In this document: one piece after another, positions 1-64,000 of the stretch
How the letters are laid out: the number at the start of each line of letters is the position of its first letter
Numbering within the stretch: the first letter of the stretch is position 1
NCBI RefSeq assembly: GCF_900088825.1
Contig: NZ_LT592170.1
Coordinates: forward strand, 352,962-416,961
Source of the DNA: Thiomonas delicata
GTDB lineage: Bacteria; Pseudomonadota; Gammaproteobacteria; Burkholderiales; Burkholderiaceae_C
DNA: 64,000 nucleotides
Reading direction: 5' to 3'
The notes under the pieces: generated by a model
Database searches by the model: none
What the model was told of the DNA's origin: nothing
Seen by the model: only the letters and a program-made list of their open reading frames with translations
Translations under genes and position numbers: made by a program

Positions 1-1329
1 CCCGCCACGCCGCTTCACGAACCCGGACCGCCGAGTGCGAGCTGGATGCTGGCGCAAGGCGAGAACCCCCACCCCGTGCGCCTCGTTCTGCCGCCGCATC
101 GGCCGCTGAGCGCGGCGGCGCAACTCGGGCGCAAGCTGTTCTTCGACCCCGCGCTGTCGGGCTCGGGCAAACTGTCCTGCGCCTCCTGCCATCGTCCGGA
201 CCACGCCTACGCACCGGCCAACGCGCTGTCGGTGCAGTTGGGCGGCGGCCGCCTGACCCGCCACGGCGTGCGCGCCGTGCCCTCGCTCGAATACCTCTAC
301 CGCCAGCAGAATTTCAGCATCGGCCCGGACAACGAGGAAAACGAAACCGTCACCTTGCGGCAACTCGTCGCCCTGGGTCAACAAGCCCGGCGCGTGCGCA
401 AGACCGCGCACGACACGCAGGCCGCGGCCGCCAACCTGGTGCCGCAAGGCGGCCTGTTCTGGGACGGGCGCGTCAACACCTTGCAGCAGCAGGCCGACGG
501 GCCGCTGTTCAATCCGCTGGAGATGGATGGCGGCAACACGGCCATCGTGGCCTCCAAGCTCGAACAGGCGCCCTATGCGCACGACTTCGTGCAGCTGTTC
601 GGCGCCGGCGTGTTCCGCGACCCCAAGCTCGCCGTGGCCGAGGCGCTGTTCGCCCTCTCGCGCTACCAGATCGAGGATCCGAGCTTCCACCCCTTCACCA
701 GCAAGTACGACGCCTGGCTGCAGGGCAAGGCGCGATTCACGCCTGCGCAAATGCGCGGCTACCTGGCGTTCAACGACCCCAAGAAGGGCGACTGCGCCGC
801 CTGCCACCTGGACCAGCCGACGCCCGACGGCCTGCCCCCGCTGTTCACCGACACGCAGTACGAAGCGCTGGGCGTGCCGCGCAATCCGGCGATTCCGGCC
901 AACCGCGACCCGCGCTATTTCGACCTCGGCCTGTGCGGCCCCTATCGCACCGACCTGGCGAAGCAGACCCAATACTGCGGCATGTTCCTGACGCCGACGC
1001 TGCGCAACGTCGCCACGCGGCATGCCTTCTTCCACAACGGCGTCTACCACACGCTCAAGCAGGTGCTGGACTTCTACGATTTCCGCGACACCGCGCCGCG
1101 CAAGATCTACCCCACCGCGCCCGACGGGCGGGTGGAGAAGTTCAACGACCTCCCCCCGCAGGACCGCGCCAACGTCGACCGCGTCGACCCGCCGCTCAAC
1201 CGCAAGCGCGGCGAGCGGCCGGCGATGAGCGCCCGGGACATGCGCGACATCATCGCCTTCCTCAAGACCCTGAACGACGGCGACACGACGCCTCGCGGCA
1301 TGCCGGCTCGAGTCGCCCGATCCCGATGA
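1..1329 (+). CDS. Di-haem cytochrome c peroxidase / MauG-like protein (5' end outside window)
   Basis: The reading frame is open to the first base of the window, so the true start and probably a signal peptide lie upstream; ATG 46 is only an internal methionine. Two c-type haem sites are visible: CASCH at 178-192 and CAACH at 793-807, each with the CxxCH layout of the bacterial CCP/MauG family. The downstream signature HNGVYHTLKQVLDFY is also typical of this family. Such proteins are periplasmic and reduce peroxide or oxidise a partner protein. The visible part is about 440 residues, close to family length. The next gene is convergent, so there is no operon partner inside the window. The exact substrate cannot be told. 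Confidence 0.85.
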   Translation, partial: PATPLHEPGPPSASWMLAQGENPHPVRLVLPPHRPLSAAAQLGRKLFFDPALSGSGKLSCASCHRPDHAYAPANALSVQLGGGRLTRHGVRAVPSLEYLYRQQNFSIGPDNEENETVTLRQLVALGQQARRVRKTAHDTQAAAANLVPQGGLFWDGRVNTLQQQADGPLFNPLEMDGGNTAIVASKLEQAPYAHDFVQLFGAGVFRDPKLAVAEALFALSRYQIEDPSFHPFTSKYDAWLQGKARFTPAQMRGYLAFNDPKKGDCAACHLDQPTPDGLPPLFTDTQYEALGVPRNPAIPANRDPRYFDLGLCGPYRTDLAKQTQYCGMFLTPTLRNVATRHAFFHNGVYHTLKQVLDFYDFRDTAPRKIYPTAPDGRVEKFNDLPPQDRANVDRVDPPLNRKRGERPAMSARDMRDIIAFLKTLNDGDTTPRGMPARVARSR

Positions 1330-1330
1330 G

Positions 1331-1367
1331 AAAAGGCCCCATGACCGCGAACCGCGGACATGGGGCC
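1331..1367 (-). terminator. Intrinsic terminator hairpin, leftward
   Basis: A perfect 9-bp stem (GGCCCCATG at 1335-1343 with CATGGGGCC at 1359-1367) encloses a second 5-bp stem (CCGCG/CGCGG). AAAA at 1331-1334 becomes a short U-run when read leftward, so it fits the end of the lipoprotein gene at 1429-3003. It may also stop the peroxidase transcript from the other side. Confidence 0.6.
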
Positions 1368-1428
1368 CAAGGAGTGCTCCATGAAATGGGTGCCTCGGCG
1401 CAGCCGTGGTGCGGCCGCGGCCAGAACA

Positions 1429-3003
1429 TCAAGGCTTGTAGCTGGGGAGCGTGATGACGTAGGTGTCGACCACGGCGCTGCCGTTGACGGTAGGGCTCTT
1501 GGGATTGGCCGCGCCCCAGTCACTGGCAAAAAGGATCCGCGTACCACGAGGACTGATAATCACATTAGGCTGAGCCCAATAGTTTGAGTTGCTTGAGTTG
1601 GCGTAATTGCCCGTGGTGCGGTTGTGCGCGATACGGCACATTTTTCCGGTATCGATGTTGGCCAGAATGATCTCTTGGTCGAGATAAGTTTGCGGATTGG
1701 CTGCCCCGATTGGCGTGGAACCATTGCAGTTGCCATTGGAGCCAGCAGGACAACCCGTGATCGCCACGGCTAACCAACCTGGATTATTAAAGGCCCGCCC
1801 GCTCACCAAAGTACCAGTCGGCGGATAGGGATCGCCGACGGCCGGGCCGATTAACGTTTGGACCGGGCCGCCTTTGGTGAGATTCGTCCACATCAACGTA
1901 CCGCTGCCCGACGGTCCGTCGAACTGTACGCCGGCAATGATGTCATCGCCGGCCGCATTTCGCAGCAAATCACTGTGCTGCGTGCCGTCGAAAGGAATTG
2001 TGCGCGTTACCGCATTGGTCACGGCATTCAGTGTCTGGACTTGATTGGTGCCACTATAAAAATAGGTTCCCCGGCCAGATGGGAGCGCCTGCGGTACATC
2101 GGCTTCCACAAGGAAGGGCGTGCCGATCGTGTTGGTGGAAATACGGTAGCTGAATGCCTGAAAAGCCGCAGAGCCGCCAGGCCCGTTCTTATTGAGGTAG
2201 CAACCGAGGCCGATCAGATCGTTGTCCTCGCTCATCGCGAAAGGATCCTCGCCCCCGCTAACCTTCAAGGCCGAATAGGGACATACGCCAGCGAGCTTTC
2301 CACCGCTTTGCATGTCAGGAGCAAAGTCGTGGATGACGGTCTTGACCCCGGTGATCACGTTCATCACCGTGAGCGCGTCATAATTCACGCTGCCTGATTG
2401 ATGGTTGTCTACGTAATAGATGAGCGCCGGATTGGTCGTGCTCCAATAAAATTGCTCGACATCGGCTGGATTGATATCCAGCCATTGCTTGAACGCATAA
2501 GTCTTGCCGTCGAACAGTGCCCACCCCTGTTTGCCGCCGCTCGACAAAGGGTCGGTGACATACAGGATCATCAGAGATTCATCGGCATTCCAAGCCTGGA
2601 TCGTGCCGTAGGCGGGAACCGCCACCCCTGAATTCCAATCGGCCTTGGCATCCGTAACGCGAATGATCTGGGTGTGGAAATCCGGGTCTGTCGTCGCTTG
2701 CAGTTTGGCCGGTTTGGCCATGGCCGAATAGTTCACCAGACCCTTGCCCGTCACGGGCACGCCACTGCACAGATCGGTGGGCGTGGCACTCGACGTCGCG
2801 GTCGCGGTGGACTGCGTCGTGGGTGCGGGCGCCTGCGGCGCGGTATTGGTGAGGTTCGTGCCGGTCTGGGATGAGGTCGGACCGGTCGTGCCAGCGGTGG
2901 ATGACGACGCCGTGCCGGCCGCGCCGCCTCCGCCGCATGCGCTCAGGATGGCTGAGCAAGCCATGGACAGCAGGCTCAGCCGGAAAAAATGTGTGTTCAT
3001 CAT
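1429..3003 (-). CDS. Sec-type lipoprotein of unknown function, beta-propeller-like
   Basis: 524 residues starting with a Sec lipoprotein signal; the lipobox LSAC is followed by a GGGG linker and a Ser/Thr/Pro-rich spacer to about residue 75. The body has repeated beta-rich blocks (for example ILYVTDPLSSGGKQGW and GTRILFASDWG) resembling TolB/PD40-type propeller blades, which is inference from pattern only. It is clearly paralogous to the Tat lipoprotein at 23253-24776: both share blocks such as DAKADWNSG, NPADVEQFYWSTT (NPADIEQ in the paralogue), GGEDPFAMSEDNDLIGLG and NYWAQPNV. No enzyme motif is recognised. Codon use is less GC-rich than its neighbours. A terminator follows at 1331-1367. 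Confidence 0.75.
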   Translation of the reverse strand: MMNTHFFRLSLLSMACSAILSACGGGGAAGTASSSTAGTTGPTSSQTGTNLTNTAPQAPAPTTQSTATATSSATPTDLCSGVPVTGKGLVNYSAMAKPAKLQATTDPDFHTQIIRVTDAKADWNSGVAVPAYGTIQAWNADESLMILYVTDPLSSGGKQGWALFDGKTYAFKQWLDINPADVEQFYWSTTNPALIYYVDNHQSGSVNYDALTVMNVITGVKTVIHDFAPDMQSGGKLAGVCPYSALKVSGGEDPFAMSEDNDLIGLGCYLNKNGPGGSAAFQAFSYRISTNTIGTPFLVEADVPQALPSGRGTYFYSGTNQVQTLNAVTNAVTRTIPFDGTQHSDLLRNAAGDDIIAGVQFDGPSGSGTLMWTNLTKGGPVQTLIGPAVGDPYPPTGTLVSGRAFNNPGWLAVAITGCPAGSNGNCNGSTPIGAANPQTYLDQEIILANIDTGKMCRIAHNRTTGNYANSSNSNYWAQPNVIISPRGTRILFASDWGAANPKSPTVNGSAVVDTYVITLPSYKP

Positions 3004-3374
3004 GGGTGGGTCTCAGAGTCGTTCGGACGTCTCGTCAAAACCGCCAATCGGGCTCTGCAAGACCGATCACGGCGCGATTCATGCGCAAAAAGACAACTTG
3101 ACACTCCGTCATTGCGGAAAACGTCACGTCTTTGCGAGGTCTGAATTCTGGGCGCCGCCCGCGCCGGACTCCATCGGACGTTTCAGATTGTTTCTGTCGG
3201 CCTTGGGGTGTTTCGCGTGTCAGCAATGCCTGACACACCCTTGTTCACGGGGGAGTGGCTTTCCACGCTGTCGGGATATTCCTACACTGGTCCAGGTTCG
3301 CGAGCGCAGCGGCCAGGGCCCGCCCCTTCAACGCGCGGCCGGATGCATCGTCACCGAATGGACCAAGGCCAGAG
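3004..3374. other. Divergent intergenic region between lipoprotein and sensor kinase
   Basis: This 371-bp region holds the upstream regions of the leftward lipoprotein and the rightward kinase. An in-frame ATG at 3255 could extend the kinase by 40 codons, but the sequence there is not conserved-looking and lacks a Shine-Dalgarno. A possible -10 hexamer TACACT lies at 3283-3288. The clearest structure is the dyad at 3217-3236, listed separately. Confidence 0.5.
3217..3236. promoter_or_regulatory. Putative operator dyad
   Basis: Perfect inverted repeat GTGTCAG-CAATGC-CTGACAC (7-bp arms, 6-bp spacer) about 140 bp upstream of the kinase start and 215 bp from the lipoprotein start. The size and symmetry suit a dimeric HTH protein. 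The NarL-type regulator encoded at 4492-5133 is one candidate, but nothing in the sequence proves it. Confidence 0.35.
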
Positions 3375-4499
3375 ATGATGAAGTCGCACCACAGCCCTGC
3401 GATCACCGACCCCGCCCCAGCACGCGATCAGGACGCCCCATCGGTCGAGGCGGAACGCCTGCTGGCGCAGCTGCCAGGCTTCGTCTTCCGCCTCGAACAC
3501 GAGGGAGACCGGCTTCATTTCAGCTATGCGAGCCCCGGCAGTCTCTCGGTCTGCGGCATCACGCCGGAAACGCTGCTTGCCACGGAACAAGGTTTCTTGA
3601 GCCTGATCGACCCACACGATCTGCCGGCGTTCCATGCCTCGCTCCAGGCCAGCGTGACGGCGGGAACCTGGAACTGGGAGGGCCGCTTGCGGACGTCGCA
3701 AGGGCCGAAGTGGGTCAACATTCGGGCGCAGACCACACCACTCGGCCGGCTCAAGGCGGAATCGGTGGGCATCATGCTCAACGTCAGCCAGAGCCATCTG
3801 CGCGAAAGCCACTTGCGCGACGTGTCCGCCGAGTTGCGCGGCATGGCCGTGCGCTTCGAATCCATACGCGAGCTGGAGCGGGCCCGCCTGGCGCGCGATC
3901 TGCACGATGACCTGGGCCAGATCCTCACGGCGCTCAAGATGGATCTGGCCTCTTTGCACAGCCTGCTGCGCAGGCAGGCCGGCGACGCGGGCGGCGAGCA
4001 GGCCAAGCTGTTCGACAGCATGGACCGGCTCATCGACGCCGCCGCCGACGCGGGTCGGCGGGTGGCTGCCGAACTGCGGCCCAGCGTGCTCGACCTCGGC
4101 CTGGGGCCGGCCCTGGAGTGGCTCGCCGACCAGCACCGCGCGCGCTATGCGGCCAAGGTCCATTGCCAGACCAGGGGGGCTCCGGCCATCGGCGAACTCC
4201 TGGCCGCGGAACTGTTCCGCATCGCCCAGGAAGCCTTGACGAATATCGCGCGGCACGCCGGCGCCAGCCAGGTCTGGCTGCGCCTGCACGAGCAGGACGG
4301 CCGCGTTTGCCTCGAGATCGCGGACGACGGCCGCGGCTTCGCCGGCGCCGAGCCGGTTCCCGGGCGCGCCACCTTCGGCCTGCGCGGCATGCGCGAGCGC
4401 GCCATGCTGATGGACGGCAGCTTCTGGATCGGGCCCGCTCCGCAGGGCGGCGCGATGGTCAAGGTCTGCCTGCCGCACGGGAACCCCGACCATGCTTAA
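3375..4499 (+). CDS. Cytoplasmic PAS-domain sensor histidine kinase, NarL/DegS type
   Basis: About 374 residues from ATG 3375 (an adjacent ATG is at 3378). A PAS-like sensor domain covers roughly residues 30-150. It is followed by a HisKA_3 dimerisation domain with the phospho-acceptor His177 in the motif ARDLHDDLGQ, then a HATPase_c domain (EALTNIARHA N-box, DDGRGF and FGLRGMRERA G-boxes). No transmembrane segment is apparent, so the signal is probably sensed in the cytoplasm. It should phosphorylate the response regulator encoded immediately downstream, whose start overlaps the kinase end by 8 bp, implying translational coupling. The divergent lipoprotein could be a target of the pair. The ligand is unknown. 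Confidence 0.88.
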   Translation: MMKSHHSPAITDPAPARDQDAPSVEAERLLAQLPGFVFRLEHEGDRLHFSYASPGSLSVCGITPETLLATEQGFLSLIDPHDLPAFHASLQASVTAGTWNWEGRLRTSQGPKWVNIRAQTTPLGRLKAESVGIMLNVSQSHLRESHLRDVSAELRGMAVRFESIRELERARLARDLHDDLGQILTALKMDLASLHSLLRRQAGDAGGEQAKLFDSMDRLIDAAADAGRRVAAELRPSVLDLGLGPALEWLADQHRARYAAKVHCQTRGAPAIGELLAAELFRIAQEALTNIARHAGASQVWLRLHEQDGRVCLEIADDGRGFAGAEPVPGRATFGLRGMRERAMLMDGSFWIGPAPQGGAMVKVCLPHGNPDHA

Positions 4500-5133
4500 A
4501 GACGGCTTGCGCGTGCTCATCGTGGACGACCACGCCCTGCTGGCGGAAAGCGTGGCGCGCTTTCTGCAAGCCAACGCCATCGACGCCATGTGGTGCGCCG
4601 ACCCGGTGCAGGCCCTGCAGCGCATGCGCGAAGAAGACTGGAGCGTGGTGCTGCTGGATGTCTCCATGCCCGACGGCAACGGGCTGGATCTGCTCAAGCG
4701 CATCAAGCTCATCAAGCCCGACCTTCCGGTGCTCATCCTCAGCATGCACCCCGAGCAGCAATTCGCCCTGCGAGCCTTGCGCAATGGCGCGGCGGGTTAC
4801 CTGACCAAGGGCTGCAGCCCCGAAATCGTGATCGAAGCCATCCGCAAGGTGTCGCAGGGCGGGCGCTACCTCACCCCAAGCGTCGCGGAGCAGCTGGCGA
4901 ATCACCTTGACGAAGGCGACGACATGGACATGCCGCATCTGCGCCTTTCCGACCGGGAGATGCAGGTGTTCATGCGCCTGGCGCAGGGCCAGACGGTCAA
5001 CGAGATCGCCGAGGCGCTGCACATCAGCAGCAAGACCGTGAGCACGCACAAGATGCGGCTGATGACCAAGATCGGGCTGGACAAGGATGCCGACCTGGTG
5101 CGCTACGCCATGCACCAGGGTCTCATCACCTGA
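4492..5133 (+). CDS. NarL/FixJ-family response regulator
   Basis: 213 residues. An N-terminal receiver domain carries the acidic pocket (VDDH near residues 11-14), the phospho-acceptor Asp56 in LLDVSMPDG and the conserved Lys in YLTKGC. A C-terminal LuxR-type HTH (LSDREMQVFMRLAQG ... ISSKTVSTHK) spans about residues 148-205. It overlaps the kinase gene by 8 bp, so the two form a two-component operon. Typical members bind short dyads as dimers; the dyad at 3217-3236 is a possible site. The family is certain, the regulon is not. Confidence 0.92.
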   Translation: MLKDGLRVLIVDDHALLAESVARFLQANAIDAMWCADPVQALQRMREEDWSVVLLDVSMPDGNGLDLLKRIKLIKPDLPVLILSMHPEQQFALRALRNGAAGYLTKGCSPEIVIEAIRKVSQGGRYLTPSVAEQLANHLDEGDDMDMPHLRLSDREMQVFMRLAQGQTVNEIAEALHISSKTVSTHKMRLMTKIGLDKDADLVRYAMHQGLIT

Positions 5134-5164
5134 GCAGGACCATGCGGCGAGGGCGCCCGCTGTC

Positions 5165-5176
5165 TACACTGCGCCC
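5165..5176 (+). promoter_or_regulatory. Possible -10 element for a leaderless AraC-family mRNA
   Basis: TACACT at 5165-5170 lies only six bases before ATG 5177, and there is no Shine-Dalgarno in between. Transcription would start at or next to the ATG, giving a leaderless message. No good -35 hexamer is visible. The next gene, azlC, has the same arrangement (TAGGCT at 6055-6060, ATG 6068). Confidence 0.35.
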
Positions 5177-6010
5177 ATGCAAGCCACCGATGCTCCGACC
5201 CGCGAACGCGCGCACATGGCGCTCGCCCCCGATTTCGGCGGCATGGAACTGCTCACCGCCGATTACTGGGCGCACAGCTTCGCCCCGCACGTCCATGACA
5301 CCTTCGTCGTCGCGCTGATCGAGCGCGGCGCCGAGCGCTTCCGCTGCGGCGGCGCGGAGTGGGTGGCCCCGGCCGGCAGCCTGGTGCTCATCAATCCCGG
5401 CGAGGTGCACTCGGGCGAGCGCGGCTGCGCCGAGGGGTGGAGCTACCGCGCGTTCTATCCCGCCCCCGCCGTGCTCGCCACACTGCGCGCCGAGATCGAC
5501 GACGGATCGCCTGCCGTGCCGGGCTTCGCCCAGGCGGTCGTCACCGACCCCGCGCTGTTCGATCTGCTGCGCGGCCTTCACGCGCGGCTGCACGACGCGG
5601 CCGACCCCTTGCTGCGCGAGGGGCTGTGGACCGCGGCCTTCGGCGCGCTGCTGCGGCGCCATGGCCAGACCCGCGCCAGACCCCCGCAGGGCGACGCCTC
5701 GGCTGCGGTGGCCAAGGCCCAGGCGCTGCTGCGCGAGCGCTGCGCCGAAGCGCTGTCGCTGCGCGATCTGGCCGACGCCGTCGGGCTCAGCCCCTGGCAC
5801 CTCAACCGCGCCTTCCGGCAGAAGGTCGGACTGCCGCCGCACGCCTGGCGCAACCAATGGCGGCTCGCGCAGGCCAAGCAGCGCCTGCGCGCCGGACTCG
5901 CGCCGGCCGTGGTCGCCGCCGAACTCGGCTTTGCCGACCAGGCGCATTTCAGCCGGCACTTCAAACGCGCCTTCGGTGTGAGCCCGGGGCGCTATCCCGC
6001 ATCGCGCTGA
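5177..6010 (+). CDS. AraC-family transcriptional regulator, probable azlCD regulator
   Basis: About 277 residues from ATG 5177. An N-terminal cupin-type sensing domain (HSFAPHVHDTF, INPGEVHSGE) covers roughly residues 20-150. The C-terminal double HTH of the AraC family (LRDLADAVGLSPWHLNRAFRQ and ELGFADQAHFSRHFKRAFG) ends near the C-terminus, as usual. It sits 57 bp upstream of azlC in the same direction, an arrangement common for AraC regulators that control AzlC/AzlD exporters. An upstream in-frame start at 5087 would overlap the response regulator gene and add non-conserved sequence, so 5177 is preferred. Confidence 0.88.
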   Translation: MQATDAPTRERAHMALAPDFGGMELLTADYWAHSFAPHVHDTFVVALIERGAERFRCGGAEWVAPAGSLVLINPGEVHSGERGCAEGWSYRAFYPAPAVLATLRAEIDDGSPAVPGFAQAVVTDPALFDLLRGLHARLHDAADPLLREGLWTAAFGALLRRHGQTRARPPQGDASAAVAKAQALLRERCAEALSLRDLADAVGLSPWHLNRAFRQKVGLPPHAWRNQWRLAQAKQRLRAGLAPAVVAAELGFADQAHFSRHFKRAFGVSPGRYPASR

Positions 6011-6067
6011 ACGCGCGGCGCAAGAACGTACAAGACCGCGCCGCGGCGCCGGGCTAGGCTGCCGGGC

Positions 6068-6820
6068 ATGACTTCCGATCCGCCTCCGCCCCCTTCACCC
6101 GCCACCCCCGCGCGCGAATGGCTGCACGGCGTGCGCGACACCGTGCCCATGCTGGTGGGCGCCGCACCCTTCGGCCTGATCTTCGGCACCCTCGCGGCCG
6201 GCAGCGGGCTGTCCGGCGCCGGCGCGATGGCCATGTCGGCCTTCGTCTTCGCCGGCTCGGCGCAGTTCATCGCGCTCACCCTGCTGGCCAGCGGCGCGGG
6301 CCTGCTGGTGATCGTGTTCACCACCTTCGTCGTCAACCTGCGCCATCTGCTGTACGCCGCGACGCTGCTGCCCCACGTCGCGCGGCTGCCGCGGCGCTGG
6401 CGCCTGCCGCTGGCGTTCTGGCTGACCGACGAGACCTTCGCCGTCGTGCAGCACCGCTACGCCACGCCCGACGGCGCGCCGCACAAGCACTGGTACTACC
6501 TCGGCTCCTGCCTGTCCATGTACCTCAACTGGCTGGCGTGGACCGCGGCCGGCGTGCTGCTCGGCCGCGGCGTGCCGGAACTCTCGCACCTCGGGCTGGA
6601 GTTCGCGATGGCGGCCACCTTCACCGCCATGGTGGTGCCCATGCTGCGCAACCGGCCGACGGCGGCCTCCGCTTTCGCCGCCGCAGCGGTGGCGCTGGCG
6701 GCGCGCGGCCTGCCGTACAAGCTGGCGCTGCTGCTGGCGGCGTTGAGCGGGGTGGCCGTGGGCGTGTGGCTGGACGAGCGCGGCGCGGCGCCAGCCGACG
6801 AGCGGAGCGCGGGCGCATGA
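6068..6820 (+). CDS. azlC: AzlC-family branched-chain amino acid exporter, large subunit
   Basis: 250 residues with several hydrophobic segments. The family signature near the N-terminus is present ([19 protein letters not shown]), as is the [13 protein letters not shown] segment. AzlC works with the small membrane protein AzlD to export branched-chain amino acids or analogues across the inner membrane. The azlD start overlaps the azlC stop (ATGA), so the two are translationally coupled. The start ATG 6068 follows a possible -10 hexamer by seven bases, suggesting a leaderless message. The exported substrate is inferred from family only. Confidence 0.88.
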
Positions 6821-7140
6821 ACCTTCGCGAGACTGCGCTGATCGCCGGCATGGCCGCAGTCACCTTCGGCATCCGCTACGCCCTGTACGGGCTGGGGCAC
6901 CGCGTCGCCTTCCCGGCGCGCGTGCTCCGGGCGCTGCGCTATGTGCCGGTGGCGGTGCTGACGGCCATCACCGTGCCCATGGTGCTGCTGCCGGACGGAG
7001 CGTGGGATCTGAGCTGGCGCAATCCCTGGCTGGCCGGCAGCCTGGCCAGTGCCGGGGTGGCCTGGCGCTGGCGCCGCGTGCTGCCGGCGATCAGTGTGGC
7101 GCTGTTCGTCTATTTCGGCTGGCGCTGGCTGTTCGGGTAG
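6817..7140 (+). CDS. azlD: AzlD-family membrane protein, exporter small subunit
   Basis: 107 residues beginning at ATG 6817, which overlaps the azlC stop by four bases. It has three to four hydrophobic segments and the AzlD-type pattern [15 protein letters not shown] near the start and [15 protein letters not shown] in the middle. It should form the exporter together with AzlC. The gene ends 15 bp before the convergent paiB-like gene, and no terminator is seen between them. Confidence 0.85.
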
Positions 7141-7155
7141 GCAGCGCCAGCTGGT

Positions 7156-7794
7156 TCAGGGCCGCGCCGCGCGCTCGACCCAATCGGCCATCGCCGCGTC
7201 GTCCGCGCCGTCGCGCCGGCGCAGGCCTTCGACCACGCCCGCGCGATTGGCCGCCGGCTGGTTCTGGCTGGTTTTCCATTTGCCCTGCAAGCTGGTCAGC
7301 GCCAGTTCGATGCCGACAATGGCGCCCAGCATGCGCGCGATGTAATCGGGCGGCGCGTCGCCCACGGCCCAGGGTTGCGGCATGCCGGCCTCGTGGGTGC
7401 GCGTCAGGGTCTCGACCAGGCCGCGCAGCCACGCCGCGTCGTCGATCACCCGCAGCGCACCGCGCGCATGCACCACGGCGTAGTTCCAGGTCGGCACCAC
7501 CTTGCCGGTTTCGCGTTTGCTGGGATACCAGGACGGGCTGATATAGGCGTTCGGACCATGGAAAATCGCCAGCGCTTCCGCGCCCGGCGCCGCCTCGCGC
7601 CACACCGGGTTGGCGCGCGCGACGTGGCCGCGCAGCACGCCGTGCGGCGTGCCGTCGTCCGCCCACATCAGCGGCACCGGGTTGGCGTCCAGCCCCTGTG
7701 CGCCGAGCGTGACCAGCGTGGCCAGCGGATGCGCGCGCATCAGCGCATGCAGGGTGTCGACATCGGGTTGCGCGAAATGCGTTGGCAAATACAT
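7156..7794 (-). CDS. FMN-binding PaiB-family protein
   Basis: 212 residues from the ATG at 7794; a longer frame to 7974 would run into the SDR gene and is rejected. It has the typical PaiB start MYLPTHFAQPD and the flavin-fold signatures ANPVPLMW, SPSWYPSKRETGKVVPTWNY and HARG. The family has an FMN-binding split-barrel fold; Bacillus PaiB was described as a negative regulator, but many members may be oxidoreductases. It lies 16 bp downstream of the SDR gene on the same strand, so it is probably the last gene of a three-gene operon (hexapeptide protein, SDR, PaiB). Confidence 0.85.
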   Translation of the reverse strand: MYLPTHFAQPDVDTLHALMRAHPLATLVTLGAQGLDANPVPLMWADDGTPHGVLRGHVARANPVWREAAPGAEALAIFHGPNAYISPSWYPSKRETGKVVPTWNYAVVHARGALRVIDDAAWLRGLVETLTRTHEAGMPQPWAVGDAPPDYIARMLGAIVGIELALTSLQGKWKTSQNQPAANRAGVVEGLRRRDGADDAAMADWVERAARP

Positions 7795-7810
7795 GGTCGT
7801 TCCCGTTTGA

Positions 7811-8554
7811 TCAGCGCCCGCCGCTGACGTCGAGCAGGCTGCCGGTGCAGTACGAGGCCGCATCCGAGAGCAGCCACACGATGGCCTGCGCCACCTCTTC
7901 GGGCTCGCCTCCGCGCAGCATCGGCACCGCGGCCTTGACGCGCTCCACGCGGCCGGGCTCTCCGCCGCTGGCATGGATGTCGGTGCGTATCACGCCGGGC
8001 CGTACGGCGTTGACACGAATGCCCTCTGCAGCGACTTCCTTGGCCAGGCCGAGGGTGAAGCTGTCCACCGCGCCCTTGGACGCCGCATAGTCCACGTACT
8101 CGCCCGGCGAACCCAGGCGCGAGGCGGCGGACGACACATTGACGATGGCCCCGCCCGCGCCGCCATGGCGGGTGGACATGCGGTGCACGGCCTCGCGCGC
8201 GCAGACAAAGGTGCCGATGACGTTGACCGCGAACACCCGCGTCAGCCGCTGCACGTCCATCGCCTCCACCCGCGCTTGGCGCTCGAGGATGCCAGCGTTG
8301 TTGACCAGCCCGCGCAGCGGCCCCAGGGTCGAGGCCAGCGCGAACAGACGCACCACGTCGCCCTCCACGGCCACGTCGGCTTGCACCGCCAACGCGTCGC
8401 CGCCGGCGGCGACGATGCCATCGACCACGGACTCCGCGGCCTGAGGCCGGCTGTTGTAGCTCAGGCAAACGCTGTAACCCGATTGCGCGGCGAGGCGCGC
8501 GGTGGCGGCGCCGATGCCTCGGCTGCCGCCCGTGACCACAAGCACCGGCTTCAT
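7811..8554 (-). CDS. Short-chain dehydrogenase/reductase (SDR)
   Basis: About 247 residues from ATG 8554, which overlaps the stop of the upstream gene (ATGA). Classical SDR features are in order: the NAD(P)-binding TGGSRGIG near residue 9, NNAG, the catalytic Ser in VNVSSAASR, YxxxK as YAASKGA, and a PG turn in VRPGVIRTDIH. The protein ends with LLDVSGGR, a common SDR C-terminus. The substrate cannot be predicted. The coupled upstream hexapeptide-repeat gene and downstream PaiB gene give no obvious pathway. Confidence 0.88.
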   Translation of the reverse strand: MKPVLVVTGGSRGIGAATARLAAQSGYSVCLSYNSRPQAAESVVDGIVAAGGDALAVQADVAVEGDVVRLFALASTLGPLRGLVNNAGILERQARVEAMDVQRLTRVFAVNVIGTFVCAREAVHRMSTRHGGAGGAIVNVSSAASRLGSPGEYVDYAASKGAVDSFTLGLAKEVAAEGIRVNAVRPGVIRTDIHASGGEPGRVERVKAAVPMLRGGEPEEVAQAIVWLLSDAASYCTGSLLDVSGGR

Positions 8555-9267
8555 GCGCCCGCTCCCTCGGAAGGAACCGCCGGGCCGCCCCAAGTTTCGT
8601 CGACCCCCACAGGGGTCGAGTTCGAAGCCGCCCGGCCCTGAGTGGGCTCAGGAGGCCACGCTTGCGGGTCTTCCGGCAGGACCCGGTCTTGCGCATGTGC
8701 GGCCAGGGCCTGCGACAGTCCGCGCGTGATCTTCACCATGTCGGCCTCCTCGCGCGCGAGACCGTAGACGGCGAGCGGGAAATCCAGCGGTTTCTGGATC
8801 GCCCAGATGGCCTCGTGATCCCCAGGCGGCAGGATGGCCGCCGGGTTGCCCACCGCGACCCAGCCGATGGGCACCGTGGAGCCGGGCGGCAGCACGGTCT
8901 TGAGATGCACCACGGCGTGGATGCGCACCTCGCTGCCCTTGCCGAGGTGCGCGCCATGGAACACGCCGGCACCGGTCGCGATGAACACTTCATCCTCGAC
9001 CGTGCAGCCGACGACATGGGCGTTCGGGCCGACCAGCACATGCGCGCCGAGGCGCAAGGCATGCCGCGCCGTGCTGCGCAGCACGGCGTTTTCCATCACG
9101 ATGCAGTGCTCGCCGATGTCGATGGAGCCACCTTCGGCAATGATTTGCGCGCCATACTGGATGCGCGCCCCGGCCCCCACCGCGACGCGCCCGCACAGCA
9201 CCGCGTTCGGCGCCACCCAGGCCGTGGGATGCACCGATGGCGACGCGCCCAGATGCTCGATCAGCAT
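8551..9267 (-). CDS. Left-handed beta-helix (hexapeptide-repeat) protein, gamma carbonic anhydrase-like
   Basis: 238 residues from ATG 9267. Hexapeptide repeats ([LIV]-G-x4 rungs such as IDIGEHCIVMENAV, LGAHVLVGPNAHVVG, LGKGSEVRIHAVVH) fill about residues 10-140, as in gamma-CA or acyltransferase-like proteins, which form trimers. A helical tail follows. The last 25 or so residues are encoded by a dispersed GC-rich repeat (8577-8655) also found at 21755-21832, so the C-terminus looks like captured repeat DNA rather than conserved protein. Its stop overlaps the SDR start. Whether it is a carbonic anhydrase is uncertain; metal ligands were not fully traced. Confidence 0.75.
   Translation of the reverse strand: MLIEHLGASPSVHPTAWVAPNAVLCGRVAVGAGARIQYGAQIIAEGGSIDIGEHCIVMENAVLRSTARHALRLGAHVLVGPNAHVVGCTVEDEVFIATGAGVFHGAHLGKGSEVRIHAVVHLKTVLPPGSTVPIGWVAVGNPAAILPPGDHEAIWAIQKPLDFPLAVYGLAREEADMVKITRGLSQALAAHAQDRVLPEDPQAWPPEPTQGRAASNSTPVGVDETWGGPAVPSEGAGA
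8577..8655. repeat. Dispersed REP-like palindromic element, copy 1 (inside a CDS end)
   Basis: It shares a frame of matching blocks with 21755-21832: AAGGAA, GCCGG, CGCCCCAAGTTT, then GACCCCC..GGGG, then a GCCC/GGGC-type palindrome. In this copy the central dyad reads GACCCC-CACA-GGGGTC. It encodes the C-terminal residues of the hexapeptide-repeat protein on the minus strand. Confidence 0.6.
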
Positions 9268-9475
9268 GAAGCTTTCTCCATGTTGTGCCGCATGGCGCCG
9301 CGTTGAACAGGAACCAGGAACGCATCGGCGCAAGGCCTGCGGCGCCTCGCACGCGGGATGGGCCGGCATGGGAAGCAGCCCATCCCCCTTCCCGCGAAAT
9401 GCCCGGCCATGATAGGCGGCAAAGCCCGGCCCGTGGCCGCAGCCCGGACGCAAGGCAAGGTGGTCGCGTCGTGCC

Positions 9476-9514
9476 TTGCCTGTTCTCACCGCTGGCCATA
9501 GACTGTTCATTTAT
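9476..9514 (+). promoter_or_regulatory. Former SOS promoter: -35/-10 and left half of a split LexA box
   Basis: TTGCCT (9476-9481), a 17-bp spacer and TAGACT (9499-9504) make a plausible sigma-70 promoter. The -10 overlaps CTGT at 9503-9506, followed by TCATTTAT (9507-9514), where the IS1595 element begins. Removing the IS and one target copy rebuilds CTGT-TCATTTAT-ACAG, a consensus-like LexA operator, only 15 bp from the radical SAM start codon. Today this promoter points into the transposase gene. Confidence 0.6.
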
Positions 9515-10607
9515 AAGGGGTATCCACTTAGCTCCAGTGAAGGCAGAATAGCTGGATGGATATCCAGACTTTAGCGCCAACGCCCGGAAAAGACTACCCA
9601 CAGACCTGGAACGAGTTCCTCGACTGGTTTGGCACCGAAGAGGCGTGTCTGACGTACCTGGAACGATTGCGCTGGTCCAGCGGATTTGTTTGCCCACGCT
9701 GCGGCTGCGCTGGGCAGGCCTATCGCGCCACGCGTGGCCGGCTGATGTGCCCGAGCTGCCAGCACCAGAGTTCGGTGACCGCCGGCACCATCTTCGACAA
9801 GACCCGCACGCCACTGCGCGTGTGGCTGGCTGCGGCCTGGTACCTGACCAACCAGAAGCAAGGTGTGAGCGCTTTGGGGTTGCAGCGCGTGCTGGGGCTG
9901 GGCAGCTACCAGACCGCGTGGACCATGCTGCACCGACTGCGTCGTGCCATGGTTCGCCCGGGCCGCGAGCAACTCAGGGGGTTGGTCGAAGTTGACGAGA
10001 CCTACCTGTCCATCACGGACAGACAAGCCCCCATCTCTCCCAAAGGGCGCAAGAGCAGCACGAGCAAGGTGCTGGTGGTGATGGCAGTGGAGATGCTGGA
10101 GCCCAAGGGGTTTGGCCGCATCCGCCTGCGCCGCATTGCCAACGATTGCGCCTCGTGTGTGATGCCGTTCGTGCAGGAGGTCATCGAGCCAGGCGCACAG
10201 GTGCGCACGGACGGCTCGGCCGCCTATCGGTCGTTGACGGAGTTGGGCTTCATCCATCAGCGCACGGTCATGCTGGGCTCCGATGTCCCCGCCCATGTCT
10301 CGATGGCAGGAGTGCATCGGGTGGCCGCTCTGGTGCAACGCTGGATTCTGGGCACCCACCATGGCTCGGTGCAGCCCGAACACCTGGATGCCTATCTGGA
10401 CGAGTTCGTGTTCCGTTTCAACCGCCGCACGTCCAACTCGCGGGGCCTGTTGTTCTACCGGTTGCTGCAACAAGCCGTCGCCACTGCACCGGTGACCTAC
10501 CGCGATGTGGTGCGAAAGGCTTGAATGTTTGGGTGACGGCCATAGAATGCATGTACTGGGTATTTATCCAGCATCCAAGCGTCACTGGAGCTAAGTGGAT
10601 ACCCCTT
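9515..10607 (+). mobile_element. IS1595-family insertion sequence, complete
   Basis: 1,093 bp bounded by perfect 26-bp terminal inverted repeats (9515-9540 and 10582-10607, beginning AAGGGGTATCCACTTAGC). The flanking direct repeat TCATTTAT (9507-9514 and 10608-10615) is 8 bp, as expected for this family. One intact transposase gene fills it. It is inserted in the core of a LexA box upstream of the radical SAM gene. Confidence 0.93.
9556..10524 (+). CDS. IS1595-family transposase
   Basis: 322 residues. An N-terminal zinc-ribbon is visible (FVCPRCGCAG ... MCPSCQHQ, about residues 45-75), followed by the DDE-type catalytic domain of the ISXO2/IS1595 group. Candidate catalytic carboxylates are in VEVDETYLS and VRTDGSAAY, and the C-terminal region contains LDAYLDEFVFRFNRR, typical of the group. 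The frame is intact and fills the element between its inverted repeats. Because the IS landed downstream of an old SOS promoter, its transcription may now be influenced by that promoter. Confidence 0.93.
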   Translation: MDIQTLAPTPGKDYPQTWNEFLDWFGTEEACLTYLERLRWSSGFVCPRCGCAGQAYRATRGRLMCPSCQHQSSVTAGTIFDKTRTPLRVWLAAAWYLTNQKQGVSALGLQRVLGLGSYQTAWTMLHRLRRAMVRPGREQLRGLVEVDETYLSITDRQAPISPKGRKSSTSKVLVVMAVEMLEPKGFGRIRLRRIANDCASCVMPFVQEVIEPGAQVRTDGSAAYRSLTELGFIHQRTVMLGSDVPAHVSMAGVHRVAALVQRWILGTHHGSVQPEHLDAYLDEFVFRFNRRTSNSRGLLFYRLLQQAVATAPVTYRDVVRKA

Positions 10608-10620
10608 TCATTTATACAGT
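10608..10620 (+). promoter_or_regulatory. Right half of the split LexA box
   Basis: The target duplication TCATTTAT (10608-10615) followed by ACAG (10616-10619). With CTGT at 9503-9506 it formed a complete LexA operator before the IS inserted. In the present sequence the left partner is CCTT from the IS end, so symmetry is lost. Confidence 0.55.
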
Positions 10621-10634
10621 AACAAGGTGCGGTC

Positions 10635-11825
10635 ATGCCGACCCGAATCATTCCCATCATCCCGGCCATGCCATCCGGTCACGGGCCGTCTTCGCGCAAG
10701 GGCCGCGGCACGACGGTGCACATCGCGCACCGCTTCGAGCGCGACAACCGCGACGTCTTCGACGACGGCTGGGCAACGCTTGGCGACGAAGCGCAGGCCG
10801 CCGACCAGGCCCCGCCCCCGGCCACCAGCGTCACCGAGGAACGCGTCAAGTCCATGCTCACCCGCAACACCTCGCCCGACATTCCCTTCGCCCTGTCGCT
10901 CAACCCCTACCGCGGCTGCGAGCACGGCTGCATCTACTGCTATGCGCGTCCCACGCACAGCTACCTGGACCTCTCCCCAGGGCTGGACTTCGAGACCAGG
11001 CTGATCGCCAAAGTCAACGCCGCCAGCGTGCTGGAACGCGAGCTGGCGCGGCCCGGCTACGCGCCCAGCCCCATCGCCATCGGCTCGGTGACCGACGCCT
11101 ACCAGCCCATCGAGCGCAGGCTGCGCATCACCCGCGCCGTGCTGCAGGTGCTGGGCGACTGCGCCCATCCCTACACCGTCATCACCAAGTCGGCCGGCAT
11201 CGAACGCGACATCGACCTCATCGCCCCGGCCGCGCAAGCCGGGCGGGCCTGGGTCAGCGTGAGCATCACCACGCTGGACGGCGCGCTCGCGCGCATCCTC
11301 GAGCCGCGCGCCGCATCGCCCGCGCGCAGGCTGCAGGCGGTGCGCGCGTTGAGCGGCGCCGGCATAGCCGTGGGCGTGAACGTCGCGCCCATCATCCCCT
11401 TCATCAACGACAGCGACATCGAGCACATCGTCGAAGCTGCCGCCCGGGCCGGCGCCAGCAGCGTGCACCACACCGTGCTGCGCCTGCCCTGGGAGGTGGC
11501 GCCGCTGTTCCGGCAATGGCTGGAGACGCATTTCCCGGCGCGCGCCGCGCGCGTGATGGCGCGGGTGCAGGACCTGCACGGGATCGAGGCAGCCCAACGC
11601 ACGCCGCATGTCGGCCGCACCGCGCGCGACTACGACGCCCGCTTCGGCCAGCGCATGCATGGCACCGGCCCCTGGGCCGACCTCATCCGCCAGCGCATCG
11701 CCAAGGTCAGCGCCCGCTTCGGCCTGCCGCGCGGCGGTCTGCCGGCCCTGGACTGCTCCGCCTTCCGGCGTCCGGCCGCATGGCAAGCGGTGGGCGACGC
11801 CCGGCAGGCGAGCCTGTTCGATTGA
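10635..11825 (+). CDS. PA0069-family radical SAM protein (spore photoproduct lyase-like)
   Basis: 396 residues. The motif CEHGCIYC (CxxxCxxC) near residue 95 binds the 4Fe-4S cluster of radical SAM enzymes, and the following YARPTHSYLDLSPGLDFE block is characteristic of PA0069/Rv2578c-type proteins, which resemble the SplB DNA-repair lyase. The start ATG 10635 has AAGG about nine bases upstream. From memory, PA0069 belongs to the LexA regulon in Pseudomonas aeruginosa, which fits the split LexA box found here. The IS1595 element now separates the gene from its own promoter, so its regulation has probably changed. The stop is 18 bp from the convergent pirin gene. Enzymatic function is unproven. 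Confidence 0.88.
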   Translation: MPTRIIPIIPAMPSGHGPSSRKGRGTTVHIAHRFERDNRDVFDDGWATLGDEAQAADQAPPPATSVTEERVKSMLTRNTSPDIPFALSLNPYRGCEHGCIYCYARPTHSYLDLSPGLDFETRLIAKVNAASVLERELARPGYAPSPIAIGSVTDAYQPIERRLRITRAVLQVLGDCAHPYTVITKSAGIERDIDLIAPAAQAGRAWVSVSITTLDGALARILEPRAASPARRLQAVRALSGAGIAVGVNVAPIIPFINDSDIEHIVEAAARAGASSVHHTVLRLPWEVAPLFRQWLETHFPARAARVMARVQDLHGIEAAQRTPHVGRTARDYDARFGQRMHGTGPWADLIRQRIAKVSARFGLPRGGLPALDCSAFRRPAAWQAVGDARQASLFD

Positions 11826-11843
11826 GCGCCGCCGGAGGGGCGT

Positions 11844-12779
11844 TCAAAAGCGCCCGGCCTGGTAGTCCTGCACGGCCTGCATCAGTTCCTCGCGGGTGTT
11901 CATCACGAACGGCCCGTAGTGCGCCACCGGCTCGTGCAACGGCTTGCCGGCAATGACCAGGAAACGCGCCGGCGTGCTTGCGGCCTGCACGCGCAACACG
12001 CTGGCGTCTTCGCCGCCGCGCAGGATGGCCATGCGGTGCGGGCGCAGCGCCGCAGCGTCGGCGCCGACGCTGCATTCGCCCTCGATGCCGTGCACCAGCA
12101 CGGTGTGCCCGGGCGGGGCGGTCCAGTCGAACACCTGGCCCGCGGGCACGGTGATGTCGAGGTAGACGGGCTCGGTCGGACGCGCATGCACCGGGCCCTG
12201 CACCGGCCGCCCATCGTCGCCGGCAAAGCTTCCGGCCACGACGCGGGCGCGCACGCCGTCCGCGCGCCGCACCTCGGGAATGCGCTCAGGCGCGATGTCC
12301 TGGTACGCCGGGTCGTCCATCTTGTGGGCCGCCGGCAGGTTCACCCAGAGCTGGAAGCCCCACATCAGCCCCTGCTCCTGCTGCGGCATTTCCTCGTGCA
12401 CGATGCCGCGTGCGGCGGTCATCCACTGCACGCTGCCCGGCGCGAGGTCGCCGCGGTTGCCCTTGTTGTCGCCATGGCGCATGCGTCCGGCCATCATGTA
12501 GGTCACCGTTTCGAAGCCGCGGTGGGGATGCGGCGGGAAGCCGCCGATGTAGTCCGAGGCGGAATCGGAGCGGAACTCGTCGAACAGCAAAAAGGGGTCG
12601 ATCAGCGCGGCCAGTTCAGGTTCGAGCACGCGCGTGAGCTTCACTCCCGCGCCGTCGCTGGCGGCGCGTCCGTCCACCAGACGCGCCACGCGCAAGAAGC
12701 CGGCGCCGGCTTGCGGCGACGGCGCCGGAGCGGCGAAAACGCCCTGCGAAATGGAGGGCATCGGGGTGGTGACAGACAT
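11844..12779 (-). CDS. Pirin family protein (bicupin)
   Basis: About 311 residues from ATG 12779, chosen because GGAG lies six bases upstream; a TTG at 12791 is possible. The pirin N-terminal cupin signature is clear: FLLFDEFRSDSASDYIGGFPPHPHRGFETVTYMMAGRM-type sequence with metal-ligand histidines in PPHPHRG, and the QWMTAARGIVHEEMP block. The C-terminal cupin ends with GKPLHEPVAHYGPFVMNT, also typical. Pirins are iron-binding proteins, some with quercetinase activity. A second, distinct pirin gene is divergent, 137 bp away. Confidence 0.9.
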   Translation of the reverse strand: MSVTTPMPSISQGVFAAPAPSPQAGAGFLRVARLVDGRAASDGAGVKLTRVLEPELAALIDPFLLFDEFRSDSASDYIGGFPPHPHRGFETVTYMMAGRMRHGDNKGNRGDLAPGSVQWMTAARGIVHEEMPQQEQGLMWGFQLWVNLPAAHKMDDPAYQDIAPERIPEVRRADGVRARVVAGSFAGDDGRPVQGPVHARPTEPVYLDITVPAGQVFDWTAPPGHTVLVHGIEGECSVGADAAALRPHRMAILRGGEDASVLRVQAASTPARFLVIAGKPLHEPVAHYGPFVMNTREELMQAVQDYQAGRF

Positions 12780-12916
12780 GAGAATCTCCAAGGCAAAAGC
12801 CCGTGGCGGGCACGATCATGTTGCATTATGGTGATTGATGACCATCCGCACCCAGCGCAAGGGCTTAGGGCCTGTTCACGCTCTGTCTGCATCCGCCGCA
12901 ACCGAGAACCCGCACC

Positions 12917-13810
12917 ATGACCCGTTCCAACGACAACCCGGCCATTCAGCACATCGATCAGGCCCACAACCACGACCTCGGCGGTGGCTTCGTCGTACGC
13001 CGGCTTCTGCCCGGCCACCCGCGACAAAGCGTCGGCCCCTTCATCTTCTTCGACCATTTCGGCCCGACAACCATCGCCGCCGGGCAAAACGTCGATGTGC
13101 GGCCGCACCCGCACATCGGCCTGGCCACGGTCACCTATCTGTTCGAAGGCGCCATGCTGCACCGCGACCACCTCGGCACCGTGCAGCGCATCGAACCCGG
13201 CGCGGTGAACTGGATGGTGGCCGGGCGCGGCATCGTGCATTCCGAACGCGTGCCCGACGATCTGCGAACCAGGGCATGGACCAGTCACGGCCTGCAGCTC
13301 TGGGTCGCACTCCCCCGGCAGCATGAGGAGGACCCGCCGAGTTTTCACCACGCCGCCGCGACCGACCTGCCCGCGACGATCCTCGGCGCCGTCCGCGTGC
13401 GCGTGCTGCTGGGCCGCGCTTGCGGCCTGACCTCGCCGGTACCCGTCCCATCCCCCATGGCCTATGCCCACGCCAGCTGGCGCGAAACCGGCCCATGGCG
13501 CATCACGGCCGACTACGCCGAGCGTGCCTTGTATCCGGTGCGCGGCACGCTCGACATCCACGGCACGGCCCTCGAACCCGGGCAGATGGCCCTGCTCGCC
13601 CCGGGTGTCGAGGTGGACGTGCGGGCCGAAGCCGGTACCGAAGCCGTGCTGATCGCCGGCGAGCCGCTGGACGGCCCGCGCCACATCTGGTGGAACTTCG
13701 CCTCCAGCCGCCGCGAGCGCCTCGAACAAGCCAAGGCCGACTGGGCCGCGCAGCGTTTCGCCACCATCCCCGGCGACGCCGTCGAGCGCATTCCGCTGCC
13801 CTTGCGCTAG
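12917..13810 (+). CDS. Pirin family protein (second copy, divergent)
   Basis: 297 residues. The signature blocks are present: GPFIFFDHFGP, VRPHPHIGLATVTYLFEG (metal ligands in RPHPHIG), NWMVAGRGIVHSE and, in the C-terminal cupin, IAGEPLDGPRHIWWNF. It belongs to a different pirin subgroup from the neighbour at 11844-12779, so the pair is not a simple recent duplication. The 137-bp shared upstream region should contain both promoters; no clear operator was seen. The function is probably a small-molecule oxygenase or an iron-dependent regulator, but this is family-level inference. Confidence 0.9.
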   Translation: MTRSNDNPAIQHIDQAHNHDLGGGFVVRRLLPGHPRQSVGPFIFFDHFGPTTIAAGQNVDVRPHPHIGLATVTYLFEGAMLHRDHLGTVQRIEPGAVNWMVAGRGIVHSERVPDDLRTRAWTSHGLQLWVALPRQHEEDPPSFHHAAATDLPATILGAVRVRVLLGRACGLTSPVPVPSPMAYAHASWRETGPWRITADYAERALYPVRGTLDIHGTALEPGQMALLAPGVEVDVRAEAGTEAVLIAGEPLDGPRHIWWNFASSRRERLEQAKADWAAQRFATIPGDAVERIPLPLR

Positions 13811-14027
13811 CAGTGATCGGCAGGGGCATGGTGAAATCGATACCTCTGTTTCGGAGTTTCCTTCCAGTCATGCGTGGTGAGTTTCAAGATCAATCCGTTC
13901 ATCCCTTTCAACTTTCGATACAGTCACGGCACGGTTCGGCCTCATGCGCATGAATACGAGTAAAGCGTTGCCCATCGCGCAGCCGTTTAACCAACCGATT
14001 TCTCGGTGAAAGCAAGACGACCGAATC

Positions 14028-14963
14028 ATGCGACTCGATCCGATTTCTCTAAGGCTCTTTGTCAGTGTCGTCGAGGAAGGGACCATCGCTGCCGCCGCCG
14101 AACATGAACATCTCGCCGCTTCTGCCGTCAGCAAACGACTCAGCGAACTGGAGGAAACACTCAATACCCAGTTACTGACGCGCAGCAACAAAGGCATCGA
14201 ACCTACGGCGGCAGGCTTCGCGTTGCTGAATCTGGCGCGAGGCGTGCTCCACAATCTCGATGAGATTTACTCGCAGATGCGCGAGTACTCAAGCGGCGTT
14301 CGTGGTCATATCAGGGTTTTTGCCAACATTTCTGCGATCACCCAGCTTCTTCCCGAAAAGCTGAAATCCTTCCTGGCTGTTTACCCACGGGTGCAGATTC
14401 ATCTGGAAGAAAAAATCAGCACCGTGATCACCAAGGCGGTGGCCGAGAACGCGGCGGATATCGGCATCTTCACGATGGGGCACCATGGCCATCACCTCGA
14501 GGTTTTTCCCTACCATGACGATGAACTCGTGCTGATTGCACCCGAGTATCACATCCTCGCGCAAAAACCATCGGTCTGTCTCGCCGAAACACTCGATTTC
14601 GATTATGTCGGCCTCCACACCGGCAGCGCCATCAATCATCAACTGATCAAGTCAGCGACGAAACTCGAACGAAGCTTGAAGCTGCGCATTCAAGTCACCA
14701 GCTATGACGCGCTCTGCCTCATGGTCGACGCCGGGCTGGGTATCGGCATCATTCCAAGCAATAGTGCGAAGCCCTATCTGAAGTCTTTGGCCATCAAGGC
14801 CATCCCTTTGAATGAGCCTTGGGCGAAGCGTGAATTGGCAATTTGCGTCCGCTCCTACGACGCGCTTTCCGTGGCCGCAAGAGTTCTGGTTGATCATCTC
14901 AAAAACAGCACTGATCCATGCCATAAGCCTGCCATCGCCTTTCGCGATGGCAGGCTCGCGTAA
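14028..14963 (+). CDS. LysR-family transcriptional regulator
   Basis: 311 residues. The N-terminal winged HTH (SLRLFVSVVEEGTIAAAAEHEHLAASAVSKRLSELE-type sequence, residues 7-45) is followed by a LysR substrate-binding domain from about 90 to 295. Base composition is clearly lower in GC than the DNA to its left, and this continues to about 16.9 kb, suggesting horizontal acquisition. It is followed by a decayed CoA-transferase and a lyase gene on the same strand, which it probably controls together with the MFS transporter. The effector is probably an organic acid used by that pathway. Confidence 0.9.
   Translation: MRLDPISLRLFVSVVEEGTIAAAAEHEHLAASAVSKRLSELEETLNTQLLTRSNKGIEPTAAGFALLNLARGVLHNLDEIYSQMREYSSGVRGHIRVFANISAITQLLPEKLKSFLAVYPRVQIHLEEKISTVITKAVAENAADIGIFTMGHHGHHLEVFPYHDDELVLIAPEYHILAQKPSVCLAETLDFDYVGLHTGSAINHQLIKSATKLERSLKLRIQVTSYDALCLMVDAGLGIGIIPSNSAKPYLKSLAIKAIPLNEPWAKRELAICVRSYDALSVAARVLVDHLKNSTDPCHKPAIAFRDGRLA
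14926..14956 (+). terminator. Hairpin at the end of the LysR gene
   Basis: A perfect 13-bp stem (AGCCTGCCATCGC at 14926-14938 with GCGATGGCAGGCT at 14944-14956) with a 5-base loop overlaps the last codons of the LysR gene (stop TAA 14961-14963). The following run, GCGTTTT, is short, so it may be a weak terminator or an mRNA-stabilising hairpin. Confidence 0.5.
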
Positions 14964-15079
14964 TAGCGTTTTACCCCGCCTGAAGCCCCATTCATACTGC
15001 GGCGTACGCGGTGTCGCGCCAGCCCAAAGAAGCGTACGCCGGCCATTCCGTTGTGGGGGACAGATGCTTCATTCAAGCA

Positions 15080-15473
15080 GGTCGAGCGTCATGAAACTGA
15101 GCGATTCCTCTCGATGAACTCGAAAGCATCGAGCCGCGAAGGAGCGTCGCCCTGTCGCGATAAGCCGGGTTTCGCGGCAATCGCGGGGTCCCTGGGTGGC
15201 CTGCGTCGCCTGGCGGGGTCCTCGGGCCGGCCGCCCGTGCGCATCGGCGATACGCTCGCCACTCACTGTATGGGGTGATTGGTGCGCTGCTGGCGATGCA
15301 TCCCCCAAGGAACTGGAGGCAAGCGGAAATATAACGATGTGGCGCTGTATGAAGCCGCCTTCGGACTGATGAAAAATCTCGTTCAGGAGTTCTTGGTTTC
15401 CGGTTATGTCTGCGCATGCGCGGGGGCCAGCTTGACGAGGTGTCGCTCGAATACCTCGCACCATCACGGCTGA
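15080..15473 (+). pseudogene. Decayed CaiB/BaiF (family III) CoA-transferase remnant
   Basis: Fragments of a CaiB/BaiF CoA-transferase are readable in shifting frames. The order is ERFLSMNS (like the FLS-N-NKRS motif), then RDKPGFAAIAGSLGGLRRLAG and RPPVRIGDTLA, then a frameshift to LYGVIGALLAMH, then back to YNDVALYEAAFGLMKNLVQEFLVSGYV and finally SNTS. Expected intervening sequence, including the region before the RDKPG block, is missing. An in-frame TGA at 15276-15278 and at least two frameshifts rule out a full product. It lies between the LysR and lyase genes, so it was probably the pathway's CoA-transferase. The stretch 14964-15080 shows nothing recognisable. Confidence 0.65.
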
Positions 15474-15510
15474 CTTGAAACAAACGCGTACAACGCAAAA
15501 AGGTTTTGTC

Positions 15511-16401
15511 ATGAAAAAAACAACCCAACTCAAGCACCTCCTTCGGGCCGAGAAGCTGCTCATCGCACCAGGCGCCTATGACGCGCTGAGCGCCAAGATC
15601 ATCGCGCAAGGCGGATTCGACGCCGTATATATGACGGGCTACGGCGCCTCGGCCAGCGTGCTGGGCGCACCGGATGTGGGTTTGCTCACGATGAGCGAGA
15701 TGCTGAAACGGGCGGGCGATATCGCCGAGGCTGTGAATATCCCGGTGCTGGCCGACGGAGATACCGGTTTTGGCAATGCCATCAACGTGAAGCGCACGAT
15801 CAGGGAATACGAAAAAGCAGGCGTCTGCGGCATCCAGCTCGAAGACCAGGTTTCCCCCAAAAGGTGTGGCCACATGCTGGGGCGCGAGGTCATTCCGATG
15901 GAGGACATGGTGCAGAAGATCAAGGCGGCCGTCGATGCGCGCCAGGATGATGATTTCGTCATCGTTGCGCGCACGGACGCTCGGACCAGCCATGGCCTGG
16001 AGGAAGCGCTGCGACGAGGGCTGGCGTACGAGCAGGCCGGCGCCGACGTGATCTTCATCGAGTCTCCCGAGAACGTGGACGAACTCAGGCGGATCAATGA
16101 GGCGTTTCCCAACACACCGACCCTCGCCAACATGATCGAGGGCGGCCGGACTCCGCTGCTGCGCGCCGATGAACTCGAGCGACTGGGTTTCGGGATCGCC
16201 ATCTACCCTCTCGGCCCGCTGTATGCCGCAGCGAAAGCGGTCGAGTCGTATTTGAAAGAACTCCGGACGGCCAAGAGCACGACCAACAAGGTCCACGACA
16301 TGATCACCTTTGCCGAGTTCAACGCGCTTATCGGTCTGGCTGAATACAGCCAACTCGAGGATCTGTACAAAACCAAGCGCCGCATCCCAACGCCTGAATG
16401 A
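15511..16401 (+). CDS. Isocitrate lyase / PEP mutase family carbon-carbon lyase
   Basis: About 296 residues from ATG 15511, chosen over 15475 because AAAAGG lies seven bases upstream. Family motifs are present: GAYDALSAKII, MTGYGASAS, DGDTGFGN, the lyase motif KRCGH with the catalytic Cys, IVARTDAR and MIEGGRTP. The Cys in KRCGH favours a lyase (2-methylisocitrate, dimethylmalate or similar) over a phosphonate mutase. Neighbours are a LysR regulator, a CoA-transferase remnant and an MFS carrier, which suggests uptake and breakdown of a branched or substituted C4-C6 dicarboxylic acid. The substrate itself is not determined. Confidence 0.85.
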   Translation: MKKTTQLKHLLRAEKLLIAPGAYDALSAKIIAQGGFDAVYMTGYGASASVLGAPDVGLLTMSEMLKRAGDIAEAVNIPVLADGDTGFGNAINVKRTIREYEKAGVCGIQLEDQVSPKRCGHMLGREVIPMEDMVQKIKAAVDARQDDDFVIVARTDARTSHGLEEALRRGLAYEQAGADVIFIESPENVDELRRINEAFPNTPTLANMIEGGRTPLLRADELERLGFGIAIYPLGPLYAAAKAVESYLKELRTAKSTTNKVHDMITFAEFNALIGLAEYSQLEDLYKTKRRIPTPE

Positions 16402-16786
16402 CGAAGGACTCGAAATTCCGCACAATGCGTCATGGTCGTGAGGGTCAAATGCACGACAACCCGCTGTGCACGCGCCTTTGTTCCTGTCAAAACAAATTTG
16501 GACACCGATTTCTGCGTTGGCAAGGCGGGTCGCATGCTTTTCCAGCAATCCCCGGTAAGGGCCATGGCATGAATCAAATCTCGACGGAGACATGCACCAA
16601 GTCGTCGGCCCACCACCGGAGACTCCGAGCGAGGCCGTTGCGGTCTGCTTCGCTCCGTGTTGTTCGAGCTTGCACATGGGAGATGCAAGCTGCCTCGTAG
16701 ACCGCCAACCGATTCAGTCAGCAGCGCGTCACTGAAGGTGCTCTCTCTGAATTTGGAACAACCCAAAGACATCAGGAGACAAGACA
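16402..16786. other. Intergenic region before the disrupted MFS gene
   Basis: 385 bp of mixed composition. Only the Shine-Dalgarno AGGAG at 16774-16778 for the MFS start at 16787 could be assigned. No credible ORF, terminator or IS end was recognised; short frames here do not resemble known proteins. Confidence 0.4.
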
Positions 16787-16836
16787 ATGGCTTCAATACC
16801 CGTAACTCCGGCATCGTCGCCACAGGATCTAGCTTC
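16787..16836 (+). pseudogene. Severed 5' end of the MFS transporter gene
   Basis: ATG 16787 with AGGAG nine bases upstream starts a frame reading MASIPVTPASSPQDLAS. It joins in frame to the sequence at 18305 when the IS4-family element and one 12-bp target copy are removed. These are the original first 17 codons of the transporter; they now run into the IS. Confidence 0.75.
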
Positions 16837-18292
16837 AATACTGTTCAGATACGTAGGATTGGTGTTGGCTGATGGTGTTGATGGAGTACCTCTCCGCGAT
16901 GTCGGAGGTTGTAGTTGCTCATTTTGCGTTTGACGCCGCGCGGGTTGGTCCGACCTCGGCTGCTCACGCAGCGACCGCGGGCGATTTCCTCGAACAAGGC
17001 GTCGCGCCAGCAAGGCAGTCGCTCAGGGGGGAATGGCCGCGGCCTGCGGCATTTTTCGCTTGATCACTCGCACTGCGTGGGTGAAGCTCAAGCGATCCGG
17101 ATCGAGTCCGCGTGGCCAGGCGGCTTGCGCCATGATTTGGCGAATCGCGAAGTGCGCCAGAAGCAGTCCCCAAAGTTCCTGCCTCACCAGTTCCGGTGTC
17201 TTGCTTCGCAGGACGGTGCTGTTGGCTCGCAGGTGCGTCTTGAATTCGGCGAAGACGCTCTCGACTTCCCAGCGTTCGTGGTAGAGCGCCGCCAGCTCGA
17301 GCGCCGGAGCATCCTCGGGATCCAGGATGTTGGTGACCAATCGGTAGCTGTCCTGTGTTGGCGTGGCGGAGTTGGTCAACAGGTACTCGACGATCCGAAT
17401 CGTTTGCCCGACGCGCTCGCTCCTGCGATCGTCGCTGTCGAACACCGTACTGAGATAGGAGCCGTCCGGCAGCGCTTTTTCAATCGGCAGTTTGCTCGTA
17501 GACGGCACTCGCCATGCCAGTTTGGCACCGGTGGCGCACGCGATCTGCCAGAGCTTGAATCCGTAGAAGCCGCGGTCGGCAAGCACGAGCATGTTTGCTG
17601 TCAACTTCTGGGGCAGCAGTCGGCTCGCCATGACGCGTTCGCTCTGGCTGTAGGGGCCGATGTCGGCGGCCACAACGGCGTGGGTGCCGCACTCGACCAA
17701 GCCCAGCAGCCGGGCCTGTGGAAAGGCGCTCTGTCCGCGTGTGGCACTCGGGTAGCCGAAGTAAGAGGCGTTGGCCGCCTCGTCCGCCACGTCCATGCCG
17801 CTGCCATCCAAAGCCATCACGCGCAGCCCGCGATACCAAGCTCCAGGTGCCCCGGGCGCTGCAAGCGGCCGCAACACCCGATCAGCCAGTTGATGCATGA
17901 CCTCGGCACCGAGCCGCGTGCGCGCCTGCGAAATCGCCGACTTGCTGGCCTGGACTGCACCAGCCCGGCTATCGCCGAGCCATTGCAGGCCCTCGCAAAC
18001 GACGCGCAGAACCTCCTCCAGCGGCGCCTCCCGCCACAGCGCCAACGCCATCACGTAGTACACCACCGCCGGCGCTGGAAGAAGACGCTCGCGCTGGCTT
18101 GCTCGGCCTGTCTCGCTTAGCACCTCCTCGATCAGCGCCCGCGGACAAACGCTGGCCAAAACCCCCGCGCTGATCAGGTGTGCCACGTCAACCTGGGCCG
18201 GTAACGCCTTGCGTGTCCTGGCCATGCCTCATCCTCATCGACACCTCGATGAGGATGAATTATGACTGATTGCCTGCTATCTGAACAGTATT
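16837..18292 (-). mobile_element. IS4-family insertion sequence, complete
   Basis: 1,456 bp bounded by perfect 15-bp inverted repeats (AATACTGTTCAGATA at 16837-16851 and its complement at 18278-18292). It is flanked by a 12-bp direct repeat GGATCTAGCTTC (16825-16836 and 18293-18304), the length expected for IS4 itself. It carries one intact leftward transposase gene and sits in codon 17 of an MFS transporter gene. Confidence 0.93.
17023..18225 (-). CDS. IS4-family transposase
   Basis: 400 residues. An IS4-type N-terminal domain (about 15-115) precedes the DDE domain. Catalytic Asp candidates are in MALDGSGMDV and LVLADRGFYG, and the C-terminal YREK signature YHERWEVESVFAEFK fits the Y-2-R-3-E-6-K spacing exactly. 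The frame is complete and the element ends are intact, so it is probably mobile. It is transcribed opposite to the transporter gene it interrupts. Confidence 0.93.
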   Translation of the reverse strand: MARTRKALPAQVDVAHLISAGVLASVCPRALIEEVLSETGRASQRERLLPAPAVVYYVMALALWREAPLEEVLRVVCEGLQWLGDSRAGAVQASKSAISQARTRLGAEVMHQLADRVLRPLAAPGAPGAWYRGLRVMALDGSGMDVADEAANASYFGYPSATRGQSAFPQARLLGLVECGTHAVVAADIGPYSQSERVMASRLLPQKLTANMLVLADRGFYGFKLWQIACATGAKLAWRVPSTSKLPIEKALPDGSYLSTVFDSDDRRSERVGQTIRIVEYLLTNSATPTQDSYRLVTNILDPEDAPALELAALYHERWEVESVFAEFKTHLRANSTVLRSKTPELVRQELWGLLLAHFAIRQIMAQAAWPRGLDPDRLSFTHAVRVIKRKMPQAAAIPP

Positions 18293-19706
18293 GGATCTAG
18301 CTTCAAGACCTGCCGCTGCGACGCTGTCGCCCCAGAAACCAACCATCGCCGCGCGCATCGACCGCCTGCCGCCGTCGCGAACCGTGCGCAATATGGTGGC
18401 CTTGCTGTCGCTAGGGGGCTCGTTCGAGTTCTACGACCTGTTCCTCACCGCCTACATCGCCCCGGGGCTGTTCAAGAGCGGGGTGTTCACCGCCACCACC
18501 AAGGGCCTGTTCGGCATGGAGGGCATTGCCAGCTTCGTGGCCGCGCTATTCGGCGGGTTGTGGGTGGGCACGCTGTTCGTGAGCTGGCTGTCGGACCGGT
18601 ACGGGCGGCGCGCGATCTACACCTGGTCGCTGCTGTGGTACTGCGCGGGCACGTTCATCATGGCGTTTCAGCACACGGCGATGAGCATCGACATCTGGCG
18701 TTTCATCGCCTCCATCGGCATCGGCGTGGAGTTGGTGAACATCGACAGTTACGTGTCGGAAATCGCACCCCGCGCGCAACGGGGACAATATTTCGCGTTC
18801 AACCAGGTCTTCGCCTTCGCGGCGGTTCCGGTGGTGGCCTTCCTCGGCTGGATGCTGGTTCCGCAGCCCATCATGGGCCTGGACGGCTGGCGCTGGGTGG
18901 CGATCATCGGCGCGATCGGCGCCGTGTTCGTCTGGTTCATCCGGCTGCGTTTGCCCGAATCTCCCCGCTGGCTGGCGCAGCACGGCCGGCACGAGGAAGC
19001 CGACCGCATCATGCGCACCGTGGAGGACAAGGTGCAGGCCGAGACCGGGCAGCCGCTGCCGCCGCCGGTCGTGGTGGCGGGAGAAGATGAAACGGTGCGC
19101 GGTGCCTGGATGGAAATGTGGCACGACACCTACCGTCGCCGCACCACCATGCTCATCCTGTTCAACATTCTGCAGACCGTGGGTTTCTACGGTTTTGCGG
19201 TCTGGGCGCCGACCTACCTGATTTCAAAGGGACTGGATGTCACCAAATCGCTGGAGTACACCTTCATCATCGCGATGGCCAATCCCGCAGGGCCGCTGAT
19301 CGGCTTGTTCTTCGCCGACCGGTTCGAACGCAAGTGGCAGATCGGCATCGCGGCGCTGGTGGTCGCCGGGGCCGGACTGCTGTTCGCCAATTCCTCGGCG
19401 GCGCTTCCGGTCGTGCTGTTCGGCATCCTGGTCACGCTGGCCAACAACTGGATGAGCTTTGCGTTCCACGCCTACCAGTCCGAGCTGTACCCGACGCGCA
19501 TCCGGGCGCGCGCCGTGGGCTTCGTCTATTCGTTCAGCCGCATCAGCGCGGTGTTCAGCGGGTTCTTGATCGCCTGGCTGCTGCGACACTATGGGGCCAT
19601 GGGCGTGTTCAGTTTCATCGCCGCGGCCATGGTGGGGGTGTTTCTCGTCATTGCCGCGATGGGGCCGAACGTGACGCAGCGCCGGCTGGAGGACATCGCG
19701 CGCTGA
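18291..19706 (+). CDS. MFS transporter, start region replaced by IS4-family insertion
   Basis: The remaining frame encodes about 471 residues with 12 predicted membrane segments. The MFS motif A appears as LSDRYGRRA, and [15 protein letters not shown] near the N-terminus is typical of metabolite or organic-acid proton symporters. The original gene began at 16787 (about 483 residues); the insertion removed only 17 codons of a disordered leader. The 12-bp target duplication restores the codons for DLAS, and the junction creates a TTG codon at 18291 in frame, so a near-full-length carrier could still be made if transcribed. No good Shine-Dalgarno is seen there. It probably imported the substrate of the LysR/lyase pathway. 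Confidence 0.75.
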
Positions 19707-19765
19707 GGGTGGACGCAGGCGGGCGGCGGTGGCCGGCGGCGCGGTAGCGCCACGGCCACGCGCCG

Positions 19766-19802
19766 GGGATAATGGGTTTCCAGCGTTTCCGAGGAGACCG
19801 CC
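19766..19802 (+). promoter_or_regulatory. Possible promoter and ribosome site before the BPSS1780-type gene
   Basis: GATAAT at 19767-19772 resembles a -10 hexamer, and GAGGAG at 19790-19795 is a strong Shine-Dalgarno seven bases before ATG 19803. No convincing -35 element is present. It would drive the BPSS1780-apt-LEA14-like run. Confidence 0.35.
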
Positions 19803-20651
19803 ATGAACCCGTCCGCCGACATCCCGTTTCGCCGCGTTCCCGCAGGCCAGGCCCTGGCCTGGTGGGGCGAGGGCTGGAAAAGTTTTTTGCGCGCGCCGCT
19901 GTCCTGGACCGGCATGAGCCTGGCGATGCTGGTGCTCTTGCTCGTGCTGCGCGCGCTGCCGCTCGGCGGGCTGCTGTCGCAGTGGCTGAGCCTGCCCCTG
20001 TTCGCGCTGGGCGCGGTGTTCGCGGCCTTCCTGCACAAGCGCTGGACTCAGGCGCGCACCATCACGCCGCAGGGCATCCCGGTCGAGCCCGAGGTGGAAG
20101 GCACGTTCAGCGAGTCCGCGCAGTACTGGAAGACACGTATCGGGCCCCTGCTGCTCGCCTCGGTGCTGGTGCTGGTTCTTGGCGGAGCCTTCGGCGCGGT
20201 CTTGGTGCTGGGCCTGGGCGCCCTGTTCGGCGTGGGCCTGGCCAGCATGGGCGCGCTCAGTCACCTGATGACGCCCGGCGCCGGCATGATGGCCGGCGTG
20301 GGCGCCATGGCCGGCGGCATGTTCACGCTGATGCTGCTGGCTTTGCTGGCCATCTTCCTGGTCAGCGTGGCGTTCTGGTTCGTCAACACCCTGGTGGTCC
20401 TGGGCGGCGTGCAGCCGTGGGACGCCATTCGCCTTTCGTTCAAGGCCGGCTTCGCCAACTTCGGCGCCATCCTGCTGTTCACCTTGTTGCTCATCCCGAT
20501 CGGCTTCGTCGCGATGATCCCCTTCGGCCTGGGCCTGCTGGTGCTGCTGCCGGTGATCTCAGGCGCCTCCTACGCGTCGTACCAGGACGTGTTCGGCACG
20601 CCGGTCCAGCCGGGCGCGGCGGCAAACCAGCCGCCAAGCTACGCCAGCTGA
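19803..20651 (+). CDS. BPSS1780-family inner-membrane protein
   Basis: 282 residues with about five to six hydrophobic segments and a cytoplasmic-looking N-terminus (FRRVPAGQALAWWGEGW). The C-terminal segment contains the block GGVQPWDAIRLSFKAGFANF, characteristic of BPSS1780/DUF2189-like membrane proteins of Burkholderiales. Function is unknown. It is followed 24 bp later by apt, suggesting co-transcription. Gly- and Met-rich stretches (GAGMMAGVGAMAGGM) form one of the membrane regions. Confidence 0.75.
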   Translation: MNPSADIPFRRVPAGQALAWWGEGWKSFLRAPLSWTGMSLAMLVLLLVLRALPLGGLLSQWLSLPLFALGAVFAAFLHKRWTQARTITPQGIPVEPEVEGTFSESAQYWKTRIGPLLLASVLVLVLGGAFGAVLVLGLGALFGVGLASMGALSHLMTPGAGMMAGVGAMAGGMFTLMLLALLAIFLVSVAFWFVNTLVVLGGVQPWDAIRLSFKAGFANFGAILLFTLLLIPIGFVAMIPFGLGLLVLLPVISGASYASYQDVFGTPVQPGAAANQPPSYAS

Positions 20652-20675
20652 ACGTCCTCTCCCCCTCACTGCCCG

Positions 20676-21221
20676 ATGGACATCAACGCCTACCTGCGCG
20701 ACCACATCCGCACCGTGCCCGACTGGCCCGCCCCCGGCGTGCAGTTCCGCGACATCACCCCGCTGCTGCAGAACCCGCGCGTGTTCCGCGTGCTCATCGA
20801 CCAATTCGTGCACCGCTACATGGCGCCCGAATTGCGCCCCGACGTGGTGGCCGGCATCGACGCGCGCGGTTTCATCCTCGGCAGCGTGATCGCCTACGAA
20901 CTCAACGTCGGCTTCGTGCCCATCCGCAAGAAAGGCAAGCTGCCCTACGCCACGGTGGAGGAGAGCTACGAGCTGGAATACGGCAGCGCCACGGTGGAAA
21001 TCCACACCGACGCCGTGCAGCACGGCCACCGCGTGCTGCTGATCGACGACCTCATCGCCACCGGCGGCACCATGATGGCCGGCAAGCGCCTGCTCGAAAA
21101 ACTCGGGGCCGAGGTCATCGAGGGCGCCGCCATCGTCGACCTGCCCGAACTCGGCGGCTCCCATGCGCTGCGCGCCACGGGCTTGCCGCTGTTCACGCTG
21201 GTCGACTACGCCGGGCATTGA
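20676..21221 (+). CDS. apt: Adenine phosphoribosyltransferase
   Basis: 181 residues, normal for Apt. The start region ([25 protein letters not shown]-type sequence) and the PRPP-binding loop [13 protein letters not shown] are diagnostic. It converts adenine and PRPP to AMP in purine salvage in the cytoplasm. It lies 24 bp after the BPSS1780-type gene and two bases before the LEA14-like gene, so the three probably form one transcript. Confidence 0.96.
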
Positions 21222-21223
21222 CG

Positions 21224-21679
21224 ATGATGCGGCGCGTGCGTGCAGCCGCCCTCGGCCTGGCGCTGCTCGCCAGTCTCGCGGCCCCGCCGGCGCGGGCGCA
21301 GACCGCGCCCGAAGTGTCCATCGCCCGTGTCGACAGCCTTGCCCTGGAAGGCCAGACCGCAGTGCTGGACCTGACGCTGTCCATCCGCAACCCCAATGGC
21401 ATGGCCCTGCCGCTGCAGGCCCTGCGCTTTCACTGCTGGCTCAATGGCGTGGACGTGTCGCAGGGACGAAGCACCACCCCCGTCACCATCCCCGCAGGCG
21501 GGCGGGCCCAAGTCCCCGTGCGCCTGGACGTCGACGGTCCCAGCATGCTCGGCGTGCTCGCCGCACTGCCGCCGGATGGCACGGTGAGCTACCGCCTGGA
21601 CGGCAGCGCCGAAATCGGCCTGACCATGTTGCAAGTGCCTTTCAGCCACAGCGGCACCGTGCAGTTGAACCTGCGCTGA
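21224..21679 (+). CDS. LEA14-like (LEA type 2) exported protein
   Basis: 151 residues from ATG 21224 (a second ATG follows directly). A Sec signal peptide (AALGLALLASLAAPPARAQ) is cleaved after ARA. The mature part has the LEA type 2/WHy-like beta-sandwich pattern (LDLTLSIRNPNGMALPLQAL ... VTIPAGGRAQVPVRL). Such proteins are small periplasmic or stress-related proteins of unknown action. It starts two bases after the apt stop, suggesting translational coupling or at least co-transcription. A dispersed repeat lies downstream. Confidence 0.75.
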   Translation: MMRRVRAAALGLALLASLAAPPARAQTAPEVSIARVDSLALEGQTAVLDLTLSIRNPNGMALPLQALRFHCWLNGVDVSQGRSTTPVTIPAGGRAQVPVRLDVDGPSMLGVLAALPPDGTVSYRLDGSAEIGLTMLQVPFSHSGTVQLNLR

Positions 21680-21754
21680 CGCCCCCGCGCCGAAGCCGCC
21701 CCCACGATTCAGGGGAAGCCAAGCCCATGGCCTTGTGGCACAGTGGAATCTCAA

Positions 21755-21832
21755 GGAAATGCCGGACCGCCCCAAGTTTTCTTGACCCCCGCGGGGGATG
21801 AGTCCGGGCGCAGCCCGGTCCTGGGGGCGCTC
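21755..21832. repeat. Dispersed REP-like palindromic element, copy 2 (intergenic)
   Basis: This matches 8577-8655 in block order: AAGGAA, GCCGG, CGCCCCAAGTTT, then the dyad GACCCCCGCGGGGG and CCGGGC-GCA-GCCCGG. It lies between the LEA14-like and lipoprotein genes and may act as a transcript-end structure. Similar GC-rich repeats are common in Burkholderiales genomes (from memory). Confidence 0.6.
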
Positions 21833-21888
21833 AAAATTCCAAGGCATCCGCCACACGGCGGAGCACAAACTCTGAAGGGGTTTTCAAC

Positions 21889-22881
21889 ATGCTCAAGCGC
21901 GCCCACTGGCCCATCCTGATGCTCACGCTGGCGCTCGCGGGTTGTGGCGGAGGGGGCGGAGGCGGCGGCACACCAGCACCCACGCCGGGCACCGGCAGCA
22001 CATCCAATTCCAATGTCACCACCATCGCCCCTGGAGCGGGCCCGGCGGGCAGCACCAGCAGCACGGCCACCGGACAGCCGATCAGCGTGAGCGGATTCAG
22101 CTACCCGCAGGGCATCGCGGTTTCGGGCAGCACGTTGTACGTCGCCAATACCAGTGGGCAGTCGATCAGTGCCATCGCATTGAACCAACCCGGCTATCCA
22201 TTTACGTCGATCCCGCTGAAATACTCGAGCGGCGAGCCTCCGCTCACCCAACCGACAGGTTTGGCGATTTCAAGCGATGGCACCACGCTCTATGTCGCGA
22301 ATTGGTCAGGTCCCGTGATCGCAGGGCAACCGGGGCCTGGGTTTATTGATTCCGTCGACATCGCTACAGGTAACGTCACGCGCTTGGCATCTGGCCTCAA
22401 CAATCCGGACGGGCTCGCGTTGTCGGCTGACGGAAATTCGCTATTCGTCGCCAACCATGGCAAAGGTGATGTGCTGCAAATTTCAACAACAGGCGGCACA
22501 ACCATCGCCACCTACTATCCGGCCTCGAGCGCTAGCTACCCTTGGAGCGTCTATGCCGATAGCAGTAGCGTCTATGCGACCAACTCGAACGGCACGGTCA
22601 GCAAATGGGCCATCGTTCCCAGCGGCACTCCCTCGTCGCCGCCCACGACCGTCGCTACATTGGCCAGCCCTGCCGGCATCACCGGAGCCAACGGTTACCT
22701 GTACGTGGCCGATTACCAAGCCGAAGCCATCAACAAGATCGACCTGACGAGTGCAACGCCAACAGTGGTGGCGACAGTCAGCGTCTACCCGCGGCAGCCC
22801 TTCTTCTTGGCGCACGACAACACCTATCTGTACTTCACCGATGGCAACAGCGGCTCGGTCAACGCCATACCGTTGCCATGA
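21889..22881 (+). CDS. Lipoprotein with YVTN/NHL-type beta-propeller
   Basis: 330 residues. The signal peptide ends in the lipobox LAGC followed by a long poly-Gly linker and a Ser/Thr-rich spacer to about residue 65. The rest contains repeated blades with the pattern YVAN, seen as GSTLYVANTSG, GTTLYVANWSG, GNSLFVANHGKG and GYLYVADYQ, spaced as in NHL/YVTN propellers. It is probably a surface or periplasmic scaffold protein. The spacing to the next lipoprotein gene (371 bp) suggests separate promoters. Function is unknown; the EPS locus begins just downstream, so a cell-surface role is plausible. Confidence 0.8.
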   Translation: MLKRAHWPILMLTLALAGCGGGGGGGGTPAPTPGTGSTSNSNVTTIAPGAGPAGSTSSTATGQPISVSGFSYPQGIAVSGSTLYVANTSGQSISAIALNQPGYPFTSIPLKYSSGEPPLTQPTGLAISSDGTTLYVANWSGPVIAGQPGPGFIDSVDIATGNVTRLASGLNNPDGLALSADGNSLFVANHGKGDVLQISTTGGTTIATYYPASSASYPWSVYADSSSVYATNSNGTVSKWAIVPSGTPSSPPTTVATLASPAGITGANGYLYVADYQAEAINKIDLTSATPTVVATVSVYPRQPFFLAHDNTYLYFTDGNSGSVNAIPLP

Positions 22882-23252
22882 ACGCACTTGCTCCCGCAGT
22901 GTGACAACGCGCCCACCGCGATTTTGGGGGGCTTGAACGTCTTCCGGATTGGATCGGTGGGGCGCGATACAACACGTGCGCGGCGCGTTCCCGGGACCGG
23001 AGCGACGCCGCGCACGGCCTTGCACTTGATACCCCTCTGCTATAGTCGTCGCCGGCCACTTGGTCTCGTTACTAAATATTTCAGACGGATCACGCAAAAT
23101 GCGCCGCGGTCCGCGCGACGACCAAGCCATCAAAGCCATGCCGGCTGCGGCGCGCAGGGTTTCAGCAAGCCCGCACCGATCGTTGCACGGCAAATAATGT
23201 GGTTCCTGGGGGGAATGTCGACATCCATTCTCGAAGCTTTGGAGTATTCCCC
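22882..23252 (+). promoter_or_regulatory. Upstream region of the Tat lipoprotein gene with a possible promoter
   Basis: 371 bp without a gene. TTGCAC (23020-23025) and TATAGT (23041-23046) are promoter-like, but the spacer of 15 bp is short. GGAG at 23241-23244 is a good Shine-Dalgarno for ATG 23253. Nothing else was recognised. Confidence 0.35.
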
Positions 23253-24776
23253 ATGAGGCAGACACGCCGCCAATTCATCCAGCAATCCCTGCTCGCATTC
23301 CCTGCCATTGGTACCCTGGCGTCCTGCGGCGGCGGTGGGGGCGCAAGCGCCGCATCCGTGCCTAACGGCACGAACAGTGGCAACGTATCCACCGGGCTTC
23401 AGGCCTATGGCAAGAGCCTGGTTCCCTACTCTCCTCTGGCCAAGCAGCCCAAGTTGGTGCCGTTCAGGGATCCCGACTTCGGCACCCGCATGATCCGGCT
23501 CACGGACGCCAAGGCCGACTGGAACTCAGGTTGGGCGGTCCCTGCCTATCCGACCACTCAAGCTTGGAACACCGATGAATCGTTGCTGATCCTGTACGTC
23601 TCCGGTCGGTTGAGTAGCACCGGCGTTGAGGGCGGCTTTGCGCTGCTCGACGGCAAGACCTACGCCTTCATCCAGTTCCTGGCCATCAACCCCGCCGACA
23701 TCGAGCAGTTCTACTGGTCGACTACCGATCCGCAGACTTTGTTCTACGTCAACAACTCACAAAGTACAGGCTCGCAAGTGAATCAGCTGGTCAAGGCGAC
23801 CATCACGGTTGCGGCACGCACCAACGGCTCGATCAGCGCCGTGAGCATGAGCACGACAGTGCTGCACGACTTCGCCTCCGACTTCAAGCCCGGCGGAGCA
23901 CTGGCCTCCGCCGTGTCCGGCGCCGGGACCATCACCAAGGTTTCGGGCGGCGAGGATCCTTTCGCGATGAGCGAGGACAACGACCTCATCGGTCTGGGCG
24001 CCGATTTGAACAAAACCTCCGGCGGCGTCGAGGAATTCGCCGCCTTCAGCTACCGGATTTCCACCGGCGCGATCGGCTTGGCGTTTCCCGCAGTGGGCAG
24101 CGTGCCTCAAGCCCTGCCGTCCGGAAGTGGCACCTACTTCTACCAGAGCACCAACGGCGTGCAAGTACTTGACGCGCTGAGCAACCAGGTGCTGCGCACC
24201 TTGCCTTTCGATGGCCAGGAGCACAGCGACATGTTGCGCAACGCCGCCGGCGACGATATCGTGGCCGGCGCGCAATACGGGCCACCCTCAGGCGGCGCGA
24301 CCGGCACGCTGATCTGGGTCAACCTGAGCAAAGGCGGGGCGGTCCACACCCTGATCGGCCCGGCCAACGGCGATCCCTACCCGCCAGCCGGCACCCTGGT
24401 CAGTGGGCGCGCATACAAAGCGTCGGGATGGGTCGCCGTCGGCATCACCGGCTGCCCGAGCGGCTCCACCGGCAATTGCCAGGGACCGACGCCGACCGTC
24501 AGCGGCACGCCGAAGACCTACCTGGACCAGGAGGTGCTGATCGCAAACGTCGATTCGGGGGCCATCTATCGCGTGGCACACCATCGCAGCGCCGGTTATT
24601 ACAACAACGCGACCACCAACAACTACTGGGCGCAACCCAACGTCACGATCAGCCCCAGCGGCACGCGCATCCTGGTTCCCAGCGATTGGGGCTGCGCCAA
24701 TCCCAGCGCGCCGGTGATCGACCCCAGTGCCATCATCGACACCTACGTCATCGAACTGCCGGGCTACACCGGCTGA
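23253..24776 (+). CDS. Tat-exported lipoprotein, paralogue of the protein at 1429-3003
   Basis: About 507 residues from ATG 23253. The N-terminus MRQTRRQFIQQSLLAFPAIG carries a twin-arginine signal (TRRQFIQ) ending in the lipobox ASC and a GGGGG linker. The body aligns throughout with the lipoprotein at 1429-3003 (DAKADWNSG, NPADIEQFYWSTT, GGEDPFAMSEDNDLIGLG, GDPYPPAGTLVSGRA, NYWAQPNVTISPSGTRIL). The change from Sec to Tat export implies folding, perhaps with a cofactor, before export. No catalytic motif is recognised. Its stop is 18 bp from the convergent epimerase gene of the EPS locus. Confidence 0.8.
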   Translation: MRQTRRQFIQQSLLAFPAIGTLASCGGGGGASAASVPNGTNSGNVSTGLQAYGKSLVPYSPLAKQPKLVPFRDPDFGTRMIRLTDAKADWNSGWAVPAYPTTQAWNTDESLLILYVSGRLSSTGVEGGFALLDGKTYAFIQFLAINPADIEQFYWSTTDPQTLFYVNNSQSTGSQVNQLVKATITVAARTNGSISAVSMSTTVLHDFASDFKPGGALASAVSGAGTITKVSGGEDPFAMSEDNDLIGLGADLNKTSGGVEEFAAFSYRISTGAIGLAFPAVGSVPQALPSGSGTYFYQSTNGVQVLDALSNQVLRTLPFDGQEHSDMLRNAAGDDIVAGAQYGPPSGGATGTLIWVNLSKGGAVHTLIGPANGDPYPPAGTLVSGRAYKASGWVAVGITGCPSGSTGNCQGPTPTVSGTPKTYLDQEVLIANVDSGAIYRVAHHRSAGYYNNATTNNYWAQPNVTISPSGTRILVPSDWGCANPSAPVIDPSAIIDTYVIELPGYTG

Positions 24777-24794
24777 GAACCCCGGCGTGCCGAC

Positions 24795-25840
24795 TCAGGC
24801 GCAGGCGTGGCTGGCTTGGGCGAGGTACCAGGGCATCGCCTCGCGCAGTCCCTGACGCACGCTGTGCGTCGGGGCGTAGCCGAGCATGTCCCTGGCCTTG
24901 GAAATGTCGGCCAGGGAATGGCGCACGTCGCCCTTGCGGAAATCGCGGTAAGTGGGCGGCAGCAAGACCAGTTCCGGGTTCAACGCCTTGAGGTTCTCGC
25001 CCAGCAGGCCGTGGAGCTGGTTGAGCGAGGTCTGCTCGCCGTAGGCGACGTTGAAGATCTCGTGCGCCGGCCCTTCCGCCGGGAACAGGGCCGCACGCAG
25101 ATTGGCCTGCACGACGTTGGCGATGTAGCAGAAGTCGCGCGTGGTCTCGCCGTCGCCGTTGATGAGGCAGACCTCGCCGCGGCTGATTTTCTGCGCCCAG
25201 TTGGGGATGACGGCGGCATAGGCGCCGTTGGGGTCCTGGCGGGTGCCGAACACGTTGAAATAGCGCAGGCCCATGGTCTGCATGCCGTAGGTGCGCGTGA
25301 ACACGCTGGCGTACAGCTCGTCGAGGTATTTGGTCACGGCATAGGGTGACAGCGGATTGCCGATCACGCCCTCGACCTTGGGCAGGCCGGGGTGGTCGCC
25401 ATAGGTGGAGCTCGACGCGGCGAACACGAAGCGCGCCGCGCCCTGGTCGCGCGCCGCGACCAGCATGTTGAGGAACCCGGTGGCGTTGACGGCGTGCGTG
25501 CGCAGCGGGTCCTCGATGGAGCGCGGCACCGAGCCCAATGCGGCCTGGTGCAGCACGAGCTCGACGCCGCGGCAGGCTTCCTGGCAGGTGCGGGGATCGA
25601 CGATGTCGCCTTCGATGAAGGTGTGGCGCGACCATGCCTCGTCGCCCACCGCCTGGCGTACTTCCTCGAGATTGCTGCGGTGTCCGGTGGCGAAGTTGTC
25701 CAGGCTGACCACCTGCTGTCCGGCGCGCAGCAGGGTCTCCAGAAGATGGGAGCCGATGAAGCCGGCGCTGCCCGTGACCAGCCAGCGCCGGCTGCGCGAC
25801 GCGAGGGTGGCGGGCATGTCGAACGGGCCGTGCATCGCCG

Positions 25841-25844
<4 letters not shown>
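24795..25844 (-). CDS. UDP-N-acetylglucosamine 4-epimerase, WbpP/TviC type
   Basis: 349 residues from ATG 25844, which overlaps the stop of the dehydrogenase gene (ATGA). It is an extended [15 protein letters not shown] near residue 21 binds [18 protein letters not shown] carries the catalytic Ser/Thr, and YAVTKYLDE is YxxxK. The long DN-specific loop after [19 protein letters not shown] and the overall blocks match WbpP/TviC, which interconvert UDP-GlcNAc(A) and UDP-GalNAc(A). Together with the upstream WbpO/TviB-like enzyme it should supply UDP-GalNAcA for the polysaccharide. Confidence 0.88.
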
Positions 25845-27121
<1,277 letters not shown>

Positions 27122-27194
27122 AAAGCACCTTTGAGAACTGTTGAATGAATGGACGAACGCCCCGCCGGAATGCCGCCCGGCACGAATGCCGGCG

Positions 27195-28604
27195 TCAGCG
27201 CGCGCCTTCGCCGAATATAACCACGCGCACGGTTTCCAGAATGATCTGCAGATCGAGGATCAGCGAATGATTCTTGACGTAGTACAGGTCGAACTGCAGC
27301 TTGCGCCGCGCCTCGCTCAGCGAGGCGCCGTACGAAAACCGCACCTGGGCCCAGCCGGTCACGCCGGGCTTGACGCTGTGGCGAATGGCGTAATACGGAA
27401 CCGCCGCGGTGAGCTGCGCGACGAAGCTCGGGCGCTCGGGGCGCGGACCGACGAGGCTCATCTCCCCTTTCAGGACATTGAACAGCTGGGGCAGTTCGTC
27501 GATGCGCGTCTTGCGGATGAAGCGCCCGACGCGGGTGATGCGGCTGTCGTTGGCCTGCGCCCAGCGCGCCACGCCGTCCTTCTCCGCGTCGGTGCGCATG
27601 CTGCGGAACTTCAGGCACCAGAAAGACTTGCCATAGAGGCCGACCCGCTCCTGCCGGAATATGATCGGGCCGCCGTCCTCCAGGCGTATCGCCAATGCCG
27701 CCAGCAGCATCACGGGCCACAGGACGAGCAAGAGCGCCAACGCCACGACCCAGTCGAACACGCGCTTGATCACCGTCCGCAGAACGCCCTGCGAGAACCC
27801 CTCGCCGAAAATCAGCCAGCTGGCCTTGAGGCTGTCCAGCGGAACCTCGCCCTTGAGGCGCTCGCTGAACGCCGCGAGCGAATGCACGGGAACGCCCAGA
27901 ATGCGGCAATCGAGCAGCTGCCGCAACGGCAGGGCGCCGCCGCGCTGCTCGCGCACGGCGACCACGATTTCATCGATGCGGTGATGCGCGACGAGGGCGT
28001 CGAGGGCCAGATCCCTGGAAAACAGCGGCGCGGGCAATGGGCCGGCCGAACCCGATTCATGCCCCGACGGATAGAACCCCGTGACGCGGTAAATCCCTCC
28101 GGCATGGTCGATGATGTCCGACGCCTGGATCTGCGCGTCCGACCCGCTGCCGACGATGAGAATATTCCTCGACCAGAAGCGCGACTTGTAAGCCCCGAGC
28201 AGGGGAAGGCGAATCAGAAACACGCCCAGGAGCTGGTAGAAATACGCGAGCCCGAGGAAGCGCAAGGCGTGCCCATGGTGGAAGAACAGCCCGCCGAGCA
28301 GGAAATACAAAGGGGCGAGGCTGAACACCATCGAGAGCGTCACGCAGATCAGCAGGACGCGCAGCGAACCCACCCGATCGCGCTGATACACGCCGAAGGT
28401 GACGTACAGCAGCAGCTGCAAGCCCGCAAAGAACATGGCCGGGAGCAGGGTGACGGGAACAACGGCGAGGTCGGGGTCGTTGCCCTGGGACAACACCATC
28501 AAGGTCACGGCCGACAGCACGGCTGCCAGCATCAGGACGACGAAGTCCGTCAGCAACTCCAGTACCGTCCGCGTCGGAATGTACTGGTCGAAAACGCGGA
28601 TCAT
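27195..28604 (-). CDS. Polyprenyl-phosphate sugar-1-phosphate transferase (PEP-CTERM/EpsB type)
   Basis: 469 residues. Four to five N-terminal membrane segments (about 10-130) precede a Rossmann-like region (NILIVGSGSDAQIQA). The C-terminal bacterial sugar transferase domain contains a membrane hairpin (VVALALLLVLWPVMLLAALAI), the catalytic region KFRSMRTDAEKDG, and ELPQLFNVLKGEMSLVGPRPERP. It transfers the first sugar phosphate to undecaprenyl phosphate at the inner membrane to start each repeat unit. The domain layout fits the XrtA-associated transferase family. It is the first gene of the leftward operon. Confidence 0.9.
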   Translation of the reverse strand: MIRVFDQYIPTRTVLELLTDFVVLMLAAVLSAVTLMVLSQGNDPDLAVVPVTLLPAMFFAGLQLLLYVTFGVYQRDRVGSLRVLLICVTLSMVFSLAPLYFLLGGLFFHHGHALRFLGLAYFYQLLGVFLIRLPLLGAYKSRFWSRNILIVGSGSDAQIQASDIIDHAGGIYRVTGFYPSGHESGSAGPLPAPLFSRDLALDALVAHHRIDEIVVAVREQRGGALPLRQLLDCRILGVPVHSLAAFSERLKGEVPLDSLKASWLIFGEGFSQGVLRTVIKRVFDWVVALALLLVLWPVMLLAALAIRLEDGGPIIFRQERVGLYGKSFWCLKFRSMRTDAEKDGVARWAQANDSRITRVGRFIRKTRIDELPQLFNVLKGEMSLVGPRPERPSFVAQLTAAVPYYAIRHSVKPGVTGWAQVRFSYGASLSEARRKLQFDLYYVKNHSLILDLQIILETVRVVIFGEGAR

Positions 28605-28928
28605 GAGTCACATCCCCCGATGGCTGCCTGTGTCCTCACCCTCGGCACGCCGCCGGTCACCGCCGCGCGCAAGACGTGCCGCGCGGCCAACCGGATTGCC
28701 GACTGTCGTCGGCTTACGCGAAGAGTGATGGTTCTGTTACACGGCCCGACTCGCCGTGGCGAATCAAGGCCGATGGCGCATGTTTTCACACGCCATGGCA
28801 CGCAAGGAACCCCCTGTTGAAGGGTGCCGGATGCGCGATGTCGTGACATAGACTGCATCGAAACTAGGCCAGCCTTGGTCACAGCTCTTGGTCACCGCTG
28901 CCACGCACGCCACCCAATGGAGAACATC
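28605..28928. other. Divergent promoter region of the EPS locus
   Basis: This 324-bp region separates the two EPS operons and should contain both promoters. TAGACT near 28850 resembles a -10 hexamer but lacks a well-spaced -35. A sigma-54 site was looked for because XrtA loci often use one; TGGCACG occurs near 28797, but no GC doublet follows at the -12 distance. The tandem repeat at 28874-28899 is listed separately. Confidence 0.4.
28874..28899. repeat. Tandem 13-bp direct repeat upstream of the export gene
   Basis: CTTGGTCACAGCT is followed at once by CTTGGTCACCGCT (one mismatch), ending 30 bp before ATG 28929. Two same-facing sites 13 bp apart could bind a regulator on the 5' leader or promoter of the EPS operon. 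It may also be chance. Confidence 0.4.
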
Positions 28929-29552
28929 ATGGGGCCCTTTCCGATACGGTTCTCGCGAGGCCGCTTTTCCGCCTTGTTCGTCGCCTTTCTGGCTCTGCTG
29001 CTGTCCGCCTGCGCCAGCAACAACTTTCCCCCGGCGCCCGACAAGGTTGCGGCGGCCGACTACCACTACATCATCGGCCCGGGCGACACCCTGCACATCA
29101 CGGTCTGGCAGAACCCGGACCTGTCCTCCACCGTCCAGGTGCGTCCTGACGGACGGATCTCGGCCCCGCTGGTCAGCGGCATGCTGGCCGCTGGCCTGAC
29201 CGCCGACCAACTCGCCGCCGAAATCAAAAGCCATGTCGCGAAATATGTGCGCGACCCGGTGGTCACGGTTGTCGTGAGCGACTTCCACGGCGCGCTGAGC
29301 CAGCAGGTCAGCATCGTCGGCGCGGCGGCCAAGCCGCAAAGCCTGCCGTACCGCGACAAGATGACCCTGCTCGACGCCATGATCGCCGCCGGAGGCTTGA
29401 GCCCCTATGCCAGCGGCAACGACGCCGTGCTGATCCGCGCCGGCAAGTCCTACAGCATCCGTCTCGACGGCCTGCTGCGGCGGGGCAATATGGCCGACAA
29501 CGTGCCGCTGCTGCCGGGCGACACCATCGTGATTCCCCAAGGCTGGTTCTAG
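28929..29552 (+). CDS. Polysaccharide export lipoprotein, Wza/EpsE (XrtA system) type
   Basis: About 207 residues from ATG 28929, chosen because GGAG lies six bases upstream; ATG 28917 would add four residues. A lipoprotein signal ends in LLLSACAS. The poly_export domain (YIIGPGDTLHITVWQNPDLSSTVQVRPDG-type block, residues about 45-130) and a SLBB-like segment (VSIVGAAAKPQSLPY) follow. The length of about 200 is typical of the short PEP-CTERM-associated exporters rather than of full Wza. It should form the outer-membrane export channel with the barrel protein downstream. It is the first gene of the long rightward EPS operon. Confidence 0.9.
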   Translation: MGPFPIRFSRGRFSALFVAFLALLLSACASNNFPPAPDKVAAADYHYIIGPGDTLHITVWQNPDLSSTVQVRPDGRISAPLVSGMLAAGLTADQLAAEIKSHVAKYVRDPVVTVVVSDFHGALSQQVSIVGAAAKPQSLPYRDKMTLLDAMIAAGGLSPYASGNDAVLIRAGKSYSIRLDGLLRRGNMADNVPLLPGDTIVIPQGWF

Positions 29553-29606
29553 ACCTGCACCGCAGCGACGAACCACGATCCGCACGGCACATCCAGGAGC
29601 CCGCCC

Positions 29607-31205
29607 ATGAACCTTCGCCGCACGGTGCTTGCCAGCGCCATCATCGCCTCCTGCACCGGTTTCGCGGGGCGCGCCGCACTCGCGCAAGCCCTGCCAGACT
29701 TGCCGGCGCTTGCCGCTTCGGGGGCCGCGGCCGAAACCCAGGGGCCGCCTCCGTCCACCTACCTGGAGCCCTCGCTGGGCCTCCTGGTCACGGGCACCAG
29801 CAACGCCAATTTCGGCGCCGGGGACGCGGCGCGGAGCGACACCATCTTCAACCTCGTGCCCCGCGTGGTGGTGCAGTCGGAGCACGCACACTGGCACCTG
29901 CGCGGCGACTTCCGCCTCAACGGCCTCTACTACGTGCGCGGCACGCAGTCCAACAGCATCCTGCCCAGCGGAAGCCTGGGCCTGGGTTCGGAACTGGTCG
30001 ACCGCTTGCTGTACCTGGATGCAGGCGTCATATCCCAGCAGAACATCATCAACCCCTATGTCGGCCAGTTCAGTAGCCCCTCGTCGAACCAGTACACCAC
30101 CACGCAATACCGCCTCAGCCCCTACATCGACCGGCTGCTCAACCCGAACCTGCGTTTCATTGCCCGCAGCGACAACACCTGGACCCAGGTGACCGGCAAC
30201 ACCGCGAGCACCGGCGCAGTCGGCGGGCGCTATGGCGTGCAGACGGTGAGCCTGGACCAGCGCCCGCTACCCTGGGGCTACACCCTGGTGGCCAGGCAGG
30301 ACAACACCATCTACAACAACCAGCCTTATGCCTCGCTCAAGGACACATCGTTTCGCGCGATCGGCAACTACGCCGTGTCGGACCGGCTGGTGCTGGGGCT
30401 GATCGGCGGCTATGAGAAGGTCGATGCCTTTCTCGCGCAGGTCAGGAAACCCATTTACGGCGTGCGCGGCACGTGGCAACCCGACCCGAACGCAGGCGTC
30501 GAGGCCATGGCCGAACGCCGCTATTTCGGCACCGGCTGGGCCCTTCAGGCCCACGAGGGCACGGGGTTGTTCAACGTCAGCCTGAACTGGACGCGCGGAC
30601 CCATCACCTTCCTGGGCTCACAATTCAATAGCGGACCGCCTGGCTCCAACATCGCATCCCTGCTCGACGGCATGATGCAGTCGCAGTATCCGGACCCCGT
30701 CGCGCGTGCGCAAGCCGTGCAGAACTTGCTCAACAGCGCCGGCCTGCCGTCGTCCCTGTCCACCGCGGACAACTTCTACACCCAGTCGGCCAGCCTGCAG
30801 AACGCGCTCAGCCTCACCGCCCTGATGCTGCGCGAACGCAACAGCTATGCGCTGTCGTTCTACCGCACCAAGACCGAAGACCTGTTCCTGCCGGGGCAGA
30901 CCCTGCTGCAATTGCTGCAGACCCTCTCCACCGACACCATCCAAACCGGCGTGGCCTTCAACTACGGCCGCCGGCTCTCGCCCATCAGCAACCTGAATTT
31001 CACCGTGGTGCGCGCCAACAACACGGGCTTCGGGCCCAACCAAGGCCTGACCTCGCGGCAGACCAGCTTCATCGTCCAACTCGACCGCCGGCTCACGCCG
31101 CGCACCACGGGGCTGATCGGCCTGCGCCGCCAGTTCCTGGTGTCGTCCTACATTCCCGACACCAACGAGTCGGCCATCTTCGCCGGCGTGGTGCACCGGT
31201 TCTAA
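29607..31205 (+). CDS. Outer-membrane beta-barrel protein of the XrtA-type EPS locus
   Basis: 532 residues with a signal peptide cleaved near ALA in GRAALAQA. The mature protein alternates polar and hydrophobic residues throughout, with many Tyr and Asn at turns, and ends in VVHRF, a C-terminal Phe as expected for outer-membrane barrels. Position (after the export lipoprotein, before the ATPase) and pattern match the PEP-CTERM-associated outer-membrane family. It probably assists polysaccharide export. There is a 54-bp gap upstream and 9 bp to the next gene. Confidence 0.8.
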   Translation: MNLRRTVLASAIIASCTGFAGRAALAQALPDLPALAASGAAAETQGPPPSTYLEPSLGLLVTGTSNANFGAGDAARSDTIFNLVPRVVVQSEHAHWHLRGDFRLNGLYYVRGTQSNSILPSGSLGLGSELVDRLLYLDAGVISQQNIINPYVGQFSSPSSNQYTTTQYRLSPYIDRLLNPNLRFIARSDNTWTQVTGNTASTGAVGGRYGVQTVSLDQRPLPWGYTLVARQDNTIYNNQPYASLKDTSFRAIGNYAVSDRLVLGLIGGYEKVDAFLAQVRKPIYGVRGTWQPDPNAGVEAMAERRYFGTGWALQAHEGTGLFNVSLNWTRGPITFLGSQFNSGPPGSNIASLLDGMMQSQYPDPVARAQAVQNLLNSAGLPSSLSTADNFYTQSASLQNALSLTALMLRERNSYALSFYRTKTEDLFLPGQTLLQLLQTLSTDTIQTGVAFNYGRRLSPISNLNFTVVRANNTGFGPNQGLTSRQTSFIVQLDRRLTPRTTGLIGLRRQFLVSSYIPDTNESAIFAGVVHRF

Positions 31206-31214
31206 GCATCGGCC

Positions 31215-33428
31215 ATGTACGAGCAGTTCTTCGGCCTGACGGCGCCTCCGTTCCAGATCAACCCGGACCCCAGCTTCTACTATGAGAGCAAGGGCCACAG
31301 CAGCGCACACCAATATTTGCGCTTCGGGGCGTTCCAGGGCGAGGGCTTCATCGTCGTCACCGGGGACATCGGCGCGGGCAAGACCACGCTGCTGCGCACG
31401 CTGCTGGCCGAACTCGATCCGGCTAAGGTGGTGGCCGCGCAGATCGTCAGCACCCAGCTCGAGGCCGGCGAGCTGCTCTCCGCCGTCGCCCTGGCGTTCG
31501 GCATTCCCGCTGACGGCATGAACAAGGCCAAGCTGCTGGTCACGCTCGAGGCCTATCTCGCCTCGCTGGCGACGTCCGACCGCCGCGCCCTGCTCATCAT
31601 CGACGAGGCCCAGAACCTGGGGCCGGCCGCGATCGAGGAATTGCGCATGCTGTCGAACTTCCAGTTCGGCAACAAGGCGCTGCTGCAGAGCTTCCTGGTG
31701 GGCCAGCCCGAGTTGCGCGAGATCCTGCGGCTACCCGCGATGGAGCAGTTGCGCCAGCGCGTGATCGCCAGCTGCCACCTGGGTCCGATGCAGCCCGCCG
31801 AAACCAGCGCCTATGTCGAGCACCGGCTCCGCAAGGTGGGCTGGAGCGGCAACCCCGCGTTCGACGACGCGGCTTTCGGCGCGATTCACCAGTGGTCCGG
31901 CGGCGTGCCGCGTCGCATCAACATGCTGTGCAGCCGCTTGCTGCTGTCGGCCTTTCTCGACGGCGTGGACCGCATCGACGCCGACCGCGTCGATCGCATC
32001 GCAGGGGAGATCCGCGCCGAACTCAGCGGCCCCGCGGAAGTTGCGCCGGGGGCGCCCGACAGGGCAGCGCAATCCGCCGGCCCCCATGCCACGATCACCG
32101 AGCCGACTCCGGCGGGACCGCGAAGCGAAGCGCGCGCCGACGCGGAGGCGCGCTTTCGCGCGGCACTGCGCACCCCGCCCGCGACGGCGGGCGGCTACCT
32201 CGACCTGGACCTGGCGGCATCCCGAACCGAGCCTGCGGGCAAAAACCCGCAGCAGCAGCCGGGTCCGCTGCTGTGCGTGGCGTCGTCGCAAGATACGCTG
32301 GTGATGATGAGCGCCCTGCTGCATGCTTTCGGCCAGCGCGAGGATCTTCCGCCCGCCCTGCCCTTGCAGATCCTGGAGCGCGACGCCAACGGCAACACGG
32401 AGCTGGCCGCCCGCGATGCCCTCGACCTGATCCTGCCCGACCTCAGCCTGCGCATCGAAACACGCGCCCCGACCCCGGCCGGGCGCATGGCCGAAATGCT
32501 TGCGGCGCTCGCCCCCCTGCTGGACCACTACCAGCCCAGCGCGCTGGTCCTCGGCGGCGACGATGCGGCCAACGTCGCCTGCGCCCTGATGGCCAACCAA
32601 AGCGGCGTGCCCGTGATCCGCGTCGACGCGGGCCTGCGCCATGGCGACCGCACCGTGCCGCGGGAAACCAATAGGGTCCTGATCGACCACGCATCCAGCC
32701 TGCTCTGTACCGGGGAGCGCGCGGCGCTCGCCAGGCTGCAGACCGAAGGCATCGCGTCCGGCCGCGTGCATCTGACGGGCACGCCGCTCATCGATTCCCT
32801 GCACCACGCGCTGCCGCGCTGCCCTTCGGCCGCTGGCGTGCTGGCGCGCCTTGGTATGTCCAGCGAGGTTCTCACCCAGCCCAGGGGCTACGGACTGGTC
32901 TGGATGGAACACGCGCTCGAAGGCGACAACCCGGCGGCGCTCACCGAGCTCGATTCCGCCCTGCGGCGCATCGGCAGGACCCTCGGGCTGATCTGGCCCA
33001 TGCGCCCCGACCTCCATGCCGCGCTGCCGGAACACCGCTACGGCGCGGGTCCGCAGACCTCGGCCATTTGCATCACCCCCGCGCTCAGCTACCTGGAGAT
33101 GCTGGGCCTGCTGCGCGAGGCCTCCTGCTTGCTGACCGACAGCGGCTGGCTGCAGGATCAGGCCACGGCCCTGGGCATTCCCTGCCTGACCCTGGCGAAA
33201 TGCAGCGAACGCCAGGCGTCCATCCAATCCGGCACCAACAGCCTGGTCGGCGGCAACATCCGGCGCATCTTCCGGGAGCTTTCGGAAATCCTCGATTCCG
33301 GCGGCAAGAGCGCCCATCTGCCCGAATTCTGGGACGGCCACGCCGCCGAACGCATCGCCTGGCAGTTGTCGAACTGGCTGCTGGCCCGCCAGGACCGCGA
33401 GTTCCGCGCCCATCTGGAGGGCGCATGA
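31215..33428 (+). CDS. Fusion: XrtA-associated ExeA-like AAA ATPase + WecB-like UDP-GlcNAc 2-epimerase domain
   Basis: 737 residues. Residues 1-270 are an ExeA-type secretion ATPase of the PEP-CTERM locus kind (MYEQFFGLTAPPFQINPDP start, Walker A GDIGAGKTT near 52, Walker B LLIIDEAQN near 127, sensor PRRINMLCSRLLL). After a Pro/Ala/Arg-rich linker (about 275-350), residues 350-725 resemble UDP-GlcNAc 2-epimerase: VDAGLRHGDRT near 470, ETNRVLIDHAS near 482 and LLTDSGWLQDQATALGIPC near 640. Stand-alone members usually have HVEAGLR and TERPE; here Glu is replaced by Asp and TERPE is not conserved, so the epimerase may be altered or inactive. The two activities are usually encoded by separate neighbouring genes, so this is an unusual fusion. 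Confidence 0.82.
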   Translation: MYEQFFGLTAPPFQINPDPSFYYESKGHSSAHQYLRFGAFQGEGFIVVTGDIGAGKTTLLRTLLAELDPAKVVAAQIVSTQLEAGELLSAVALAFGIPADGMNKAKLLVTLEAYLASLATSDRRALLIIDEAQNLGPAAIEELRMLSNFQFGNKALLQSFLVGQPELREILRLPAMEQLRQRVIASCHLGPMQPAETSAYVEHRLRKVGWSGNPAFDDAAFGAIHQWSGGVPRRINMLCSRLLLSAFLDGVDRIDADRVDRIAGEIRAELSGPAEVAPGAPDRAAQSAGPHATITEPTPAGPRSEARADAEARFRAALRTPPATAGGYLDLDLAASRTEPAGKNPQQQPGPLLCVASSQDTLVMMSALLHAFGQREDLPPALPLQILERDANGNTELAARDALDLILPDLSLRIETRAPTPAGRMAEMLAALAPLLDHYQPSALVLGGDDAANVACALMANQSGVPVIRVDAGLRHGDRTVPRETNRVLIDHASSLLCTGERAALARLQTEGIASGRVHLTGTPLIDSLHHALPRCPSAAGVLARLGMSSEVLTQPRGYGLVWMEHALEGDNPAALTELDSALRRIGRTLGLIWPMRPDLHAALPEHRYGAGPQTSAICITPALSYLEMLGLLREASCLLTDSGWLQDQATALGIPCLTLAKCSERQASIQSGTNSLVGGNIRRIFRELSEILDSGGKSAHLPEFWDGHAAERIAWQLSNWLLARQDREFRAHLEGA

Positions 33429-33511
33429 TGAACGCACCATGGCTCCCGTCCATGTCGCGCCCCTGTTGCCGTACTGCCGTCGCTTCGGCTCCGTTCCACA
33501 TGTGAACCACC

Positions 33512-35089
33512 ATGAATGATCTACTCCGTCCCCTGTTCAATCTGCTGCCCTCCATGTGGGAAAAACGCTGGTGGGGCCTGGCCGTGGCCTGGGTGGTCGC
33601 GCTGCTCGGCGCCATCGGCGTGGTGCTTTATCACGAACGCTACATGGCCAGCGCCACCGTGTTCGTCGACACGCAAACCATGCTGCGGCCGCTGATGACC
33701 GGCTTGTCCGTGCAGCCCGACGTGGGCGAGCAGGTCAACATGCTGGCGCGCACCCTGCTTTCGCGCCCGAACGTCGTGCGCATCGCCGAGGAAAATCGCC
33801 TGATTTCCCCGAGCACCCCGCCCGACACGCGGGAGCGCATCATCGAAGCCCTGACGACGGGCATCCAGGTCAAGATCAACGGCCGCGACAACCTCTACCA
33901 GATCAGCTACATCGGCCGCGATCCCGCGCAGGCCCTGGGCGTCGTGCGCAGCGTGCTCGATCTGTTCGTCCACAACGGCATCGCCACCAACCAGAAGGAT
34001 TCGGCGCAGGCCCTGCATTTCATCGACAGCCAGATCGCGATCTACGACAAGAAACTGCGCGACGCCGAAAACAAGCTCAAGGAGTTCAAGACGCAGAACC
34101 CCGGCTACTCCGGCCAGGCCAGCACCGACTACTACACCCGCGTCAGCCAGCTGCAGGACCAGCTCACGCTGCTGCAGGGTCAGCTGACTTCGGCAGCCAG
34201 CTCGCGCGACACCCTGCGGCGCCAGCTGGCCGACATTCGCCCGACGCTCTCGCCTTCGCTGGTGCCTGGCGCCAACGCCGGGCTCCTGCCCCAGCCGTCG
34301 GAGATCGATGTGCGCATCGCCGCGCAGCGCAAACACCTGGACGACCTGCTGCAGCGCTACACCGACGCCTACCCGGACGTCATCGCCACGCGCCAGACCC
34401 TGGCCCGCCTGGAACGCGAGCGGCAGGAGCAGGCGAAGCGCAAGGCCGCGGAACCCGCGCCGACGGCTGGAGCCGGAATCCAGTATTCGGAAGCCACCAA
34501 CCCGGTGTACCAGCAACTGCGCATCAGTCTGGCCCAGGCCGATGCCAACGTCGCCGCGCTGCAGTCGCAGGTCGGCGACGTGCAGGCCAGACTGGGGCAA
34601 CTGCGCGCCCAGGTCGGCAAGCTGCCCAAGCTCGACGAACAGTACGTGCAACTCAACCGCGACTATTCCGTCATCAACGAGAACTACCAGAAGCTCGTGC
34701 AGCGCCGTGAAGCGGCCGTCATCTCGCGCGACCAGGACCAGAGCCAGAAGCTCGACTACTTCCACGTCGTCGACCCGCCGCGCGCCAGCCCCAGACCGCT
34801 GTTTCCCCACCGCAGCGTGCTGATTGCCTTCGTGCTGGTGTTCGCCCTCGCTCTGGGTGCGCTCGCCAGCTATCTGCTCGTGCTGCTGTTCCCCACGTTC
34901 CGCAGCGCGCGCGAATTGCGCGAATCGACCGACCGCGCGGTGCTCGGCTCGATCAGCCTGGTCTTCACGCCCAGAGAAACCAAGGCCGAGCAGCAGCGAC
35001 AAGTGCTGTTCATGACCGGCACAGGCTCGCTGGTGATCCTGTACCTGGCGTGGGTCGTGCTCAACGTGCTCCACCTAATCCACTATTGA
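33512..35089 (+). CDS. Chain-length determinant (Wzz-like) protein of XrtA-type EPS system
   Basis: 525 residues. A first membrane helix (about 20-42) and a Wzz domain (ASATVFVDTQTMLRPLMTGLSV) are followed by a long periplasmic coiled-coil (about 170-420, Gln/Ala/Leu-rich). A second helix before residue 460 and an additional hydrophobic segment at the very end (SLVILYLAWVVLNVLHLI) are characteristic of the PEP-CTERM chain-length family. It controls polymer length and works with the tyrosine autokinase encoded 10 bp downstream. The tract 33429-33511 before it holds only a doubtful 26-codon frame. Confidence 0.88.
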   Translation: MNDLLRPLFNLLPSMWEKRWWGLAVAWVVALLGAIGVVLYHERYMASATVFVDTQTMLRPLMTGLSVQPDVGEQVNMLARTLLSRPNVVRIAEENRLISPSTPPDTRERIIEALTTGIQVKINGRDNLYQISYIGRDPAQALGVVRSVLDLFVHNGIATNQKDSAQALHFIDSQIAIYDKKLRDAENKLKEFKTQNPGYSGQASTDYYTRVSQLQDQLTLLQGQLTSAASSRDTLRRQLADIRPTLSPSLVPGANAGLLPQPSEIDVRIAAQRKHLDDLLQRYTDAYPDVIATRQTLARLERERQEQAKRKAAEPAPTAGAGIQYSEATNPVYQQLRISLAQADANVAALQSQVGDVQARLGQLRAQVGKLPKLDEQYVQLNRDYSVINENYQKLVQRREAAVISRDQDQSQKLDYFHVVDPPRASPRPLFPHRSVLIAFVLVFALALGALASYLLVLLFPTFRSARELRESTDRAVLGSISLVFTPRETKAEQQRQVLFMTGTGSLVILYLAWVVLNVLHLIHY

Positions 35090-35099
35090 GAGGCGCGTC

Positions 35100-36005
35100 A
35101 TGAGCATCATCGAACAAGCCAGCAAACGCCTCGAGGAACTCCGCAAGGCCGGGGTCGACATGCCCTGGGTCGAGGGAGCCGAAGCCGCCAGTCGCGGCCA
35201 GGCGCAGCCTGCCGCGCTGGCCACGGCGTCCCAAGCCGCGCCCACCACGCCCACGGCACCCTCGCGGCTTGCCCCGCCAAAGCGCAACGCCGACATCGAC
35301 CTGCAAGCGCTCGAGGAAGCCGGCTACCTGGTGCCGAATGCCACGCGGACCCGCCTGATGGACGAGTTCCGCAGCATCAAACGCCCGCTGCTGGCCAATG
35401 CCCAGGGCGGCAAGAGCGCAGGTCCGGTCGAGCGCGGCAACCTCATCCTGATCACCAGCAGCCTGCCGGGCGAGGGCAAGACCTTCACGTCCATCAACCT
35501 CGCGATGAGCATGGCGATGGAGCTGAACCACAGCGTGCTGCTGGTGGACACCGACGCCACGCGGGTGGCGGCGGGCGAGCGCCTGGGGCTCAAGCGCGGT
35601 CCCGGCCTTCTCGACCTGCTGCTCGACCCCGCGCTGGACCTCGCCGACGTCGAGCTCGCCACCAATGTGGACAAGCTCACGGTGCTGACCGCCGGCACGC
35701 AGAACGACCGCGCGACCGAAATCTTCAGCAGCCAGGCCATGCAGGACTTCCTCAACCATCTGGCCGCCCACCAGCAGGATCGCATCGTGATCTTCGACGC
35801 GCCGCCGCTGCTGCCTTCGGTCGAGGCGCGCGTCCTGGCGCCCCAGATGGGCCAGGTGGTGCTGGTCGTGCACGCCGGCAAGACCCACCAGGGTTCGGTG
35901 CTGCAGGCCTTGTCCATGCTGGAGGAGTGCCCCGTCGTGATGACCCTGCTCAACCAGTCGCGCACGCCATCCACGGCCTCGCCGTACGGCTATTACGCGT
36001 ATTGA
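35100..36005 (+). CDS. Tyrosine autokinase of XrtA-type EPS system
   Basis: 301 residues, cytoplasmic BY-kinase domain only. Walker A is TSSLPGEGKTFTS near residue 121, Walker A' VLLVDTDAT near 148 and Walker B IVIFDAPPLL near 230. The C-terminal tyrosine cluster SPYGYYAY is the autophosphorylation tail. It partners with the chain-length protein encoded just upstream, whose C-terminal helix anchors the kinase. The N-terminal 90 residues form a low-complexity linker. Phosphorylation cycles should control polymerisation and export. Confidence 0.92.
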   Translation: MSIIEQASKRLEELRKAGVDMPWVEGAEAASRGQAQPAALATASQAAPTTPTAPSRLAPPKRNADIDLQALEEAGYLVPNATRTRLMDEFRSIKRPLLANAQGGKSAGPVERGNLILITSSLPGEGKTFTSINLAMSMAMELNHSVLLVDTDATRVAAGERLGLKRGPGLLDLLLDPALDLADVELATNVDKLTVLTAGTQNDRATEIFSSQAMQDFLNHLAAHQQDRIVIFDAPPLLPSVEARVLAPQMGQVVLVVHAGKTHQGSVLQALSMLEECPVVMTLLNQSRTPSTASPYGYYAY

Positions 36006-36071
36006 GTCCGGGCCGCGTCGAACGGGAATTGGCGCCATCTCGGCTGTTGGGTCCGCTTAGGAGGATGTGTC

Positions 36072-37037
36072 ATGGAATGGACGCAAGCAACGCATTCCGG
36101 CAAGACCGACGCGCCCGGCCTGCATCGCGCAGCGCCGGCGCCGGCGGGAATCGCGGCGGTCGACCCCGCGCGGTTTTCCACCCACGTCATGCACGCCATC
36201 CGGCACGACTATGCGGACCATCCGCTGATGCAGCTGCCCCGCCTGGCACAGCTGGCGCACGACCTCATGCCCAGCCGCCAGTGTCGCTTCATCCGTCCCG
36301 GCACGACACAGACCTCGGAGTTCTTCCACACGCCCAAAACCCCCGACGGGCTGGGCATCGACGAGGTGTTCGCGCGCATCGAGGAGCCAGGCTCCTGGGT
36401 CGCGCTCTACAACGTGCAGACCGACCCGCACTACGCCGCCTTCCTCGACGAGGTCATGGCCGGCGCCCGGCCGTTGATCGAACCTGAACAGCCGGGCGTG
36501 TTCCGCGTCGCCGGCTTCATCTTCATCTCGGCGCCGCCCTCGGTCACGCCGTTCCACATCGACCGCGAGAACAACTTCTGGCTGCAGATCCGCGGCCGCA
36601 AGATCATGACCGTGTTCGACCATGCCGACCGCGCCGTGGTGCCGGCGCGCGAGGTGGAGGAATTCATCGTGCACGGCTCCCTGCGCAACGTGCGCCTCGA
36701 CCCCGCGCTGCGCCACCACGGCCGGGACTTCGACGTCGGACCCGGCGACGGCGTGTATTTCCCCGCCACCTCGCCGCACATGACCCGCACCACCACCGAC
36801 TGGGTGCGCGCCGGCGATGGCGTCTCGATCTCCATCGGCGTGGTGTTCTACACCGCCACCACGCGCCACCTGGCCCGCGTGCACCAGTGCAACCGGGTGC
36901 TGCGCCAATGGGGCCTGCAGCCGTCCTTTCCTGGTTCCAGCCCCTGGCGCGATGCGATCAAGGCGCCACTCGGCCGCGCCTTCGCGCTCGCGCGCGTCAG
37001 GATGCTCCATTACGTCGCCCCGCCCGGCGCCTATTGA
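36072..37037 (+). CDS. JmjC/cupin-8-like Fe(II)/2-oxoglutarate oxygenase candidate
   Basis: 321 residues with a perfect AGGAGG Shine-Dalgarno seven bases upstream. A cupin/JmjC-like fold is suggested by TPFHIDRENNFWLQIRGRKIMTVFDH, which contains a HxD pair (HID) near residue 162. A distal His lies in YFPATSPHMTRT, together matching the HxD...H iron facial triad. The segment GDGVYFPA precedes the distal His as usual. It sits between the kinase and the NRPS-PKS genes, so a hydroxylase acting on a carrier-bound amino acid or the product is a reasonable inference, not proven. It could alternatively be a cupin-like regulator. Confidence 0.7.
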   Translation: MEWTQATHSGKTDAPGLHRAAPAPAGIAAVDPARFSTHVMHAIRHDYADHPLMQLPRLAQLAHDLMPSRQCRFIRPGTTQTSEFFHTPKTPDGLGIDEVFARIEEPGSWVALYNVQTDPHYAAFLDEVMAGARPLIEPEQPGVFRVAGFIFISAPPSVTPFHIDRENNFWLQIRGRKIMTVFDHADRAVVPAREVEEFIVHGSLRNVRLDPALRHHGRDFDVGPGDGVYFPATSPHMTRTTTDWVRAGDGVSISIGVVFYTATTRHLARVHQCNRVLRQWGLQPSFPGSSPWRDAIKAPLGRAFALARVRMLHYVAPPGAY

Positions 37038-37333
37038 AGGGATCGGCGCCTCCGGGGGCAGCCGTGCGTTTTCTTGAAACGCGACAAGCCGGATCGGCTT
37101 GCTGCCCGCCCGCTTGCGCGTTGCTGCCAACTTGTTCACGCAGCAGGTCATGGCCTGCTCTCCAGGGCGCCCCCTCACCCATTCGAGGGGAAGAATTTCG
37201 CACCCATGACCCCTAGACTCATTCCCACATCGCGCGGCCTCGTGCGATCGCGCAAAACACAGCGCGGGCACCGCCTCCATCGCCAGGACCCGGACGATGC
37301 GAAGCGCGGATCAAGGAAAAAGAGATCTCCGAC
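37038..37333. other. Gap before the NRPS-PKS genes
   Basis: 296 bp with no recognisable gene. It probably holds a promoter for the synthetase operon, but no clear -35/-10 pair is visible. AAGGA at 37315-37319 is a distant Shine-Dalgarno for ATG 37334. Confidence 0.35.
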
Positions 37334-40300
37334 ATGCAAGCCGAATCCGTCAACGCAAGGCCGCTAACGCCGGCATCTGCGCCTGCCTTCGCGCCTGCTG
37401 CCGCATCCGCCGTGCTCGACCTGCTCCGCGCCCTCCCGGGCAAGGAGCACGACGCCTCTTGCGCCGAGGCCGCGCTTCAACTGCCCGCCGCGCTCACGTC
37501 TGGAATCCAGGACCTCGCCGCCCGCATGGGCTGGCTGGACGACACGCCCGGCGCTGCCGCCTGGGTTCTGCTCCTGCTGCGGTGGCTCGGCGCCCCCCGG
37601 ATCGGGCTTGACGAACTCCGCGCGCCGGTTTCTGCAGCCGATGCCGGCGAACCCGCCTCGGGCCGCCCCGCGCTGACGCGTTGCACCTACGGCCAGCCGG
37701 AGCAGGCCACCGCGCGGGCCTGGATGCAGAACGTGGACGCGATCCGGCGCGCGTCGCCGCAGCTCCCCGCCGCGTCCTGGCCCGGCACATCGGCGGCGCT
37801 CTGGCTGGGCCAGGGTGTCGACGCCGCGCGCATCACGCAGCATGGGATTCCGATCGCCATCGCCCTGGAGCCGAATGGCGCGCTGCGCATGCGTTACGCC
37901 GCAGCGCGGCTCGGCCCCGAGCAGGCCGATGCCATGCTGGCGGCATTGGCGCACGCCATGGGCGTCCTGATCGCGCACCCGGACGGCTTGGCGCGCGAAG
38001 TCCCGACCTTGAGCGACGCGCAGCGCACCTGGCTCGACGCCTTGAATCCGCCGGCAGATCCGCCCGATGCGGCACGCGCGGTGCATGCCGTGTTCGCGCA
38101 GCAGGCTGCCCTGCGCGGCGACGCGCCGGCCCTGACGCATGCCGGCGAAACGCTCAGCTACCGCGAACTCGAGGCGCGCGCCGAAGCCTGGTGCGCCCGG
38201 CTTGGCCATGCCGGCGCACAGCCTGGCGCCGTCGTCTGCGTGGCGCTCGGCCGCGGCCTCGACAGCATCGCCGTCCTCCTGGGCATACTCAAGGCCGGCT
38301 GCACCTATCTTGCGCTGGATGCCCAGCTTCCGTCCGAACGCATCGCTTTCATGCTGGCCGACGCCGGGGTCAGCCTGGTGGTCACCGACACCATGCGCCG
38401 CGGCGCGCTCGCACACGCGCTGCCCTTGTTGTTGACCGACGACCCCGCAGCCGAGGCCGGGATGGCCGGCGCGGCGGCCCCAGCCATCCCGGCCTCGGCT
38501 GCGCCGGCCCCTGCCTACATCATGTACACCTCGGGCTCGACCGGAACGCCGAAGGGCATCGTCATCGGCCATGCGTCCATCCTGCGCCTGGTGCTGAACG
38601 CGCCGTTCATGCGCCTGGATGCCAACACCCGCATGCTGCACGCCGCACCGCTGGGATTCGACGCCTCCACGCTCGAGATCTGGGGGCCGCTGCTCAACGG
38701 CGGCGTCTGCGTGCTGCACGACGAGGACCTGCCCACGCCTGCCGGGCTGGCGCGCACCATCCGGCGCGACGCCGTCAACGCCGCGTGGCTCACCGCCGCG
38801 CTGTTCAACACCGTGGTGGACGCCGACCCCACATCCCTGTGCGGCCTCGCGCAGCTGCTCACCGGCGGCGAGGCCCTGTCCGTGCCGCATGTGCGCCGCG
38901 CGCTGCAGGCCTTGCCCGGGACGCAGATCATCAACGGCTACGGCCCGACCGAATGCACCACCTTCGCCACCACCTACCCCATCCCGCGCGAGCTGCCGGA
39001 AGGCCTGCGCGCCATCCCCATCGGCAGGCCGATCCGCGACACCCGCGCTTATGTGCTGGGCCCCGGGGCAACGCTGCTGCCCCCGGGCCTGGTGGGTGAA
39101 CTCCACGTGGGCGGCAGCGGCCTGGCCATCGGCTACCTGAACCGGGCCGCGCTCGATGCCGAGCGCTTCGTGGTCAATCCGTTCGGCCCGTCCGGCACGC
39201 ACCTGTACCGCACCGGCGACCTCGTGCGCTGGCTGCCGGACGGCCAGCTCGACTACGTCGGCCGCGCGGACACCCAGGTCAAGATTCGCGGCTTTCGCAT
39301 CGAGCTCGGCGAAATCGAAACCGCGCTGGCCAAGCACCCCGCCGTGCGCTCCTGCGCGGTCATCGCGCGCAAGGACGCCGCCGGCCAGGCGCGCCTGCTG
39401 GCCTATTGCGTGGCCGCCGGGCGGCCGGTTCCGACGGCGGAACTGCGTGAGCGACTCGCCGCGCGGCTGCCGGACTACATGGTGCCGGCCGCGTTCATCT
39501 GGCTGGACGCATTGCCCATCACGGCCAACGGCAAGCTCGACCAGCGCGCGCTGCCCGAGCCTTCCGCCGAACGGCCCGACCTGGTCGTGCCCTACCAGAC
39601 GCCGCAGGACGACGCCGAACGCCGCGTCTGCGATGCCTTCGCGCAGGCCCTGGGTCTGCAGCGGGTCGGCCGGCTGGACAATTTTTTCGACCTCGGCGGC
39701 AACTCGCTGCTGGTGCTGCGCGTGCTGGCCCTGCTCGGGCAGGGCGGCGGCGCCACCGCGACGCTGAGCACCCATGCCTTCTTCGGCCAGCCCACGCCAC
39801 AAGCGCTGGCGCGCCTGCTCACGAACGCCCCCGCTACGGCCCCCGCGCTCGATGCGCGCCGCATGGCCAAACCCTTGCAAGACCCCGCCGCGCAGAGCGA
39901 GCAGGCGCCTCGTGCCACGACCCGCTCGACGCCGGCCGATGCGCGCCATGCCCCGGTCGCCATCGTGGCCGTGGCCGGGCGCTTTCCCGGCGCGGCCGAC
40001 GTCGAAACGTTCTGGGCCAATCTGCTCGCCGGACGCGACACCATCACCCATTTCAACGCCGACCAGCTCGACCCCAGCCTGCCCGCCAGCCTGACGCAAG
40101 ACCCCGACTACGTGAAAGCGCGCGGCGTGATCGACGGCGTCGACCTGTTCGACGCCGCCTTCTTCGGCATCGCCCCGCGCGAGGCCGCGCTGATGGACCC
40201 GCAGCAGCGCATCTTCCTCGAACTGTGCTGGGAATGCCTGGAGCGTGCCGGCCACGCGCCGGATGCCACGACCGTGCCGGTGGGCGTGTTCGCCGGCATG

Positions 40301-43300
40301 TACAACGCCACCTACTTCCAGCATCACGTGCAGCACCGGCCTGAACTCGTCGAGGCGCTCGGCGCCTTCCAGACCATGCTGGGCAACGAGAAGGACTACA
40401 TCGCCACGCGCGTGGCCAACCGGCTCAACCTCACCGGCCCGGCGGTCAGCGTGCACACCGCCTGTTCCACCTCGCTGGTGGCCATCGCCCAGGCCGTCAT
40501 CAGCCTGCGCGCGGGCCAGTGCGACATGGCGCTGGCCGGCGGCAGCTCGGTGACCTGTCCGCCCAACAGCGGCTACCTCTATCAGGACGGCGCGATGCTC
40601 TCGCCCGACGGCGCCACGCGCAGTTTCGACGCCAAGGCCCAGGGCACGGTGTTTTCCGACGGCGCCGCCGTGGTGCTGCTCAAGCGGCTGGACGACGCAC
40701 TGGCCGATGGCGACGCCGTGCTCGCCGTCATTCGCGGCGTGGCCATCAACAACGACGGCCGCGACAAGGCCAGCTTCACCGCCCCCAGCGTGGACGGCCA
40801 GGCCGCCGTGATCGCCGCCGCCCAGCGCGACGCCGGCATCGACGCGCGCAGCGTGAGCTATGTCGAAACCCATGGCACCGCCACCCCGATGGGCGACCCG
40901 GTGGAAGTCGAGGCGCTCACGCGCGCGTTCCGCCAGCACACCGACGACGCGGGCTTTTGCCGCATCGGCTCGCTCAAGAGCAACGTCGGCCACATGGTCA
41001 TCGCCGCCGGCGCCGCAGGGGTGATCAAGACGGCCCTGGCCCTGGCGCGCGAAACCCTGCCGCCCAGCATCCACTACACCGCGCCGAACCCCGGCATCGA
41101 CTTCGCCCGCAGCCCCTTCATGGTCTGCGACCGGCTCACGCCCTGGCCGCGCGGCGAGCAGCCGCGCCGCGCCGGGGTCAGCGGCTTCGGCGTGGGCGGC
41201 ACCAACGCCCACGTGGTGCTGGAAGAGGCCCCCGCGCCCGCGCCGTCGTCGGCCGCCGTCGGCCCGCAATTGCTCGCGCTCTCGGCCAAGAGCCCCGCGG
41301 CGCTGGACGCCGTGGCCGCAGAGCTGGCCGCGCATCTCCAAGCCCATCCCGACCTCAATCTGGCTGACGCCGCCTACACCCTGCAAGTGGGACGCAGCGC
41401 CTTCACGCACCGGCTGTGCGTGGTCGCGCAGACCACGCAGGACGCCGTGCAAGCCTTGCAAACGGCCTCACACCCGTGGCGCGCGCAGCGCAAAGTCGGC
41501 AGCGGCGAGCCGCCCATGGTCTGGCTGTTTCCGGGTCAGGGCGCGCAATACGCCGGCATGGGCCGTGGCCTGTACGCGGCCGACGCCGATTTCCGCGCCG
41601 CCTTCGACGCCGCCCTCGCCGCACTCGCCCCGCATCTGGACTTCGACCTGCGCGCGCGCATGTTCGGCAACGAACCCGGTGCGCCGGGGGCGGATCTCCT
41701 CACCGGCACGGGCACCACCCAACCCGCCACGTTCTGCCTCGAATACGCCCTGGCGCAAAGCTGGCTCGCGCGCGGGGCCAGGCCGGCTGCGCTGATCGGT
41801 CACAGCGTGGGCGAATTCGTCGCCGCCGTGCTGGCGGGCGTGATGCGCCTGAGCGACGCCGCGCAGCTCGTGGCCCGGCGCGGCGCCTTGATGCAGGCCT
41901 TGCCCCCGGGCGGCATGCTGTCGGTGCGCCTGTCCGCGAGCGACGTGCTGGCGCGCTTACCCGAGGCGCTGGCCCTGGCAGCCGAGAACGGCCCTGCGGC
42001 CTGCGTCGTCGCCGGCCCGCGCGAGGCCATCGAAGCCTGGCGCGCCGCGCTGGAGGCCGACGGGGTGCAGGCGCGCGTGCTGCAAACCTCGCACGCTTTC
42101 CATTCGTCCATGATGGACCCGGCCCTGGCGCCGTTTGCCGACGTGGTCCGAGCCGTCGCACTCGCCGCGCCGAGCCTTCCCATCGTCTCCACCCGCACCG
42201 GCACCTGGATGACCGAGGCCGACGCCATCAGCGCCGATTACTGGGCCCGCCACCTGCGCGAGCCGGTGCGCTTCTCCCCCGCCATCCGCACGGCGCTCGC
42301 GCGCCACACCGACGCCGCCTTCCTGGAGGTCGGCCCGCGCGGCGCGCTGTCCACCCTGGCGCGCCAGCATGGCCCCGCCGGCAGCGTGCTGGCCATTCCC
42401 AGCCTAGCCGACACGCCCGAAACCGAGGCCGCGCAGATGCTGCTGGCACAAGGCGCGCTGTGGACCGCGGGCCTTGCACTGGCCGCTTCCGCGGCCAACC
42501 CGGCCACCGCGCGCCATCGCATCCCCTTGCCCACCTACGCCTTCGAACGCAAGCGCTATTGGGTCGAGGCCGCCGCGACGCAACAGCGCGGCTCGACAAC
42601 AAACGCGCCGGGCCATGCCCAAGCCGAATCCGCGCCACAGGCCAGGCCCGTTTCAGACGTCCCCAGCGCCGCGGTGCTGGCCTTCACTCCACCGCCTCAC
42701 GCCAACGCCATGTCTTCCACCACGCCCGCACCGACCCATCCGGCGACATCAGGCAACGCGCCCGCCGCGCGGAAGCTCCAGCTGATCGCACGTCTGCGCG
42801 CCTTGTTCGACGACGTGTCCGGCAGCGACCTCGGCGACACGGACCCCACCATCCCCTTCGTCGAGCTCGGCATCGATTCGCTCACCCTGACCCAGGCGGC
42901 GCTGCAGGTCAAACGCGAGTTCGGCGTCAGCGTCACCTTCCGCCAGTTGATGGAAAGCCTGCGCAGCCTCGACGCGCTGGCCGATCACCTCGACGCGCAA
43001 TTGCCGCCGGAGCCCGCCACCCAGCCGCAAGCCGCAACCGTTGCGGCAGCTGCGCCACAGGGCTTGGCCATGCCCGCAGCCGTCATGCCGGCCCCCGGCA
43101 CCAACGCGCCTCTGCTGCAACAGGTCATCCAGCAGCAGATGCAACTCATGGCGCAACAGCTCGCGCTCCTGAGCGGGGTCCAGCCCGCGGCACCGCAGGC
43201 CGACACCACACCCCCCGCCGCTCCCGCGCCGACCGCAACGGCCGCGGCGGACGCAGCAAGCGCCACCGACGATGCCGGCGTCCAGCGCTACGACGTGAAA

Positions 43301-44829
43301 AAGGCCTTCGGCGCGATCGCCCGCATCCATACCCAGGCCAGCCCGCTGACCGAGCGCCAGCGCGCGCGCCTGGACGCCTTCATGCGCCGCTACGTGGAGC
43401 GCACGGCCAAGAGCCGGGCGTACACGGAACAGCATCGCGCGCATCTGGCCGACCCGCGCGTGGTCAACGGCTTCCGGCCGATGATCAAGGACATCGTCTA
43501 TCAAATCGTCGTCGCGCGCAGCAAGGGCTCCCATCTGTGGGACCTGGACGGCAACGACTATGTGGACGTGCTCAGCGGCTTCGGCATGAGCCTGTTCGGC
43601 TGGCAGCCCGACTTCGTGCTGGACGCCGTGCGCAGGCAGCTCGACGACGGCTACGACATCGGCCCGCAGCATCCGCTGGCCGGTCCGGTGGCCGAGCTGG
43701 TGTGCGAGCTCACCGGCTTCGACCGCGCCGGCCTGTGCAACACCGGCTCCGAGGCCGTCATGGCCGCCGTGCGCATCGCCCGCACCGTCACCGGGCGCAG
43801 CACCGTGGTGCTGTTCACCGGCTCCTACCACGGCACCTTCGACGAAGTGCTGGTGCGCTCCGGGCGCGAGCACAAGGGCATCCCGGCCGCCCCCGGCATC
43901 ATGCGCGGCATGTTCGGCGACGTGCGCGTGCTGGACTACGGCACCCCCGAGGCGCTCGCATTCATCCGGGCCCATGCCGACGACCTCGCCGCGGTGCTGG
44001 TCGAGCCGGTGCAAAGCCGCCGGCCCGAGTTCCAGCCGGTGGACTTCCTCAAGGACGTGCGCGCCATCACCGAGCAAAGCGGAACCTGCCTGATCTTCGA
44101 CGAGGTCATCACCGGCTTCCGCTGCGCGCTCGGCGGGGCGCAGCAGGTATTCGGCGTGCGCGCCGACCTGGCCAGCTACGGCAAGGTCATCGGCGGCGGC
44201 ATGCCCATCGGCGTCATCGCCGGCAAGCGCGAATTCATGGACGCGCTCGACGGCGGCGCCTGGCAGTACGGCGACGACTCCATCCCCAGTGTGGGCGTCA
44301 CCTACTTCGCCGGTACCTTCGTGCGTCACCCCTTGGCGCTGGCCGCGGCCCACGCCAGCCTGACCCATCTCAAGCAGCAAGGCCCGGCGCTGCAACAGCG
44401 GCTCAACGCCGCCACCACGGCACTGGCCGACGAGCTCAGCGCCTTCTGCCGCGAGCACGGCGCGCCGTTGGAAATCCGCCATTTCGCCTCGTTGTGGCGC
44501 GTGGCCTGGCTGGAAGACCACCCGTTGCAGGACCTGCTGTTCGCCATGATGCGCAGCCGCGGCGTGCACATCCTCGACAACTTCCCCTGCTTCCTGACCA
44601 CCGCGCACAGCGAAGCCGACATCGTCCACATCGCCGGCGCGTTCAAGGACTCCGTGCGCGAGCTGCAGGAATCCGAATTCCTGCCGCGCCACAAGTCCCC
44701 CGTGTCCGTCGTGTTCGACGCCGCCAAGCCCCCGGTGCCCGGTGCCCGCCTGGGCAAGGACCCCAGCGGCAAACCCGCCTGGTTCGTGCCCAACCCCGAC
44801 GACCCGGCCAAATACCTGAAGGTGGGCGC

Positions 44830-44833
<4 letters not shown>
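37334..44833 (+). CDS. Hybrid NRPS-PKS: partial C, A, PCP, KS, AT, ACP, aminotransferase
   Basis: 2,499 residues. The first about 240 residues look like the C-terminal half of a condensation domain without HHxxxDG. An A domain (250-740) has [14 protein letters not shown] near 395; its ten specificity positions read D-A-L-W-L-G-G-T-F-K by alignment to GrsA, close to valine codes. A PCP follows (Ser791 in GGNSL). The KS (874-1300) has Cys1044, His1180 and His1220. The AT (about 1395-1700) has GHSVG with Ser1491 and HAFH (His1590), indicating malonyl-CoA. The ACP has Ser1849 in GIDSL. Residues 1990-2480 are a class III aminotransferase with PLP Lys2284 in YGKVIGGG, as in mycosubtilin/iturin synthetases. 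Expected product: a chain-extended, beta-aminated acyl-ACP. No ketoreductase is present. The stop overlaps the next start. Confidence 0.9.
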
Positions 44834-49872
<5,039 letters not shown>

Positions 49873-49889
49873 GCCCTAGGGAGACCATC

Positions 49890-50744
49890 ATGTTGACCAC
49901 ACCCATGCTCGAACCCCATGCGCAGCGCTGGCTGCGCGCGCGCGGCAACGCGCCGTATGGACCCGCGGCGCACACGCCGGCGCAGACGGCGCAGGCCTTG
50001 CGCGAACATGCGCCAGCGCGTCGCAACCCCGCTCTGCAGCGCCCGCAAGGCCGCGACGTGCACCTGTGGCACATCGACCTGCGCGACATGGGCACCGACG
50101 CCGTGAACCTGCTCGACGCCGCGGAACTCGCGCGCGCCCAGCGCTTCGTCTATGCGCACGACTGGCGCCGCTATGTGGCCGCGCACGCCTGGCTGCGCCG
50201 CGTCCTGGGCGCCTATCTCGGCATCGCGCCTCAGCATCTGCGCTTCGACGCCGACGCGCACGGCAAACCCATGCTCGCGCATCGGCACGCGAACGGCGAT
50301 GCGGCGCTGCGTTTCAACATGAGCCACAGCAAGGACATCGCGCTGATCGCCGTCACCTCGGGGCCCGAAGTCGGGGTGGACATCGAAGCCCTGCGCGACG
50401 ACCTTCCCGGCCCCGATCTGGCCGCCGGCGTGCTCAGCGCCGGCGAGCTCGACGAACTTGCGCGGTGCGCGCCGCTAGACCATCCGGCGGTGTTCGTCGG
50501 CTGCTGGACGCGCAAGGAGGCCTGTCTCAAGGCGCTGGGCGTCGGCCTCGGCCTGGAACCCCGCGCGCTCGACGTCGGGCTTCAGGCGCAGCGCATGACG
50601 CTGCAGCTGGGCAGCGGCGAACCCGCCGTCGACCTGGCCCCGCTGCCGTGTCCGCCCGGCTACGCCGCGGCCCTGGCCGTGGTTGGCGGTTTCGCGGGCG
50701 TCGCGCGTCAGGACGCGGCGCTGGTCTGGGAGGGCATGTCTTGA
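49890..50744 (+). CDS. Sfp-type 4'-phosphopantetheinyl transferase
   Basis: 284 residues from ATG 49890 (AGGGAG upstream); 17 bp after the NRPS stop. The first 50 residues are an extension without homology visible. The Sfp signatures are present: RFNMSHSKDIALIAV, GVDIEAL (metal-binding Asp/Glu) and WTRKEACLKALGVGL. It transfers phosphopantetheine from CoA to the carrier serines (791, 1849 of the PKS-NRPS; 1046, 1614 of the NRPS). Its presence shows the assembly line is self-contained. The following hydrolase start overlaps its stop. Confidence 0.92.
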   Translation: MLTTPMLEPHAQRWLRARGNAPYGPAAHTPAQTAQALREHAPARRNPALQRPQGRDVHLWHIDLRDMGTDAVNLLDAAELARAQRFVYAHDWRRYVAAHAWLRRVLGAYLGIAPQHLRFDADAHGKPMLAHRHANGDAALRFNMSHSKDIALIAVTSGPEVGVDIEALRDDLPGPDLAAGVLSAGELDELARCAPLDHPAVFVGCWTRKEACLKALGVGLGLEPRALDVGLQAQRMTLQLGSGEPAVDLAPLPCPPGYAAALAVVGGFAGVARQDAALVWEGMS

Positions 50745-51565
50745 CCCCGATGCGCTTCTCGCATGGTGCGCGCGAACTGTTCGGCTTGCACCTCGAACCG
50801 CGTGCCGCCACGGCGCGCGGCCATGCCGTGCTGTTGTGCAACCCCTTCGGGCAGGAAGCCATTCGGGCCCACCGTTTCTACCGCGTGCTGGGCGACCGCC
50901 TGGCGGCGGCCGGCTTCGATGTGCTGCGCTTCGACTACTACGGCAGCGGGGACTCGGGCGGCGAAGACGCCGACTTCGACCTCGACGGCAGCATCGCTGA
51001 CACCGTGGCCGCGGGGCGCCTGCTGCTGCAGCGCAGCGATGCGGAGCGCCTGTCCTGCATCGGACTGCGGCTGGGGGGCAACATCGCCCTGGCGGCGACC
51101 GCGGGCTGGGCCACGCCGGCCGCCCACGTGGCCATGCTGGAGCCGGTGCCGGACGGATTCGCCTACCTGGACGAACTGGCCGGCGCCAACGCGCAGGCCC
51201 TGGCACGCACCTTCGGCGCGCGCTGGCGCGTGGATGCGCAACTGCGGGCGTTCAATCTTCCCGCGCCGCAGGCCGAGGCGCTGGGCTTCGTGCTGACGCC
51301 GCCATGCCGCGCGCAGATCGCGCGCATCGCCCTCATGCGCAGCTGGCCCGGCCGCTGCGACAGACTGCTCATCCTGAGCCGCGACGTCGACGTGCTGGCG
51401 CGGTGCGCCGCCGCGCGCGACCCGTCGCGTTTGCCTGAGGCCGAGGTCTCGGCCTCGCATTGCGACATCGATTGGGCGACCAACAGCGCGCTCAACACGG
51501 CCATCGTGCCGATGCACTGGGTGACGCGGCTGCTGAGCGAGTTGACGGAGCAGGTCCATGCGTGA
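50741..51565 (+). CDS. Alpha/beta hydrolase, exosortase A-associated hydrolase 2-like
   Basis: About 274 residues; TTG 50741 has GGGAGGG six bases upstream and overlaps the PPTase stop, while ATG 50750 is the alternative. Fold motifs: LLCNPFGQEAIRAHRFYR, LRFDYYGSGDSGG, and at the nucleophile elbow GLRLGG where GxSxG would have Ser. The elbow form GLRLG and the context match, from memory, the exosortase A system-associated hydrolase 2 family, which also lacks a serine there. A role in releasing or proof-reading the NRPS product is possible, but the missing Ser argues against ordinary esterase chemistry. Overlaps the next hydrolase gene by 8 bp. Confidence 0.75.
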   Translation: MTPMRFSHGARELFGLHLEPRAATARGHAVLLCNPFGQEAIRAHRFYRVLGDRLAAAGFDVLRFDYYGSGDSGGEDADFDLDGSIADTVAAGRLLLQRSDAERLSCIGLRLGGNIALAATAGWATPAAHVAMLEPVPDGFAYLDELAGANAQALARTFGARWRVDAQLRAFNLPAPQAEALGFVLTPPCRAQIARIALMRSWPGRCDRLLILSRDVDVLARCAAARDPSRLPEAEVSASHCDIDWATNSALNTAIVPMHWVTRLLSELTEQVHA

Positions 51566-52493
51566 GATCTCGCTCGCCTTCGGGCCCGGACAAGCGCTGG
51601 TCGGCACCCTCACCCTGCCCGCCGCGGACCAGGCCGCGCCCGCAGCCCCGCTCGGCCTGGTGATGTTCAATTCCGGGGTCGTGCACCGCATCGGGCCGCA
51701 CCGCATCAACGTCAAGCTGGCGCGGAAGCTGGCGCTGCGCGGCATCCCCTCGATCCGCTTCGACCTGCACGGCATGGGCGACAGCCTGCGCGCGGACGGC
51801 GTGCTGCCCTACGAGCGGCAGGCTGTCGCGGACCTCGGCCTGGCGATGGACGCCCTGCAGGACTGCGCCGGCGTGGCCCGCTTCGCCCTGCTCGGCTTCT
51901 GTTCGGGCGCCGTGCCAAGCTATCTGGCGGCCCAGGCCGACCCCCGGGTCGGCGCCGTCATCCTGTACGACGCCTTCGCCTTCCCCACGCCGAGGAGCCG
52001 GGCGCGCTTTCTCTGGCTGCGCCTGAGCGGACACGGGTTCGACCCGCAAGCGCTGCGGCGCGATGTCCGCCGGCTCGGGCGTGGCCTGGCGCGGCTGCCG
52101 CACCGCCTGTTCGAGCGCCTGCGCCGGCGCGGCAACGAGACGTTCAAGCAAGCCGGCCCGTCAGAGCAAAAGCAGCCGATGATGGTGCGTGGACTGGGCG
52201 AATTGACACGCCGTGGCGTCAAGGTCGTCGTGCTGCATGCGGGCGACGATTTCGGCGTCGCCAACTACGCCGAGCAGTTTCGCGACGCCATGGGCGACGC
52301 CTTGCCGCGCGAAGGCCTGCACTACGGCTTTCTCGCCTCCATCGACCATGTCGCCACCTCGACCCCGGCGCAAAAGGTGTTTCTCGACGCCATCTGCGCC
52401 GCCCTGCTCGGCGACCACCTCGACTGCATGCCCGCCGACGCATCGCCCGCGCCGGCGAGCCCTGCCGCGCACTCGGCCGCGGAAGTCGGCTGA
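51558..52493 (+). CDS. Alpha/beta hydrolase, exosortase A-associated hydrolase 1-like
   Basis: 311 residues. VMFNSGVVHRIGPHRINVKLAR and IRFDLHGMGDS are alpha/beta-hydrolase motifs; the elbow reads GFCSG, so a Cys occupies the nucleophile position. HAGDDFGV and a His in SIDHVATS near the C-terminus could complete a triad. It resembles the exosortase A-associated hydrolase 1 family, where Cys at the elbow is usual (from memory). It starts 8 bp inside the previous hydrolase gene. A thioesterase-like release of the NRPS chain or acyl transfer to the polymer is a possible role. Confidence 0.75.
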   Translation: MREISLAFGPGQALVGTLTLPAADQAAPAAPLGLVMFNSGVVHRIGPHRINVKLARKLALRGIPSIRFDLHGMGDSLRADGVLPYERQAVADLGLAMDALQDCAGVARFALLGFCSGAVPSYLAAQADPRVGAVILYDAFAFPTPRSRARFLWLRLSGHGFDPQALRRDVRRLGRGLARLPHRLFERLRRRGNETFKQAGPSEQKQPMMVRGLGELTRRGVKVVVLHAGDDFGVANYAEQFRDAMGDALPREGLHYGFLASIDHVATSTPAQKVFLDAICAALLGDHLDCMPADASPAPASPAAHSAAEVG

Positions 52494-52567
52494 CGCGAAC
52501 CACGGCAACCCCGCCCCGAAGCACGAGCCAACCGATCCGCCAGCGCCCGCCCCACGCCGCCCAGACC

Positions 52568-53704
52568 ATGTCCTCCGCAGCCATCGCCTTCTGGATCTCC
52601 AGCCTCTTCATCGCCTACACCTACGTCGGCTACCCGCTGCTGGTGGCGGCGCTCTCGCGCCTGTGCCGCCGCCATCCCTGCGCGCTGCTGGACGACGCGG
52701 CCCTGCCGCGCGCCACGGTCGTGATGGCCGCCTACAACGAGGGCGCCAGGCTGGCGCAGAAGATCCGCAACCTGCGCGCGCTGGACTATCCGCAGGACAA
52801 GCTCGACATCCTGGTCGTCTCGGACGGCTCCACCGACGGTTGCGCCGACGCCGTGCGCGACATGCCGGGCGTGCGCGTGCTGGCCTATCCGCAGCGGCAG
52901 GGCAAGGCCCATGCGCTGAACCTGGCGCTGGCCGAGGTGAGCACGGAATTCGTCGTGTTCTGCGACGTGCGCCAAGACCTGCAGCCGCAGGCCGCGCGCC
53001 GCCTGATCTCGGACTTCTGCGACGCCGACGTCGGCGCCGTCAGCGGCGAACTCGTGCACCGCCCCGGCGCGACGCAAGCCGGGGCGAGCATCGGCCTGTA
53101 CTGGCGCTACGAGAAATGGATTCGCAAGTCCGAGAGCCGGCTGCATTCCACCGTCGGCGCCACCGGCGCGCTCTACGCCATCCGCACGCGCGACTACCAG
53201 CCGCTGCGGCCCGACACCATCCTCGACGATTTCGAGATCCCCATGCACATCGCGCGCCAGGGCAAGCGCACCCTGCTGGAGAGCCAAGCGCATGTCTACG
53301 ACACCCTGCAAACCCAGTCCGCCGCGGAGCAAAAGCGCAAGATCCGCACCCTCACCGGCAATTTCCAATCGTTCACCAGACATCCCTGGCTGTTCTCGCC
53401 GCTCGACAATCCGGTGTGGTTTCAGTTCATCTCGCACAAGGTGTTCCGGCTGGCCGTGCCCTATGCCCTCGTCGTCGCCCTGCTTTCCAGCGCCATCGCG
53501 CCGGCCATGCCCTACCGCGCCGCGTTTGCGCTGCAGCTCGGCTTCTACCTGCTGGCCGCCGCCGGGCAATGGGCTCCCGCGACCCGGCGCAACAAGCTGG
53601 TCAGCTTCGCCCACGTCTTTTTCGACATGAACGCCGCCGCCGTCGTCGCACTCACGCGCTTTCTGGCCGGCCACGCCAGCGCCAAATGGGAAAAAACCAC
53701 ATGA
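52568..53704 (+). CDS. Membrane-associated family 2 glycosyltransferase
   Basis: 378 residues. An N-terminal membrane helix (about 5-30) precedes a GT2 (GT-A) domain with VVMAAYNEG, VVSDGSTDG, the acidic FCDVRQ block in DxD position, GATGALYAIR, and LDDFEIPMHI. C-terminal hydrophobic segments (about 290-375) anchor it. The layout resembles processive or cellulose-synthase-like family 2 enzymes. It probably adds sugars to the lipid-linked EPS repeat on the cytoplasmic side. Donor sugar is unknown. Confidence 0.85.
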   Translation: MSSAAIAFWISSLFIAYTYVGYPLLVAALSRLCRRHPCALLDDAALPRATVVMAAYNEGARLAQKIRNLRALDYPQDKLDILVVSDGSTDGCADAVRDMPGVRVLAYPQRQGKAHALNLALAEVSTEFVVFCDVRQDLQPQAARRLISDFCDADVGAVSGELVHRPGATQAGASIGLYWRYEKWIRKSESRLHSTVGATGALYAIRTRDYQPLRPDTILDDFEIPMHIARQGKRTLLESQAHVYDTLQTQSAAEQKRKIRTLTGNFQSFTRHPWLFSPLDNPVWFQFISHKVFRLAVPYALVVALLSSAIAPAMPYRAAFALQLGFYLLAAAGQWAPATRRNKLVSFAHVFFDMNAAAVVALTRFLAGHASAKWEKTT

Positions 53705-53780
53705 TCCCTTTGCACGTAGGCCCGGAAATGCACGTCCCTTTCCGCTTGTCTGGAATGGGGAACATGCCAGGGAGTCCTCC

Positions 53781-54566
53781 ATGAATCGCGTGGTCGTGCT
53801 GATGTATCACGCGCTGTATGCCGACGCGCAGGGACTCGACGCCATCGCGGCCGAGGACAGGCCCTACGCCATCTCCACCCGAACCTTCGCCCACCAGCTC
53901 GAACTGCTGCGCGACGCCTCGATTCCGGTGCTCGATCCGGCGCAACTCGAAACCGGCCGGACCGGCGGCAGCGGCGTGATCCTCACCTTCGACGACGGCC
54001 ACGCCAGCAACGCCGAACTCGCCCTGCCTCTGCTGGCCGAACGGGGCATGAGCGCGGCGTTTTTCGTCACCACCGGTTTCATCGGTCAACGCCCGGGATA
54101 TTGCTCGTGGGAACAACTGCGCGCCCTGGCGCGCGCCGGCATGCTGGTGGGCGGGCACGGCCACACCCACCGGTTTCTCAGCGACCTTCCGCCGCCGCAG
54201 ATGCACGACGAACTGCGCCAGTCGCATGCATTGCTGCGCAACGCGCTGCATCAACCCGTCGCCCAGATGTCCTTCCCCGGCGGGCGCCATAACGCCGCCG
54301 TGCTACAAGCTGGGCTGTCGTGCGGTTTCCAAGTCTTCCATGGCTCCGAGGTCGGCATGCTGCGACCTCACGCCCCCTTGGCGGGACAACCCCTGCCGCG
54401 CATCGCCGTGCGGCGCGGGATGCGCGACGCGGCATTCCTCGATTACGCCCTGGCGAGACCAGGCCGCATGCTGCTGGCACGCGGTCTGGCGCAAACCAAG
54501 ACCCTGGCAAAACACATCATCGGCAATGAGCGCTATCACCAACTCTACGCGAAGATCAAAAGCTGA
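53781..54566 (+). CDS. Polysaccharide deacetylase (NodB-like), first of two
   Basis: 261 residues. NodB motifs: LTFDDGHASN (catalytic Asp and metal Asp), GGHGHTHRFLS (metal His), and SFPGGRHN. No signal peptide is apparent. It should remove N- or O-acetyl groups from the polymer or a precursor. The coding end overlaps the putative start of the next gene by 41 bp. The protein is distinct from the deacetylase at 58808-59653. Confidence 0.88.
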   Translation: MNRVVVLMYHALYADAQGLDAIAAEDRPYAISTRTFAHQLELLRDASIPVLDPAQLETGRTGGSGVILTFDDGHASNAELALPLLAERGMSAAFFVTTGFIGQRPGYCSWEQLRALARAGMLVGGHGHTHRFLSDLPPPQMHDELRQSHALLRNALHQPVAQMSFPGGRHNAAVLQAGLSCGFQVFHGSEVGMLRPHAPLAGQPLPRIAVRRGMRDAAFLDYALARPGRMLLARGLAQTKTLAKHIIGNERYHQLYAKIKS

Positions 54567-56037
54567 AGCGCCGCAGCCTGCGGACCCTGGCACCGAGTCC
54601 AGCGACTGGGCCGGCGCGCCGCTGCGCTCCACGCTGCGCCTGCTCGCCGTCCCGGCGGTCTTTGCCATCAGCCTGACCGTCTTCAGGATCCATACCAATG
54701 CCTTCATCCTGTACGGATTCGCGGCCCTCTTCGGATTGCTGCTGCTGGTGCAACTGCGCAAGGGCCCGGAGGCTCTGCTTGCGGTGCTCATCATCTACAT
54801 GCCCCTGGCGCGGCTCTATGCGGCGCGGATCGCGCCCGGGCTCAACGGAACCAATTCGCTCGAACTGCTGTTGATTGCCGTGTGGATCATCAGCGCATAC
54901 AAAAACCAGACCAAACTCTTTAGCCCCTACCCCTTCACCCGCATGGTGAGCCTTTGGCTGGGACTCGCCCTCATCTCCGTCTTCACGGCGATGGCGCGCA
55001 TCGGTCTTCACCCGTTCATCTGGAATTATCTCGAGCCGCTGCGCGGCTTTCTCGATCAGTTCATCATTTTTTTCCTGTTCGTCAACGTCATCCGCGACAA
55101 GAACATGGCGCGGAGGCTGATCGTTTACATGATGGTTTCGGCCGCGATCATCTATGTGTTCGGCCTGCATGAATGGTGGGAAACGCGCAATTACGCCAGT
55201 ATCGAAAAGTCGCGCCTGCTGGGACCCGTGGGACAACCGAACGACTTCGCGGCCCAGGTCATTTACGCCTTCGCCCCGATCCTGGCCTATGGGGCGTATT
55301 ACTTTCCGCGCTGGAAATCGCTGCGCCTGGCGCCGCTTGTGCTGGTGGGCCTGCGGGTGCTCCTCGCCGCGTTTTCGCGCGGCGCCTATCTGGCGTTCGC
55401 CATGGAGTTGATGACCCTGTCTTTCGTCAAGAGCAAGAAATTCCTCGTGCTCGTCCTGCTGGTGCTGGGCACGATCTATTTTTTCATTCCGGAGCTCGTG
55501 CCGAACTCCATGAAGGCGCGCGTCGAGCAGACCTACACCGACCGCACGCCGGGCGCCGAAATCGATAAAAGCGCCGACTCGCGCCTCATCCTCTGGAACG
55601 CCGCCATCACGATGTCGCTCGAAAGCCCGCTTCTGGGCAAGGGTTTCGATCAGTTTTCCAGCTTGGTCCCGAGCTACGTTTCCGGCTACTACAGCGGCGT
55701 GACGGGCGGCGCGACCGACAACCAGAACATGTTCCTCTATGCCGCGTCGAACATGGGCATCCCCAGCCTGCTGACGCTGCTGGCCATCCTCGCCGCCCTG
55801 GTCTGGCGCAGCTGGGGGCTCTACCGCCGCGGGACTTGTGACATCGATCGCATCATCGGCCTGGGCGCGGTCGCCATCGTCGCCGGGTTGGTTGGCGTCA
55901 ACATGTTCGGCACCCATGTCATCGATACCTCGGTGGACGGATTTTTCTGGGTCTATCTCGCCATCGTCGCGCGTCTGCTGCCCCCGGCGGCTCAGCCCAC
56001 ATCTGCGAAGAACAAACATGCCCCACGCCGACGCTGA
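54526..56037 (+). CDS. O-antigen ligase / polymerase (Wzy-like) family protein
   Basis: About 503 residues if it starts at ATG 54526, the only suitable ATG; the start is uncertain because it overlaps the deacetylase gene. It has ten or more membrane helices and a large periplasmic loop near residues 290-400. The Wzy_C-type block includes AAFSRGAYLAF and TDNQNMFLYAASNMGIPSLL. It probably polymerises or ligates lipid-linked repeats at the periplasmic face. Its end overlaps the following GT4 start by 20 bp, indicating tight coupling in the operon. Confidence 0.85.
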   Translation: MSAITNSTRRSKAEAPQPADPGTESSDWAGAPLRSTLRLLAVPAVFAISLTVFRIHTNAFILYGFAALFGLLLLVQLRKGPEALLAVLIIYMPLARLYAARIAPGLNGTNSLELLLIAVWIISAYKNQTKLFSPYPFTRMVSLWLGLALISVFTAMARIGLHPFIWNYLEPLRGFLDQFIIFFLFVNVIRDKNMARRLIVYMMVSAAIIYVFGLHEWWETRNYASIEKSRLLGPVGQPNDFAAQVIYAFAPILAYGAYYFPRWKSLRLAPLVLVGLRVLLAAFSRGAYLAFAMELMTLSFVKSKKFLVLVLLVLGTIYFFIPELVPNSMKARVEQTYTDRTPGAEIDKSADSRLILWNAAITMSLESPLLGKGFDQFSSLVPSYVSGYYSGVTGGATDNQNMFLYAASNMGIPSLLTLLAILAALVWRSWGLYRRGTCDIDRIIGLGAVAIVAGLVGVNMFGTHVIDTSVDGFFWVYLAIVARLLPPAAQPTSAKNKHAPRRR

Positions 56038-56330
56038 CTCTCCGCTGGTCGTCCACATGATCGACGAATTGCCGCGCGACGGCGCCGAGATGCTGTTGCT
56101 CGACCTGATGCGGCACCGCGAGCCCGGGTTCCGCTATGCCGTGGTTTGCATCATCCGCGGCGGCCCGCTCGAGGAGGAGTTCGCCCGCATCGGCATTCCC
56201 GTAATCATTTTCGGCCGGCGCGGCAAGCTCGATGTCTCGCTGGTACTGCGGCTCGCATCCTGGTTGCGGCGCAACCAGGCGGCCATCGTGCACACCCACT
56301 TGTTCACAGCCGACACTTATGGCCGGCTAG
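56018..56330 (+). pseudogene. GT4 glycosyltransferase gene, 5' part (split by IS1182)
   Basis: ATG 56018 starts MPHADADSPLVVHMIDELPR and the first Rossmann domain continues to VHTHLFTADTYGRL, where the IS1182-family element begins. The reading frame joins exactly to 57943 when the IS and one CTAG copy are removed. The complete product would be about 379 residues. Confidence 0.88.
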
Positions 56331-57942
56331 GAGACCGTCGGACTTAAGCCCGAGGGGCGGGTGGCGGCGGCGAGCGGCGCGGTTTTTGCGTGACCCGGCA
56401 CGCCGCCAGCGTCTTCATCACTTGCACAGGCTCCTGGGCGGCCCGTTGGGGCGCGTAGCAGGTCGTGCGGTGGGGCGTGATCTGGGCGCACTTCCCCCTT
56501 TGCTCGTCACCTGGCGCGCAGCACATGCATGCGCTTGATGTTCCAGGCCATGGTCACGAGGTTCCACTCGCCTTGCGCCTTGTGCAGTCCGCGCATGCTC
56601 ATCTGACGCCAGCCCATGACGTGCTTGATGATGCCGAACACGGGCTCGACGGTCTGCTTGCGCAGTTTGTACAGCGCCCGGCCTGCCTGTGTGGACAGGC
56701 GGTGGGCCATGTTGGCGACCGGCTCCGCAGTTCGCGGCGCGTCGGGGTCGGGCCCAAACCGTTCGGCCAGTGGCACGTGATGCGACTCGCGCTTCATCGC
56801 CAGCAGCGGCTCGATTCCCGCCTGCACGCAGGCGACCACGTTCGCCTGGCTGCAAAAGCCGTTGTCGGCGACCAGGGTCTGCACGGTGCCCAGCGCCTCG
56901 GGCAACGCCGCTATCTGCTCCAGCGTGGGCACCACTTCGCGCTTGTCATTGCAGGACTGCGTGACGTGCGCGGTGACCACCATCATCGTCTCGATGTCCA
57001 CGCCGGCTTGGGCGTTGTAGCTCTGCTCGAAGCCGCCGCCGGACACCGGCATGATGCGCGACTCCTCGTCCGTCAGGTTGACCTGGTCGCCGTCCTGGGG
57101 ACCGGCCTGGGGCGGCTCGGGATCCCGCCCGCGCGGCTTCTTGCCAGCCTCGCGCTGGGCGCGGCGCTTGGCCTCTTTGGCCTCAAACTCCTGCTGCTCC
57201 GCCTTGAATCGTTCGGCGGCGCGTTGCGCAATCTTGGCCTTGGCCTGCGCGATGGCGCGCAGACGGTCCTCGCGGCGGGCAATCTCGGCGGGCACATCCA
57301 TGCCATCGGGCGCGCTGGATCCATCATCCTTCTCCGCCCGCGCCAACAGGTCCTGGACTTCCTGGCGCAACTGCGCCTCGATCTTGTTGGCATGACCCCA
57401 CGACAGCGCCTTGTGCTTGCTCGCGTTGGCTCCAATCTTGGTGCCGTCCAGCGCAATGTGACCGAGCTTGAGTAACTTCATCTCGCGCGCCAGCACCAGC
57501 ACCTGCACGAACAGCGCCTCGATCTCCTTCAGAAAGCGCCGACGGAACGTCGCCAGCGTGTCGTGATCGGGATGCGTATTGGCCGCCACAAAGCGGAACG
57601 CCACCGAGTCGTAGGTCGCGCGTTCGATCTTGCGGCTCGAATGCACCCCGTTGGCATACCCGTAGATCAGCAGCCCCAGCAGCACCGCAGGGTGATGCGC
57701 GGCAGAGCCACGGCCCGCGTACTGCTTGACCAGATCGTCCAGATCAAGCCGATCAATCACTTCGACCACAAAGCGCGCAAGGTGATCACTGGGCAACCAC
57801 TCGTCCACCGAAGGCGGCAGAAGGTAGGCCGTGTCTCGATCAACACAAACAAAGCGGCTCATCGCGAGGAACTCCTCAATGCACTGTCGCCATTGTCTCG
57901 GATTGATCCATCAGGCGTAAGCCTGGAAAGTCCGACAGCCTC
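56331..57942 (-). mobile_element. IS1182-family insertion sequence, complete
   Basis: 1,612 bp. Imperfect 15-bp terminal repeats (GAGACCGTCGGACTT at 56331-56345 against GAGGCTGTCGGACTT as complement of 57928-57942; 13 of 15 match). The 4-bp target duplication CTAG lies at 56327-56330 and 57943-57946. It carries one intact leftward transposase gene and splits a GT4 glycosyltransferase gene. Confidence 0.92.
56507..57862 (-). CDS. IS1182-family transposase
   Basis: 451 residues. The N-terminal DUF772-like region (LLPPSVDEWLPSDHLARFVVEVIDRLDL ... LLGLLIYGYANGVHSSRKIE-type blocks) is followed by LGHIALDGTKIGANAS, containing the first catalytic Asp. A charged coiled-coil insertion lies at about 175-255. 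The second Asp is in TLVADNGFCSQ, and the C-terminal YKLRKQTVEPVFGIIKHVMGWRQ carries the catalytic Glu. This layout is typical of IS1182. The frame is intact. Confidence 0.93.
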   Translation of the reverse strand: MSRFVCVDRDTAYLLPPSVDEWLPSDHLARFVVEVIDRLDLDDLVKQYAGRGSAAHHPAVLLGLLIYGYANGVHSSRKIERATYDSVAFRFVAANTHPDHDTLATFRRRFLKEIEALFVQVLVLAREMKLLKLGHIALDGTKIGANASKHKALSWGHANKIEAQLRQEVQDLLARAEKDDGSSAPDGMDVPAEIARREDRLRAIAQAKAKIAQRAAERFKAEQQEFEAKEAKRRAQREAGKKPRGRDPEPPQAGPQDGDQVNLTDEESRIMPVSGGGFEQSYNAQAGVDIETMMVVTAHVTQSCNDKREVVPTLEQIAALPEALGTVQTLVADNGFCSQANVVACVQAGIEPLLAMKRESHHVPLAERFGPDPDAPRTAEPVANMAHRLSTQAGRALYKLRKQTVEPVFGIIKHVMGWRQMSMRGLHKAQGEWNLVTMAWNIKRMHVLRAR

Positions 57943-58773
57943 CTAGCGGCGAAACTCGCCGGCGTGCCTGTGGTGTTCTCCACCGTGCACAACATCGTCA
58001 ACCCCTGGAAGGGCGGTTTCCGCAAGGGCATCGACCGGCTGTTCGCCCGCCTGAGCACCCGCGTCATCGGCTGCAGCGAGGAAGTCACGCAGGCCCTGGC
58101 CACGCGCGACGGCATTCCGGCCGAGCGCCTGATGGCGATCCCCAACGGCATCGATCTCAGGAAGTTCGCGCAGGTTTCCGGCGAAGGCGTGCGCGCCGAA
58201 TTCGGTCTTCCCGCCGATCGCCCCCTCCTCGGCGTGGTGGGCCGGCTCCACCCGCAAAAGGGCCACGAAGACCTGTTCCGCGCCCTCGCGACCATGCCGC
58301 AAGCCCGCGCCGGAGAGGTGTCTTGCCTGGTGGTCGGCACCGGCGAGCTGCAGGACGCGCTGCACGCCATGGTCCGGCAGATGGGGCTCGAGCCTTGCGT
58401 CGTCTTCACCGGCATGCGCACCGACGTGCCGCGCCTGGTCGCGGCGCTCGACGTCTTCGTCATGCCCTCGCGCTGGGAAGGCCTGCCCATCGCCCTGCTG
58501 GAAGCCATGGCCAGCGCCAAACCGGTGATCTGCACGCGGGTCGGCGGCATACCCGACGTGGTGCGCGACGGCGACAACGGCCTGCTGGTCGACGCCTCCG
58601 ATCCCGCGCAACTGCAGCAGCGCATCGCGCAGCTGCTGGACAGCCCGGACGAAAGAACGCGGCTGGGTCTGCGCGCACGGGACACGGTGATCGAGCGCTT
58701 CGACGTCACGCGAACCGCCGCGGCCTACAACAACCTGCACAGGCAAGCGCTCGGCCTGGCCCCCGCCGCATGA
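57943..58773 (+). pseudogene. GT4 glycosyltransferase gene, 3' part (split by IS1182)
   Basis: Continues in frame from 56330 as LAAKLAGVPVVFSTVHNIV and holds the donor-binding domain: GVVGRLHPQKGHEDL, and the E-x7-E motif in PSRWEGLPIALLEAMASAKPV. The missing N-terminal Rossmann domain means this fragment alone (start GTG 57964 possible) cannot be a normal GT4 enzyme. There is no other sign of decay, so the disruption is recent and reversible by excision. Donor and acceptor unknown. Confidence 0.85.
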
Positions 58774-58807
58774 GGGCGGCGACCCCGCACAAGGAAACCA
58801 CCACGCC

Positions 58808-59653
58808 ATGAGACGCCTGCTCGCCACCGCCATGTGGCCCTACGCCAAGCTCGCCGGCGCGCTGCGGCCGGGCCTGCGCATCCTGATGTACCACCGTGTC
58901 GCCGATGGACAGGGCTACGATCAGCTCACGGTGTCGTCCGCGCGCTTCGAACGCCAGATGCGCCACCTCGCCGCGCACGCGCACGTGGTCAGCCTGGCCG
59001 ACGGCTTGGCGGCGCTGCGCGCCGGCCGTCTGCGCCGGCCGCTGGTGGCGGTGACGTTCGACGACGGCTATCTGGACAACCTCACCCACGCCGCGCCCAT
59101 CCTGGCGCGTCACGGCATCCCGGCGACGATCTTCGTCACCACGCGCTTTTGCGACCAGACCCTGAGCCATCCCCGCTACGGACAAGCCACCCAGCGCCTG
59201 CACCTGAACTGGGACGAAGTGGCGCAGCTCGCGGCGATGCCGGGCATCACCATCGGCTCGCACACCGTGAGCCATCCCTATCTGCCGACGCTGGACGAAG
59301 CGCAGGCGCGGCATGAGATCGCGGAGAGCCGGCGCCAGATCGAGGTCCATCTCGGGAAGCCGGCGGATTATTTCTGCTACCCGTCCGGCGACCTGGGCGC
59401 GCGCGAGCGCCGCTTGGTGCAGCAGGCCGGCTATGCCGCGGCCGTCAGCGTGGCGCCGGGCGCCAACCATGCCGGCGTCGATGTGCTGCAACTCAAGCGC
59501 ACCGAGATGACCGACCGCGACGACGCCTTCGACCTCGCACTCAAACTCGCGGGCGCCTTCGACCCGATGCACCGCCTGCTTCACGCGCGCAGGCAGCGCC
59601 GGTTCGCGCAGCGCCATGCCAAACCCAGTTCCCCCATGCCCATCGAGCCATGA
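58808..59653 (+). CDS. Polysaccharide deacetylase (NodB-like), second
   Basis: 281 residues. Motifs: ILMYHRVADGQGYDQLTVS, VTFDDGYLDN (catalytic Asp), GSHTVSHPYL (metal His pair) and FCYPSGDLG. No clear signal peptide, although the first helix is hydrophobic. It follows the split GT4 gene by 34 bp and overlaps the next GT4 gene by four bases. Because it lies downstream of the IS1182 element, its transcription may be affected by polarity. Confidence 0.88.
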   Translation: MRRLLATAMWPYAKLAGALRPGLRILMYHRVADGQGYDQLTVSSARFERQMRHLAAHAHVVSLADGLAALRAGRLRRPLVAVTFDDGYLDNLTHAAPILARHGIPATIFVTTRFCDQTLSHPRYGQATQRLHLNWDEVAQLAAMPGITIGSHTVSHPYLPTLDEAQARHEIAESRRQIEVHLGKPADYFCYPSGDLGARERRLVQQAGYAAAVSVAPGANHAGVDVLQLKRTEMTDRDDAFDLALKLAGAFDPMHRLLHARRQRRFAQRHAKPSSPMPIEP

Positions 59654-60780
59654 AAATCCTCTACTTGATGACCGAGCCCTTCGGCATCGGCGGCGTGCAG
59701 ACCGACATCCTGACCCTGACCGAGGACCTCAGCGCCAAGGGCCACGTGGTGTACGTGGCCACGACCGAGGGCGTGCTGCTCGCGGAGTTGATTGCCAAAG
59801 GGGCGCGGCACGTGGACATCGACTTCCATTTCAGCGATGCGAAAAAACTGCTCGGCGCGATCCGCCAGCTGCGCCGCGTGGTGCGCGAGCAGGGCATCGA
59901 ACTCATCGCGCCGCAATCGGTGCGCTCGTCGATCGCCGCCTACATCGCCCTGCGGCTGATTCCCCACGGCTACCGTGTGCGGGCCACGCGCCGGCGCCCG
60001 CCCATCGTCACCACCATTCACAACATCCACAACCCGAAGAATTTCCAGTACGCTGGCAAGATCCTGCGCACCTGCGCCGACTTCGTCATCTTCGAGTCGC
60101 ACTACGAACGCAACCGCCTGCTCGACAACGGGCTGCATCCGGAGAAATCCGCGGTCATCCACAGCGGCATCGACCTGTCCAAGCTGTCCAGCCCCAGCCG
60201 CGCGGAGCAGTTCGCGGCGCAGTACGGCATCGACCCGGCCGAGCATTTCGTCTACGGCATCGTCGCCCGGCTGTCCGAGGAAAAAGGGCATTGCTATCTG
60301 GTGGACGCCTTCGCCCGCGTGGCGCAAACCCAGCCGCAGGCGCGGCTGATGGTCGTCGGCGACGGCCCGCTGCTCGACGCGGTGCAGCGGCAGGTCGCCG
60401 CCCTGGGTCTGCACGGCCGGGTCATTTTCACCGGCATGCAGCGCGACATCGCCTCGCACCTGGCGCTGTTCGACGTGTTCGTGCTGTCGTCCACGCGCGA
60501 GTCGTTTCCGCTGTCCGCCCGCGAGGCCATGGCCGCCGGGCGCGCGGTGATCGCGCCGCGCATCGGCGGCTGCCCCGAGGTCGTCGATGACAACGTCACC
60601 GGCCTGCTGTTCGAAGCCGCCAACGTGGACGATCTTGCTGCGAAAATGACCGCCTTGAGCGACCGCCGGATCAGCACGTCGATGGGACAGGCCGGGCGCC
60701 AGCGCTCCGAACGCCTGTTCTCGCGCGAGTCATGGGTGAACGGCGACGAGAAAATCTACCTTGAATGGGCGGCGGGTTGA
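59650..60780 (+). CDS. Family 4 glycosyltransferase
   Basis: 376 residues starting ATGA-coupled to the deacetylase gene. GT-B fold: N-terminal glycine-rich loop FGIGGVQTDILTL near residue 10, acceptor domain to about 180, then donor domain with GIVARLSEEKGHCYLVDAF and the E-x7-E motif in SSTRESFPLSAREAMAAGRAV. It probably transfers a sugar to the EPS repeat unit at the inner membrane. Compared with the two other GT4 genes here it has a distinct acceptor domain, so each likely makes a different linkage. Confidence 0.88.
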   Translation: MKILYLMTEPFGIGGVQTDILTLTEDLSAKGHVVYVATTEGVLLAELIAKGARHVDIDFHFSDAKKLLGAIRQLRRVVREQGIELIAPQSVRSSIAAYIALRLIPHGYRVRATRRRPPIVTTIHNIHNPKNFQYAGKILRTCADFVIFESHYERNRLLDNGLHPEKSAVIHSGIDLSKLSSPSRAEQFAAQYGIDPAEHFVYGIVARLSEEKGHCYLVDAFARVAQTQPQARLMVVGDGPLLDAVQRQVAALGLHGRVIFTGMQRDIASHLALFDVFVLSSTRESFPLSAREAMAAGRAVIAPRIGGCPEVVDDNVTGLLFEAANVDDLAAKMTALSDRRISTSMGQAGRQRSERLFSRESWVNGDEKIYLEWAAG

Positions 60781-60872
60781 AAGGCGCGTGCCGCGCCGCA
60801 CGCACCGACTCCGCGTTCCGCCATCGTCGACATCCGGCACGGGCATGTCCTCCTGCCGCCACCTCCTGATGC

Positions 60873-61637
60873 TTGCCCTTGAAAACCTGGATCGAACTCC
60901 TCATCGCCCCTGTCTCCGTCATCACTTGGGGATTGCTCATCCTCGCCTTGCTGACGTTCTGGAAATCGCGCGACTGGCTTCTGCGAGGCTTTGCGCTGGC
61001 CCTGGCGGCATTGGCCTTCGCACTGACCATTCCGCTCACGGCCAATGAGGCATTGGGGGCGCTGGAAGCAGCCGCCCGCCGCGACGCCGCCTGCGGTCCG
61101 CCGCCGCCAGGAAGCATCATCATCGTGCTGGCCGGCGGCATCTACGGCGAACCGCCGAAGGTGACGGATTTCTCCGATCTCAAGCAGGAAAGCATCCGGC
61201 GCCTGATGTCGGCGGCCATGCTCGCGCTGCGCACGCCCGGCAGCCGGCTGCTGATCTCGGGCGGCGCAGGCGGCCGATACCGCGAGGCCGACATCATGGG
61301 CGCCCTGGCCCGGCAGATGGGCTTTCCGGCCTCGCGCATCATGCTCGACCGCACCTCGCGCACCACCTACCAGAGCGCGCGCAACGTGGCCGCGATGCTG
61401 GCCGGCGACCGTCAAGCGCCGCGCTACCTGCTGACCTCGGCCTACCACATGCCCAGGGCCTTGATGGCCTTTCGCGACAGCGGCCAGCAGGTCTGCGCCC
61501 TGCCGGTGGATTTCAGGGCCATCGAGATGCCTCCCTACGAAATGCTGACGCCGCAACTCAGCGCCCTGGGCAAGATGACCGAGGCCCTGCACGAGTTCAT
61601 CGGCATCGTGTTCTACCGCCTCGTCAAGTTTTCATGA
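60873..61637 (+). CDS. YdcF/ElyC-family (DUF218) membrane protein
   Basis: About 254 residues. The start is TTG 60873 or TTG 60879; no in-frame ATG precedes the first membrane helix, and an ATG at 60869 is out of frame. Two N-terminal membrane helices (about 8-55) precede the DUF218 domain with IIVLAGGIYGE, LLISGGAGGRYREADIMGALA, DRTSRTTYQSARNV and LTSAYHMPRALMAF. Relatives such as ElyC and SanA affect envelope or undecaprenyl-linked polymer metabolism. Position inside the EPS gene run fits that. No exact reaction is known. Confidence 0.82.
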   Translation: MPLKTWIELLIAPVSVITWGLLILALLTFWKSRDWLLRGFALALAALAFALTIPLTANEALGALEAAARRDAACGPPPPGSIIIVLAGGIYGEPPKVTDFSDLKQESIRRLMSAAMLALRTPGSRLLISGGAGGRYREADIMGALARQMGFPASRIMLDRTSRTTYQSARNVAAMLAGDRQAPRYLLTSAYHMPRALMAFRDSGQQVCALPVDFRAIEMPPYEMLTPQLSALGKMTEALHEFIGIVFYRLVKFS

Positions 61638-61694
61638 CACCCGATCGTGGGATGGGCGCTGTCATGCCGCCTCGGTAGGCTCCAGGTCTCGCCC

Positions 61695-62903
61695 ATGCCC
61701 AGGTCGCCAAGCCCCATGCAAACCGCCGCCAACCCCGCCATCCCCGTCGCGGTGTCCGGCATGACCCCGGCCCCGCGGCGCATCCTGATGGTGGTGGACG
61801 GGCGCTACCCCGCCACCGGCGGCGCCGAGATGCAGGCGCGCCTGCTCAGCGCCGCATTCAGCCGCGAGGGTCACAGCGTGCGGGTGCTGGTGCCGCATCT
61901 CGAACCCGAACGCCCGCGGCGCGAGACCATCGATGGCGTGCCGGTGCACCGCCTGGCCTACCCGCGCATCAAGGGCTTCGGCGCCATCCTGCTCAACCTG
62001 CGCTTCGCCGCCTACCTGTTGCGCCATCAGCACGAGTTCGACGCCATCCACATCCACATGATGCACAACCTGGCGGGCGCCGCCGGCTGGCTGCGCCCCT
62101 GGATCAGACCGACGCTCACCGTCAAGGTGTCGGGCGCGGCGGAGTTCCAAGGCGGCATCCTCGATCCCTCGCTGCGCCACAAGCTGGTGCACCGCCTGCT
62201 CAACGCCGGGGCGAAACGGGCCGACGCGTTCCAATGCATCAGCCGCTACACGCTGGAGATGATGCGCGGGGCCGGCTACCCGGCGGCCAAGCTGCACCAC
62301 GTGCCCAACGCCGTGGACTGCGCCCGCTTCGCCCGTCGCGGCGAAACCGCCGGCACGCTGCGCGTGGTGTTCGTCGGCCGGCATGTCGCGGTCAAGGCCC
62401 TGGACGTGTTGCTGCGGGCCTGGGCGACGGTGCGGCGCCCGGCAGGCGCGCAGCTGGTCCTTGCCGGCGACGGCCCGGAACGCGCACGCCTGATGACGCT
62501 GGCCGAAACCCTCGGCTTGGCCGATTCCGTGGAGTTCCCGGGCCTGGTGCACGACGTGCCGGCCCTGCTCGCCACGGCCGCGGCGTACGTGCAGCCGTCG
62601 CACCAGGAGGGTCTGCCCAACGCCGTGCTGGAAGCCATGGCGGCGGGCTTGCCGGTGGCGGCCACGCGCATCAGCGGGCACGAGGACATCATCGTCGAGG
62701 GCGACACCGGCCTGCTGGTGCCGCCCGGCGACCCCGCGGCCCTGGCTGGCGCGCTGCAGCGCCTGCTGGACGACGCCGCCTTGCGCGAACACCTCGGGCA
62801 GCGCGGCGCGGCCTACGTCGCCACGCATTTCGCGATCCCCGTCGTCCTCGCCCGCCTGCTCGAACTGTATGCGCGCCCCCACAGCCCGGTGCGCCCCGCA
62901 TGA
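61695..62903 (+). CDS. Family 4 glycosyltransferase
   Basis: About 402 residues from ATG 61695; a later ATG at 61716 and an upstream start at 61647 are also open, and no strong Shine-Dalgarno decides. GT-B features: DGRYPATGGAEMQARLL loop, VVFVGRHVAVKALDVLLRAW in the donor domain, and E-x7-E in PSHQEGLPNAVLEAMAAGLPV. It should add a sugar to the EPS repeat. Its stop overlaps the start of the flippase gene (ATGA). Confidence 0.88.
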   Translation: MPRSPSPMQTAANPAIPVAVSGMTPAPRRILMVVDGRYPATGGAEMQARLLSAAFSREGHSVRVLVPHLEPERPRRETIDGVPVHRLAYPRIKGFGAILLNLRFAAYLLRHQHEFDAIHIHMMHNLAGAAGWLRPWIRPTLTVKVSGAAEFQGGILDPSLRHKLVHRLLNAGAKRADAFQCISRYTLEMMRGAGYPAAKLHHVPNAVDCARFARRGETAGTLRVVFVGRHVAVKALDVLLRAWATVRRPAGAQLVLAGDGPERARLMTLAETLGLADSVEFPGLVHDVPALLATAAAYVQPSHQEGLPNAVLEAMAAGLPVAATRISGHEDIIVEGDTGLLVPPGDPAALAGALQRLLDDAALREHLGQRGAAYVATHFAIPVVLARLLELYARPHSPVRPA

Positions 62904-64000
62904 CGGCACTCCCGCCCCGCGATGCCATGCCGGAACCCTCCTCAGACTCCGCCGCCCAGGCCGCCACCATGCCACGCCCGCCAGGCGCGCTGGCGCGTCT
63001 GGCGCGCCACACCTCGAACTATTCGGTCGGCACGCTGCTGATCACCCTGGCGAGCATCATCTCGTTTCCCATCTTCACCCGCGTGTTCTCGGTGGCCGAG
63101 TACGGCGTGCTCGGGCTGGTCAACGTGACGCTGGGCTTTCTCGTCAGTTTCGGCAAGCTCGGCCTGCAGAAATCGGTCGTGCGCTTCTATGCCGAGGTCG
63201 AGGCCGGCACGCGGCCCGGCAACAAGGTCGAGTTCTTTTCCACCGTCTTGTTCAGCATGGTGGCGGTCGGCGCGGCCATCGCCGCGGCCAGCGCGGCCAT
63301 CGTCCTGCTGCTGCCCCGGGCCTGGTTCGGCCACAGCGGGGCGCAACTCGTCATCGCGCTGGCCGCGCCGCTGGTCCTGTTTCGCGTGGTCGACAGCGCC
63401 ATGCTCAATCTGGTCAATGCCGAGCAAAAGAGCGGCTTCTACAGCCTGTTCACCGCCGTGCGCAAGTACGTCGGCCTGGCCATCGTGCTGCTGGTCCTGT
63501 TCCTCGTGGCGCGCAATCTGTATGGTTTTTTCTTCGGCACCATGCTCGCCGAAGGCCTGGCGCTCGCCTACATCGTCCACCACTACGCACGGCAGCACCT
63601 GTTCGACCTGCGCCGCTTCTCGCGCCCGCTGTTCATGGCCATGCTCACCTTCGGCCTGCCGCTGCTGGGCAGCGAGCTGTCCTACCAGTTGCTGGCCATG
63701 GGCGGGCGCTACATCATCAACTACCAGCTCGGACCGCAGCAACTGGGCGCCTATTCGGCCGCCTACAACTTTTCCGAATACCTGCAAAACATCCTCACGC
63801 TCTCGTTCGCCCAAGCCATCGTGCCCATGTACCTGCGCCAATGGGAGAAGGATGGCCGCGAGAAAACCGAGGCCTTCCTGCAACTGTCGCTGCGCTATTA
63901 CCTGGCGCTGGCGCTGCCCATCCTCGCCGGCATGGCCGCCATCGGGCCCGATCTGCTGCGCCTGCTGGCGTCGGACAACTACGTGGTGAGCGCCTCGCTC
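62900..64000 (+). CDS. Wzx-type oligosaccharide flippase (3' end outside window)
   Basis: The frame from ATG 62900 is open to the last base (367 codons visible). After a 30-residue polar leader there are about nine or more membrane helices (SNYSVGTLLITLASIISFPIFTR, then repeated hydrophobic blocks) in the pattern of polysaccharide biosynthesis/MATE-like flippases. RYIINYQLGPQQLGAYSAAYNF is typical of the family. It should flip lipid-linked repeat units to the periplasm for the Wzy-like polymerase at 54526-56037. Overlaps the preceding GT4 gene by four bases. Confidence 0.88.
   Translation, partial: MTALPPRDAMPEPSSDSAAQAATMPRPPGALARLARHTSNYSVGTLLITLASIISFPIFTRVFSVAEYGVLGLVNVTLGFLVSFGKLGLQKSVVRFYAEVEAGTRPGNKVEFFSTVLFSMVAVGAAIAAASAAIVLLLPRAWFGHSGAQLVIALAAPLVLFRVVDSAMLNLVNAEQKSGFYSLFTAVRKYVGLAIVLLVLFLVARNLYGFFFGTMLAEGLALAYIVHHYARQHLFDLRRFSRPLFMAMLTFGLPLLGSELSYQLLAMGGRYIINYQLGPQQLGAYSAAYNFSEYLQNILTLSFAQAIVPMYLRQWEKDGREKTEAFLQLSLRYYLALALPILAGMAAIGPDLLRLLASDNYVVSASL

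What the first reader, a model, noticed from the sequence alone, without database searches (positions are those of the whole stretch)
36072..52493. A hybrid NRPS-PKS line with a beta-aminotransferase sits inside an exopolysaccharide operon
The synthetase genes, a phosphopantetheinyl transferase, a JmjC/cupin-like enzyme and two alpha/beta hydrolases are flanked on both sides, on the same strand, by EPS export, kinase, glycosyltransferase and deacetylase genes with short gaps or overlaps. XrtA-type EPS loci often carry an acyl-CoA ligase, a carrier protein and the same two hydrolases (from memory). Here an entire assembly line seems to occupy that place. The inference is that a beta-amino-acid-containing peptidyl or acyl group is attached to the polysaccharide or is made with it.
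Basis: partly seen in the sequence, partly recalled or inferred. Interest (0 to 1): 0.85.

Follow-up and report, generated by a model that had tools for sequence, protein, structure and literature searches.

The report
Peptide assembly line in polysaccharide operon
A hybrid peptide-polyketide assembly line, predicted to make a small diamino-acid peptide, sits inside a sugar-polymer export operon; related bacteria carry the same gene cassette, often but not always beside such operons, so it may build a new kind of polymer decoration, which is not yet shown.

Summary
An intact NRPS-PKS (A-PCP-KS-AT-PCP-aminotransferase, then C-A-PCP-C-PCP), a phosphopantetheinyl transferase and two alpha/beta hydrolases lie co-directionally between the kinase and a glycosyltransferase of an XrtA-type exopolysaccharide (EPS) locus. 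Relatives carry the block as a cassette in XrtA-type EPS loci, in Wza/Wzc EPS loci of Variovorax, among housekeeping genes (in 15 loci beside an AcrB-like efflux pump) and, shortened, on plasmids. EPS linkage recurs: within 15 kb of an export gene in 10 of 24 genomes (0.36 expected; 0 of 19 other NRPS clusters). It is not obligatory. Same-genus G032 has the same order from export gene to wzy with a 45-bp gap where the block sits; the EPS tree favours loss over recent arrival. The hydrolases share a signature with the exosortase-A-associated pair (h1 Cys nucleophile, h2 Arg there), which usually follows a small carrier protein; an off-loading role is inferred. All ten genomes tested from the two genera with this EPS subtype lack an exosortase. 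Predicted chain: Val-derived 3,4-diamino acid plus Ser. Attachment to polysaccharide is plausible but unshown; a free product is nearly as likely. An insertion sequence splits one glycosyltransferase gene of the operon.

The parts
27195..28604 (-). Priming sugar transferase (Bac_transf), divergent from the EPS core
   Evidence: PF02397 E 2.1e-71
28824..29552 (+). XrtA-type EPS export protein
   Evidence: TIGR03027 206.8 bits, cut-off 180
29607..31205 (+). XrtA-associated outer-membrane protein
   Evidence: TIGR03016 187.8 bits, cut-off 90.85
31215..33428 (+). XrtA-associated ATPase fused to a WecB-like epimerase
   Evidence: TIGR03015 367.2 bits, cut-off 324.5; TIGR00236 below its cut-off; Epimerase_2 E 1.3e-51
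33512..35089 (+). Chain-length determinant
   Evidence: TIGR03007 452.6 bits, cut-off 278.85
35100..36005 (+). XrtA-associated tyrosine autokinase
   Evidence: TIGR03018 233.5 bits, cut-off 230.65
36072..37037 (+). Cupin/JmjC-like putative Fe(II)/2OG hydroxylase
   Evidence: JmjC_2 at cut-off, Cupin_8 below; its cluster has 6 members, upstream of NRPS1 in 5 (one gene between in L096)
37334..44833 (+). NRPS1: hybrid A-PCP-KS-AT-PCP-AMT protein (start codon uncertain)
   Evidence: Pfam, NCBIfam
38093..39535 (+). A1, code DALWLGGTFK (Val-like)
   Evidence: PF00501/PF13193; code; DALWMGGTFK given as a valine code in PMC3943440; best solved match linear gramicidin synthase subunit A
39620..39820 (+). 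PCP1
   Evidence: PF00550 E 4.7e-9
39953..41077 (+). Ketosynthase
   Evidence: PF00109/PF02801; HTACS in sequence
41519..42349 (+). Acyltransferase, malonyl-type by its HAFH motif (recalled rule)
   Evidence: PF00698; sequence
42791..42991 (+). Carrier domain after AT
   Evidence: PF00550 E 1.6e-13
43502..44575 (+). Class-III beta-aminotransferase
   Evidence: PF00202; 6kfm best solved match
44830..49872 (+). NRPS2: C-A-PCP-C-PCP, no TE found, last module without A domain
46363..47796 (+). A2, code DVWHVSLVDK (Ser-like, recalled assignment)
48136..49437 (+). Second condensation domain
   Evidence: PF00668 at G000:C4:401097-402398
49582..49767 (+). Terminal PCP
   Evidence: PF00550 E 1.5e-11
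49890..50744 (+). 4'-phosphopantetheinyl transferase (start from my gene caller)
   Evidence: PF01648 E 2.8e-13
50750..51565 (+). h2: alpha/beta-hydrolase fold with Arg107 at the nucleophile elbow (start from my gene caller)
   Evidence: Arg in 69 of 71 and 39 of 39; model pLDDT 91.7; TIGR03101 68.4 bits, cut-off 202.75
51558..52493 (+). h1: alpha/beta hydrolase with Cys115 as likely nucleophile and His264
   Evidence: Cys and His in 69 of 69; model pLDDT 83.8; TIGR03100 75.3 bits, cut-off 168.45
52568..53704 (+). GT2 glycosyltransferase
   Evidence: PF00535
53781..54566 (+). Polysaccharide deacetylase
   Evidence: PF01522
54526..56037 (+). Wzy-type polymerase/ligase
   Evidence: PF04932; start from my gene caller

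Best explanation
A transmissible cassette (NRPS1, NRPS2, and in most full-length loci a PPTase, h2 and h1; often a cupin/2OG oxygenase or TIGR04325 methyltransferase nearby) builds a short carrier-bound chain. Predicted: A1 loads valine; KS-AT adds malonate; the aminotransferase turns the beta-ketone into an amine, giving a 3,4-diamino acyl unit; NRPS2 adds serine. The last C-PCP module has no A domain and is probably loaded by A2 or acts as an acceptor. No thioesterase domain was found, so h1 (Cys) with the pseudo-hydrolase h2 probably hydrolyses the chain off or hands it to an acceptor. In EPS-linked members the product most likely works with the polysaccharide, as a substituent on it or its lipid-linked precursor or as a co-produced surface molecule. 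Shown by sequence: domains, motifs, conserved order, recurrent EPS linkage. Inferred: substrates, chemistry, off-loading, destination.
For: Order NRPS1-NRPS2-PPT-h2-h1 recurs in XrtA-EPS, Wza/Wzc-EPS and non-EPS settings. Cassette within 15 kb of Poly_export in 10 of 24 genomes, 5 of 10 genera, expected 0.36, against 0 of 19 other NRPS clusters. In Dyella (L096) the line is followed on the same strand by GT2, a Wzy-type gene and a weak Wzx-type match. All carriers searched have a Poly_export gene somewhere (24 of 24; 49 of 49; base rate in non-carriers not measured). Cys in h1 69 of 69, Arg in h2 69 of 71 (some genomes represented twice); true XrtA h1 has Cys in 10 of 10, h2 Arg in 8 of 9 slices shown. 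In XrtA loci an 83-90-aa carrier gene stands directly before h2-h1 in 7 of 10. Nearest solved relatives: mycosubtilin synthase aminotransferase, linear gramicidin synthase A domain. In five loci (L053, L095, L096, L101, L120) NRPS2 has an A domain in its last module. EPS linkage on a Variovorax paradoxus replicon is in the public annotation.
Against: 24 of 80 loci lie among housekeeping genes, and 15 loci have an AcrB-like efflux gene (cluster 23), on the opposite strand beside the cassette in the maps I printed. Two plasmid copies lie in stretches without EPS export genes. The EPS core persists without the cassette in G032 and G240. The EPS-linked g49 loci read (G049, G244) and the two plasmid copies lack PPT, h2 and h1 nearby, so h1/h2 cannot be essential everywhere. 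The 24 genomes share ancestry, so 10 of 24 are not independent events; G005 is linked only divergently. No gene in the cassette is a recognised sugar acyltransferase. The window's EPS operon has a glycosyltransferase gene split by an insertion sequence. No chemistry was tested.
Confidence: 0.42

Rival explanations
1. The cassette makes a free small molecule (for example a metal-binding or bioactive diamino peptide) whose function has nothing to do with polysaccharide; EPS loci are merely variable regions where it settles.
For: 24 of 80 loci sit among housekeeping genes, two lines in queuosine-gene regions (G158 and L072), some on plasmids. In 15 loci an AcrB-family efflux gene is near, on the opposite strand in the maps printed, and one plasmid copy lies near RND/HlyD/TolC genes. 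Cassette absent from two same-genus genomes. Four of 19 other NRPS clusters lie within 50 kb of an export gene.
Against: 0 of 19 other NRPS clusters lie within 20 kb of an export gene, against 10 of 24 for the cassette. The efflux gene is not co-directional and may be an ordinary resident of that site (not tested). The hydrolase pair is shared with EPS-type loci.
Confidence: 0.38
2. The chain is transferred to another envelope molecule (lipid, LPS core, peptidoglycan) present in all carriers, so linkage to EPS loci reflects common regulation rather than attachment.
For: It would explain both EPS-linked and unlinked members. Some cassettes carry a GDSL/SGNH-like protein with an N-terminal hydrophobic stretch (cluster 46: 5 members, three of them in loci where I saw no h2/h1).
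Against: No envelope acceptor or transferase identified; no such SGNH gene was seen in the window cassette.
Confidence: 0.13
3. The line is decaying or silent in this genome.
For: An insertion sequence splits an EPS glycosyltransferase gene; EPS loci of relatives appear to have lost the cassette.
Against: Open frames, active-site motifs, all four carrier serines and a PPTase.
Confidence: 0.07

Closest known systems
XrtA-associated ligase/decarboxylase/carrier/hydrolase group (TIGR03098, TIGR03099, carrier protein, TIGR03101, TIGR03100)
   Same: Adenylating activity, carrier protein, then h2 (Arg at elbow) and h1 (Cys) in that order, in genomes with XrtA-type EPS loci.
   Different: Here a two-protein NRPS-PKS with its own PPTase stands in place of single ligase and carrier; no PLP decarboxylase seen; hydrolases score far below the family cut-offs; position is after the tyrosine kinase.
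Mycosubtilin/iturin and microcystin-type NRPS-PKS with embedded aminotransferase
   Same: KS-AT-PCP-AMT module making a beta-amine; closest solved AMT is mycosubtilin synthase subunit A.
   Different: Starter is an amino-acid A domain with a valine-like code, not a fatty-acyl ligase (comparison recalled), so a vicinal diamine is predicted; no TE domain; EPS setting.
XrtA/PEP-CTERM exopolysaccharide locus
   Same: Five XrtA-associated EPS core families over cut-off.
   Different: No exosortase match in the genome, nor in the nine other g1 and g49 genomes tested, against 18 of 18 XrtA-type comparison genomes with one.
Variovorax Wza/Wzc EPS locus
   Same: Cassette directly upstream of Wza and Wzc on the same strand.
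   Different: Different export system.

Membership tests
XrtA-type EPS locus | Export, OMP, ATPase, chain-length and kinase families over NCBIfam cut-off | tested here: met
XrtA-type EPS locus | Exosortase in the genome | tested here: not met
   PF09721 no match at E<=0.001 in own genome, 99.99% complete
TIGR03100 / TIGR03101 hydrolases | Score over curated cut-off | tested here: not met
   h1 75.3 of 168.45; h2 68.4 of 202.75
TIGR03100 / TIGR03101 hydrolases | Cys (h1) and Arg (h2) at the elbow, adjacent h2-h1 order after a carrier protein | tested here: met
   in the cassette a PPTase gene lies between the carrier and h2
XrtA ligase-carrier mini-system | TIGR03098 ligase and TIGR03099 decarboxylase in the locus | tested here: not met
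   none of the 29 window ORFs (18-64 kb, some of them shadow frames) given to NCBIfam reached either cut-off; A1 and A2 hit TIGR03098 below cut-off; rest of the genome not searched for them
NRPS-PKS with beta-aminotransferase | KS-AT-PCP-AMT in one protein followed by a C domain | tested here: met
NRPS-PKS with beta-aminotransferase (iturin type) | Fatty-acyl ligase starter | tested here: not met
   TIGR01733 amino-acid adenylation domain over cut-off, Val-like code
EPS-decorating enzyme set | Product covalently on polysaccharide | not testable with these tools
   needs chemistry

The most novel reading that the evidence does not exclude
An NRPS-PKS assembly line makes a vicinal-diamino acyl-serine unit that the h1/h2 pair transfers to an exopolysaccharide or its lipid-linked repeat: assembly-line decoration of a sugar polymer, with the exosortase-A-associated hydrolase pair as a general carrier-to-sugar transfer device shared with the simpler XrtA ligase-carrier system.
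Probability: 0.27. Interest if true: 0.85.

Novelty: new variant of a known kind. Interest (0 to 1): 0.6.

Why it matters
A widespread assembly line, which my searches did not find described, with a testable product is tied, repeatedly but loosely, to exopolysaccharide export. It suggests a function for the hydrolase 1/2 families so far named only by their exosortase company: off-loading of carrier-bound aminoacyl chains. It also identifies XrtA-type EPS loci in two genera in whose tested genomes no exosortase is found. If the product is on the polymer, assembly-line chemistry would become a way to modify bacterial polysaccharides.

Tried and rejected
Chance ORFs rejected: domains, motifs and recurrence. 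Strict EPS-only function rejected: housekeeping and plasmid settings. Recent island in the window lineage not favoured: cassette-less EPS loci of G032, G240 and G158 group with cassette-bearing L035 and L091 in the EPS-core tree (18 rows, five with half or less of the columns filled, some forks open, so indicative only). G049 has its cassette at the same place, but the AMTs of its genus (G312, G371) branch outside the window clade, so independent arrivals there are possible. On the AMT tree the label EPS/no EPS changes at least 7 times; for that count I set some labels by hand.

I lowered the EPS reading from 0.45 to 0.42 and its novel case from 0.30 to 0.27, and raised the free-product rival from 0.35 to 0.38. 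Several neighbour clusters remain unannotated.

Distances (Poly_export in 49 named genomes) were not used, because its contig numbers could not be matched safely to the named contigs.

A first reading of A-domain codes by pattern misread position 278 and was replaced by an alignment-based reading. Ser, Gly, Pro and Thr assignments are recalled; Val is stated for DALWMGGTFK in PMC3943440 (passage), while PMC12283262 (passages) lists DALWIGGTFK in its Leu/Ile/Val section.

Literature: searches listed no paper that I recognised as describing this cassette (open-access PMC only, titles and abstract starts seen). PMC3283707 (abstract, passages, sections 5 and 16) studies EPS mutants of Variovorax paradoxus; its mutant table and the passages seen do not mention the cassette, and 'synthetase', 'polyketide' and 'NRPS' do not occur in its text. 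PMC1569441: no match for the terms searched. PMC5583390: passages, not relevant. (sheath peptides) and one search gave nothing used. Other papers: search listings only.

Structure: Foldseek of h1 gives general alpha/beta hydrolases and esterases, no functional pointer; the h2 model was not searched.

Counts: one search uses hand-copied coordinates; a second partial AMT match of G367 was dropped; C-domain clusters closer than 25 kb to cassette C domains were merged with them, which removed G000's second NRPS at C4:425090 and G158's at C52:33817 from the control. Context labels: 8 XrtA-like, 22 Wza/Wzc, 24 housekeeping, 26 unassigned of 80. They see only the held flank (at most 10 kb each side of the aminotransferase match, a few kb beyond the cassette); many unassigned loci are cut by contig ends. 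Among the 8, L046 is divergent from the EPS core and L096 rested on one GT2 until one search added a Wzy-type gene.
Full report
What is there. The window lies in a 3.84-Mb genome, 99.99% complete. Between 28.8 and 36.0 kb is an XrtA-type EPS core; TIGR03027, 03016, 03015, 03007 and 03018 all score over cut-off. Then follow, all on the + strand, a cupin/JmjC-like protein, NRPS1, NRPS2, a phosphopantetheinyl transferase and two alpha/beta hydrolases (h2, h1). After them come a GT2, a deacetylase and a Wzy, then further glycosyltransferases and a Wzx-like protein. NRPS1 is A-PCP-KS-AT-PCP-aminotransferase; NRPS2 is C-A-PCP-C-PCP without a detected thioesterase. Catalytic motifs are present. The observation and its coordinates are correct.

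Predicted chemistry. A1 reads DALWLGGTFK; a paper passage gives DALWMGGTFK as a valine code (PMC3943440) and another lists DALWIGGTFK in its section on Leu/Ile/Val domains (PMC12283262). The best solved match of A1 is linear gramicidin synthase subunit A. A2 reads DVWHVSLVDK, serine-like by recall. Of 164 A domains read (some genomes counted twice), 49 have the Val-like type, 13 a Pro-like type, 5 the Ser-like A2 type, and 33 a DILQ(L/M)G type that I recall as glycine. The aminotransferase is closest to mycosubtilin synthase's. With valine, malonate and transamination the expected unit is a 3,4-diamino acid, then serine. In L053, L095, L096, L101 and L120 the last NRPS2 module has its own A domain; in the window it has none, so A2 may load both carriers. 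All of this is inference from sequence.

The cassette in other genomes. With the aminotransferase region as query, 24 of 399 same-family genomes (own included) match at E<=1e-60, and the named collection gave 207 confirmed stretches, of which 80 were kept: Variovorax, Xenophilus, Ideonella, Methylibium, Piscinibacter, Lautropia, Pseudoxanthomonas, Dyella and others. NRPS1-NRPS2-PPT-h2-h1 recurs as a block. Its settings (80 loci): XrtA-like EPS 8, Wza/Wzc EPS 22, housekeeping 24, unassigned 26. The housekeeping setting has SDR, FolB, PP-loop, DUF4136 and His-phosphatase genes upstream; downstream some loci have a MiaB-like gene, and 15 loci hold an AcrB-family efflux gene, on the opposite strand beside h1 in the maps printed. 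In Dyella (L096) the line is followed by GT2, a Wzy-type gene and a Wzx-type match below cut-off. Two plasmid copies lack PPT/h2/h1 and carry TIGR04325 methyltransferases and a 2OG oxygenase; one V. paradoxus 2.5-Mb replicon has the full cassette directly upstream of Wza, Wzc and a sugar transferase. The EPS-linked g49 loci also lack PPT, h2 and h1 in the stretches read (G049, G244).

Is EPS linkage real? In the 24 genomes the aminotransferase lies within 15 kb of a Poly_export gene in 10, expected 0.36 at random placement; of 19 other condensation-domain clusters in the same genomes none is within 20 kb, 2 within 30 and 4 within 50 kb. The ten span five genera of ten: three with the XrtA export type (one of them, G005, divergent) and two with another type. 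Shared ancestry means this is not ten events. In the 49%-identity class, G290 has h2 and h1 beside the line, next to an XrtA EPS locus. So linkage is recurrent but not obligatory. Carriers without linkage still have a Poly_export gene somewhere (24 of 24 and 49 of 49 genomes), but the rate in non-carriers was not measured.

Close relatives. G032 has the same order from export gene to wzy, with 45 bp between kinase and GT2 and neither cassette nor hydrolases (genes beyond wzy are inverted); G240 has kinase-h2-h1-GT2; in G158 the cassette lies about 43 kb from the export gene, beside queuosine genes. In a tree of concatenated EPS proteins these three group with cassette-bearing L035 and L091 (100/100), so loss is more economical than recent gain.

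The hydrolases. h1 has a Cys in GxCxG in 69 of 69 and an invariant His; h2 has Arg at the equivalent place in 69 of 71 (some genomes represented twice). Models put Cys115 and Arg107 at the strand-helix elbow. Their best NCBIfam families are hydrolase 1 and 2 of XrtA systems, below cut-off. In true XrtA loci, h1 has the Cys in 10 of 10 and h2 the Arg in 8 of 9 slices shown (the ninth slice missed the motif), and a small carrier-protein gene stands directly before h2-h1 in 7 of 10 loci, mostly beside a ligase and decarboxylase. I infer that the pair off-loads carrier-bound chains in both systems; loci that lack it must do otherwise. Of the 62 of 250 genomes with a true TIGR03100, none is one of the 24 cassette genomes; how many of the 24 were in that draw is shown only for G000, G005, G016 and G158.

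Exosortase. PF09721 finds nothing in the window's genome, nor in any of the 5 g1 and 5 g49 genomes tested (a sixth g1 genome, G367, without TIGR03027, was not tested), while 18 of 18 comparison XrtA genomes have it, as do G005 (82 bits), G129 and G290. The XrtA name is therefore by homology of the export machinery only.

A caution. A 1.6-kb insertion sequence with 20-nt inverted ends (56326-56345, 57928-57947) splits a glycosyltransferase gene just after wzy; relatives G032 and G240 have it intact. EPS production in this strain may be altered.

Verdict. The claim that the product is attached to polysaccharide is plausible (about 0.27) but not shown, and an efflux pump beside unlinked cassettes speaks for a secreted product there. 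What is well supported is a conserved, transmissible NRPS-PKS cassette, usually with a Cys-hydrolase/pseudo-hydrolase pair, that recurs beside EPS loci of two export types.

Noticed in passing
56326-57947 (IS), splitting 56033-56329 and 57943-58770: A DDE-transposase insertion sequence interrupts a GT4 glycosyltransferase gene of the EPS operon; intact copies exist in G032 and G240.
   Followed up: yes
31215-33428: XrtA-associated ATPase fused to a WecB-like UDP-GlcNAc 2-epimerase; proteins of similar length cluster with it in the EPS loci of G032, G240, G158, G308, G049 and G005.
   Followed up: partly
whole genome G000 and nine relatives: XrtA-type EPS locus without any exosortase match in the five g1 and five g49 genomes tested.
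   Followed up: yes
24795-27097 (- strand): TviC-like epimerase (409 bits, below its cut-off of 760) with a separately called neighbouring gene of 418 aa that I take, by recall, for a TviB-like dehydrogenase; suggests an amino-uronic sugar in the EPS.
   Followed up: no
L193:8032-16465 (G000:C4, about 6 kb right of the window end): A second NRPS (2174 aa) preceded by a 619-aa AMP-ligase-like protein; G308 has a similar NRPS beyond its EPS locus.
   Followed up: partly
L044:19411-21792 and cluster 23: AcrB-family efflux gene, on the opposite strand beside the cassette in the maps printed; its cluster occurs in 15 loci.
   Followed up: partly
L050:17385-18473 and cluster 46: GDSL/SGNH-like protein with an N-terminal hydrophobic stretch beside some cassettes, three of its five members in loci where I saw no h2/h1.
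   Followed up: partly
L206, L208: Plasmid cassettes with paired TIGR04325 methyltransferases and a 2OG oxygenase, near copper-related genes.
   Followed up: no
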